In this document: positions 1 through 36,538 of the stretch, piece by piece
Position numbering within the stretch: position 1 is the first letter of the stretch
Layout of the letters: each line of letters begins with the position of its first letter
Assembly (NCBI GenBank): GCA_902590435.1
Contig: CACIWU010000010.1
Location: forward strand, 1 to 36,538
Source: an uncultured SAR324 cluster bacterium
GTDB lineage: Bacteria; SAR324; NAC60-12
Length of the DNA: 36,538 bases
Direction: 5' to 3'
Position numbers and translations under genes: made by a program
Notes under the pieces: generated by a model
The model's database searches: none
The model's input: the letters and a program-made list of their open reading frames with translations, nothing else
What the model was told of the DNA's origin: nothing

Positions 1-312
1 CTGCTAAAGTTGATGGTGCAACATATTTTCAAAGATTGTTCTTTATTACACTACCTCAAATGAAAAACACATTTATACTTGCATTTGTATCAGGAGTAAT
101 TTTTTTCATTTGCAGCATTCCCTCAACAATATGTTATGACAGAAGGAGGCCCTTCAAGGTCTACAGAAGTATTGGCTTTGCTAATTTATAAACAAGCATT
201 TGAGTTTACAAAATTTGGATATTCATCTGCAATATCAGTTGCTTTTTTTATAACTTTACTTGTTTTTTCACTAATACAATTTAAAATTTTTCAGTCAGAA
301 ACTAATTATTAG
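1..312 (+). CDS. Sugar ABC transporter permease (MalF/UgpA type), 3' part, frameshifted
   Basis: This is the 3' part of an inner-membrane permease of a carbohydrate ABC importer. The 5' end lies outside the window. From base 3 the frame reads AAKVDGATYFQRLFFITLP-like sequence, which is the EAA loop that contacts the ATPase. At the run of seven T at 100-106 the frame is lost. Removing one T gives a smooth join (VIFSFAAFPQQYVMTEGGP), and the second part, read from base 109, continues to TAG at 310-312. The TEGGP motif and the final membrane helix are typical of MalF-type permeases. The MalG-type partner starts at the next base (313). The shift may be a sequencing or assembly error in the homopolymer, or a real inactivating mutation. 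The family is certain; the functional state is not. Confidence 0.75.
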
Positions 313-1125
313 ATGATTAATATATTTAAGTACATTCTATTAGTTACATTAACAGTGATGTTTTTATTTCCATTCTTCTGGATGGTTGTATCGTCTTTCA
401 AACCCACTGCAGAAGTGTTGGCAATTCCTGTTAATATTTTACCTAAGAATTGGCAGATCGACGCCTATACAAATTTGCTAAATTATTCTGAATATGATTT
501 TTCTAGATATTTTTTTAACAGCATAATTGTAACATTTTTTGCCGTGCTTCTGGCCGTTGCCCTTTGTACTACGGCAGGATATGGATTTGCGAAATATAAA
601 TTTAAATATAACAATGTCATATTCATTATTGTTCTTTCAACAATAATGATTCCATTTCAAGCTATAGTGGTACCTCTTTTCATACTTATGAAAAATTTAG
701 GTTTACAAGATTCTTATTTAGGTCTTATTATTCCAGAAAGTCTTACAGCTTTTGGAGTTTTCTTAATGAGACAATTTTTTTATTCTATTCCGGATGAAAT
801 TATTGAGTCTGCAAGAATAGATGGGGCATCCGAATTCAGAATTTTCTGGAACATATCTGTGCCAATGGCAAAAACAGCAATTTTTGCCTTAATTATTTTT
901 CATTCTCAATGGGTATGGAATTTACTATTATGGCCTCTAATCATAATTTCTTCACCCGAAATGAGAACAATTCCTCAAGCAATAGCACTTTTTTCCGGAG
1001 TTTATTTTACTCCATATCCAGAACAATTAGCTATCAGCGTACTAGCTTGCTTACCACTACTAGTAATATTTGTATTTTTGTCTAAAAATTTTACAAAAGG
1101 TATAACACTTACTGGATTAAAATAA
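313..1125 (+). CDS. Sugar ABC transporter permease (MalG/UgpE type)
   Basis: Inner-membrane permease of a CUT1-type carbohydrate ABC importer, 270 residues with about six hydrophobic helices. The N-terminus has a first helix followed by the WMVVSSFKP segment common in MalG-type proteins. The EAA loop is visible around residues 164-185 (ESARIDGASEFRIFWNISVPMAK). The C-terminus KGITLTGLK is also typical of the family (usually KG...GAVKG). The ATG follows directly on the stop codon of the MalF-type partner, so the two are translationally coupled. A dehydratase and an SDR follow in the same operon, which implies that the substrate is a sugar or sugar acid. The binding protein and ATPase are presumably upstream, outside the window. 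Confidence 0.9.
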   Translation: MINIFKYILLVTLTVMFLFPFFWMVVSSFKPTAEVLAIPVNILPKNWQIDAYTNLLNYSEYDFSRYFFNSIIVTFFAVLLAVALCTTAGYGFAKYKFKYNNVIFIIVLSTIMIPFQAIVVPLFILMKNLGLQDSYLGLIIPESLTAFGVFLMRQFFYSIPDEIIESARIDGASEFRIFWNISVPMAKTAIFALIIFHSQWVWNLLLWPLIIISSPEMRTIPQAIALFSGVYFTPYPEQLAISVLACLPLLVIFVFLSKNFTKGITLTGLK

Positions 1126-1139
1126 CAAAAAAAATGCAT

Positions 1140-2249
1140 ATGAAAATAACAAACGTTGAAACTATTTATATAAAAGAGAAAAAAATAGAAAAAAGAACCG
1201 ATGGATCTCAGGATGCACTTTTAGTCAAAATTTCAACTGATTCTGGCATTATCGGATGGGGTGAAGTAGATAGTAGTCCTATGGTAGCTAATGCTATTAT
1301 AAATGCACCTTATTCTCATAAGCTTGTTGATGGATTGAAAAATATTATTGTTGGAGAGAACCCTCTAAACATTGAAAGTTTATGGGACAAAATGTACCAA
1401 AAATCCATTTATTATGGGAGAAATGGAGCAGCAATTCAAGCTATGGCTGGGATTGATATAGCACTTTGGGATATAAAAGGTAAATTCCTTAATTTACCCA
1501 TTTATGAATTAATGGGTGGTTGTTTTGCTGACAAAATGAGAGTTTACTCTTCTAACATGTTTCAATATACAATTGAAGATACCGTTAACAGAGTTAAAAT
1601 TGCAATGGATACAGGACATACTGCGGTAAAATTTGGTTGGGAACCATTTGGTTTCGATGAAGAACTCGATCTAAAATATGTTGAAGCAATTAGAAAACAA
1701 TTAGGTAATGATTTAGACTTCATGCTTGATGTGGGACTAGTCTGGGATGCAAAAACTACTGTTAAAAGAGCAAAATCATATGAACCATATAATTTGTTTT
1801 GGATAGAAGAACCATTACATCCAGATAATTATCATGGATATGGTATAGTTTCAGATAAATGTATTCAGCATATTGCTGCAGGAGAAGAAGAATGTTGTAT
1901 CACAGGATTTAAGAATCTAATTGATTTAGGAAATGTAGATATTGTACAAATTGACGTGACACGTTGTGGTCTGACTCAATCCAAAAAGATAGCTGATTAT
2001 GCTAATTTATTCGGTAAGAAGGTATGTAATCATAATTTTACTACAGACATTAATTCAGCGGCATCACTTCATTTTTTGTGTTCAATACCAAACTCTTTGG
2101 TAATGGAATACTGCCAAGAAAACGGAGAAATTACTAGAAATCTCTGTAAAAATCCAGTCAAAATTGAAGACGGATATGCTTATTTACCTAAAGAAGCTGG
2201 ATTAGGAGTTGTACCAGATAATGATATTCTTGAAAAATATAAGGCTTGA
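1140..2249 (+). CDS. Enolase-superfamily sugar-acid dehydratase (mandelate racemase/muconate lactonizing type)
   Basis: Predicted to dehydrate an aldonate to a 2-keto-3-deoxy acid. The N-terminal capping domain covers about residues 1-125 and the TIM barrel follows. Metal ligands appear as D197 (MLDVG), E223 or E224 (WIEEP) and E249-251 (AAGEEE). A probable Asp-His catalytic pair is D272 and H298 (CNHNF). The usual K-x-K of strand two is K164-F-G166 followed by WEPFG, so the second lysine is missing; a similar 'lone lysine' arrangement occurs in rhamnonate-dehydratase-like enzymes. The start at 1140 gives MKITNVET, matching the N-terminus of the other enolase homologue at 19882; an ATG two codons upstream (1134) is also open. 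No clear ribosome binding site. Exact substrate unknown. Confidence 0.85.
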   Translation: MKITNVETIYIKEKKIEKRTDGSQDALLVKISTDSGIIGWGEVDSSPMVANAIINAPYSHKLVDGLKNIIVGENPLNIESLWDKMYQKSIYYGRNGAAIQAMAGIDIALWDIKGKFLNLPIYELMGGCFADKMRVYSSNMFQYTIEDTVNRVKIAMDTGHTAVKFGWEPFGFDEELDLKYVEAIRKQLGNDLDFMLDVGLVWDAKTTVKRAKSYEPYNLFWIEEPLHPDNYHGYGIVSDKCIQHIAAGEEECCITGFKNLIDLGNVDIVQIDVTRCGLTQSKKIADYANLFGKKVCNHNFTTDINSAASLHFLCSIPNSLVMEYCQENGEITRNLCKNPVKIEDGYAYLPKEAGLGVVPDNDILEKYKA

Positions 2250-3029
2250 ATGGATAAAAAGCCATTACTAGATAAGGTTGCTCTTGTTACCGGAGGGGCA
2301 CAAGGAATTGGATCTTCTATAGTAAATAGATTTTTGGAAGAGGGCGCATCAGTTATAATTGCTGACATAGATGATAACGAATATGAAAAAAACTTTAAAA
2401 AAAACACTAAAAATTTATTATTTATTAAATCAAACTTAACACTATCAGAAGATGTTGAGAATGTTTACAAGATAATTTTAAAAAAATTCAAGAAATTAAA
2501 TATCTTAGTAAACAATGCTGCAATACTTGATGCAACTCCTTTAAATAAACTTACAATGTCACGCTTTAATCATGTAATAAATAATAATCTAAACTCTGTT
2601 TTATCTGTGTCATTAAAATTCATTAACCTTTTGAAATCAAAAGAAGAGACTAATAAAATTTTAAACATTTCATCTATTATGGGAGTTCGAGGTTCAAAAG
2701 ATTCAATACCATACTCAACTGCAAAAGGAGGAGTTATTAATTTAACAAGGTGTCTCGCAGTTGATTTGGCTAAATTTAATATAAATGTTAATGCAATATG
2801 TCCAGGATTTATAAATACCAGAATGGCTTTGCTTCCCGATGGTACAGGACATGAGTACGAAACCGAAATGTTCAAAGATGTTTACTTAAAACATGAAAGA
2901 ATTCCTTTGATTAGAACAGGAGAATCAAACGATATTTCTGGCCCTGCTCTCTTTTTATGCTCGAAAGATTCAGATTATATTACAGGTCAAATGCTTCTTG
3001 TAGATGGGGGAATAAGCGCAACATTTTAG
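2250..3029 (+). CDS. SDR-family NAD(P)-dependent oxidoreductase
   Basis: Classical short-chain dehydrogenase of 259 residues. The cofactor motif TGGAQGIGSS is near residues 14-23, an acidic residue follows the second strand (IIADID, favouring NAD), NNAA is near residue 90, and the catalytic Ser is in NISSIMG with the YSTAK Tyr/Lys pair downstream. The C-terminal GQMLLVDGG motif is intact. The ATG directly follows the dehydratase stop codon (TGAATG), so the two are coupled. Next to a sugar-acid dehydratase the enzyme could oxidise an aldose to its lactone, or oxidise a 2-keto-3-deoxy acid as in the L-rhamnose and L-fucose oxidative routes. The sequence alone does not decide between these. Confidence 0.9.
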   Translation: MDKKPLLDKVALVTGGAQGIGSSIVNRFLEEGASVIIADIDDNEYEKNFKKNTKNLLFIKSNLTLSEDVENVYKIILKKFKKLNILVNNAAILDATPLNKLTMSRFNHVINNNLNSVLSVSLKFINLLKSKEETNKILNISSIMGVRGSKDSIPYSTAKGGVINLTRCLAVDLAKFNINVNAICPGFINTRMALLPDGTGHEYETEMFKDVYLKHERIPLIRTGESNDISGPALFLCSKDSDYITGQMLLVDGGISATF

Positions 3030-3061
3030 GTATTATACAAATTTTTATTTTATTACACTTT

Positions 3062-3150
3062 GGCTGTGAATAAAGGAATTGCCTCCTAAAAATCGAAAAA
3101 CGATATAATAGAGGTCTTCTCTCCGACTCCTTATTCACAGCCTTTTTTAT
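3062..3150 (+). terminator. Long nested hairpin with T-tract ending the first operon
   Basis: GGCTGTGAATAA (3062-3073) is the exact reverse complement of TTATTCACAGCC (3131-3142). With one bulged A the stem extends by GGA (3075-3077) with TCC (3128-3130). Inside the loop there are CCTC/GAGG (3082-3085 with 3111-3114) and ATCG-A5-CGAT (3092-3104). A run of six T follows at 3143-3148, so the + strand reads as a Rho-independent terminator 33 bases after the SDR stop. The complex loop is unusual for a plain terminator. Confidence 0.7.
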
Positions 3151-3242
3151 GAAAAATAATCTATGTATTTTATATACGTTTTATTTAATTTTTTATATAA
3201 ATAAAATTACTTTATTTTTTTGAGAATAATAAGCAAAATATT

Positions 3243-4118
3243 TTAAGTACTAAAGTAATTTTCTTCTATACCATGCTCTTCAGTTTTGATTACAAAAGTT
3301 TTACCAGACTCTGGGAAATAGTTCCAATCTTTTTCTGTCATTCCATCTGTAGCAGAAGTCACTATTAAATCATTATAATGATCTCCACCAAAACATAAAG
3401 AAGTTAAATTTTTAGATGGCAAATTTATTCTATTTAAAATTTTTCCATCTGAGGATTGTTTAGAAATTAATCCGCTTCCCCAGTGCGCTATCCATATGCA
3501 GCCATCCACATCAACTGTTACACCATCAGGATATCCATCTTCCTCATCAAAGGTGTAGAATAATTCTTTTTTTATCTTGTTATTTTCTTTAGAAATTTGA
3601 TACACAAAGGTTTTATATGAAAAAGTATCATTAAAATATATATAATTACCACATGGAGAAAAAGCTGGCCCATTAGATACTTTGAAACCTGTATCAATTA
3701 ACATGAGAGTTTTGTTTGAATCTAAACTCCATAGAGAACCTTTATCTTCAGTTTCATCGATATGTGATGTACTTATCCAAAGATTTTTATTTCTATCTAT
3801 TTTTAGATCATTATATATAACATCTTTTTTTGTAGATTCTGGATTAACAAAATCAACAGTCTTAAATGAATTTAAATTTAAAATTGAGAGTCCTTTTTTA
3901 TGCGAAATTATTAAACTTTCTATTTTGTTATAAAGTGCAATACCTCCGAGAGGAGTTTCTAGATCTAATTTCTGTGAAGAAATACTTTTATTATTTGTAT
4001 TATAAAAAAATATTTCACTTTTTAAATAATCTAACCAAATAAAATTTTTTGTGTCTTCATGCCATATAGGCGATTCACCTAGTAAACATTTGTTATCTGA
4101 GATAATTTCATAATTCAT
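3243..4118 (-). CDS. SMP-30/gluconolactonase-family lactonase
   Basis: Six-bladed beta-propeller of 291 residues, the usual length. The four divalent-metal ligands of the family can be read: E15 (LLGESPIWH), N103 (YNDLKID), N149 (VSNGPAFSP) and D198 (YPDGVTVD). These match E18, N103, N154 and D204 of human SMP-30. No signal peptide, so it is cytoplasmic. Enzymes of this family open sugar lactones made by aldose dehydrogenases. It is transcribed away from the FAH-family gene at 4286 and convergent with the SDR operon. With those neighbours it would supply the lactonase step of an oxidative sugar route. The individual lactone is not known. Confidence 0.85.
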   Translation of the reverse strand: MNYEIISDNKCLLGESPIWHEDTKNFIWLDYLKSEIFFYNTNNKSISSQKLDLETPLGGIALYNKIESLIISHKKGLSILNLNSFKTVDFVNPESTKKDVIYNDLKIDRNKNLWISTSHIDETEDKGSLWSLDSNKTLMLIDTGFKVSNGPAFSPCGNYIYFNDTFSYKTFVYQISKENNKIKKELFYTFDEEDGYPDGVTVDVDGCIWIAHWGSGLISKQSSDGKILNRINLPSKNLTSLCFGGDHYNDLIVTSATDGMTEKDWNYFPESGKTFVIKTEEHGIEENYFST

Positions 4119-4285
4119 TTTTACCTATCTATTGATAATTCTTTTTAAATCAATCATTATTAGATATATTTTACATAATCTCAAAAAATATGAAATTAAT
4201 TTTAAATAACATTTTTGTTAAATTTATTTTCACTAATTTAGTATAATTAAGTTTAATTAAAACTAATTCAAATTTTATTAATCCT
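4119..4285. promoter_or_regulatory. Divergent promoter region between lactonase and FAH-family genes
   Basis: 167 bp of very AT-rich DNA between two divergently transcribed genes, so it must carry promoters for both. A TATAAT hexamer lies at 4242-4247 on the + strand, about 40 bases before the ATG at 4286, but no good -35 box is found at the usual distance. The segment AGTTTAATTAAAACT (4250-4264) is an imperfect palindrome that could be an operator. In DNA this AT-rich such matches are expected by chance, so confidence is low. Confidence 0.3.
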
Positions 4286-5470
4286 ATGGCATCACTAAAA
4301 ATAAACTTAAAAGATACTATAAAAGATATTGACGAGAATGCTAATCTTGTTGGTAGAGTATGGGTGCCTGGCAATCCTTCTGGGCCTTGTGTTGTATTGA
4401 TCAAAAATAAAGAAGCAATTGATATCACTAAAATCTTTCCAACTACAACTAACTTATTTGAGTATGATAATCCCATTGAAAAAATTAATGGGAAAAATAA
4501 TTTAATTAGTTTAGGAAATATTGATGACATTATTCAAAATACCCCTATTGAAGAAAGAGACGCAAAAAAACCTTGGCTACTTTCTCCATGCGACCTCCAA
4601 GCAATAAAAGCCGCTGGGGTAACTTTTGTTTCAAGTATGTTAGAGAGAGTTATAGAGGAAAAAGCAAGGGGAGATTGGAGTGCAGCTCAGGAAATTCGCA
4701 ATAAAATAAGTAGCTTAATTGGAAATAATCTCTCTGAAATTAAACCTGGTTCCAGAGATGCTTTAAAAGTTAAGGATCTTCTCATAAAACAAAACCTATG
4801 GTCTCAATATCTTGAAGTTGGGATAGGCTCAGATGCTGAAATATTTACTAAAAGCCAACCTATGTCTTCCGTAGGTAATGGTTTCGAGATAGGGATTTTA
4901 GAAGATTCTAATTGGAATAATCCTGAACCTGAAGTAGTTTTAGCTGTTAATTCAAAAAACAAAATTATTGGAGCTACTTTGGGGAATGATGTCAATTTAC
5001 GAGATTATGAGGGGAGAAGTGCCCTTCTACTTGGCAAAGCGAAAGATAATAACGCTTCATGTGCTTTAGGGCCTTTCATTCGATTATTTGAAAATAATTT
5101 CAACCTTGAAAATATAAAAAATTTTGAAATAGCAGTAAAAATTAATGGATTAGATGGTTTCAAGCACGAGGAAATTTATTCTATGAAGGAAATTAGTAGG
5201 GATCCAGAAGATCTTGTTAATCAGTGTTCAAGCAAAAATCATAATTACCCTGATGGTTTAATGTTATTCCTCGGAACAATGTTTACGCCTTTTATGGACA
5301 GAGAGCAACCAGGAAAAGGGTTCACCCACAAAATAGGAGACATAGTTACTGTTCATACAAAAGAAATAGGAAGTTTAAATAATAGAATCAATTACTCTCA
5401 TCTATGTGAGCCATGGAATTTTGGTACTTCCGCTTTGTTAAAAAACTTGGTTTCTAGGGGGGTTATTTAA
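4286..5470 (+). CDS. FAH-family 2-keto-3-deoxy-pentonate dehydratase-like protein (XylX/AraD1 type)
   Basis: 394-residue member of the fumarylacetoacetate hydrolase superfamily. The N-terminal domain covers about residues 1-170 and the FAH fold about 175-390. Candidate metal ligands are E185 (DAEIFTKS), E214 and E216 (NPEPEVVLA) and D235 (GNDVNLRD); GRSALLLGKAK follows. The length and the GSDAEIFTKSQPMSSVG-type active-site segment fit the long FAH enzymes that dehydrate 2-keto-3-deoxy-D-xylonate or L-arabonate to 2-oxoglutarate semialdehyde in Weimberg pathways. A semialdehyde dehydrogenase candidate exists at 30246. It is divergent from the SMP-30 lactonase, another Weimberg component. A hydrolase acting on 2,4-diketo acids is the main alternative. 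Confidence 0.75.
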   Translation: MASLKINLKDTIKDIDENANLVGRVWVPGNPSGPCVVLIKNKEAIDITKIFPTTTNLFEYDNPIEKINGKNNLISLGNIDDIIQNTPIEERDAKKPWLLSPCDLQAIKAAGVTFVSSMLERVIEEKARGDWSAAQEIRNKISSLIGNNLSEIKPGSRDALKVKDLLIKQNLWSQYLEVGIGSDAEIFTKSQPMSSVGNGFEIGILEDSNWNNPEPEVVLAVNSKNKIIGATLGNDVNLRDYEGRSALLLGKAKDNNASCALGPFIRLFENNFNLENIKNFEIAVKINGLDGFKHEEIYSMKEISRDPEDLVNQCSSKNHNYPDGLMLFLGTMFTPFMDREQPGKGFTHKIGDIVTVHTKEIGSLNNRINYSHLCEPWNFGTSALLKNLVSRGVI

Positions 5471-5611
5471 AATTAATCTGAATTAAATTTACCGATCCCA
5501 ACAGAAAAACCTTATCTGATTCTTTCAATAAAAAGGCTTTGTCTCTACGAAAACGAAAAATTGATTAACTAATCCTTCCCTAAGAAAATTAAATTTAAAA
5601 TTATTACTTAT

Positions 5612-6271
5612 CTACAAGTTTTTTAATTTAAATTTATTTTCTAACTTCATTGCAGCAATTGCAGATGGAATTGATACTAATAAAAAGAATACACCAACAA
5701 GAGTCATAGGCTCTAAATATTTATAATGACTGTTACTATACTGGTCAGCTGCTCTAAATAATTCAACTACTGTTATAGCAGCTAGCAATGGAGTCTCCTT
5801 AAACATAGTAATTAGATAATTTGCAAGAGGAGGCACCATAGGTGGAATAGCTTGAGGTAAAATTACTTTTTGCCATGTTTGTATTTTATTATAATTAAGA
5901 GACTTTGCAGCCTCCCATTGGGCCTTTGGTACATTCTCAATCCCTGCCCTAAATACTTCAGATGTATAAGTACTAAAATGTACTCCTAAGCCAACAACAC
6001 CGGCAAAAAATGGAGTTAAAAATATCCCAAGATCTGGCAAAACATAAAACAAGAAATAAAGTTGAACAAGAATTGGTGTTCTTCTTATAAATTCTGAAAT
6101 CCAATATATAGTTACTCCCAAAATTTTGCTTCTGGACATTCTAATTATTGCTATTATCAGACCTAAAATATATGCAAGAAATGCAGCTACAAAAGTTGCC
6201 TGAATAGTCACAATTAATCCTCTGGCTAACTGAGGTAAAACATCAAATGCTACTTCCCAACTCCAATCCAT
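5612..6271 (-). CDS. ehuD: Ectoine/hydroxyectoine-type ABC transporter permease EhuD
   Basis: Polar amino-acid (HisM/GlnP) type permease of 219 residues with about five membrane helices. The N-terminus MDWSWEVAFDVLPQLARGL matches the EhuD pattern. The EAA loop is NVPKAQWEAAKSLNYNKIQT (about residues 114-133), followed by the PQAIPPMVPPLANY segment typical of this family. It starts two bases after the ehuC stop and is the last gene of the ehuBCD transcript. No convincing terminator is seen in the 141 bp between its end and the convergent FAH-family gene. Ectoine specificity is inferred from the whole system. Confidence 0.78.
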   Translation of the reverse strand: MDWSWEVAFDVLPQLARGLIVTIQATFVAAFLAYILGLIIAIIRMSRSKILGVTIYWISEFIRRTPILVQLYFLFYVLPDLGIFLTPFFAGVVGLGVHFSTYTSEVFRAGIENVPKAQWEAAKSLNYNKIQTWQKVILPQAIPPMVPPLANYLITMFKETPLLAAITVVELFRAADQYSNSHYKYLEPMTLVGVFFLLVSIPSAIAAMKLENKFKLKNL

Positions 6272-6273
6272 AT

Positions 6274-6942
6274 TTAATTTTGTCCCGCTAATATTGTATT
6301 CCTGCCCTTAGAAAATCTTTTCTCAAAAAAAGCTGGTATTTGTAATAAAAGTGAGGAAATTATAAAATATATTATTAGAATGACTAAAAAAGGCTCTAAT
6401 GTAAGTGCAGTCTGAACTCTTATTATCTGAGCCATATAAGTTAAATCTGATATTGTGATAAGAGAAGCTACTGCGGTTAACTTTAAAAGTTCAATCAACA
6501 AATTACTAAAAGTAGGTATCATAATTGGTATTGCCTGAGGAATAATTACATACCTATATCTTTTATATGTATTGTAATTTAAAGCTACAGCAGCCTCATG
6601 TTGTTCTTTACCAATTGCTAATATTGCCCCTCTAACAACCTCGGATCCATAACTCCCTAAATTAAAACCACAAGCAATAATACCCGAAGTCAATGCATCA
6701 AAATATATTCCCAATAAAGGTAAAACATAAAAAATAAAGAACATCTGAACTATTGCGGAACTACCTCTAAAAAATTCCAAATATATTGTTGCAATAATTC
6801 TAACCGATAAAAATCTTGAAATTCTTGCTAATCCAACAACAAATGAAATAAATAAGGCCAAAATAGCACTCATAACAGTTAATTGTACTGTAGTAATGGT
6901 GCCAGTAATTAGTATTGGATAATATTCAAGTATTTCAATCAT
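6274..6942 (-). CDS. ehuC: Ectoine/hydroxyectoine-type ABC transporter permease EhuC
   Basis: Polar amino-acid type permease of 222 residues. The hydrophobic helices start at about residue 10, the EAA loop is AIGKEQHEAAVALNYNTYKR (about residues 112-131), and PQAIPIMIPTFSN follows. It forms the heterodimeric channel with the next gene. It lies between the binding-protein gene and ehuD and is preceded by a strong hairpin in the spacer. I see no clear Shine-Dalgarno sequence before its ATG (ACCTCTCT lies there instead), so it may be translated less than the binding protein. Confidence 0.78.
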   Translation of the reverse strand: MIEILEYYPILITGTITTVQLTVMSAILALFISFVVGLARISRFLSVRIIATIYLEFFRGSSAIVQMFFIFYVLPLLGIYFDALTSGIIACGFNLGSYGSEVVRGAILAIGKEQHEAAVALNYNTYKRYRYVIIPQAIPIMIPTFSNLLIELLKLTAVASLITISDLTYMAQIIRVQTALTLEPFLVILIIYFIISSLLLQIPAFFEKRFSKGRNTILAGQN

Positions 6943-6949
6943 AGAGAGG

Positions 6950-6985
6950 TTTTAACAGCCTCATAGAAAAACAAGGCTGTTAAAA
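6950..6985 (-). other. Intercistronic hairpin between ehuB and ehuC
   Basis: A perfect 12-bp inverted repeat, TTTTAACAGCCT (6950-6961) and AGGCTGTTAAAA (6974-6985), separated by a 12-base loop. On the - strand it lies between the binding-protein stop and the ehuC start. The U-rich end of the stem could act as an attenuating terminator, or the stem could protect the 3' end of the ehuB message. Either would raise the amount of binding protein relative to membrane subunits. Confidence 0.7.
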
Positions 6986-6997
6986 TTTGAATTTAAA

Positions 6998-7864
6998 TTA
7001 TTTACCCTCTGGGCATAGACCTAAGTAAGATTTGAATGAAGTAGCCTCGGCAGAGAATCCATATGGTTCAATAATGGCTGCAAATTCACCACTAGCTTTA
7101 ATTGCTGCTAAAGCCATGTTAAATTCAGCTCTAAATTCTTTATCGTCCATATTAAATGCCGTTCCAGCGCAACCCATTGGAACTCCTTTTACAGGCATAA
7201 CCAACTCAAGATTTGGATCTTTGGTTTTCTTAAGCAAATCTTGTGTACCTAACCCAGACAAGGCAAACACGTCAACTCTTCCTTGTTGGAGCATTTTTAT
7301 TCCGCTGGGTGGGTCAGAAAAGTATTTTATTTGACTTGGCTTAACACCACGATCTAATGCATATTTTTCTTCTGCACATCCTGCACATGTTGTCATTTTC
7401 AAAGATGAGTTAGCAGCTATATCTTCGTATGTTAGAAGATTATTAGGATTCCCCTTTGGAACTGCAAATGCTTCAGCACCACATAGATCTGGCTCCGAAT
7501 AAATAATTGATTTACATCTTGTTGGCTTTATGTATAGTCCTGAAGTTGCCATATCAACTCTTCTAGCCTGAAGTGCAGGAATCATCGCTCCATACATTAT
7601 CACTTTTGCTTTAAGATCCTTAACTCCTAACTTATTCAAAACTGCTCTTGCTATGTCTGGTGCAGCACCACCAACAAAACCATCAGGTTTAATATCACTA
7701 TATGGTGGTTCGTTAGCTACTGCTACAGTTGCATAACCTTGTTTCTTTAATCTTTTCAAAGTGTCCGATTCAGCATAACTAGAACCTGCTGAAACAAATA
7801 TAATTGCTAAAAAGGCAACAATTAAAAAAATACTTTTTTTTATTTTTTTATCAATAATAAACAT
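6998..7864 (-). CDS. ehuB: Ectoine/hydroxyectoine-type ABC transporter substrate-binding protein EhuB
   Basis: Family-3 periplasmic binding protein of 288 residues with a signal peptide (about residues 1-31, cut near SSYA-ES). Segments typical of EhuB can be read: ANEPPYSD (50-57), YGAMIPALQARRVDMATSGLYI (from 91) and KPTRCK (113-118), which hold the aromatic and arginine ligand residues. A good ribosome binding site (GGAGAG) precedes the ATG. It is the first gene of the ehuBCD transcript. Oddities are six cysteines in the mature protein, including a C160-AG-C163 pair in the second lobe, which is not usual for this family. Ectoine, hydroxyectoine or a related betaine or amino acid is the likely ligand. 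Confidence 0.8.
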   Translation of the reverse strand: MFIIDKKIKKSIFLIVAFLAIIFVSAGSSYAESDTLKRLKKQGYATVAVANEPPYSDIKPDGFVGGAAPDIARAVLNKLGVKDLKAKVIMYGAMIPALQARRVDMATSGLYIKPTRCKSIIYSEPDLCGAEAFAVPKGNPNNLLTYEDIAANSSLKMTTCAGCAEEKYALDRGVKPSQIKYFSDPPSGIKMLQQGRVDVFALSGLGTQDLLKKTKDPNLELVMPVKGVPMGCAGTAFNMDDKEFRAEFNMALAAIKASGEFAAIIEPYGFSAEATSFKSYLGLCPEGK

Positions 7865-8403
7865 TTTCTCTCCAATTTAAATTAAAATTATACGAAAACA
7901 ATAAGAGTACAGTATAAAATAAGACATCACAAACTACAAAGTCTTATTAATATCTTAAAATGAGTCCGCAGATTATTAATAGTTATCTTAATTATCCTCA
8001 CTTAAAAATTTAACCAAACCAATTCTTAAGGATTATGAAAAAATAGCAGTTAGTAAAACTCTCTCAAGAATAATTTTATTAAATTATATTAAATATTTGA
8101 ATATATTTTCTCGAAAACTTATATTATTTTTTTAAAAAATATATATCTACAAACCGCAAACTCTTCTGAAAATTTAGAAAAGTAGATTTTTTTCATGTTA
8201 CAATATATCATGACTTACCTTGGAAAAGTCAACAGTGAATTTATAACAAAGAATTTGAAAATATTTTTTTTAAAAAAATTAATCAAGGCAAAGAAATTAT
8301 AAAAAGTCAAAAAATGAAAAAATAATTGCCAAAATAATTTTTTAAAATTGTTAAATTAACATCAAATTATTAAATTTTTTTAATCATTAACAAATTAAAT
8401 TAA
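7865..8403. other. 539-bp divergent spacer between ehuB and ehuA
   Basis: Very AT-rich DNA with no convincing gene. It must hold promoters for both transcripts. On the - strand TATAAT occurs at 7892-7887, 22 bases before the ehuB ATG, without a clear -35 box. On the + strand a 30-codon open frame at 8210-8302 has no ribosome binding site and a low-complexity Lys/Phe composition, so I do not call it. The size is large for such a dense region and may hide an sRNA or a regulatory leader that I cannot define. Confidence 0.5.
8349..8361. promoter_or_regulatory. Small palindrome upstream of ehuA
   Basis: TGTTAA-A-TTAACA is a perfect 13-bp palindrome 42 bases upstream of the ehuA ATG. It could be an operator. 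Such AT-rich palindromes occur by chance, so this is only a candidate. Confidence 0.22.
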
Positions 8404-9180
8404 ATGGAAAATATTATAGAGTTTCAAAATGTTTCCAAGTCCTTTGGAGAATTAAAAGTATTAAATAATTTGAATTTACAAGTAAAAGATGGAGAAAAAT
8501 TAGCTTTAATAGGCCCTAGTGGTTCAGGTAAAACTACAATATTAAGAATATTAATGACGTTGGAAAGCATAGACGATGGATTTGTTTTAGTTAATGGAGA
8601 AAATTTGTGGCATGAAGAAAAAAACGGTGAAATTGTTACTGCTTCAGAAAAACATTTACATGATATGAGAGATAAAATCGGTATGGTATTTCAGCAATTT
8701 AATTTATTTCCACACCTGACTGCAATTCAAAATGTTCAACAACCTCAAATACTAATAAAACAAAGGAATAAGTCTGAAGCTAAAGATAAAGCAGAATCGT
8801 TATTTGATTTGGTTGGATTAGGAGATAAAATGGATCATTACCCACACCAATTATCTGGAGGACAACAACAACGAGTTGCCATAGCTAGAGCTCTTGCTAT
8901 GGATCCAAAAATCATGCTATTTGATGAGATAACTTCTGCTTTAGATCCTGAACTAGTAGATGAAGTTTTAACTGTATTACATAAACTGGCATCAGATTAC
9001 GAGACAACGATTTTGACTGTAACGCATGAGATGAATTTTGCTCGAGAATTTGCTGATAGAGTACTGTTTTTTGATGGAGGTCAAATAGTAGAATCGGGAT
9101 TACCTTCTGAAATATTTTCTAATCCTAAAGAGGTAAGAACTAAAGAATTTCTGAAAAAGTTTATCAACAATATTAATTAA
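8404..9180 (+). CDS. ehuA: Ectoine/hydroxyectoine-type ABC transporter ATP-binding protein EhuA
   Basis: ABC ATPase of 258 residues. Walker A GPSGSGKTT is near residue 38, the Q-loop is VFQQFNLFPHL, the signature LSGGQQQR is near residue 155 and Walker B is IMLFDEITSALDPE. The insertion ENLWHEEKNGEIVTASEKHLHDMR between Walker A and the Q-loop is characteristic of EhuA among amino-acid ATPases. It is transcribed divergently from ehuBCD, whereas described ehu loci keep the four genes together. No clear Shine-Dalgarno sequence precedes the ATG. It ends 31 bp from the convergent CIA30-like gene. Confidence 0.8.
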   Translation: MENIIEFQNVSKSFGELKVLNNLNLQVKDGEKLALIGPSGSGKTTILRILMTLESIDDGFVLVNGENLWHEEKNGEIVTASEKHLHDMRDKIGMVFQQFNLFPHLTAIQNVQQPQILIKQRNKSEAKDKAESLFDLVGLGDKMDHYPHQLSGGQQQRVAIARALAMDPKIMLFDEITSALDPELVDEVLTVLHKLASDYETTILTVTHEMNFAREFADRVLFFDGGQIVESGLPSEIFSNPKEVRTKEFLKKFINNIN

Positions 9181-9211
9181 TTTTTTATCCAATTAAAAAT
9201 ATTTTTTATAT

Positions 9212-9814
9212 TCAATATACTCCAATCCAATCAATTTCCAAATGGAATTTCCCTATCTGTTTGTCAGAAATCATTATTCCAAACCATCTTATTTCTTTCG
9301 AGTTTAGTGGGGGCACACTTTTAAGAATCCTACCACGATACTTAGGAACAAAATCTCTAAAAGGTAATCGAATTTCATTCCATTCGTCTTTTTTTGATCG
9401 CATATAATTACTATAAGCCACTTGAAAATATTCGTTACCCATTCTACATCTAAATTGATATGTTTTACCATCACCTTTTATCTTAAGAATTATGCCTTGA
9501 TAATTTCCTATATTAAAATTCTCGTAATCTGTTCTTATAGAAGCGAAACCACCTCCAAAATCACTGGACACATCACCTTCAAAGATAAGCAACCCTTCTG
9601 CATTAAAACTAACTTTCGATCTTGATACACCTCCCATTACCCCATCATTTACTTCTATCCATCTCCCAAACTTACCTTTATTTACAAAATCAAAAAGAAT
9701 TTTTGTTTGCTGCACGGAGTTTATTTCTTCAGGATCATTAGAAAATAACAAAATAATTATAAGAAAAATTCCAGCTATATTTCTATAGGGTTTTTTAAAA
9801 TATTTCCCAACCAT
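9212..9814 (-). CDS. CIA30-family protein with N-terminal membrane anchor
   Basis: 200 residues. A hydrophobic segment at about 13-25 (IAGIFLIIILLF) is a signal anchor or uncleaved signal peptide. The rest is a complete CIA30 domain: WIEVNDGVMGGVSRSKV (about 52-68), then GDVSSDFGGGFASIRT and the RMGNEYFQVAY and IRLPFRDFVP segments, ending in FHLEIDWIGVY. The fold is a galactose-binding-like beta-sandwich first known from a complex I assembly factor. In bacteria it is usually a stand-alone protein of unknown role. The neighbours are lipoproteins and do not suggest a function; a role in complex I assembly cannot be assumed. Confidence 0.85.
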   Translation of the reverse strand: MVGKYFKKPYRNIAGIFLIIILLFSNDPEEINSVQQTKILFDFVNKGKFGRWIEVNDGVMGGVSRSKVSFNAEGLLIFEGDVSSDFGGGFASIRTDYENFNIGNYQGIILKIKGDGKTYQFRCRMGNEYFQVAYSNYMRSKKDEWNEIRLPFRDFVPKYRGRILKSVPPLNSKEIRWFGIMISDKQIGKFHLEIDWIGVY

Positions 9815-9896
9815 TTATTAAATATTTTTTCTAGAAAAAAATGAAAATATCATATCGTTTTTTGAATGCATGTTGTTGTATTAATGAGAATAGTTC

Positions 9897-10427
9897 TTAT
9901 AAAGATTCATTTAATTCATTTAATGCTTTTACAGAAAACCCTCTATCATGAAAAAATAATACTTTGCCAGACTCATCAAGCAAAACTAATCTAGAATTAT
10001 TTGGATTCTCATTCCCGGTAAATTCTTGAATTTTGTGGCCATCTTTATAAATTGTTATCACTCCCCCCCAAATTTCATTAGGAATTCCTCTCCTCATGCT
10101 ATCATCTAATCTAGTTTTAAAATATATAGGTATAAGTCCTTGAGTTGCAGGAAGTTCAAAAGTTTTAACTGAAATACTTGTTTGATCTAGACCAATTGTC
10201 CATCGATCTATATCAAATTGAGTATTTTGAACAAAACCAATAAGAAATAATACTTTTTCTCCTAAGAAATCTTCTGGTATATTATATTTTTTTTTATCAA
10301 GAGACTGCCCTTTTACGGAAGGAAATTTTTGACCGATAGGAGTCTTATTGACAAATTTTTTAGCACAACCAAAAAAATTAAATAATGCCATTATAATAAA
10401 AAGAACTAAAGTTAACCTCATAAACAA
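9897..10427 (-). CDS. Thioredoxin-fold lipoprotein lacking redox cysteines
   Basis: 176 residues. The N-terminus is a lipoprotein signal (hydrophobic stretch, then FNFFGC with C21 as the lipidation site). The mature part contains GQKFPSVKGQSL, the strand KVLFLIGFVQNTQFDIDRW where a redox CxxC would be expected, and a C-terminal LVLLDESGKVLFFHDRGFS strand-turn. This is a peroxiredoxin/ATP10-like arrangement, but there is no cysteine other than the lipidated one, so thiol chemistry is excluded. It is probably a periplasmic protein tethered to the membrane with a binding or assembly role. Translation may begin at Met1 or Met3. Function unknown. Confidence 0.7.
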   Translation of the reverse strand: MFMRLTLVLFIIMALFNFFGCAKKFVNKTPIGQKFPSVKGQSLDKKKYNIPEDFLGEKVLFLIGFVQNTQFDIDRWTIGLDQTSISVKTFELPATQGLIPIYFKTRLDDSMRRGIPNEIWGGVITIYKDGHKIQEFTGNENPNNSRLVLLDESGKVLFFHDRGFSVKALNELNESL

Positions 10428-10579
10428 AATTTTGCATGTTCCTCAGAAATGCTAAGTTACATTTCTTTAAATTTGTAAAAATTTTTTCTATATCTTTGCT
10501 TAGGATTTTAAGTATCTTAGAATAATAAATATTTTAAAAAAGATTTAAGTTATTAATTCTATAATAATTTTTAATGTTG

Positions 10580-11356
10580 TTATTGTAAAACACCATCAGA
10601 ATTGTAACTAACTAGAATTTTATTATTATTTTGATCATTTAAGTTTTCATCAAAATTACTTTTAGTAATTCCAGTAACGTGAATATGATTTGATGTATCT
10701 ACCCATACATCCACAAATAATTCTGATGACATAGATCCTAATTTTTTTGCCCACTGTTTTTTCCCAAAGGAATTTAACTTTATAAGATAATTTTCTTCAT
10801 CCGAAAAATTAAATTCATTCTCAAAAAAACTTGAAGATAATATAGTTACATAAACATTGTCAGATAAGTCCACGACAAGTCCCATCCCATGATTTGCAAA
10901 AGATTCACCTAACTTTTTTGTCCATTGTTTTATTCCGAATGAGTTGTATTTAGACAGAAACATTTCATGTACATCAAAATTAGAGTGAATATCTCTTTCT
11001 ACTCTAGAATAACTAGCAGAATAGATGTTATCTAAAGAGTCAGATACTATTGAAATACCTGAATCTTCACTATTCTGCAATAATTTTTCTGACCATAGTT
11101 TTTTTCCATAATTATCATATTTAACAATAAAAAAATCATTAGTATGAATTTTTGTGTCGCCCTCTAATTTTATACCTTTTTGTGACATTGCAATAATATT
11201 TTCAATAGATTCTATAGTCACATAATCAGACTTATCAAACTCAAAATATTTTTCTTTGTACCAATTTATTCCCTCTGATGAATTTTCATTTTGTGCGCAA
11301 GCAATGATGCTCAAACTAAACGAGATGATTAAAATAATTGTTATAAAATTTTTCAT
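10580..11356 (-). CDS. SBBP-repeat (beta-propeller) lipoprotein, short
   Basis: 258 residues with a lipoprotein signal ending in LSIIAC (C20). It carries three recognisable repeats of the SBBP type: KYDNYGKKLWSEKLL (about 79-93), KYNSFGIKQWTKKLG (about 137-151) and KLNSFGKKQWAKKLG (about 191-205), each followed by an Asp- and Asn-containing D..DNVYV strand. A fourth repeat begins at SYNSDGVLQ but a TAA stands where the conserved Trp codon should be, so the last blade is incomplete. Proteins of this family are usually longer. It may be a naturally short paralogue or a truncated copy. Surface binding protein of unknown ligand. Confidence 0.75.
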   Translation of the reverse strand: MKNFITIILIISFSLSIIACAQNENSSEGINWYKEKYFEFDKSDYVTIESIENIIAMSQKGIKLEGDTKIHTNDFFIVKYDNYGKKLWSEKLLQNSEDSGISIVSDSLDNIYSASYSRVERDIHSNFDVHEMFLSKYNSFGIKQWTKKLGESFANHGMGLVVDLSDNVYVTILSSSFFENEFNFSDEENYLIKLNSFGKKQWAKKLGSMSSELFVDVWVDTSNHIHVTGITKSNFDENLNDQNNNKILVSYNSDGVLQ

Positions 11357-11615
11357 ATTTTATTTAAATATATAAAGTTATAAAATCCTAATTCCATCTA
11401 AGAAATAATTTACTTTTTAATTTTAAAGTGTCTCAATTCTAACAAGTACCTAATAAAATAATAATATTTTAAACTTAATTTTCGCACAACTTTATTTCAA
11501 AAAGTTCTATGAATAATATTTTATCAATTTATTTTGTATTTTAAATTTAATTTTTTTAAATTAGTTTTAAATTGCCCCTTTCTTACTAATAAATTAACAT
11601 ATTATAAATAATAAA

Positions 11616-12890
11616 ATGAGACAAATGATGAAAAAAATTGCTGTCATTGGCAGTGGCATGGCTGGACTAACATCAGCCTGGTTATGTAGAAAAGCAGGTG
11701 CAGAAGTTACTATCCTTGAAGCTCGCAAGAATAGAGGGATGGACTCTTATACGCAATTCTTAAATGTCAAAGGACCCAAATTAGAATATGTGGATGTGCC
11801 TTTACGAGTAATGAGTCCTCATGCTTGGCCTACGGTTTTAGATATGTGTAAAAAGTTAGGTGTAGATACATACGAGGTTGATACACAGGTTTCATGCAGT
11901 TGGTTGAATTCTAAAACATGGTTTAGGAGTAGTAAAATCAAGTTAGGTTCAAAAGTATTCCCTTTTACTCCAATGCAATACATTTTTAGGAAAGAAACCT
12001 ACAGAATACTTTTAGGGTTGATACAACTTACTAAATCAAAAAAAAAAATTTTAAGTCCTGATTTAACGCTCAAGGAATTTGCAGATCAAAATCAAATAGA
12101 TCCTCTATTCTGGAAAGGGTTGATCTACCCCCTTTTAAAAAATATATGTACTAGTGATGAAAAAACCCTTGACCAGTGGCCAGCTAAACAAATTCTTGAC
12201 ATACTTCAAAAAATAGTTTTTGGAGATAGACTTAGAAGGCTTCAAGGAGGAACAAAAGCACTTGCAGAGAAATTAGGAGAAGATCTCAACTGGCACTATG
12301 GATTAAGTGTGGAAAAGCTCGAAGAGAATCAAAAAGACATTATTCTACATTCAAAAAATGGGGAATTAGGTCCTTTTGATATCGTAATTTGTGCAGTTCA
12401 GGCTAATCAACTTGGTTTTCTTCCGAATAAGTATGAAAATGAAAGAAAGATATTAAAAAAATTCCCTTATGATTCTGGTACTCTTTGGGTACATCAGGAT
12501 ATACGTTTCATGCCGGAGAAGAAAAAAGATTGGTCTCCTATTCATTATCAGTTAAACAATGATTTAAGTCGCTCCATGTTCAGTGTTTGGGTTAATCCAA
12601 TTGAACCCACAATTACTGATCATGATCCAATTTTACAGACTTGGGAGCCAATATTTGAACCAAAATCAGAAAAAGTAATTATAAAAGTTCCAATGGAAAG
12701 AGCAGTTGTAAATCTTAAAAACCAAAATCTAATTAATGAATTAGATAATTTACATAAATCACCTTCAAGAAAAGTGTTTTTTTGTGGGTCCTATGCTGCT
12801 CCAGGCGTTCCTCTTTTGGAGTCCGCGGCAATTTCAGCAATCAACGCAGTTTCATACCTCGGATTTGATTCTACTATAATGAATAGTTAG
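11616..12890 (+). CDS. FAD-dependent amine-oxidase-like oxidoreductase
   Basis: 424-residue flavoprotein. The N-terminal Rossmann motif VIGSGMAGLTSAWLCRKAGAEV ends with the acidic ILEA that binds the FAD ribose. The C-terminal FAD segment is KVFFCGSYAAPGVPLLESAAISAINAV. The overall pattern is that of COG2907-type NAD/FAD-binding proteins and other amine-oxidase-superfamily members, often annotated as desaturase- or protoporphyrinogen-oxidase-like. The substrate cannot be read from the sequence. A start at 11628 (MKKIAVIGSG), with GAGA in front, fits the family better than 11616. It ends eight bases from the convergent TerB-like gene and stands alone as a transcription unit. Confidence 0.75.
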   Translation: MRQMMKKIAVIGSGMAGLTSAWLCRKAGAEVTILEARKNRGMDSYTQFLNVKGPKLEYVDVPLRVMSPHAWPTVLDMCKKLGVDTYEVDTQVSCSWLNSKTWFRSSKIKLGSKVFPFTPMQYIFRKETYRILLGLIQLTKSKKKILSPDLTLKEFADQNQIDPLFWKGLIYPLLKNICTSDEKTLDQWPAKQILDILQKIVFGDRLRRLQGGTKALAEKLGEDLNWHYGLSVEKLEENQKDIILHSKNGELGPFDIVICAVQANQLGFLPNKYENERKILKKFPYDSGTLWVHQDIRFMPEKKKDWSPIHYQLNNDLSRSMFSVWVNPIEPTITDHDPILQTWEPIFEPKSEKVIIKVPMERAVVNLKNQNLINELDNLHKSPSRKVFFCGSYAAPGVPLLESAAISAINAVSYLGFDSTIMNS

Positions 12891-12898
12891 ATCTAAAT

Positions 12899-13291
12899 TT
12901 ATTTTTTTAGATCATAATAAGTATTATATTCCAACAAACTACCAATTTTAAGAAAATACTTAATTTCTTTCGGTGACAGATCAGAATCCGCAACCATAAT
13001 CTGAGCTAAATATTTAAGTATAAAGAAAGCCTGTCTTGGTTCTAATTCTAATTTTTCCAAATAGGGACTGACTCCTTTTTCTAAACCTTTTACCATAGAA
13101 ATTATTTCTTCAATTTTTTCTTTTGTATTGAGGAAACTTATTGCTGCTCTTAGAAATTCCAATTCATTCTTATCAGCATGTCCATCAGCACCTACCATGC
13201 CCGCAATTGAACTAGCAAACCAAAATTTTTGTGATTCAGACAATTCATTCACAACACTTGGTAATTGTACATTTTCAAATGAGTTATTCAT
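12899..13291 (-). CDS. TerB-like protein
   Basis: 130-residue all-helical protein. It has the TerB pattern of two acidic metal-binding motifs: MVGADGHADKNELEFL (about 33-48) and MVADSDLSPKEIKYFLKIG (about 98-116). No signal peptide or membrane segment. TerB-like domains occur in tellurite resistance clusters but also as single proteins of unknown role, and no other ter gene is present here. It is convergent with the FAD oxidoreductase gene. Function unknown. Confidence 0.75.
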   Translation of the reverse strand: MNNSFENVQLPSVVNELSESQKFWFASSIAGMVGADGHADKNELEFLRAAISFLNTKEKIEEIISMVKGLEKGVSPYLEKLELEPRQAFFILKYLAQIMVADSDLSPKEIKYFLKIGSLLEYNTYYDLKK

Positions 13292-13554
13292 AAGACATTA
13301 AAGAATATTATTAATATTAAATTTTTTGTTTTTATTTAATATATAATTCGTAGTTCAAATTTAGCATAAATTAACAAAATTTTCAAAAAAACATATTAAG
13401 ACTATTGGGGAATATCTCTAAGAATAATTTAAACAATTTTTGTTAGATGACGTTTTTTTATAGAATAAAATATATTTTTACCAGCAAAATTTCCCATTAA
13501 TTCTTTGAAAGTCAATTCTGACTCTATATTTTGCTTATCAATTTAAAATTTACT

Positions 13555-14574
13555 CTAGAATTTGAGTACTTTATGAAGGAACAATGAAACAACTCCGCCA
13601 ACCAAAGTAAAAATAGTTGTTACTAGAACTTGCTCCATAACAATTTCATTTAATTTTTCATCAAAACTAGTTGTATCAAAAACCAATTCAATTACTTTAT
13701 CTCCATGAGAAGCACTTGCTTCATCCTTAATATCAACCTTTGTGTATATGATCCTTTCAGATTTTGGATATCTCATAATTTGAAATTTCTCTCCTGTTAC
13801 GAAAACTTTTTTGACATTAATAATCTGTTCTTTGGATGGATTGAAATCAGGATTATTAAAAATTTTTCCATCTCCATTAAATACAGTTACTGACTTTAAA
13901 TCAGGATTAAATTCTTCAAAACTCTTTGTAATTTTTGATAGATCTATTTCTTTAAGAGAAGAATCAAATTTTGATGATGATATTCCAATTTCTAGAATAT
14001 ATTGTTTATCCGAAGTCCCCCAATATCCAAATTTTCTGACTTCACCTGTTTTTATTGTACTTGTAATTCTATCACCCTGGTATCCACCTTTTTCTCTGAT
14101 CTTCTGGAGTTTCTTATTAAAATCAGGTGCAACTTTTGAAAAATCTAGATCTTGATCTTTTAGAAAAGTTGTATGAATTATTACTCCTTCTTTATTTATA
14201 ATATATAACTCAAAGTCTTCACCAAGTTTTTCTTTTAATTTTGATAAATCAATATCTTTAACCTTGCCGTTTACCTCTTTATAAGCAGATAAGAATGGAA
14301 TAAATGCATTTTGCATCTCTATTTCTAAATTTTCCGCAAGTATTTTATAGCTAATATCAACTAGCTTATAGGCACCAATAACATTTTCTTCTGTAAGTGC
14401 AACCATGAACTCATAGTTTTCTACTAGTTCAGACTTTGCTAAATAGTAATCAGTAATTTGAGCTACAGACGGCACCAAAGTGAACAAAAAGCAAGAAATT
14501 ATTAAATGTTTTAAGTTAATCTGCATATGCTGTATTAACATCCCTTTATCCTTTTTGAATTGCAATAAAGACAT
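13555..14574 (-). CDS. Membrane-anchored Cache-domain protein without an output domain
   Basis: 339 residues. A hydrophobic segment near residues 21-40 and a second at about 314-336 flank a periplasmic region of about 275 residues. The periplasmic part has Cache features: LYIINKEGVIIHTTFLKDQDLDF (about 123-145), KKLQKIREKGGYQGDRITSTIKTGEVRKFGYW and a second sub-domain around TVFNGDGKIFNNPDF, so probably a double Cache. In most proteins with this module a kinase, cyclase, GGDEF or chemotaxis domain follows the second helix. Here the protein stops three residues into the cytoplasm. The start could also be Met12 or Met17. Ligand and partner unknown. Confidence 0.7.
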   Translation of the reverse strand: MSLLQFKKDKGMLIQHMQINLKHLIISCFLFTLVPSVAQITDYYLAKSELVENYEFMVALTEENVIGAYKLVDISYKILAENLEIEMQNAFIPFLSAYKEVNGKVKDIDLSKLKEKLGEDFELYIINKEGVIIHTTFLKDQDLDFSKVAPDFNKKLQKIREKGGYQGDRITSTIKTGEVRKFGYWGTSDKQYILEIGISSSKFDSSLKEIDLSKITKSFEEFNPDLKSVTVFNGDGKIFNNPDFNPSKEQIINVKKVFVTGEKFQIMRYPKSERIIYTKVDIKDEASASHGDKVIELVFDTTSFDEKLNEIVMEQVLVTTIFTLVGGVVSLFLHKVLKF

Positions 14575-14727
14575 GATTTAGAATCATCATCATTTTTTAG
14601 ATGGGTTCCAAATCTGACTGCTGTAATTTGAATTGATTTAGTAATATTAAATTTCAAAATAATAATTTTTTACAGAATTTAAGTTAATAATTTATTTTTC
14701 TTATGTAATTTAAAAAGAAAAATTTTT

Positions 14728-15543
14728 CTATTTTATTCCTGCATACATAAATGATTGAATAAATTGTTTCTGAAACAAAATGAAACCCAAAAGCAATGGA
14801 GAGATAGATAATAATGTTGCTGCGGAAATAATTGACCAATTAACACCAGACTCTGGAGCGCCAAATATTGCCAATCCCACGGTGAGAGGTCGAGTATCAA
14901 CCGAATTAGTTATCACTAAAGGCCACAAAAAATTATTCCAGTGATAACTAACTGATACAAGTCCATAAGCCAAATATGTCGGTTTCGCTAATGGGACATA
15001 AACCTTCAATAATATGCCAAATAATTTACATCCTTCCACCCTTGCAGCTTCTTCTAATTCCTTGGGAATTGTTTTAAATGTTTGTCTTAAAAGAAATATA
15101 CCAAATGCACTTGCCATATAAGGTAAGCCAACTCCAAAAATAGTATCTACCAAATTCAAGTTAGTCATTATTTTATAATTTTCAACAATTAGCACTTCCG
15201 GCACAATCATTAATTGAATTAAAATTATTGCAAATAAAATATTACTTCCATAAAAATTGTACCTTGCAAATGCATATGCAGCTAGAGTACAAACTATAAA
15301 TTGGGCTATTAATATTGAAGATACTATTAGAAATGTATTAAAAAAATATCTTGCAAATGGAGCTTGTTCCCACGCTTCGATAAAATTTTCCAAAGTTAAT
15401 GGTGCTAGGACATTAAAATGAATGGCATACTCATTAGGATGGAAAGCTGCCCAAAATGCATAAAGCAAAGGTGAAATCCAAAATAATGCTAAAATCCATG
15501 CACTAAATAATTCGATAGAAAAATTTTTAAAGTATTTTTTCAT
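14728..15543 (-). CDS. Sugar ABC transporter permease (MalG/UgpE type)
   Basis: Inner-membrane permease of 271 residues with about six helices, a partner of the gene at 15540. The EAA loop EEAARVEGCKLFGILLKVYVPLAK is near residues 163-186 and the C-terminus QSFMYAGIK is of the MalG type. Its ATG overlaps the stop of the upstream permease by four bases (ATGA). It is the last gene of the Ugp-like operon, and no GC-rich terminator follows; only an AT palindrome (AGAAAAATTTTTCT, 14716-14729) lies at its end. Confidence 0.9.
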   Translation of the reverse strand: MKKYFKNFSIELFSAWILALFWISPLLYAFWAAFHPNEYAIHFNVLAPLTLENFIEAWEQAPFARYFFNTFLIVSSILIAQFIVCTLAAYAFARYNFYGSNILFAIILIQLMIVPEVLIVENYKIMTNLNLVDTIFGVGLPYMASAFGIFLLRQTFKTIPKELEEAARVEGCKLFGILLKVYVPLAKPTYLAYGLVSVSYHWNNFLWPLVITNSVDTRPLTVGLAIFGAPESGVNWSIISAATLLSISPLLLGFILFQKQFIQSFMYAGIK

Positions 15544-16418
15544 CTATAATGGATCCTTTTATCAAACAATACAAATTGGACGATTGAAACAATTGCTAAA
15601 ATAAGCAGTAAAATTACTGTAAGAGTTGCTGCATATGACGAATCAAGAAAAGAAAATGCAGATTCATAGATATAATAAAGGATCAAATTACTTGCGTTAT
15701 CAGGTCCACCTTTAGTTAATATGAAAAGATGATCTACTAACTTAAATGAATTTAATGTTGCGTTTATAACAACGAACAGAGTTATTGGCATCAGTAAAGG
15801 GAAAGTAATCCTCCGAAAAAAATAATATTTTGATGCTCCTTCTATTTTGGCAGCTTCTTTAAGTTCAGGAGGAATGTTTTGTAAAGCTGCCAAATAAAAT
15901 ATCATAAAAAATCCAGCTTCTTTCCAAATAGTAATTAAAATAAGGCAATTAAGTACAGTTTCTTTATCACCTAACCAATTTTGACTTCCAAAACCTAAAT
16001 TTATAGCTATTTGATCAATAAGACCTATTTCTGGAGTATAGAAAAATAACCAAATATTAGATACTGCAATCATAGGTAAAATTGTCGGAGTAAAGTAAGC
16101 CATTCTAACTAAAACTCTTCCCTTTATTTTACTATCTACAAATAAAGCCATAAGAATTGCTAAAAATACTGAAGGAATGATTGTAGCAACCGCATACCAC
16201 AGATTATTTAATACTGCCTCTAAAAATATTGGGTCATCGAGAGCTAACTCATAATTTTCAAATCCTATAAACTTACTCGGGAATTTTTTTGTACCTGTAC
16301 TAAAAAAACTAGAAATCAACGTTGTAAATGACGGAATATGAGTAAACAATCCCATCAGGATCAATGCTGGAGTAATTAACAACCAAGCATATACTTGTGA
16401 AAGATTATTTTTAAACAT
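15540..16418 (-). CDS. Sugar ABC transporter permease (MalF/UgpA type)
   Basis: Inner-membrane permease of 292 residues, six helices predicted by eye, with the first helix at about 10-32. The EAA loop KEAAKIEGASKYYFFRRITFPLL is near residues 186-208 and the ILTKGGPDNASNLILYYIYE segment is typical of MalF/UgpA-type subunits. It follows the binding-protein gene after a hairpin-containing spacer and is translationally coupled to the MalG-type partner. Confidence 0.9.
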   Translation of the reverse strand: MFKNNLSQVYAWLLITPALILMGLFTHIPSFTTLISSFFSTGTKKFPSKFIGFENYELALDDPIFLEAVLNNLWYAVATIIPSVFLAILMALFVDSKIKGRVLVRMAYFTPTILPMIAVSNIWLFFYTPEIGLIDQIAINLGFGSQNWLGDKETVLNCLILITIWKEAGFFMIFYLAALQNIPPELKEAAKIEGASKYYFFRRITFPLLMPITLFVVINATLNSFKLVDHLFILTKGGPDNASNLILYYIYESAFSFLDSSYAATLTVILLLILAIVSIVQFVLFDKRIHYR

Positions 16419-16473
16419 TCAGGATAATGTTTTCTGGAGGGATTAATAATTTTTTAAGTTAGACTATATTTGC

Positions 16474-16499
16474 GGAAGGTACTAATTGAAGTACCTCCC
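16474..16499 (-). other. Intercistronic hairpin after the Ugp-type binding-protein gene
   Basis: GGAAGGTACT (16474-16483) pairs with AGTACCTCCC (16490-16499) with one mismatch around a six-base loop. It is placed 13 bases after the binding-protein stop, as in the ehuB-ehuC spacer. It probably stabilises the upstream message or lowers read-through into the permease genes. Confidence 0.6.
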
Positions 16500-16512
16500 A
16501 CAATTCAATGAA

Positions 16513-17787
16513 TTATTTATATCTCTTTAAAAGTTTTTCAGCATTTTTTTGTGCGCCTTTTAATGCAGACTTAGGTGTCTTATTTCCTGTGAGAGCAGAC
16601 TGAATTGCATCATCGAGTAATTTTCTGACCCTACCAGTTTGAAAAGTTGATAACTCTGCAGTTGCATAATTCAATTGATCTCTTGCTACAAGAGCAGGAG
16701 GGAATTGTTTAACATAATTTGTTAATGCACTTGTTTGATATGAAGCTGGACTAACTCCCATATATCCGGTGGCCATTGACCAATGAGCAGCTTGTTCAGG
16801 ACTAGTCATAAACTTAATTAAACGCATGGAAGCCTTCTTTTCTGCTTCTGAACTCTTTTTGAAGATATAGAAATTACCTCCACCAGTTGGTGTACCTCTT
16901 CGCTTGCTTGCTGGAAGCATTGCTACTCCAAAGTCGAATTTAGCATTCTTTTTAACAGTTGTTAAATTTCCTGTTGAATGCCACATGATTGCAGTTTTTC
17001 CTTCAAGAAAATTTTTCCTTAAAGTACCCCACTCAATGGTTCCGGAAGGCATTACTTTGTGTTTATTACCCAAATCATGCCAAAATTGAAGGGCTCCTAC
17101 AACGTTAGGGTGATCAAAATATGTTACATTCCCATCTCCGTTCATCAGCACTTGATCATTTTGCATTGTCAATGCACCAAACATCCAATACGGATAACCA
17201 GTAGAAGGAATCATTACACCCCAAGAATTTGTACTACTTTTGATCTTCTTACCATAGGAGACTAATTCGTTCCAAGTATTGGGTGGTTTGTTTGGATTCA
17301 ATCCAGCTTTTCTGAACAAATCCTTATTGTAATACATCACGATAGTAGATCTTTGAAAAGGAATCCCCCATACTTTTCCATCCGTTACTCCATTTTCCAT
17401 TAAGGTTGGATAAAAAGAGTACAACCAGGCTTTATCTTCATAACTAGTAACTAAATCATCAAAAGGTACTATCGCGTCTTGCTCAATCAATTCGTAGATA
17501 TCTATTGAAAACATTACTGATAATTGTGCTGGCTTACCACTTTTTAATGCGGCAAGAGCCTTTATTCTAGCGTCGTTATAATTACCAGCATAAATTGCGT
17601 TTACTTTCACATCTGGATTCTTTCTTTCAAAATCATTTACCATTCCATCTACAATTTTAGTCAGGGGTCCACCTACCGCAACAGGATAATACATATTCAG
17701 TTCAATACTGAATAATTTTGTTGCAAAAGACATAACAAATACGATTGTTGTCAAACCTATAAATGATATTTTAATTTTTTTTAACAT
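16513..17787 (-). CDS. Sugar ABC transporter substrate-binding protein (UgpB-like, family 1)
   Basis: Periplasmic binding protein of 424 residues with a signal peptide at about 1-27. The mature start reads LNMYYPVAVGGPLTKIVDGM, and NPDVKVNAIYAGNYNDA follows, close to the UgpB arrangement. The middle part YYNKDLFRKAGLNPNKPPNTWNELV is the conserved CUT1 binding-protein motif, and GGGNFYIFKKS follows near residue 304. The gene sits between the ATPase and the permeases in one transcript, with hairpins on both sides. A glycerol-phosphate, glycerophosphodiester or sugar ligand is possible; homology by eye does not settle it. Confidence 0.88.
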   Translation of the reverse strand: MLKKIKISFIGLTTIVFVMSFATKLFSIELNMYYPVAVGGPLTKIVDGMVNDFERKNPDVKVNAIYAGNYNDARIKALAALKSGKPAQLSVMFSIDIYELIEQDAIVPFDDLVTSYEDKAWLYSFYPTLMENGVTDGKVWGIPFQRSTIVMYYNKDLFRKAGLNPNKPPNTWNELVSYGKKIKSSTNSWGVMIPSTGYPYWMFGALTMQNDQVLMNGDGNVTYFDHPNVVGALQFWHDLGNKHKVMPSGTIEWGTLRKNFLEGKTAIMWHSTGNLTTVKKNAKFDFGVAMLPASKRRGTPTGGGNFYIFKKSSEAEKKASMRLIKFMTSPEQAAHWSMATGYMGVSPASYQTSALTNYVKQFPPALVARDQLNYATAELSTFQTGRVRKLLDDAIQSALTGNKTPKSALKGAQKNAEKLLKRYK

Positions 17788-17838
17788 ACTTTTTCTCTCT
17801 TAGTTATTTAATTGATAAGGATATATCTCCAAAACATT

Positions 17839-17859
17839 AAGCAAAGACTATCTTTGCTT
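17839..17859 (-). other. Intercistronic hairpin before the Ugp-type binding-protein gene
   Basis: AAGCAAAG (17839-17846) and CTTTGCTT (17852-17859) form a perfect 8-bp stem with a five-base loop, between the ATPase stop and the binding-protein start. No T-tract follows on the - strand, so it is more likely a processing or stabilising element than a terminator. Confidence 0.55.
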
Positions 17860-17879
17860 CTTCAAAAAATTGTATAAAA

Positions 17880-18932
17880 CTAATTATCTCTGATTCCAGA
17901 TTCAAAATCAAAATAATGTGATTTTTTTTTATCCCAAGTTAAAAATACATGATCTGAAATTTCATCAATTATCTTTGATTCAAATCTTGCGTAAATAGCT
18001 TGTTTACCCATTTTTAAAGATAAAACTACATCCGCCCCCTGATAATCTATATCGCTAATCTTGCACTTAATTCCTTTTTTAGAAATTTCAAAATCTTCCG
18101 GTCTAATACCTAAAATTGTTTTTTTAACATATTTTTTATTTACAAAAAATTTTTCATCATCGATTGGAATAAAGTTCTCATCATTATCATTATCGAACTC
18201 CAAATTTATCAAATTCATAGGAGGGTTTCCAATAAACTTAGCTGCGAAAGTATTCTCGGGTTCTTCGTAGAGTATTTTTGGTTTACCTTGTTGAACTATT
18301 TCTCCTTCATTCATTAATACTACTTTATCAGCCATACTCATCGCCTCTGTTTGATCGTGAGTGACATATACTAATGTAATTTTTAAATCTTTCTGAAGGG
18401 AACGAATTTCAGCACGCATTTGGTGTCTCAACTTAGCATCTAAATTTGATAACGGTTCATCCATCAAACAGATTGGATTTTCATTAATAATTGCTCTTGC
18501 TAGTGCAACTCTCTGTCTTTGTCCGCCTGAAAGTTCTGAAGGCTTTCTACCCAATAATTTACTTAAACCAACCTTTTCAGCCACACTAGCTAATTTAGTT
18601 TCTCTATCTTCTTTATTAACTTTTCTAACTTTAAGACCAAATATAATATTTTCTTGTACACTTAGATGTGGGAAAAGTGCATATGACTGAAAGACCATTG
18701 ATATATTTCTTAATGATGGATCCAAATTATTTACATTTTGACCATCTATAATAATTTCACCTGAAGATACTGATTCCAATCCAGCAATTAATCTTAGAGT
18801 GGTCGATTTCCCGCAGCCTGAAGGACCTAACAATACTACGAAATCTCCCTCTTCAATCTCTAAATTAAATTTTTCTACTGCCTTAACATCACCCCAGTAT
18901 TTAGCAACATCATTGAGTTCAATGAAACTCAT
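17880..18932 (-). CDS. Sugar ABC transporter ATP-binding protein (UgpC/MalK type)
   Basis: 350-residue ATPase that drives the Ugp-like importer. Walker A GPSGCGKSTT is near residue 36, the Q-loop is MVFQSYALFPHLS, the signature LSGGQRQR is near residue 134 and Walker B is ICLMDEPLSNLDAKLR, followed by the switch HDQTEAMS. Residues from about 240 form the TOBE/OB regulatory domain typical of CUT1 ATPases. It is the first gene of the operon and is divergent from the GntR regulator gene, which suggests shared control. Confidence 0.92.
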   Translation of the reverse strand: MSFIELNDVAKYWGDVKAVEKFNLEIEEGDFVVLLGPSGCGKSTTLRLIAGLESVSSGEIIIDGQNVNNLDPSLRNISMVFQSYALFPHLSVQENIIFGLKVRKVNKEDRETKLASVAEKVGLSKLLGRKPSELSGGQRQRVALARAIINENPICLMDEPLSNLDAKLRHQMRAEIRSLQKDLKITLVYVTHDQTEAMSMADKVVLMNEGEIVQQGKPKILYEEPENTFAAKFIGNPPMNLINLEFDNDNDENFIPIDDEKFFVNKKYVKKTILGIRPEDFEISKKGIKCKISDIDYQGADVVLSLKMGKQAIYARFESKIIDEISDHVFLTWDKKKSHYFDFESGIRDN

Positions 18933-19118
18933 TAAATTTCTCCATAATCATTTTTTTTAAGCTGATTAATATCAATTCAAATTAAATCTAATCAAAAACA
19001 ATAACAAGATTTATTCAAAAAATAAAAATTTTAAAAAAATGTTTGGTAAAAAAATATATTTAAAAAATAATTACCAATCATCTTGTTTTATCAAACATCA
19101 TATGTTTAACTACCTCTC
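18933..19118. promoter_or_regulatory. Divergent control region with candidate GntR operators
   Basis: 186 bp between the Ugp-type operon and the GntR-led operon. Two inverted repeats stand out. TTGGTAA (19043-19049) and TTACCAA (19071-19077) face each other over 21 bases; TGGT/ACCA half-sites are usual for FadR-type GntR proteins. AAACAT-CAT-ATGTTT (19093-19107) is a perfect 6-3-6 palindrome ending 11 bases before the regulator ATG. A further ATGTTTG (19039-19045) matches CAAACAT at 19092-19098. These are candidate operators for autoregulation and for control of both operons. Confidence 0.45.
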
Positions 19119-19865
19119 ATGAATGAATTAATTTACTATGATCTAAAGCAAATATCAGGACTTTCAGGTAGTCTCTCTACCCAAGTTTCTAAAGAATTGG
19201 GAAGGCGGATCGTTGCGGGTATATATACAGAAAATGATCTTATTGAAGATGAAAATACCCTTTCAAATAGGTATCAAGTAAGTAGGTCTGTAGTTCGTGA
19301 TGCAGTAAAAATTCTTGTCGGCAAAGGAATGTTAGAGGTTCGTCGTGGTATTGGTACTAGAGTAAAACCAAGAATAGAGTGGGTTTTATTAGATGATGAT
19401 GTACTAGCATGGCATCAATCTGCACCCTTTAGAATAGATTTTTTTAACAAATTAATGGAAATTAGACTAATTATTGAGCCTAATGCTGCTCGTTGGGCAT
19501 GTGAAAGGGGTTCTAATGAAAAAATAAGAAAAATTGTATTAGCGCAAAAAAAAATGGAAGATGAAAAAGGATCTATTGAAGATTTCGTAGTTGCTGATGC
19601 TCAATTTCATCAATCAATAATTCGAGCAGCCGATAATGAAATTTTAGAATCTATGGAAGGTGTTATTATTTCAGCCTTACTAAATAGTATTCGTATAACA
19701 AACAAAGACCCTCGTGAAAACACGGATTCTATTCCATTTCACAGCGAGGTTACCGACGCAATAGTAAAACGCGATCCTGATCTTGCAGAATTAAGTATGA
19801 AAAAGTTGCTAGGAGATGCTGAAAAACGCTTCAAAAAAGAATCTACTATTTTTAAATTAAATTAA
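19119..19865 (+). CDS. GntR-family (FadR/FCD subfamily) transcriptional regulator, DgoR-like
   Basis: 248 residues. A winged helix-turn-helix occupies about 15-75, with LSNRYQVSRSVVRDAVKILVGKGMLEVRRGIGT holding the recognition helix and wing. An all-helical FCD ligand domain follows (about 95-240) with metal-type residues in DAQFHQ and PFHSEV. The linker PRIEWVLLDDDVLAWH is typical of DgoR and related galactonate and sugar-acid repressors. It heads the operon that contains dgoK and dgoA and is probably released by a 2-keto-3-deoxy acid or aldonate. The dehydratase starts 16 bases after its stop. Confidence 0.88.
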   Translation: MNELIYYDLKQISGLSGSLSTQVSKELGRRIVAGIYTENDLIEDENTLSNRYQVSRSVVRDAVKILVGKGMLEVRRGIGTRVKPRIEWVLLDDDVLAWHQSAPFRIDFFNKLMEIRLIIEPNAARWACERGSNEKIRKIVLAQKKMEDEKGSIEDFVVADAQFHQSIIRAADNEILESMEGVIISALLNSIRITNKDPRENTDSIPFHSEVTDAIVKRDPDLAELSMKKLLGDAEKRFKKESTIFKLN

Positions 19866-19881
19866 AAATATTAAGTCTCTA

Positions 19882-21051
19882 ATGAAAATAACTAATATAG
19901 TAAGTCATATTCTAAAACACGACCTTGGTGAGGAACTTGGTTATTCTCAACAGTATTACAGTAAACGCAGCGCACACTTAGTGGAAATACAAACTGATGA
20001 AGGAATTGTAGGATGGGGAGAGTGTTTCGGTCCGGGTAATGTAGCTATAGCGAACAAATGTATTGTAGAAAAAGTTATACAACCGTTGATTATTGATTAT
20101 GACCCATTAGACCGTGAAGTCATCTGGCATAGAGTTTATAATCTACTTAGAGACCACGGACAAAAAGGAATGGTATTACAAGCACTTTCTGGAATTGATA
20201 TAGCTCTTTGGGACATAGGCGGTAAAATCACAGGACAATCTATTTCAAAAATGATTGGAGGTCGACATAGAGAAAAAGTAGCTGTATATGGTTATGGAAT
20301 GATGTTGAGAAAGGAAAATATAGACTCATTAACCTCTCGTTTTGCTGAAGAGGCAGCTACTATAAAAACTTCCGGTTATGTCGCAACAAAAATGAAAATT
20401 GGCTTAGGTATAGAAAAAGATTTAAAATTAGCTGAAGCAGTTCGGAAGGGTATAGGAGATGATTTTAAATTTATGGTAGATGCAAACCATTGTTACACTT
20501 TAGGAGATGCACTATATGTGGGTCGTGGATTAGAGGAATTGAATGCCTTTTGGTTTGAAGAACCTTTAGCTCCTGAAGATTGTATTGGTTATAAAGAATT
20601 GCGCAAAAAACTGGATATCAAAATTGCTGGAGGTGAAACGGAATTTACTCGCTGGGGCTGGAGAAACTTGTTAGAAAATAGGTGTTTAGATATAGCTCAA
20701 CCTGAAGTTTGTGCCCTAGGAGGGATTTCTGAATATGTTAAGGTAATTACTCTAGCTCATTCTTACTTTGTCCCAGTAGTAAATCATGTCTGGGGCTCAG
20801 ATATAGCTGTTGCTATTAATTTGCAACTGCTAGCCGCAATGCCACCTTTGCCGGGTGGCCTTTATCCCGCTGAACCAATTTTGGAGTTTGATACAACTTA
20901 TAGTAGGTTTAGGGATGATTTATTGACAAACCCACTTGATATTAAGGGGCAGGTCAAAAAAAATGATGGATATGTTTCGATTCCAGATTTTCCAGGTATT
21001 GGTGTTGAACCTGATCGAGATTTCATCAAAAAATATACCATTTCGGAATGA
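19882..21051 (+). CDS. Enolase-superfamily sugar-acid dehydratase (galactonate-dehydratase-like role)
   Basis: 389 residues, capping domain then TIM barrel. The K170-M-K172 motif (ATKMKIG), metal ligands D200 (VDANH), E226 (WFEEP) and E252 (AGGETE) and the general base H302 (VVNHVWGSD) are all present. The residue normally Asp next to that His is E275 (AQPEVCALGG). It belongs to the mandelate-racemase subgroup that dehydrates aldonates. With dgoK and dgoA downstream, it most likely makes 2-keto-3-deoxygalactonate or an epimer from galactonate or a related aldonate. It is not close enough by eye to E. coli DgoD to use that name. Confidence 0.87.
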   Translation: MKITNIVSHILKHDLGEELGYSQQYYSKRSAHLVEIQTDEGIVGWGECFGPGNVAIANKCIVEKVIQPLIIDYDPLDREVIWHRVYNLLRDHGQKGMVLQALSGIDIALWDIGGKITGQSISKMIGGRHREKVAVYGYGMMLRKENIDSLTSRFAEEAATIKTSGYVATKMKIGLGIEKDLKLAEAVRKGIGDDFKFMVDANHCYTLGDALYVGRGLEELNAFWFEEPLAPEDCIGYKELRKKLDIKIAGGETEFTRWGWRNLLENRCLDIAQPEVCALGGISEYVKVITLAHSYFVPVVNHVWGSDIAVAINLQLLAAMPPLPGGLYPAEPILEFDTTYSRFRDDLLTNPLDIKGQVKKNDGYVSIPDFPGIGVEPDRDFIKKYTISE

Positions 21052-21100
21052 ACCGTATTGGTATAAAATTTAATAATTAACCTTAAATTAAGGATAAAAA

Positions 21101-22159
21101 ATGAAAAATATTAAAAGGTTCCTTGCAATAGGATTCATAATGATTTTTTCTTATGTACCAATCGCAACTGCAAAGGATCTAGTAGCTTTATTGCTACCAG
21201 AAAATGTAAACCCTAGATGGGAAAGTCAAGATGCAGCTTTCTATGTGAAGCATATGAAAAAATTGGCATCAAATATTAATGTTGAAGTATTTAATGCTAA
21301 CAATGATACCGCAGCCCAACAAAGACAAGCAGAACAAGCTTTATCGCGTGGTGCTAAAGTACTAGTAGTCATTCCAATTGATGGTGAAGCTGCTGCTGTA
21401 ATTGCTGATATGGCTGCACAAGAAGGAGTACCAACAATAGCATACGATCGTATGGTACAATCAAAGAATACTAGTTTCTGGGTACAGGCAGATTTAAGGG
21501 CTTCAGGTCGTTCTCAAGCTGCACATATTGTAGCTAATACGAAGAATGGAGACACTCTTGTAATGCTTAAAGGTTCGCCAACTGATCCAAATGCTCCAAC
21601 AATTTATCACGGACAAATGGACGTTTTAAGTTCTTTATTTCAGTCAGGAGAACGAGTTCTTGGATATGAAAACTGGACTCAAGGGTGGGATCCAGCTGTT
21701 GCAAGACGTTCAATGGATCAGGCCCTTACAAAGCTTAACAATAATGTTCAAGGTGTAGTATCTTCCAATGACGGAAACGCAGGAGCAGCAGTAGCTGCAC
21801 TAGCAGAACAGGGTATGGCTGGAAAAGTTCCCGTTAGTGGATTAGACTGTACAGTTCAGGCATTACAGTTGATTCTTCTGGGACAAATGACACAAAGTGT
21901 TTGGAGAGATTTTAATTTAATGGCTGAAGCAACAGCAAAAGCAACAGTTGCTCTTGTTAATGGTAGTTCTCTTGATGGAGTGGTCAAGGGTACCTCACCA
22001 GCAAACTCTGCAGGTAAGGAAGTACCCATGGTTCCGGTAGGATTTTATAATGCAGTAGGAGAAAAGGGTGTTCAATATGTTATAGACAACGATCCTTCTA
22101 TTTCAAAATCTGATGTTTGTAAAGGAGAAGCATCTAAAACTTCTTTTTGCAAAAGTTAA
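21101..22159 (+). CDS. Sugar ABC transporter substrate-binding protein (XylF-like)
   Basis: Periplasmic sugar-binding protein of 352 residues in the CUT2 class, with a signal peptide of about 24 residues ending PIATA. ALLLPENVNPRWESQD, NNDTAAQQRQAEQAL and VVIPIDGEAAAVIADMAAQEGVPTIAYDRMV match the XylF type. VVSSNDGNAGAAVAALAEQG is the second ligand segment. The C-terminus has two cysteines (CKGEASKTSFC) that may form a disulfide. An AAGGA ribosome binding site lies six bases before the ATG, inside the palindrome CCTTAAATTAAGG (21081-21093). The ligand is an aldose; xylose or galactose are candidates, given the operon. Confidence 0.9.
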   Translation: MKNIKRFLAIGFIMIFSYVPIATAKDLVALLLPENVNPRWESQDAAFYVKHMKKLASNINVEVFNANNDTAAQQRQAEQALSRGAKVLVVIPIDGEAAAVIADMAAQEGVPTIAYDRMVQSKNTSFWVQADLRASGRSQAAHIVANTKNGDTLVMLKGSPTDPNAPTIYHGQMDVLSSLFQSGERVLGYENWTQGWDPAVARRSMDQALTKLNNNVQGVVSSNDGNAGAAVAALAEQGMAGKVPVSGLDCTVQALQLILLGQMTQSVWRDFNLMAEATAKATVALVNGSSLDGVVKGTSPANSAGKEVPMVPVGFYNAVGEKGVQYVIDNDPSISKSDVCKGEASKTSFCKS

Positions 22160-22168
22160 TATGGGAAA

Positions 22169-22181
22169 TTTCCTTAGGAAA
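22169..22181 (+). promoter_or_regulatory. Hairpin covering the ribosome binding site of the ATPase gene
   Basis: TTTCC-TTA-GGAAA forms a five-base-pair hairpin whose 3' arm contains the probable Shine-Dalgarno bases (TAGGAA), six bases before the GTG at 22187. The preceding gene has a similar CCTTAAATTAAGG element at its own ribosome binding site. The effect may be lower translation of the ATPase than of the binding protein. Confidence 0.35.
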
Positions 22182-22186
22182 ATATA

Positions 22187-22993
22187 GTGAAGGATAAAAA
22201 AGAGATGGTTGGAAAAGATTCCCAACCATCTCCACATTTAATAGTTGAAAAAGTTAGCAAAAGTTTCGGAGCTGTTGAAGCCTTAAAAAACGTCAACTTT
22301 GAAGTAAAGATTGGTGAGGTTATGGGGCTAGTAGGTGATAATGGAGCTGGAAAATCTACTCTAATGAAAATAATTGCTGGAGCAGCAAAGAGTGATACTG
22401 GTAAATTTATCTTGGATGGTACTGAAATTAATATCAACTCACCACAAGATTCTTCAGATCTTGGGATTTCCGTTGTTTATCAAGATCTAGCTTTATGTGA
22501 GAATTTAAATGTTGCATCCAATTTGTTCCTAGGTCAAGAACCTGTATATGGTGGATGGTTTAAATTGTTACCTCGATTTATTAGACCAATGAATTCGTTA
22601 ATCATGGAGCAAAAAACTAAAGAAGCTATTGAAAAACTTAAGGTCCAAACACTAGGTTCTGTTTTAACAAAAGTAAGTAATTTATCCGGCGGTCAAAGGC
22701 AAGCTATTGCTATTGCCCGTGCTACAAGAGTAAATTCTACTGTTGTCTTGTTAGATGAACCAACTGCCGCTTTGGGTGTTGCTCAGACAAGAGAAGTTTT
22801 AGATGTCATAAAGCAGCTTAGAAAAACTGGACATGCCGTTGTTTATATCTCCCACAATCTTAGAGATGTATTTGAGGTATGTGATCGTATCACCGTGCTA
22901 CGACATGGACAAAATGTAGCTATCTTTGATTCTAAAAAGTCTTCTCCAGAAGATATTGTTTCCGCCATGACTCTTGGAGAAAATGATGCTTAA
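22187..22993 (+). CDS. Sugar ABC transporter ATP-binding protein (single-domain, FrcA-like)
   Basis: 268-residue ATPase with one nucleotide-binding domain, unlike the two-domain XylG or RbsA (about 500 residues). Walker A GDNGAGKSTL is near residue 50, the signature LSGGQRQA is near residue 166 and Walker B is VVLLDEPTAALG. Single-domain partners are known for XylF/FrcB-type systems such as FrcBCA. The GTG start has TAGGAA in front; ATG at 22205 is a possible later start. The 3' end overlaps the permease gene. Confidence 0.9.
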   Translation: MKDKKEMVGKDSQPSPHLIVEKVSKSFGAVEALKNVNFEVKIGEVMGLVGDNGAGKSTLMKIIAGAAKSDTGKFILDGTEININSPQDSSDLGISVVYQDLALCENLNVASNLFLGQEPVYGGWFKLLPRFIRPMNSLIMEQKTKEAIEKLKVQTLGSVLTKVSNLSGGQRQAIAIARATRVNSTVVLLDEPTAALGVAQTREVLDVIKQLRKTGHAVVYISHNLRDVFEVCDRITVLRHGQNVAIFDSKKSSPEDIVSAMTLGENDA

Positions 22994-24155
22994 TTCAATT
23001 TTTAAAAATTTTCAAAGAATAAGAGGAACTGGACTAGGGGCTGTTGCTCCAGTACTTTTTGCATTGGCAGCTATATGGATTTACTTTGGATTTACTGAAC
23101 CGGCATTTTTAAGTGGCCGTAATTTTTATTATCTCTTCATGCAAAGTGCTGTAGTTGGAACTCTAGCTGTCGGGATAACTGTCGTATTAATTATTGGTGA
23201 TATTGACTTATCTGTCGCAGCTACTTCAGGAGTATGTGCTGCTATTTTAGCAGTACTTTCTACAAATTTCGGTTTATCGCCCATTATAGCATGTCTTTGC
23301 GCAATTATAGCTGGAATAATAATGGGATTGGTACAAGGTGTATTGGCTGCTTGGGTTAGAATACCGTCTTTTGTAGTAACACTAGCTGGACTTTTGGGTT
23401 TCCAAGGATTGATGTTAAAGATCTTAGGTATTCATGGTGCCATAAATGTGAGAGATCCCTTTATAAGGGGTATAACTACTACCAACATCACTCCTATCTT
23501 AGGTTGGATTGGTTTTCTTATAAGTATATTAATTTTTGTTTGGATTATATATAGAAATAATACAAACCGTAGAAAAATGGGTTTAGAATTAACACCATTT
23601 TTTTCTGAATTAGGAAGGGTTGTATTTTTTGTAGTATTCGCTGGTTCTGCTGTAGCTACTCTTAATTCATATCGAGGTATACCTTTGGTTGTTATTTTGT
23701 TATTAGGACTAACTTTTTTTATAAACTGGATAACTAAATCTACTCCTTTTGGACGTTCACTTTTTGCAGTAGGTGGGAATTCTGAATCAGCTCGTAGAGC
23801 AGGAATTTCGATTCAAAGTATAAGGGTTGCAGCTTTTGGAATAGTCGGAGGAATGGCTGCAATTGGAGGTATAATTGGTGCTTCTAGATACGCATCAGTT
23901 TCTTTTAATGCCTTTGCTGGAGGCCCTTTACTACTAGAAGCAATCGGCGCCGCGGTTATTGGAGGAACTTCTCTTTTTGGTGGAAGAGGCAGTGTATGGA
24001 ATGCTATATTGGGTGCATTAGTTATAGGTTCATTGGGAAATGGACTTGACCTTTCTGGAGCAAGTGCAGCTGATAAATTGATGTTTTCTGGTGGAATTTT
24101 ATTATTAGCTGTATCAATTGATGCTCTGTCTAGAAAAAACCAAAGTAACAAATAA
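22986..24155 (+). CDS. Sugar ABC transporter permease (XylH-like)
   Basis: CUT2-class permease of about 390 residues with ten or so hydrophobic helices, longer than RbsC and similar to XylH. It has GDIDLSVAATSGVCAA near residue 75 (the conserved GxIDLS motif), AWVRIPSFVVTLAGLLGFQGL, the GRSLFAVGGNSESARRAGI loop near residue 265 and LEAIGAAVIGGTSLFGGRG near 315. GGAGA lies five bases before the ATG at 22986; an ATG at 22983 and a TTG at 22974 are open in the same frame. The start overlaps the end of the ATPase gene (ATGATGCTTAA), so translation is coupled. Confidence 0.9.
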   Translation: MLNSIFKNFQRIRGTGLGAVAPVLFALAAIWIYFGFTEPAFLSGRNFYYLFMQSAVVGTLAVGITVVLIIGDIDLSVAATSGVCAAILAVLSTNFGLSPIIACLCAIIAGIIMGLVQGVLAAWVRIPSFVVTLAGLLGFQGLMLKILGIHGAINVRDPFIRGITTTNITPILGWIGFLISILIFVWIIYRNNTNRRKMGLELTPFFSELGRVVFFVVFAGSAVATLNSYRGIPLVVILLLGLTFFINWITKSTPFGRSLFAVGGNSESARRAGISIQSIRVAAFGIVGGMAAIGGIIGASRYASVSFNAFAGGPLLLEAIGAAVIGGTSLFGGRGSVWNAILGALVIGSLGNGLDLSGASAADKLMFSGGILLLAVSIDALSRKNQSNK

Positions 24156-24221
24156 ATTAAGGTAGTCTTTATAAACTATTTTAACAAAAATATATAAATA
24201 AAAAAATCAAATTAGCTTCAA

Positions 24222-24683
24222 ATGTGGAATATAGAAGAGAGGAATCTTCTTAAACTAATACTTAAAGAGTTAATACCTGCTAGTGAAGATGGGAAAATTC
24301 CGTCTGCTGGATTGACGAATGTAATAAATTATCTAGAAAAAAAATCAAAAGAAGAACTAAGTGTAAAAAAACTTTTTAATGTCGGGATTTTAAGAGTTAA
24401 AAATTTCGTGATTTCAACGAAAAAAGATATAAATTATATTAATTCAAAAGATACTATTTTGTTCTTAAAAATACTTGAAAATGAGGAACCATTTTTCTTT
24501 AAAGAATTTTTGAAACATACTTACATGGGTTACTATAGTGAACCAACTGTTAGACCCTATTTCGGCGTTTCTTCTAATCCACCTCATCCAATAGGTTATG
24601 AAGTACCTCTCGAAGAATCTAATTTTTTAGAAAGTCTTGTAGAGCCTGTAAAAAAAAGAGGTGTTTGCTATAGAAAGTGTTGA
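24222..24683 (+). CDS. Gluconate 2-dehydrogenase subunit 3-like small subunit
   Basis: 153-residue protein. The N-terminal part LLKLILKELIPASEDGKIPSAG and the C-terminal TYMGYYSEPTVRPYFGVSSNPPHPIGYE are characteristic of the small (gamma) subunit of FAD-dependent gluconate and glucose dehydrogenases. Well-studied members carry a Tat signal that exports the complex; this one has none, and an in-frame TAG at 24213-24215 excludes a longer N-terminus. It overlaps or abuts the GMC subunit gene. It should assemble with the flavoprotein, probably in the cytoplasm. Confidence 0.85.
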   Translation: MWNIEERNLLKLILKELIPASEDGKIPSAGLTNVINYLEKKSKEELSVKKLFNVGILRVKNFVISTKKDINYINSKDTILFLKILENEEPFFFKEFLKHTYMGYYSEPTVRPYFGVSSNPPHPIGYEVPLEESNFLESLVEPVKKRGVCYRKC

Positions 24684-24685
24684 AG

Positions 24686-26314
24686 ATGCAAAAAAATGAA
24701 ATTACAAAAAACCCTAAAGTAGATGTTTTGATTGTTGGAGCAGGTGCTTCTGGTGCCGCAATTGCTCACTCTCTAACTGAGTTGGGAGTAAGTATTACAT
24801 GCCTTGAACAAGGTAATTGGGTAGATCACACGAATTTTCCGAGTACTAAGCCTGATTATGAATTGCATCGTTATTCTGATTTCAGCTGTGATCCTAATGT
24901 TCGTAAGCAGCCACAGGACTATCCAATAAATTCAGATGAGTCTCCAATAACTCCCGTAAATTATAACGCCGTTGGTGGTTCAACAATTAATTATCTTGGA
25001 CATTGGCCTAGATTTCATCCATCTGATTTTCGAACTAGATCACTCGATGGCGTTGGAAATGACTGGCCAATAGATTATGAAACTTTAGAGCCTTTTTATG
25101 ACATTAATAGTAATATCATGGGTGTATCTGGTCTTTCAGGGAATCCAGCATATCCTTATTATAAAACCACACTACCTCCTATCACAATTGGGAAATTAGG
25201 ACAAATATTAGCAAAAGGATTCAATAAGCTTGGATGGCATTGGTGGCCTTCTGATACAACAATTCTTAGTCAAGAATATGAAGGTCGCTCTAAATGTGTA
25301 AATGCTGGAACATGTGACCTTGGCTGCGCAGCTGGAGCAAAAGCAAGTGTAGATATTACTTATTGGCCATTGCTTAAACGAAAGAGAGTGGAACTAAGAA
25401 CACAGTGTAGAGTTCGAGAGGTCACAATTAATAATGACGGTATGGCTAAGGGAGTTCTCTACTATGATTCAGAAGGGAATTTACAGGAACAAAAAGCAGA
25501 AATAGTAGTGATGGCTTGCAATGGAATAGGAACTCCAAGAATATTACTAAACTCAAAATCTAAGTTGTTCCCAGAAGGTATTGCAAATCGAAGTGGACTG
25601 ATTGGGAAAAATCTTATGTTTCACCCACTTTCTGGAGTGGTTGGCATTTTCGATGAGCCTATGGATGGTTTTAAAGGTCCTATGGCTTGTAGTATTCTAA
25701 GTCAAGAATTTTATGAAACAGATAAATCGCGTGATTTTGTCAGAGGTTATGGATTACACAGTGGCAGATATACTACTCCAATGACATATGCTCTTGGTGG
25801 ATATGGAACGGATAAATTAATACCATGGGGTAATGAACATAGAAAAAGTATGGATGAGTATCCTTACTTAGCTGGGCTTACTGTAGTTACTGAAGATCTA
25901 GCAAGAGAAAGCAATGCAGTAACTCTTGATTCAGGCCTTACAGATTCAAATGGTATCCCTGCGCCAAAAATTTCATATAAGGTTGATGAAAATACAAAAA
26001 AAATGCTTGTTCATGGCGAAGAAAGAGCAAAAGAAGCTTTATTAGCTGCCGGGGCTAAAAAAATTATTTCTGCAGGAGGAGACGTATGGTGGCGTGCTGG
26101 ATGGCATCAAATGGGAACTGCACGTATGGGTAATAACCCAGAAAATTCTGTAGTTAATTCTTGGGGTCGTTGCCATGATGTTAAAAATCTTTTTATTGTT
26201 GATGGAAGTATTTTTGTGACCGCAGGAGCAGTAAATCCAACCTGTACTATTCAAGCTTTATCTTTATATATAGGCGACAGTATAAAAAAAAATGTCGAAA
26301 ATTTATTTGATTAA
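24686..26314 (+). CDS. GMC-family FAD/Fe-S sugar dehydrogenase, catalytic subunit
   Basis: Flavoprotein of about 542 residues. The FAD motif LIVGAGASGAAIAHSLTELG ends with LEQG. The C-terminal catalytic part WHQMGTARMGNNP supplies the active-site His and GAVNPTCTIQALS the second residue (Asn). Cysteines at 204, 210 and 214 (CVNAGTCDLGC) have the C-x5-C-x3-C spacing of the 3Fe-4S site of bacterial FAD glucose dehydrogenases. No signal peptide. No cytochrome c subunit gene follows. With the small subunit it would oxidise an imported aldose (or aldonate) and pass electrons to an unknown acceptor. GTG at 24677 is an alternative start; its first codons overlap the previous stop. Confidence 0.88.
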   Translation: MQKNEITKNPKVDVLIVGAGASGAAIAHSLTELGVSITCLEQGNWVDHTNFPSTKPDYELHRYSDFSCDPNVRKQPQDYPINSDESPITPVNYNAVGGSTINYLGHWPRFHPSDFRTRSLDGVGNDWPIDYETLEPFYDINSNIMGVSGLSGNPAYPYYKTTLPPITIGKLGQILAKGFNKLGWHWWPSDTTILSQEYEGRSKCVNAGTCDLGCAAGAKASVDITYWPLLKRKRVELRTQCRVREVTINNDGMAKGVLYYDSEGNLQEQKAEIVVMACNGIGTPRILLNSKSKLFPEGIANRSGLIGKNLMFHPLSGVVGIFDEPMDGFKGPMACSILSQEFYETDKSRDFVRGYGLHSGRYTTPMTYALGGYGTDKLIPWGNEHRKSMDEYPYLAGLTVVTEDLARESNAVTLDSGLTDSNGIPAPKISYKVDENTKKMLVHGEERAKEALLAAGAKKIISAGGDVWWRAGWHQMGTARMGNNPENSVVNSWGRCHDVKNLFIVDGSIFVTAGAVNPTCTIQALSLYIGDSIKKNVENLFD

Positions 26315-26376
26315 AATAAAATTTAATTTAAATTAAAACATAGATTTAACTAATTAAAAGTAATTAAAATAAAAAA

Positions 26377-27315
26377 GTGATAAAGCCATGTCTGATAGCT
26401 CTCGATTGGGGTAGCACGCGTTTTAGAGCTTGGTTGCTAGATTCCAAAGGAATTGAGATAGATAGTTTAGATGAAGAATTTGGCATACTAAATATAAATG
26501 ATTCTCAATACATAAATGTATTTGATCAACTTCTTGGTTCTTGGATTAAAGAATTTGGGAGTATTCCAGTAATTGCTTCTGGAATGATTGGAAGTCGTCA
26601 AGGATGGATAGAAGCACCGTACTTAGATTGCCCTGCTGGACCTGAACAGTTAGCACAAAACTTAACTTTTTTAAATATAAATACTGAGTTAATTAATAAT
26701 CCAATTTCAATGGCTATTGTTCCTGGAATAAAAGTCTTTGAGAATGGTATTCCAGATGTGATGCGTGGTGAAGAGACACAAGTAGCTGGACTATTATGGA
26801 GCAATCATCAAGTTGATCTATGCATTTTCCCTGGTACTCATAGTAAGTGGATTTTATTAAATGAAGGTAGAATAGAAAATTTTATGACATTTATGACAGG
26901 TGAAATTTTTTCTTTAATGGCTAAGCACAGTATCGTTAACAGGTTAATGGATGGTACATCATTCAAAAGAGATGACTTTATAATTGGATGTAAGCAGTCA
27001 TTAAATAGCTCATATGGATTGCTTAAATCGATCTTTAGTGCACGAACTATGGGTCTTTTTGATAAAGTTATCCCTAAAGGGATTTATTCTTATCTTTCAG
27101 GAATAATCATTGGGAATGAAATTAAAGATGGCATAAAAATCTTTTATAATAATTCCGGTGAAAAAGGGAAAAAAATTATTTTGAATGGAGAAAACTCTTT
27201 ATGTAATCTTTATAAAATAGCTTTTGAATTAGCTGATGTAAAAATTAACTTCGAAAAAAACAATGTTGTTGCTAAAGGTTTGTTTCAGATTGCTAATACA
27301 GCTTTTTTGAAATAA
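26377..27315 (+). CDS. dgoK: 2-dehydro-3-deoxygalactonokinase
   Basis: 312-residue sugar-acid kinase. It phosphorylates 2-keto-3-deoxygalactonate on O6. The N-terminal phosphate motif IALDWGSTRFRAWLLD and the segments VIASGMIGSRQGWIEAPYLDCPAG, VMRGEETQVAG and IFPGTHSKWI are all characteristic of DgoK. The start is GTG at 26377; the ATG at 26388 is out of frame. The gene is four bases from dgoA and in the same operon as the dehydratase and importer, which completes a De Ley-Doudoroff type route. Confidence 0.93.
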   Translation: MIKPCLIALDWGSTRFRAWLLDSKGIEIDSLDEEFGILNINDSQYINVFDQLLGSWIKEFGSIPVIASGMIGSRQGWIEAPYLDCPAGPEQLAQNLTFLNINTELINNPISMAIVPGIKVFENGIPDVMRGEETQVAGLLWSNHQVDLCIFPGTHSKWILLNEGRIENFMTFMTGEIFSLMAKHSIVNRLMDGTSFKRDDFIIGCKQSLNSSYGLLKSIFSARTMGLFDKVIPKGIYSYLSGIIIGNEIKDGIKIFYNNSGEKGKKIILNGENSLCNLYKIAFELADVKINFEKNNVVAKGLFQIANTAFLK

Positions 27316-27319
27316 TCAG

Positions 27320-27970
27320 ATGGATATAGCACAAAAAAATATAATAAACGAATTGCCTTTAATTGCTATATTACGCGGTATTAGACCTGAAGAATGTATA
27401 GATATTGGCTGTGAACTTTTTAAAGTTGGATTCCGTATTATTGAAATACCTCTCAATTCTCCTGAAGCTTTTAAGAGTATTGAGAAACTAGCTCTAAAAT
27501 TAAAGAATGGAGTTATAATTGGAGCAGGAACAATTTTAAATATGAAACAACTTAAAATACTTTCTGATGCTGGAGGGCAGTTAGCCGTTATGCCTCACAC
27601 TGATTTAAAAATTGTCGAGATGGCAAAAAAGTTAAATCTTATTTGTTTCCCTGGAGTAGCGTCACCAACTGAAGCGATTTCTGCATTGGATGCCGGTGCT
27701 GATGGATTGAAAATATTCCCTGCAGAAATGATTATTCCTAAAGTTCTTAAATCTTGGAAAGCCATTTTGCCTAAGGATACAATGCTTTTTCCAGTTGGAG
27801 GAATTGAACCAGAATCGATAGCGCCTTATGTTTTGGCAGGAGCTACAGGGTTTGGAATTGGTTCAGCACTTTACAAACCAGGCAAAAATGTATTAGACGT
27901 TGTTAAAAATGGTAGAGATTTTATAAAAAGCTGGGAAAAAATTAAATTTTCATTGAATGAGAGCAAATAA
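27320..27970 (+). CDS. dgoA: 2-dehydro-3-deoxy-6-phosphogalactonate aldolase
   Basis: 216-residue class I aldolase that splits 2-keto-3-deoxy-6-phosphogalactonate into pyruvate and glyceraldehyde-3-phosphate. R19 (AILRGI), E42 (IEIPLNSP), the Schiff-base K131 (GLKIFPAE) and GAGTIL near residue 68 are present at the positions expected from E. coli DgoA (E37 and K126). It follows dgoK with a four-base gap and is the last gene of the operon, followed by a terminator-like hairpin. A KDPG aldolase is the closest alternative, but the neighbour DgoK favours the galactonate form. Confidence 0.92.
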   Translation: MDIAQKNIINELPLIAILRGIRPEECIDIGCELFKVGFRIIEIPLNSPEAFKSIEKLALKLKNGVIIGAGTILNMKQLKILSDAGGQLAVMPHTDLKIVEMAKKLNLICFPGVASPTEAISALDAGADGLKIFPAEMIIPKVLKSWKAILPKDTMLFPVGGIEPESIAPYVLAGATGFGIGSALYKPGKNVLDVVKNGRDFIKSWEKIKFSLNESK

Positions 27971-28037
27971 ATTTTAATTAATGTTGATCAATTTATTCAG
28001 AATGATTCGTTGCTTCGGACATAAGTGATTTTGGCCA

Positions 28038-28086
28038 ACGGGCGGTGCCTTTATAACACCCGTATTTATTTTTCTCTCTTTTTTAA
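28038..28086 (+). terminator. Candidate terminator of the dgo operon
   Basis: ACGGG (28038-28042) pairs with CCCGT (28059-28063), with further TG/CA pairing inside, and a T-rich tail (28064-28084) follows. It lies 68 bases after the dgoA stop. The stem is GC-rich compared with its surroundings. An alternative pairing GGTG/CACC exists in the same segment. Confidence 0.55.
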
Positions 28087-28087
28087 G

Positions 28088-28115
28088 GTAGGGGGCTACA
28101 TCTGTAGCTCTCTAT
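28088..28115 (+). other. Second hairpin downstream of dgoA, rich in G-U pairs
   Basis: GTAGGGGGCTAC (28088-28099), loop ATCT, GTAGCTCTCTAT (28104-28115). On the + strand all 12 positions pair if G-U is allowed; on the - strand the G-U pairs become A-C mismatches, so the structure belongs to the + strand transcript. There is no clean T-tract after it. It could be a backup terminator or part of a small RNA or 3' UTR. Confidence 0.4.
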
Positions 28116-28229
28116 CTTTAATTACTTTGGCAGAAATATAAATTTATAGTGGGATAATTAAATTTAGTTTTTCAATTCAATTTTAATTAACGATCTTCAA
28201 AATAAAGAAATAGCAACATTATTAAAGAA

Positions 28230-28916
28230 TCATGCATAGTCGTATTTTCCACCTCTAAGCAATGCGGACTGATAGGCTGGTTGCTGGTGAATTCGTTCAA
28301 CATAGGATTGAATTGCAGAATATTGTTCATCAATAATACCATTGGCAATACTTGACTCCAAAGGGAAACTCATTTGGATGTCGGCACCACTTAAATAATC
28401 TCCTAAAAACCATTTCTTGCCTTCAAGGCTGGATTCTATGAAATCCAACAAACTCTGAATATTTGGATTTACAAATCCTGTTAGAATTTTATTAGAAATT
28501 GCTTTGGTAATCGGTTTCACAAAAAATGGAACTGGAGAACTTTTCACTCGATTAAAGATTAACCGTAGCAACAAAGGTGGAATCAATGATCCTTCAGAAA
28601 AATGTAACCAGTAACGATAATCCCGTTCCTGTTGACTTCCATACTTTGGAGTAATTAAAGAACTGTTTTTTCCATATTTCTGCATCAAATACTCAATAAT
28701 AGCACCACTCTCTGCGATAATAACTTTTTCTCCACTACTGTCGTCATTGATAATAGGTGATTTACCCAAAGGGTGAATTTCGCGTAGGGATATTGGCCCC
28801 AGCATAGTCTTAACATCACGTTTATAACGAATGATCTCGTATTCCAATTTAAGCTCTTCCAACATCCAGAGAATCCGCTGAGAACGAGAGTTATTTAAAT
28901 GATGAACTGTAATCAT
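28230..28916 (-). CDS. Glutathione S-transferase family protein
   Basis: 228 residues: an N-terminal thioredoxin-fold domain (about 1-85, with LNNSRSQRILWMLEELKLEYEI, HPLGKSPII and ESGAIIEYL) and a helical C-terminal domain (about 95-220, with the GADIQMSFPLE N-capping motif). The SRSQR segment has Ser or Arg where catalytic residues of this class lie. The pattern resembles the Gtt1/YfcG-like GSTs widespread in proteobacteria. The gene stands alone and looks somewhat richer in GC than its neighbours, so it may have a different history. The substrate is not known; detoxification is the usual role. Confidence 0.9.
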   Translation of the reverse strand: MITVHHLNNSRSQRILWMLEELKLEYEIIRYKRDVKTMLGPISLREIHPLGKSPIINDDSSGEKVIIAESGAIIEYLMQKYGKNSSLITPKYGSQQERDYRYWLHFSEGSLIPPLLLRLIFNRVKSSPVPFFVKPITKAISNKILTGFVNPNIQSLLDFIESSLEGKKWFLGDYLSGADIQMSFPLESSIANGIIDEQYSAIQSYVERIHQQPAYQSALLRGGKYDYA

Positions 28917-29301
28917 AATGAATTTAATAAAAGTTTAAAAATATTTTTAGATCGTTTATTAAATATTTCATAAATCAGATAGCTGAGAATTAAGTATTAA
29001 AAAATGAAATTTTTAAAAATAATTATAATTAAGGTGAAAATCATTTTTTTTGAACTACTTTTGTTTTTTAGATAAAATATATGATATGTATTTTAGACTA
29101 CAATAATACTGTTTTCATAATCTATTTATCTAACTTTTACCATTGTATAATTCTTAATTTCCAACTCTCTCATCTTTTTTATCAGTTAAAGAAGTTGCTT
29201 AAATTGAATTATACAGATAACAAAATAAGAAGAGGGGACATTTATGAATCAAAAAAAATGTCTGCTTACTTTTTGCAAAGCAAATAGTTGGATCATTAAG
29301 A
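28917..29301. other. 385-bp spacer without a clear gene
   Basis: Low-GC spacer between the divergent-facing end of the GST gene (its start) and the end of the 2-hydroxyacid dehydrogenase gene. It should contain the GST promoter. A 68-codon + strand frame (29081-29287) has low-complexity Ile/Leu/Lys/Asn composition, no ribosome binding site and no recognisable motif. I see no RNA gene and no good terminator for the operon coming from the right. Confidence 0.5.
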
Positions 29302-30234
29302 TTAATAACCTTTTGAAGGATTAATTATATTCAATAATGATTTATTTTTTGAATATCTTTTAAAATTATCTAAGAATAAATATACTTTATCTTGTATTTC
29401 ATTAGTATATCCACCCCCTGTATGTTGAGTAAGTATAAGGTTTGGGCAATTCCATAGTTGACTATTTTCATGTAAAGGCTCTTCTGATGTAACGTCTAAA
29501 ACTGCGCCTTTAATTGTTTTATTTTTAAGCTTTTCTATTAAATTATTTTCATCAATCAAATCACCTCTACCAACATTAACAAGAATAGAATGTTTTGATA
29601 ATGAATTTAACATAGTTTTGTTAAAAAGCATTTTAGTTGTTTTTGTGCCTGGTAATGCACAAACAATTATTTCGGCTAACTTTAATTTGTTAAGAATAAA
29701 TTCTTTTGTTGAATGTGAGTCTATAAATGAACATTTGCAATCAAAAGGTTTCAAATATTTTGAAAATTCTTTGTTGATTGAACCTTTACCAAAAAATAAA
29801 ACTTTTTTATTGTTTAAGATTTCTAATTTCTTTCTGATGGGATCTCCAACCCATTTCTTTTCTTTTTTTAATAATGGGAAAAGATCTGTCCCCCTATAGA
29901 GTGCAAGTACTCCTGCTAGTGCGGTTTGCGCAACTTGACTGGCAAAAAAACTCTTTAAATTAGTTATTATTACGTCGTTTTTTAAAAAGTTTTTTCTTAT
30001 TTCTGAATATTCACCAAAACCAGTAGATTCTAATTGAACCCATTTTAATTTACTACTTTGTGGTATCCAGTTTGGAGGAATATTTCCAAACACAATCTCA
30101 CATTTAAGAAAATTTTTATCAGCAGTTTTATTAAATACTAGACTAGAAAAATATAAATTATGTTTTTTTAAATTGTTTTGGATTATTTTTTTTTCTGAAC
30201 CATCTAGTTCAAAAGCTATAAAAATATTCATCAA
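29302..30234 (-). CDS. D-isomer-specific 2-hydroxyacid dehydrogenase
   Basis: 310-residue NAD(P)-dependent reductase. The nucleotide-binding domain has a GKGSIN variant of GxGxxG (149-154). The catalytic triad is present as R223 (NVGRGDLID), E252 (TSEEP) and H271 (TQHTGGG), with LDV at 246-248. The family interconverts 2-oxo acids and D-2-hydroxy acids, for example glyoxylate, hydroxypyruvate or 2-oxoglutarate-type substrates. It is the last gene of the operon with the NMT1-type importer, DHDPS-family lyase, dehydratase and aldehyde dehydrogenase, so it may reduce an oxo-acid fragment of the pathway. Confidence 0.9.
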   Translation of the reverse strand: MMNIFIAFELDGSEKKIIQNNLKKHNLYFSSLVFNKTADKNFLKCEIVFGNIPPNWIPQSSKLKWVQLESTGFGEYSEIRKNFLKNDVIITNLKSFFASQVAQTALAGVLALYRGTDLFPLLKKEKKWVGDPIRKKLEILNNKKVLFFGKGSINKEFSKYLKPFDCKCSFIDSHSTKEFILNKLKLAEIIVCALPGTKTTKMLFNKTMLNSLSKHSILVNVGRGDLIDENNLIEKLKNKTIKGAVLDVTSEEPLHENSQLWNCPNLILTQHTGGGYTNEIQDKVYLFLDNFKRYSKNKSLLNIINPSKGY

Positions 30235-30245
30235 AATCTTTATTA

Positions 30246-31727
30246 TTAGTGACTAATCCATATAGTTTTTGTCTGAAGATATTGATTCAAGGCTTCGGTA
30301 CCTTGATCTCTACTCAAAGAACCCGATTGCTTGTAACCACCAAAAGGAGTTTTAATGTCTCCCTCTGAAAATGTATTTATGGAGATTGTTCCACAAGGGA
30401 GACTTTTTGCCATATGAAATGCTTCATTAATATCTTGAGAAAATACACTAGCATGAAGTCCATATTTAGAGTTTCTAGCTATTTTTAAAGCATCTTCAGT
30501 ATTATTGACGGTAAGGATCCCAAGAACTGGACCAAATATTTCATCTTGGGCAATGGTCATATCCTCTGTTAAATTATCAAAAAGAGTTGGTTTTGCAAAA
30601 AAACCATTTTGATCACTCTCAGACACTCCGCCATACAAAAGAGTTGCTCCTTCATCAATACCTTTTTGAATAAAACCATCAACTGTTGCCAAATGTTTTT
30701 TAGATATCATTGAACCCATATTTGTTTCTGAATCAAGTGGGTCGCCAACTTGAATATCCTTTACTTTTTTTATAACTTTCTCCAAAAATTCTTCTTTTAC
30801 ATTACTGTGAATAATTTGACGCATATTTGCTGAACAGTTTTGACCACCATTCCAAAAAGCTGAATCTATAGCATTGTTTATTAAATCATCCGTTATTTTT
30901 GCATCACCTAAAACTATAAAAGGGCTTTTGCCCCCCATTTCAAGGCCAACAGTTTTCAAATTACTTTCACCAGAATATTTTAAAAAATAACCCCCTACTT
31001 CTGTTGAGCCCGTGAACGATACTGCATCAACGTCATTGTGTCTCCCTAGTGCTTCGCCAACATCACCAAAACCTGGTAAAACATTAAATACACCATCTGG
31101 AATTCCTGCCTCCTTAGCAATTTGTGCAACCCTAATTGCTGTTAAAGGGGTGTCTTCTGCCGGTTTTATTATTAATGAGCAACCAGCAGCTAATGCAGGA
31201 GCTGATTTCCAAACTGCCATCATTAAAGGGAAATTCCAAGGAACAACTCCAGCAACGACTCCTATAGGTTCTTTAACAATTAAACTAGTGATTGATGGTT
31301 CTGTAGGGCAAACTTTTCCAAACACTTTATCTATCAATTCTCCATACCATTGAAAGTGCATAGGCGCATCATTAGCAACTTCATCCACACAATCACCAAT
31401 TAATTTTCCTGTATCAACACATTCAAGAACTGAATTTTCTTCGCCATGTTGTCTCAATAATTCCGCAAATTTAAGTAAAATTTCTTTTCTAAATTCTGGA
31501 GATGCTCTCGACCAAATTCCACTTTCAAAAGCTTTTCTTGAAGACTTAACGGCTAAATCTACATCTTTGAAATTACATTTAGCTACTGAACAAAGAGTTT
31601 CTCCAGTAGCTGGATTTATATTTTCAAATTTTTGACCATCAATTGCATCAACATATTTACCATCAATGAATGCTCTACCTTCAAAATTTAATTTACTAGC
31701 AATTGATTTATAGTTTGGTGTTTCCAT
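30246..31727 (-). CDS. NAD(P)-dependent aldehyde dehydrogenase (PuuC/betaine-aldehyde type)
   Basis: 493-residue aldehyde dehydrogenase with all catalytic residues: N165 (PWNFP), K188 (IKPAE), E263 (LEMGGKSP) and C298 (GGQNCSA). The C-terminus PFGGYKQSGSLSRDQGTEALNQYLQTKTIWI is close to the PuuC group that oxidises gamma-aminobutyraldehyde derivatives. In this operon, after a DHDPS-family lyase, it is likely to oxidise the aldehyde released in the lyase step; 2-oxoglutarate semialdehyde is one candidate. It could also serve the FAH-family enzyme at 4286. Confidence 0.9.
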   Translation of the reverse strand: METPNYKSIASKLNFEGRAFIDGKYVDAIDGQKFENINPATGETLCSVAKCNFKDVDLAVKSSRKAFESGIWSRASPEFRKEILLKFAELLRQHGEENSVLECVDTGKLIGDCVDEVANDAPMHFQWYGELIDKVFGKVCPTEPSITSLIVKEPIGVVAGVVPWNFPLMMAVWKSAPALAAGCSLIIKPAEDTPLTAIRVAQIAKEAGIPDGVFNVLPGFGDVGEALGRHNDVDAVSFTGSTEVGGYFLKYSGESNLKTVGLEMGGKSPFIVLGDAKITDDLINNAIDSAFWNGGQNCSANMRQIIHSNVKEEFLEKVIKKVKDIQVGDPLDSETNMGSMISKKHLATVDGFIQKGIDEGATLLYGGVSESDQNGFFAKPTLFDNLTEDMTIAQDEIFGPVLGILTVNNTEDALKIARNSKYGLHASVFSQDINEAFHMAKSLPCGTISINTFSEGDIKTPFGGYKQSGSLSRDQGTEALNQYLQTKTIWISH

Positions 31728-31755
31728 TTTCCTCTTCTTTTATAATTATAAATTA

Positions 31756-32952
31756 TTATTGCCAATAGTTATCATCTGGCTGACCTCTATCGACAACAAC
31801 ACAAGAATATACTGACTTTTCATCAAATGAAAAATCTTTTTCAATTTCATCATTCATAGTAATACCTAGCCCCGATATTTCAGGCTTTATAATATTGCCA
31901 TTCTCAATAACTCTATGATCTTCAAACATTATTGGTTCTAACTTGTATGGTATCATTGGAAATTCAACTAAATTTCCATTGCATCCAAAAGCAACATGAT
32001 AATTTGCCATAATTGCAACTGGTCCGCCCCAAGCATGTACAACAGGTACTATATTTTTGGTTTTTGCATGTTCAAAAACTTCTTTTACTGCATGCATCCC
32101 TCCAATTACAGATGCATCCGGTTGAACAAAATTATAAATATCTAAGTTTAACCTTTGTATCATTTCTGTGGGTGTGGTTATGATTTCTCCTCCACAAATA
32201 GCTATTTTAAGAGTTTCTTTTAATTTTTTAAATCCAATTATATCCATTGGACCAACAGCTTCCTCAAGAAATAAAATTTTTTCCTTAGTAATCTTTTTTA
32301 CAGAGTTAATATAACTAATTACATCATCCGCATTTATGGGAGGATCTGCCAAATTCTGACACATATCGATACCAATATCGATACCATATTTTCTGGCCTC
32401 TTTTAATACCCAGGCAGTTCTTTTTATATCTTTAGTAACTGATCTAATCTTATATTTTTTTATTCCTAGTGATTTTAAAAGCTCTAATTCTTCAATAAAA
32501 TGCTCTTTAGTATCACAAATACCTCCACTGCCATAAATTTCGATTTGTCCCTTTGAGCTATTCCCAAATAATCTATAGGCAGGGCATTTCTGGGTTTTTG
32601 ATTTTGCGTCAACTAAAGCAATTTCTACTGCACTTGTTGTATGCCTTGCTGCACCCTGTAATGACCAGTAATCACAAACACTACATAAATCTTTATATCT
32701 ACCTAAAATGTCAAACCCGTCTTTTCCGACAAGATATGGTGAGCATAGCTGTACAATTGCTTTAAATACGTTAGGAGCAAAAACTCCTAAATAACCTTCA
32801 CCATAACCTTTAATACCATTTTCAAGAGTTACTTCAACTAATCCTATGGTTCTTTTTGGACCATTAGGGAAACATTCTAAAATTTCTGGATGCTTTTCAT
32901 GACCATAATCCGCTGATAATAAAATTGGTCTTATATTTTCAATTTTACTCAT
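31756..32952 (-). CDS. Enolase-superfamily dehydratase/racemase with K-x-R motif
   Basis: 398 residues, capping domain then barrel. Metal ligands D196 (GIDMC), E230 (FLEEAVG) and E256 (CGGEI) and the Asp-His pair D279 (QPDASVIGG) and H306 (VVHAWGG) mark it as a member of the mandelate-racemase subgroup. The second-strand motif, normally K-x-K, reads K168-I-R170. It overlaps the DHDPS-family gene by four bases (ATGA) and is therefore coupled to it. Such a dehydratase should feed its 2-keto-3-deoxy product to the lyase. The acid substrate is unknown; the long N-terminal segment before the cap (HEKHPEILECFPN) is a useful search handle. Confidence 0.85.
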   Translation of the reverse strand: MSKIENIRPILLSADYGHEKHPEILECFPNGPKRTIGLVEVTLENGIKGYGEGYLGVFAPNVFKAIVQLCSPYLVGKDGFDILGRYKDLCSVCDYWSLQGAARHTTSAVEIALVDAKSKTQKCPAYRLFGNSSKGQIEIYGSGGICDTKEHFIEELELLKSLGIKKYKIRSVTKDIKRTAWVLKEARKYGIDIGIDMCQNLADPPINADDVISYINSVKKITKEKILFLEEAVGPMDIIGFKKLKETLKIAICGGEIITTPTEMIQRLNLDIYNFVQPDASVIGGMHAVKEVFEHAKTKNIVPVVHAWGGPVAIMANYHVAFGCNGNLVEFPMIPYKLEPIMFEDHRVIENGNIIKPEISGLGITMNDEIEKDFSFDEKSVYSCVVVDRGQPDDNYWQ

Positions 32953-33905
32953 TGAAATTTTAGATGAGGGACTTTAATTTTTTTCATATAATCAAGAGTT
33001 CTCTGTCTATATTTTTTACGAACATCTCTTGTTGGTGGCCTACATCTACTCGATGGAAGACCAACTAATTCCATACAAAGTTTATCCAAATATCCATCAC
33101 CAGAAGTATAATTTGTTTCGATTTCTACCCAAAGTTTATAAAAAGGCATTGCTTCTTCAACCATCATTCTTGCAATTTCTTCAAATTGCTTATCTTTAAC
33201 TTCAGTAATCAATTTTGCACCCCATTCTGGCCAAAAGTTACAAATATGAACCTCAAAAGATTTAGCATTTAATGGTTTCATTGCTGAATAGGGAAAGAAT
33301 AAATTGTTATCAATTATTGTGAACCTATCAGAATATGTTGACGTTACGTCTTCAAATTCCATAGCATCAGTGCGGGGTGTGGCCCATTTTAAACCAACAA
33401 TATTTTGAAGATCTATTATTCTTTCAATAAGTTGATTAGAAACACTTGTTGAAGTCCAAAAAGTATTATATAGAATTATACCGATTCCATTTGCTGCCTT
33501 GGATGCAGCTGTTATATACTCTGCAAAATCATCTTCTGTATGTTGGAAATAAAAGGGACATGAAACTTGAAGGAAATCATATCCATAATCTTTTGCAATA
33601 AAAGCTAGTTTTTCTAATTCTTGTGTATTTGTTGTTTGTCCACCTAGAGCAATTGGAACTCTTCCATTTACTATTTTAGCCCCTTCTATTGCTAATGCTG
33701 TTCTCTCATCAAAGCTCATTGCAGAAAAATCGCCTGCAGCTCCACCAAAAAGAAGTGTACAATTATTATTATCCAAACCATTACCTAATAAAAACTCTAC
33801 ATAATCTTCAAGGGCATCAAAATTTAAAGGCAAATCTTTTTCATCTTTGAATGGTGTTGGTACTGTTACATAACAACCTTCCAGTTTTTTTTTTAATAAT
33901 CTCAT
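32949..33905 (-). CDS. Dihydrodipicolinate synthase-family lyase
   Basis: 318-residue class I lyase of the DHDPS/NAL family. The Schiff-base K173 (VGLKWAT) and Y146 (ILYNTFW) are in place. The usual GTTGE motif reads GGAAGDF (54-60), so the carboxylate-binding threonines are replaced by alanines and the Glu by Asp. The C-terminal extension PTRDVRKKYRQRTLDYM is longer than in DapA. It is therefore not lysine biosynthesis; a catabolic aldolase or dehydratase such as 5-keto-4-deoxyglucarate dehydratase or a hydratase-aldolase is more likely. Between importer and dehydratase genes in the same transcript. Confidence 0.85.
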   Translation of the reverse strand: MRLLKKKLEGCYVTVPTPFKDEKDLPLNFDALEDYVEFLLGNGLDNNNCTLLFGGAAGDFSAMSFDERTALAIEGAKIVNGRVPIALGGQTTNTQELEKLAFIAKDYGYDFLQVSCPFYFQHTEDDFAEYITAASKAANGIGIILYNTFWTSTSVSNQLIERIIDLQNIVGLKWATPRTDAMEFEDVTSTYSDRFTIIDNNLFFPYSAMKPLNAKSFEVHICNFWPEWGAKLITEVKDKQFEEIARMMVEEAMPFYKLWVEIETNYTSGDGYLDKLCMELVGLPSSRCRPPTRDVRKKYRQRTLDYMKKIKVPHLKFQ

Positions 33906-33922
33906 ATTCCATTATATACTTC

Positions 33923-34702
33923 TTAAGTATTAATTCTTTTCATTGATATATGCCAAGGAATTAATATTTTTTCCATCATTGTAACAAAACCAAAAACAGA
34001 CAGGCCTAAACAAGTTAAGAAAAATATTCCTGCAAAAGCTAAATCCGGTCTCATATTTCCTGTGACAATGGAAATATAAAAACCAAGTCCTTGATCTGAT
34101 CCTATAAATTCTGCAATTGTTGCTCCTACAGTTGCATTAATAGCTGCATATTTAAAACCGACAAAACATTGAGGTAGAGCAGCAGGCAATCTAATTTTAA
34201 AAAAAGTTATTAAAGTATTTGCTCCAGTAGATTTGTAAAATAAAGTAAGTTCATTACTTAATGAATTAAATGCTAAAATTGCATTTAAGACAATTGGGAA
34301 GAAACAAACTAAAACTACAATAATTACTTTTGGCATTAAACCAAAACCAAACCAAGAAATAAATAATGGTGCAAAAGCAATTTTAGGTGTCATTTCAATA
34401 CTAACAAAGAAAGGATATAAAGTTCTTCTTAATATCGATGAAAAAGAAATAGCAATCCCAAATCCAAGTCCTAAAACTATAGCTATAAAGTATCCTAGTA
34501 CCGTCTCTAAGCCTGTAACTCCAGTATAATAAATCAATTTGTCTAAATCTGCAGAACCTTTTGCAACAATCTCAGAAGGTGCCGGAAGAATATATCTTGG
34601 TATTTCAAAAAAAGGGATCGAATATTCCCAAAATAAAAAAAACCCAACAAAAAATAATACTAACATCCATCCGCTAGCAACCCATTTAAAAAATTTTTGC
34701 AT
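33923..34702 (-). CDS. ABC transporter permease (TauC/SsuC/ThiX type)
   Basis: Inner-membrane permease of 259 residues with about six helices. After the first helix, FEIPRYILPAPSEI is the typical SsuC-type loop. The EAA-like loop NELTLFYKSTGANTLITFFKIRLPAALPQ (about 149-177) is complete, and ATVGATIAEFIGSDQGLGFYI follows. It belongs with the ATPase and binding protein upstream. The class imports sulfonates, pyrimidines, aromatic acids and other small organic molecules. Confidence 0.9.
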   Translation of the reverse strand: MQKFFKWVASGWMLVLFFVGFFLFWEYSIPFFEIPRYILPAPSEIVAKGSADLDKLIYYTGVTGLETVLGYFIAIVLGLGFGIAISFSSILRRTLYPFFVSIEMTPKIAFAPLFISWFGFGLMPKVIIVVLVCFFPIVLNAILAFNSLSNELTLFYKSTGANTLITFFKIRLPAALPQCFVGFKYAAINATVGATIAEFIGSDQGLGFYISIVTGNMRPDLAFAGIFFLTCLGLSVFGFVTMMEKILIPWHISMKRINT

Positions 34703-34716
34703 ATTAAGTGTATCTT

Positions 34717-35484
34717 TTATATAACTCCATATTTATGGAAAACTTCATGTATAGAAGTTAGGTAATTAATAAATTTTTTAGATCTTTTAACATTTAAATC
34801 TCTTGGATATGGAAGATCTATTTTTATTTCTCTATCTATTTTACCAGGCCTTGGAGTAATTAAAATAACTCTACTTGATAATTGTACGGCTTCTTCAATA
34901 GAGTGAGTAACAAATATAACAGTAGGTTTTTTAACCATCCACAATTTTTGAAAATCAGCTCTAATCTTTTCTCTTGTCATTGCATCTAATTTCCCAAGTG
35001 GCTCATCAAGTAGAATTATCTTTGGATCATGTATCATTGTTTGACAAAAAGCTGCTCTTTGCTGCATCCCTCCCGATAATTCATTTGAATATCTGTCAGC
35101 AAAATCTTCTAGACTTACAGATTTTAAAATATTATAAATTTGATCTTGATAGTCTTTTACTTTAAGTCCTCTTAATTCTAATTGTAATTCTATATTTGCT
35201 TTGATAGTTCGCCAAGGGACTAAAGTATTTTCCTGAAACATTATTCCTATATCCGTCTTTGGCTCTTTTAATAATTTACTTTCAAATTCTACCTTACCAC
35301 TGGTTGAATCCAGTAATCCCGCAATCATTAACATTAATGTTGATTTTCCACAACCAGATGGGCCTAAAACAGAAACAAATTCTCCGCTATTTATACTTAT
35401 ATTTGCAGGGCCAAATGCATGAATTTCCTCATTACCACTAACAAATACTTTGGTTAAATCTGTTATTTCTATAAATTTTTTCAT
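34717..35484 (-). CDS. ABC transporter ATP-binding protein (TauB/SsuB type)
   Basis: 255-residue ATPase. Walker A GPSGCGKSTL is near residue 41, the Q-loop is IMFQENTLVPWRT, the signature LSGGMQQR is near residue 137 and Walker B is IILLDEPLGKLDA with the switch THSIEEA. The VPWRT segment is characteristic of NitT/TauT-family ATPases. It pairs with the permease 14 bases downstream and the binding protein upstream, from which it is separated by a hairpin. Confidence 0.92.
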   Translation of the reverse strand: MKKFIEITDLTKVFVSGNEEIHAFGPANISINSGEFVSVLGPSGCGKSTLMLMIAGLLDSTSGKVEFESKLLKEPKTDIGIMFQENTLVPWRTIKANIELQLELRGLKVKDYQDQIYNILKSVSLEDFADRYSNELSGGMQQRAAFCQTMIHDPKIILLDEPLGKLDAMTREKIRADFQKLWMVKKPTVIFVTHSIEEAVQLSSRVILITPRPGKIDREIKIDLPYPRDLNVKRSKKFINYLTSIHEVFHKYGVI

Positions 35485-35497
35485 TTGGAAAACTTTA

Positions 35498-35530
35498 AAC
35501 TGGCCGAAAATTATTAATACTCGACCAGTT
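35498..35530 (-). other. Intercistronic hairpin after the NMT1-type binding-protein gene
   Basis: AACTGGCCG (35498-35506) and CGACCAGTT (35522-35530) pair over nine positions with one mismatch and a 15-base loop. On the - strand it lies 14 bases after the binding-protein stop and before the ATPase gene. Same position as the hairpins at 6950 and 16474. Confidence 0.6.
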
Positions 35531-35544
35531 CCGTAATGTATTAA

Positions 35545-36538
35545 TTAATTTACGAATTTATTCGTATAAAAGTCAGATGCCTTAGCGTTTTTATCTAAGT
35601 CATTATATTCTTTCATTAATTTAACCATACTGTTCCAATCAGAAGGAACGTTTAAACCAAGAACTCTATTCTTGTTAGCCCCGGAATATAATATTCCTAA
35701 AGTAACATCTAATACTTCTCTTGATTGAGCTTTACCAGCTTTTTCAGCCATTGAACCGCCAACTATGTCTGCTATTGCATCAACGGCAGCATCCGGGTTT
35801 TTTTCTGCTTTAGCATAAGCTTCCATTGTTGCTTTAATAAATCTTTTTGCTAAACCTGGTTTATTTTTAATTGTATCATTATGTGTGGCTATGCAGTATC
35901 CAACTTGATTAACTCCAAAATCAGAATAAGGGAATGCTATTGGTTGTGCACCACCATTTGCTTTTATTTCAGCTGGCTTATCGTCTAAACCACCAAGAAT
36001 AGCAACAGCTCCACCACTTCCTTGAAGATAGCTTGAAACAAGAGCTCCGTCTGGTACATTTGTTATATTAACATCAGATTCTTTAAGACCGGCATTAGAT
36101 AAAACAATTGGGAAAAAAGTGTTTACCCCTGCATTAGCAGTAGTCAATATTTTTTTACCTTTTAAATCTTTAATTGTTTTGACTCCACTATCTGGTCTTA
36201 CAAGAATAGCTTCTGTGCCCATAGCATCAATCACACCAATAGATTTTATTGGAGCACCTTTAGAGGCAAGGTCTGTCATGGCGCCACATGAACCATAAGA
36301 AAAATGACTATCTTTATTAGCCACTAATCTGTGCGCTGAACTTGAACCATTACCAGATCTAATATCTATATCAATACCATGTTTCTCGTAAATACCATCA
36401 ACAAAACCTAATGCAAAACCCGCATGCGAACCATAATACATCCAGTTTAATCTTAATTTAACCTTATCTGCAGCAAATGAAGCTGTCGAAGTTAGCAATA
36501 AAATAATTGCAAAATTGCAAATATTTTTGATTATATTT
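35545..36538 (-). CDS. ABC transporter substrate-binding protein (NMT1/SsuA type), 5' end outside window
   Basis: Periplasmic binding protein of the NitT/TauT class. The frame stays open through the signal peptide to the window edge (NIIKNICNFAIILLLTSTASFAADK), so the true start is probably just outside the window and TTG at 36498 is not the start. The mature part begins KVKLRLNWMYYGSHAGFALG with a typical SsuA/ThiY first lobe; GSCGAMTDLASKGAPIKSIGV is the ligand hinge region. It is the first visible gene of a seven-gene - strand operon whose enzymes imply an organic-acid or oxo-acid ligand. Ligand not known. Confidence 0.9.
   Translation of the reverse strand, partial: NIIKNICNFAIILLLTSTASFAADKVKLRLNWMYYGSHAGFALGFVDGIYEKHGIDIDIRSGNGSSSAHRLVANKDSHFSYGSCGAMTDLASKGAPIKSIGVIDAMGTEAILVRPDSGVKTIKDLKGKKILTTANAGVNTFFPIVLSNAGLKESDVNITNVPDGALVSSYLQGSGGAVAILGGLDDKPAEIKANGGAQPIAFPYSDFGVNQVGYCIATHNDTIKNKPGLAKRFIKATMEAYAKAEKNPDAAVDAIADIVGGSMAEKAGKAQSREVLDVTLGILYSGANKNRVLGLNVPSDWNSMVKLMKEYNDLDKNAKASDFYTNKFVN

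Follow-up and report, generated by a model that had tools for sequence, protein, structure and literature searches.

A GMC flavoprotein pair and a CUT2 importer as a candidate entry module for 3,6-anhydro-D-galactose catabolism in a SAR324 cluster bacterium

3,6-Anhydro-D-galactose (D-AHG) is a sugar of red-algal carrageenan. The described system closest to the locus reported here is the dauABCD pathway of Zobellia galactanivorans and of Pseudoalteromonas carrageenan loci, which comprises an NAD(P) D-AHG dehydrogenase (DauA), a cycloisomerase (DauB), a 2-keto-3-deoxygalactonate (KDGal) kinase (DauC) and a 2-keto-3-deoxy-6-phosphogalactonate (KDPGal) aldolase (DauD). According to the excerpt of PMC6262041, Pseudoalteromonas carrageenovora grows on D-AHG, and its dauB-position protein shares 40% identity with Zobellia DauB, which has been assayed. 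DauA has been crystallised (6PNU/6POP; excerpt of PMC6923384), and the Zobellia enzyme is described as having no activity on D-galactose in the excerpt of PMC5698469.

The window, i.e. the whole analysed stretch of 36,538 nucleotides from a SAR324 cluster bacterium, contains nine genes at positions 19119-27970, all open, all on the + strand and separated by gaps of -20 to +66 bases. Since the same operon is repeated across dozens of genomes, including four of the sister genus, this arrangement exceeds chance; both the operon described in the earlier note and its recurrence in related genomes are thus confirmed. A terminator-like hairpin with a 15-pair stem lies 3' of the operon (28085..28118, + strand; consensus match only), but it is weak evidence because the region holds 7 such sites, against 5.0 expected in shuffles. 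Gene calls and family profiles revealed neither a galactose dehydrogenase nor a lactonase within the operon. As had been claimed, no SMP-30 gene is among its members; the one at 3243, previously suggested to serve as the lactonase, is grouped with a different sugar-acid gene set. If the pathway is of the dau type, no lactonase is needed and its absence is to be expected.

The MR_MLE protein of the enolase superfamily (19882..21051, +), previously labelled a dehydratase, shares 63% identity with the protein in the dauB position of the P. carrageenovora carrageenan locus, a reference named by locus and homology, but only 26% with the galactonate dehydratase encoded there. Its NCBI matches to arabinonate and galactonate dehydratase both fall far below cut-off, with 170 bits against 311 for NF010624, the galactonate dehydratase model relevant to a De Ley-Doudoroff route. 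The catalytic residues K172, D200, E226, E252 and H302 are conserved. Judged by identity, catalytic residues and tree position, the protein appears to be DauB-like and to fit a cycloisomerase better than a dehydratase. Galactarolactone cycloisomerase AtGCI (4GGB) shares the fold family and the catalytic residues but belongs to another clade and context, with homologues at 42% adjoining kdgD.

The GntR/FCD-type regulator (19119..19865, +; Pfam GntR and FCD) shares 60% and 56% identity with the pair of GntR regulators encoded in the P. carrageenovora locus. At the other end of the operon, both the KDGal kinase and the KDPGal aldolase expected for a dauABCD pathway are present by sequence, and the earlier assignment of these genes as DgoK and DgoA is upheld. 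The kinase, DgoK/DauC (26377..27315, +), belongs to the DGOK family (279 bits) and is 36% identical to P. carrageenovora DauC, while the aldolase, DgoA/DauD (27320..27970, +), matches the Pfam KDPG/KHG aldolase family, passes the NCBI cut-off of NF006600 (2-dehydro-3-deoxy-6-phosphogalactonate aldolase) and is 43% identical to DauD. Between these ends lies a CUT2 importer, composed of an XylF-like, probably periplasmic sugar-binding protein (21101..22159, +; Peripla_BP_4), whose best PDB match is the D-xylose-binding protein 3m9w, a single-domain ABC ATPase (22187..22993, +; ABC_tran) and an ABC permease (22974..24155, +; BPD_transp_2, best model GguB).

The importer is followed by a small subunit (24222..24683, +) and a GMC oxidoreductase family flavoprotein (24677..26314, +). 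The GMC protein resembles the B. cepacia FAD-dependent glucose dehydrogenase (FAD-GDH; 6A2U; E 2.8e-53 with chain 6a2u_B) and the Gluconobacter fructose dehydrogenase (7W2J) in its GMC fold, in a His/Asn pair (His477/Asn520), in the adjoining small-subunit gene and in the Cx5Cx3C motif of their 3Fe-4S site. This motif, already pointed out in the earlier note, corresponds to C207, C213 and C217, is conserved in 85/85 aligned relatives and has the cluster ligands described in PMC6719666. The protein probably carries FAD and a predicted 3Fe-4S cluster. It differs from these complexes in having Asn in place of the flavin-linked His105 and Trp (Trp476) in place of B. cepacia Asn475, the latter in all 85 relatives. 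Its structure model is modest (pLDDT 71) and was used for family assignment only.

The small subunit itself gave no match in the Pfam search; its assignment to Gluconate_2-dh3 (PF13618), which bears out the earlier claim, is made through orthologues that are 32-39% identical to it and match this family. One of them (L033), 38% identical to the window protein, scores 45.1 bits against a cut-off of 23.4. No relative emerged from the PDB by profile search, and the structure model, although confident (pLDDT 85), had no Foldseek hit below E 3, the best VIA-align Z being 3.0. Unlike the Tat-exported glucose and fructose dehydrogenase type, the window subunit has no signal peptide: none was seen by eye in 31 small subunits, and in the model the first helix begins at residue 4. 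Furthermore, the operon lacks a gene for a cytochrome c electron-transfer subunit, in contrast to these complexes, and the GMC/small-subunit pair has no conserved neighbour besides the genes named here. Other bacteria have GMC relatives (56-65% identity) that stand outside such sugar operons, a point against a D-AHG role, and their neighbourhoods share no gene that points to a substrate.

The initial loci were collected by GMC, so that its constant presence in that set carries no weight; therefore, separate surveys were made with DauB and with the binding protein. The binding-protein survey found five positives in 380 Rhodobacterales genomes, and all five also carry GMC: the GMC pair travels with the CUT2 ABC importer. 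Among 51 genomes recovered with the DauB query, GMC (71% or more) is present in 9 and DauA in 11, most having neither, and TRAP components lie near the DauB gene in 9 of the 20 contexts viewed. DauA orthologues (60% or more) are found in 30 of 43 GMC-operon genomes, mostly inside the operon and usually adjoining GMC, an arrangement that speaks against simple replacement of one enzyme by the other. Indeed, DauA, DauB, DgoK and DgoA stand together in single operons (L055, L063, L066, L077, a Sulfitobacter plasmid). For the aldehyde dehydrogenase (ALDH) encoded in the operons of relatives, DauA (6PNU/6POP) is the nearest match at 586 bits, the next one reaching 305, and the identity to P. carrageenovora DauA is 56%. 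Both GMC and DauA are carried, for example, by Roseibium album CECT 5095 and Ruegeria meonggei CECT 8411. The remaining 13 genomes have no DauA orthologue; they comprise the window genome, which is only 54% complete, and 12 others, among them G024 (99% complete) and G017 (93%), where GMC and the small subunit are kept. Pelagibius sp. Alg239-R121 is an isolate of the DauA-less kind. Mapped on the GMC tree, DauA presence and absence require at least five changes.

We interpret the operon as encoding a dauABCD-type catabolism of D-AHG with a different entry module, a reading to which we give a probability slightly below one half. It rests on the identities of the MR_MLE protein and of the regulator to their P. 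carrageenovora counterparts and on the DauA orthologues of the relatives. Free periplasmic D-AHG would be bound and taken in by the CUT2 transporter. We infer that the GMC enzyme takes the first pathway step: in the cytoplasm, the flavoprotein and its small subunit would oxidise the hydrated D-AHG aldehyde to 3,6-anhydro-D-galactonate and pass the electrons to an acceptor. The DauB-like enzyme would then open the anhydro ring to give 2-keto-3-deoxy-D-galactonate, which DgoK would phosphorylate and DgoA cleave to pyruvate and glyceraldehyde 3-phosphate. Our best guess is that the pair constitutes an alternative cytoplasmic anhydrogalactose dehydrogenase, in place of the usual NADP-linked aldehyde dehydrogenase. 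The substrate could differ, however, given that GMC and DauA coexist in 30 genomes and that TRAP operons with neither of them contain close homologues of DauB.

Two other readings can be envisaged, both of which we find unlikely. GMC could act before or beside D-AHG oxidation and form D-AHG from a precursor taken up by the cell, be it an anhydro-alditol, a glycoside or some other derivative, with DauA, or another ALDH where DauA is absent, making the acid; we rate this marginally the less unlikely of the two. GMC enzymes commonly oxidise alcohols, and GMC and DauA adjoin in most relatives, as successive steps would. Of the five or more ALDH genes in the window genome, one (30246-31727) lies just 2.3 kb downstream of the operon, but it is PuuC-like and only 31% identical to DauA. 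Moreover, among the matches listed at E 1e-80 or better for the 13 DauA-less genomes, ALDH identity to DauA did not exceed 37%, and a substitute ALDH would be required separately in several lineages. Alternatively, the DauB-like clade may serve another sugar acid, imported by TRAP systems in some bacteria, the operon then degrading another hexose or derivative that converges on 2-keto-3-deoxygalactonate. This is suggested by the many DauB-positive genomes without either dehydrogenase, by the nearby TRAP genes and by the DauB tree, on which contexts with GMC, with TRAP and with DauA only are intermingled (19 changes). On the other hand, TRAP could take in anhydrogalactonate itself, and the frequent DauA orthologues of GMC-operon genomes favour D-AHG.

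The De Ley-Doudoroff route, put forward in the earlier note, is far less probable. Here GMC would be a galactose (or other aldose) dehydrogenase, the MR_MLE protein an aldonate dehydratase and the distant SMP-30 protein the lactonase. DgoK and DgoA are common to both pathways, FAD glucose and fructose dehydrogenases belong to the GMC family, and the sub-threshold dehydratase matches go the same way. However, the route's NAD galactose dehydrogenase and lactonase are missing from the operon, its MR_MLE enzyme is DauB-like, and Asn475, which Trp replaces, is the proposed sugar contact of B. cepacia GDH. The route was rejected on the MR_MLE identities and on the DauA aldehyde dehydrogenase of operon relatives. 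What stands of that proposal is that a GMC flavoprotein with a small subunit presumably oxidises its substrate in the cytoplasm once this has been imported, and that the operon ends in KDGal kinase and KDPGal aldolase.

The contig has a GC content of 0.32, against 0.31-0.34 in eight other stretches of its genome, and by tetranucleotide profile it lies closer to these than to congeners. Almost the same closeness is reached by AT-rich alphaproteobacterial loci (0.71-0.82), so that contamination of this MAG contig by a foreign locus is still conceivable. The four sister-genus genomes form a clade with the window on the GMC tree (support 100/98), and 16 congeners have no close GMC relative and no DauB gene.

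If the D-AHG reading is true, a different enzyme class and an ABC importer would serve this sugar, and carrageenan-sugar use would extend to marine bacteria without any of the polymer-degrading genes looked for, whose current annotation is for the use of galactose or galactonate; DauB-like genes labelled as galactonate dehydratases would have to be renamed. GH127 enzymes release D-AHG, but a search of 12 genomes, picked among carriers and their kin, revealed such a gene in just one, which speaks against this reading. Titles and abstract openings of the literature gave no link of GMC enzymes or ABC import to D-AHG. More tentatively, the cytoplasmic FAD/3Fe-4S dehydrogenase and its signal-less, repurposed hitchhiker subunit might form a respiratory-chain-linked D-AHG dehydrogenase that makes DauA dispensable. 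Entry modules (ABC and GMC, DauA, TRAP acid importer) would be swapped around a DauB-DgoK-DgoA core, and free D-AHG could be scavenged by bacteria that have no genes for carrageenan degradation, among them one small phylum (52 species in the genome set searched).

Compared with the dauABCD loci, the window operon lacks DauA, carrageenase, sulfatase and TonB genes, and shares the DauB-like cycloisomerase, the kinase, the aldolase and a related GntR regulator. Most likely the pathway is of the dauABCD type, with a different entry, presumably through a CUT2 importer and a GMC/small-subunit pair.

The nine genes of the operon occupy a single strand from 19119 to 27970 with intergenic gaps of -20 to +66 bases, and encode a GntR/FCD regulator, an MR_MLE enzyme (the MR protein), a three-gene CUT2 importer, a small subunit, a GMC oxidoreductase, DgoK and a KDPGal aldolase. 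The best PDB match of the MR protein is the galactarolactone cycloisomerase 4GGB and the second is 5OLC, described in PMC5698469 as DauB, the 3,6-anhydro-D-galactonate cycloisomerase of Zobellia; seven positions described as catalytic or pocket residues in AtGCI and DauB are all retained. Four plasmid records match the MR protein at 60-80% (Roseibium, Paracoccus, Sulfitobacter and Pseudoalteromonas carrageenovora). In P. carrageenovora, the homologous gene is flanked by an aldehyde dehydrogenase gene and the DgoK gene, as in the dauABCD arrangement of the carrageenan locus. The MR protein is 63% identical to this dauB-position protein but only 26% to the galactonate dehydratase encoded about 6 kb away, which argues against the De Ley-Doudoroff dehydratase of the earlier note. 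The regulator of the window operon shares 60% and 56% identity with the two GntR proteins of the same locus, and 3,6-anhydro-D-galactose (D-AHG) supports growth of P. carrageenovora (PMC6262041).

Scanning named genomes for GMC relatives yielded 80 loci, to which four from the window's phylum were added. Both the GMC and the MR protein were matched above 60% identity at 42 loci of this set, 39 of them with all three importer genes; the operon recurs in dozens of genomes. Two of the importer misses are at contig ends (L048, L058), while L054 is a true absence within its contig. A small-subunit match accompanies 41 of the 42, the exception, L058, beginning inside the GMC gene; DgoK and DgoA were matched at 11 and 6 of them, respectively (E 1e-20 or better). 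Part of the operon is visible in all six genomes of the sister genus, in G028 and G029 by broken-off gene copies at the ends of contigs C71 and C12, respectively.

By sequence, the GMC protein is closest in the PDB to the FAD-glucose dehydrogenase of B. cepacia (E 2.8e-53) and the fructose dehydrogenase of Gluconobacter, and fold comparison assigns it to the same family. The three-cysteine motif pointed out previously holds, since Cys 207, 213 and 217 match Cys212, Cys218 and Cys222, the 3Fe-4S ligands of the B. cepacia enzyme, and its His476/Asn519 pair corresponds to His477/Asn520 (PMC6719666). Asn475, for which the same source proposes a sugar contact, is replaced by Trp476, with Trp in 85/85 aligned relatives. 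Likewise, the PDB-search alignment places Asn105 at the flavin-linked His105, and none of the 85 relatives has His there. GMC relatives of 56-65% identity also occur outside the sugar operon (L081-L122 except L083 and L120), mostly with the small-subunit gene directly after them and with Trp-His kept; L100 and L113 have two copies each.

Of the 44 clustered loci, 27 contain aldehyde dehydrogenases belonging to a single family, nearly always encoded between the GMC and MR genes. In the PDB this enzyme matches 6PNU/6POP best (586 bits; next 305), the DauA of Pseudoalteromonas (PMC6923384), and it shares 56% identity with the DauA of P. carrageenovora. DauA was searched for in 45 genomes, of which two with GMC but without the operon (L081, L082) were set aside. 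An orthologue (61-100% identity) was found in 30/43 operon genomes, and no match above 37% was listed in the other 13. Among them are the window genome, which is 54% complete, two of its relatives with 93% and 99% completeness, an isolate of Pelagibius, and a MAG whose chromosome contig spans 3.6 Mb (L062). The window clade, without DauA, is sister to all other rows of the GMC tree; on this tree the pattern of the 13 among 43 rows requires at least five gains or losses, at least three of them forced by supported branches.

Surveys were also seeded by other operon proteins. At E to 1e-130, the MR protein is carried by 8/385 Alphaproteobacteria, 37/390 Rhodobacterales, 5/369 Gammaproteobacteria and 7/52 genomes of the window phylum; G159 counts in two groups, and the genome draws were centred on GMC carriers. 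Among 51 of the 56 distinct positive genomes (all but G000, G017, G024, G027 and G030, which were already known), a GMC orthologue (71% or more) occurs in 9 and DauA (60% or more) in 11. Most thus have neither. The 20 MR-gene contexts read differ: TRAP parts are nearby in 9 (L197, L199, L201-L204, L207, L212, L213), DauA without GMC is found in 3, GMC in 1 and other kinds in 7. Thus, the MR core is paired with varying entry modules, namely ABC plus GMC, DauA, or acid import, and these contexts (GMC, TRAP, DauA) interleave on the MR tree. This variety makes D-AHG a less secure assignment for the whole MR clade than for the DauA-bearing operons. Some TRAP-context loci also have galactarate/altronate and IlvD/EDD dehydratases. 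Two Rhodobacterales loci, L198 and L214, are perhaps of carrageenan type: besides DauA and DauB they encode a relative (57%) of the galactonate dehydratase from P. carrageenovora, and they also show weak matches to sulfatase and lactonase. The binding protein was found in 5/380 Rhodobacterales genomes, all five with GMC: importer and GMC occur together.

Because the importer adjoins the GMC pair, and no signal peptide was seen by eye on either subunit, the sugar would be imported first and oxidized afterwards in the cytoplasm, in agreement with the earlier note. GMC enzymes such as choline oxidase can convert hydrated aldehydes into acids. By analogy, the GMC pair would yield the acid directly, without a lactone intermediate, filling the role that DauA has elsewhere and passing electrons to an acceptor that the operon does not encode. 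This would account for the absence of a lactonase gene, which was correctly noted before. The SMP-30 gene proposed to serve instead (3243, reverse strand) more probably belongs to a distinct sugar-acid route at 313-5470, together with a permease, an MR enzyme resembling gluconate/galactonate dehydratase (1134), an SDR (2250) and an FAA hydrolase family protein (4286). Two other gene sets, both on the reverse strand, border the operon: a divergent CUT1-like ABC importer just upstream (14728-18932; binding protein, two permeases, ATPase), and a facing sugar-acid operon (29302-36498) with a 2-hydroxyacid dehydrogenase, a PuuC-like aldehyde dehydrogenase, MR_MLE and DHDPS-family proteins and an NMT1-type ABC importer. 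The chief difficulty for replacement of DauA by the GMC pair is that both are retained together in 30 genomes; redundancy, differing kinetics or an earlier GMC step are possible explanations.

No GMC enzyme or ABC importer linked to D-AHG was found in the titles and abstract openings surveyed, which does not in itself prove that none exists. Compared with known systems, the operon would work like the dau pathway, with a GDH-type dehydrogenase as the proposed entry enzyme; the absence of DauA sets it apart from standard dauABCD operons. Unlike the standard FAD-GDH complex, its GMC/small-subunit pair has neither a Tat signal nor a cytochrome subunit.

Follow-up and report, generated by a model that had tools for sequence, protein, structure and literature searches.

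A conserved putative acid-catabolism operon of a SAR324-cluster bacterium, shared with SAR11 and soil bacteria, with a NitT/TauT-class importer and paired exchange of two enzymes

The window analysed here is an entire contig of 36,538 nucleotides from an uncultured SAR324 cluster bacterium, and seven co-directional genes occupy positions 29302-36538 on its minus strand, where, according to the ORF positions, neighbouring genes overlap by as much as 4 bases or lie up to 60 bases apart. The preliminary description of this DNA had linked an importer to four enzymes at this locus; all of these ORFs are indeed found there on one strand, and the Pfam assignments agree with this reading:

29302..30234, minus strand: HADH, D-2-hydroxyacid dehydrogenase (PF02826, 6.8e-36)
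30246..31727, minus strand: ALDH, aldehyde dehydrogenase (PF00171, 2.3e-156)
31756..32952, minus strand: ENOL, enolase-superfamily protein resembling acid-sugar dehydratases of the MR subgroup (PF13378/PF02746)
32949..33905, minus strand: DHDPS-fold class I lyase (PF00701)
33923..34702, minus strand: PERM, TauC/SsuC-like permease of an ABC importer (PF00528)
34717..35484, minus strand: ATP, ATPase of an ABC importer, NitT/TauT class (PF00005)
35545..36538, minus strand: SBP, periplasmic binding protein of the NMT1/THI5-like type, truncated at its 5' end where the contig stops (PF09084, 2.4e-30)

The binding-protein gene runs off the end of the contig. Given that its reading frame is open up to base 36537 and that the SAR11 homologues are 332 aa long, the TTG start listed at 36498 is probably artefactual and deprives SBP of a portion of its signal peptide. 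In the SAR11 loci, a divergent gene for an AraC-type regulator is located upstream of the binding-protein gene, a region that lies beyond the contig edge in the window.

The lyase was found at about 80 loci, mostly together with this cassette; the architecture of the related loci was determined by tblastn. The carriers include SAR11, Mesorhizobium, Ancylobacter, relatives of Roseobacter, Gammaproteobacteria and the lineage of the window itself; strains of Defluviimonas and Nioella are also named carriers. No relative of the lyase was detected among PLSDB plasmids at E 1e-30 or in IMG/VR. Conservation of the operon in tens of genomes is directly observed and is far beyond chance, and the view that the seven genes form a coherent acid-catabolism operon is supported. 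SAR11 are the commonest bacteria of the ocean and dominate the surface plankton, and their diet is a central question of marine carbon cycling.

The copy of the cassette in the window nests inside SAR11. Other genes of the window are 76-77% identical to those of G035 and G036, genomes of the host's own family, and are either missing from the searched SAR11 genomes or match there only weakly; the G+C content of the contig also agrees with that of other contigs of the same genome. These observations rule out a misbinned SAR11 contig. Vertical descent of the cassette is ruled out as well, because forcing the window lyase into its own family on the tree costs 104.8 log-likelihood units (p-AU 3.6e-74). 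Thus, with the cassette nested in SAR11 and the rest of the contig matching the host family, the cassette was apparently acquired by the host through horizontal transfer with SAR11.

The lyase possesses the characteristic features of the DHDPS/NAL class I superfamily, namely a PF00701 domain, the Schiff-base Lys173 and Tyr146 (both invariant in 85 alignment rows) and a TIM-barrel fold; its AF2 model (pLDDT 87.7) matches structures of DHDPS and N-acetylneuraminate lyase with TM of about 0.8, the latter enzyme being among the nearest folds. The protein scores far below the curated cut-offs for DHDPS proper (dapA, 61.7 vs 206.15 bits), KdgD, the 5-dehydro-4-deoxyglucarate dehydratase (TIGR03249, 60.6 vs 373.95), and N-acetylneuraminate lyase (nanA, 40.9 vs 382). 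The GTTGE motif, with its carboxylate-binding Thr/Ser, reads GGAAGD in 84 of the 84 readable rows. This variant offers none of the hydroxyl groups by which the carboxylate of pyruvate is normally bound. Arg178, close after Lys173, is also invariant among the relatives.

ENOL fits the mandelate-racemase subgroup of the enolase superfamily, with three Mg-ligand acids and an Asp-His dyad. Residue roles were assigned by alignment to 5olc, the nearest solved structure, and to other structures: K168-I-R170, D196, E230-E231, E256 and D279-H306 are invariant or nearly so among relatives (K-x-R in 55 of 55 dehydratases; D196, E230/E231, E256, D279 and H306 invariant in 55 rows), and D196, E231 and E256 would be the Mg ligands. 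Against the known dehydratases of acid sugars (galactonate, gluconate, arabinonate, talarate, mannonate and rhamnonate), the best matches reach 89 bits, compared with NCBIfam equivalog cut-offs of 650-750. The lack of GTTGE threonines in the lyase and the K-x-R of the dehydratase, both pointed out in the preliminary description, are therefore family traits and, being (nearly) invariant across relatives, not sequencing errors.

ALDH retains Cys298 and Glu263 and scores best with PuuC (497 bits) and BADH (482), both under the cut-offs; the score with 2-oxoglutarate-semialdehyde dehydrogenase (KGSADH, NF042993) is lower still, at 387 bits against a cut-off of 770. In HADH, the catalytic triad R223/E252/H271 is invariant in 52 rows and the nucleotide motif has the unusual form GxGxIN, with Asn154 in 46 of the 52.

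In other lineages, ENOL and HADH are jointly swapped for a GarD/UxaA-type dehydratase (PF20629/PF04295; TIGR03248, 200 bits, under the cut-off) and an Ldh_2 dehydrogenase that scores with the L-sulfolactate dehydrogenase model, again under the cut-off. The known dehydrogenase SlcC is a member of the same family as HADH, and ComC of the Ldh_2 family. The exchange is directly evident from the long loci, 35 of which carry ENOL+HADH and 14 UXAA+LDH2, with none mixed. On the lyase tree, there are about 4 changes each for the dehydratase and the dehydrogenase; the 3 independent, well-supported contrasts are all concordant, a number too small to reach significance (sign test, p 0.25). We read UXAA+LDH2 as a stereochemically matched alternative to ENOL+HADH for the same two steps. 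That two enzymes have repeatedly given way together to two unrelated ones provides a strong hint about the chemistry.

On balance, we consider it slightly more probable than not that these loci encode a widespread, undescribed acid-degradation pathway that SAR11, SAR324-like and soil bacteria have in common, that combines a constant DHDPS-fold lyase with two interchangeable dehydratase-dehydrogenase pairs of unrelated folds and several interchangeable types of importers, and that has been passed between SAR11 and a lineage far removed from it. A cassette for uptake and degradation that is conserved in such bacteria suggests that they use a widely available dissolved acid, maybe one so far unrecognised as their food, and the named carrier strains should make the substrate findable by ordinary binding and growth tests.

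With a probability of roughly 0.4, we propose that the operon serves to take up a small hydroxylated carboxylic acid, namely a 2,3-dihydroxy acid similar to sugar acids, and to degrade it by dehydration followed by retro-aldol cleavage; the reactions, their order and the substrate class are what we infer. The NMT1-type binding protein and the ABC permease would take the acid into the cell, where its dehydration by ENOL would give a 2-keto-3-deoxy acid. Because Arg replaces the second Lys of the usual K-x-K motif, the base in this step is probably the D279-H306 dyad. The lyase would then form a Schiff base at Lys173 and release pyruvate and an aldehyde, which ALDH would oxidise to a 2-hydroxy acid and HADH would convert to a 2-oxo acid, although the direction of the HADH reaction cannot be told from sequence. 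A point in favour of this order is that all four enzymes get a role; it is further supported by the (near) invariance of the catalytic residues for each step, by the conservation of the cassette in many genera and by the paired exchange. Since a GarD-type protein takes the place of ENOL, ENOL can be argued to be a sugar-acid dehydratase too. A Rhizobium plasmid encodes a 60% relative of the GarD-type protein next to dehydrogenases and an RraA-like aldolase, as would suit a 2-keto-3-deoxy acid destined for cleavage. Against this scheme stand the missing hydroxyls of the GGAAGD motif and the chance that the lyase acts as a dehydratase instead of an aldolase. In addition, several lyase loci have no ALDH gene in the cluster, and the glutamine-synthetase-like gene that relatives of the window carry where ALDH is absent has no place in it.

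A literature search yielded no description of the operon and nothing relevant on a Kdo/heptulosarate aldolase, on a sialidase-DHDPS-mandelate racemase cluster, on a NitT/TauT importer with these enzymes or on the protein of 5hx0. The cassette fits none of the described pathways tested here, and the curated models place neither of its lyase and dehydratase in a cluster of known function such as glucarate dehydratase and KdgD, the finding that, according to the preliminary description, would have made it a standard pathway with a swapped transporter. The gud/gar pathway resembles the operon in combining a DHDPS-family aldolase (the DapA-like GudL, with signature residues M110 and K194), GarD/GudD dehydratases and the sugar-acid ABC importer GarABC but uses the reductase GarR and has no D-2-HADH and ALDH core (PMC11775122).

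A route of the hexarate or pentonate type, as in the KdgD and Weimberg-type pathways, appears unlikely. Here the compound dehydrated by ENOL would be an aldarate or aldonate; a further dehydration of the product by the DHDPS-fold enzyme (with decarboxylation in the case of a hexarate) would lead to 2-oxoglutarate semialdehyde, and ALDH would yield 2-oxoglutarate, the end product expected in the preliminary description. Known pathways of this kind use the same three superfamilies, KdgD is among the weak matches of the lyase and the alternative dehydratase is of the GarD type. The scores of the lyase with KdgD and of ALDH with KGSADH, well short of PuuC and BADH in the latter case, argue against this end product, as do the loci without ALDH and the 2-hydroxyacid dehydrogenase (HADH or LDH2), which is core and exchanged together with the dehydratase, yet would have no role.

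It is distinctly improbable that the substrate is a 3-deoxy-2-ulosonic or ulosaric acid (e.g. Kdo, Kdn or 3-deoxy-lyxo-2-heptulosaric acid) freed by sialidase-fold proteins and cleaved by the lyase in the manner of N-acetylneuraminate lyase to pyruvate and an aldehyde, with ALDH and ENOL processing what is left (in the case of the heptulosaric acid, through D-tartrate to oxaloacetate). In support, BNR_2 proteins do recur, together with a CUT1 importer, adjacent to the lyase in many related clusters, and a BNR model (pLDDT 73) shows the sialidase propeller fold, with Foldseek TMq of about 0.6-0.7 to many sialidases, GH33 among them; the closeness in fold between the lyase and N-acetylneuraminate lyase also speaks for this route. 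However, no BNR gene was found in the SAR11 loci or in the genome of the window, and the Ser/Thr that bind carboxylate in N-acetylneuraminate lyase are Ala-Ala in the lyase. In the sequence alignment of BNRa to sialidases, Glu228 and Arg244 align, but the catalytic Asp falls close to Gln50 and the first of the arginines close to Asn21/Gln22, which weakens the case for a plain sialidase.

A sulfonated sugar acid, dehydrated and cleaved to pyruvate and sulfolactaldehyde that ALDH would convert to sulfolactate and HADH (SlcC-like) or Ldh_2 (ComC-like) to sulfopyruvate, is a little less probable still: the TauABC class of the importer, the score of the Ldh_2 swap partner, an anion-holding role that Arg178 could play and the proven enolase-superfamily dehydratase SfcF of sulfofucose degradation (PMC12421959) speak for it, but the cassette of the window has no recognisable sulfo-sugar dehydrogenase, lactonase, sulfolyase or sulfite exporter, the known aldolase comes from another family (PF03328) and the CUT1 and sialidase-fold modules are left unexplained. 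The Paracoccus pathway for sulfofucose, a sulfofucolytic Entner-Doudoroff route (SfcH/D/F/E), has SlcC, ComC and SuyAB in its clusters as well. It resembles the operon in that an acid-sugar dehydratase of the enolase superfamily acts ahead of an aldolase that releases pyruvate and in having an ABC importer along with the dehydrogenases SlcC and ComC, but differs in its PF03328 aldolase, lactonase and sugar dehydrogenase and in the co-occurrence, rather than alternation, of SlcC and ComC (PMC12421959). By Pfam, none of the seven proteins of the operon is a PF03328 aldolase, lactonase or SDR, and the sole enzyme of aldolase type is the DHDPS-fold lyase; upstream the contig is cut, and such genes could lie beyond its end.

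The importer has the same domain make-up and the same class of ATPase and permease as TauABC, SsuABC and the thiamine-precursor NMT1/THI5 importers, but every curated score is under the cut-off: the best NCBIfam matches of ATP are SaoA/TauB/NtrCD, and SBP, which 4nmy, its nearest solved structure, matches over the full length, falls below the sulfonate-binding models (SsuA family, 87.1 vs 163.5; TauA, 44.6 vs 304.25) and matches only at the Pfam class level. PERM matches its SAR11 counterpart at 93%. The preliminary description contrasted this importer with the TRAP, MFS or CUT-type transporters usual for hexarate and pentonate routes; the NitT/TauT importer is present, but the contrast is weaker than proposed because in related cassettes it is accompanied or replaced by CUT1 and TRAP transporters. 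At locus L053, a TRAP DctPQM set is embedded inside the operon, which fits a carboxylate substrate.

The preliminary description of seven co-directional genes was borne out by seven open reading frames on the minus strand (29302-36538), separated by short gaps except for one overlapping pair, and each contains the domain that had been named for it. The source genome is a 1.51 Mb draft of 54% completeness, and the window is an entire contig of it (G000:C10). The frame of the substrate-binding protein (SBP) of the NitT/TauT-class importer is open to base 36537 and its SAR11 homologues comprise 332 amino acids, indicating that its true start and upstream region are missing from the contig. In the SAR11 loci, a divergent AraC-type regulator is located upstream of the SBP gene, at the point that matches the contig end.

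A single profile search of genome contigs identified 80 loci with relatives of the DHDPS-fold lyase, for which architectures were derived by tblastn; some of these lack the full gene set, and some are truncated by contig ends. Among the carriers are Mesorhizobium, Ancylobacter, Bosea, Defluviimonas, Nioella, Labrenzia, Ruegeria, Aureimonas, Pelagibius, SAR11 and gammaproteobacterial MAGs. The usual alphaproteobacterial order is AraC-type regulator (divergent), lyase, SBP, ATPase, permease, aldehyde dehydrogenase (ALDH), D-2-hydroxyacid dehydrogenase (HADH) and enolase-superfamily dehydratase (ENOL); in SAR11, it is SBP, ATPase, permease, lyase, ENOL, HADH and, in some loci, ALDH.

In the lyase tree, the window lyase falls within the SAR11 clade (12 rows, support 100/99), and a tree constrained to group it with its own family, as under vertical descent, was rejected (p-AU 3.6e-74). 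The best identities to SAR11 are 90% for the lyase, 87% for ENOL, 84% for ALDH, 91% for SBP, 87% for the ATPase, 93% for the permease and 72% for HADH; those to the window's own family are 54% (lyase), 56% (ENOL), 74% (SBP), 60% (ATPase), 76% (permease) and 41% (HADH), and no ALDH orthologue was found in the operons of that family. Because other genes of the contig are 76-77% identical to those of the own family, the contig belongs to the host lineage and it is the operon that moved; the nesting suggests transfer from SAR11 to the window lineage. The relatives of this lineage, deposited as Deltaproteobacteria MAGs, are probably SAR324.

None of the seven operon proteins reaches an equivalog cut-off of the curated family models. 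The lyase scores 60.6 bits against KdgD (cut-off 374), ENOL at best 89 bits (cut-offs 650 for arabinonate and 750 for gluconate/galactonate dehydratase), and ALDH 497 bits against PuuC (cut-off 850). Given that all these scores are under the cut-offs, the lyase and the dehydratase do not, within the reach of the curated models, fall in clusters of known function, the outcome that the preliminary description held would reduce the operon to a standard pathway. Modelled with AlphaFold2 (pLDDT 87.7), the lyase resembles structures of DHDPS and N-acetylneuraminate lyase (TM ~0.8, identity 16-22%), and these matches favour no one functional class.

The residues that we take, from general knowledge of the families, to form the active sites are invariant or nearly so in the alignments of the lyase (85 rows), ENOL (55), HADH (52) and ALDH (33). 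The lyase retains the Schiff-base Lys173 and Tyr146, with GGAAGD in place of GTTGE, and Trp174 and Arg178, shortly past the lysine, are invariant as well. The corresponding residues are K168-I-R170, D196, E230-E231, E256, D279 and H306 in ENOL, R223, E252 and H271 in HADH, and Cys298 and Glu263 in ALDH. The scheme that assigns each enzyme a role is one in which an acid would be dehydrated, a retro-aldol step would split the product into pyruvate plus an aldehyde, and the aldehyde would be oxidized to a 2-hydroxy acid and then to a 2-oxo acid. The literature offers parallels in sulfofucose degradation, which involves an enolase-superfamily dehydratase together with SlcC/ComC dehydrogenases (PMC12421959), and in GudL, a DapA-like aldolase (PMC11775122); no gene cluster or paper found in the searches made names the substrate.

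In some loci, ENOL and HADH are missing and are replaced by a GarD/UxaA-type dehydratase (PF04295, PF20629) and an Ldh_2 dehydrogenase (PF02615). Among the long loci, 35 encode ENOL with HADH, 14 the alternative pair, four ENOL alone, one the GarD-type enzyme alone and two neither, with no mixed pairs. On the lyase tree, each trait needs to have changed four times. The independent contrasts with good support number three and all point the same way, too few for a sign test (p 0.25). In the alternative pair, the two genes often lie apart, one between the lyase and SBP genes and the other past the permease, so the coupling of the exchanged genes is probably functional; the two pairs may be stereochemically matched alternatives for the same two steps. 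A relative of the GarD-type dehydratase (60% identity) is also encoded on the Rhizobium plasmid p11515TR-A (L108:9123-13188), accompanied by an RraA-like aldolase, an SDR, a zinc dehydrogenase and an SBP_3 importer.

In many clusters, there is also a CUT1 importer, together with one or two BNR_2 proteins and a second ALDH. Accessory features are:
L118:2664-8567, in the window's relative G036: CUT1 importer, ALDH and BNR_2 protein, a unit separate from the lyase
L010:4234-5517, L009:7979-9262 and L011:1917-3200: glutamine-synthetase-like gene (PF00120; GGputSyn, 164 bits)
L061:6393-7601 and orthologues: BNR_2 family, nearest solved structure 5hx0 (Dfer_1899), which has no assigned function

The G036 unit adjoins a transposase and a further enolase-superfamily gene. 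The L053 operon has a TRAP DctPQM set embedded in it, and in L026 the operon is followed by TRAP genes. Operons of the window's own family contain the glutamine-synthetase-like gene and lack ALDH. The predicted model of the BNR_2 protein has a sialidase fold; because the alignment shows no conservation of the sialidase catalytic Asp or first Arg, it may not be a sialidase.

Elsewhere in the window, two more enolase-superfamily dehydratases (1134-2249 and 19882-21051) have gluconate/galactonate and arabinonate dehydratase as best NCBIfam matches, below cut-off, and a block at 24677-27970, judged by reading the sequence itself, appears to comprise a GMC oxidoreductase, a 2-keto-3-deoxygalactonate kinase and an aldolase. 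These genes mark the contig as a sugar-acid island. A binding protein at 6998-7864 exceeds the curated cut-off for the ectoine/hydroxyectoine protein EhuB (293 vs 190.9 bits). CUT1-type importer genes at 15540-18932 are similar to glycerol-3-phosphate Ugp, below cut-off, and their binding protein is 76% identical to its counterpart in G035, a genome of the host's own family.
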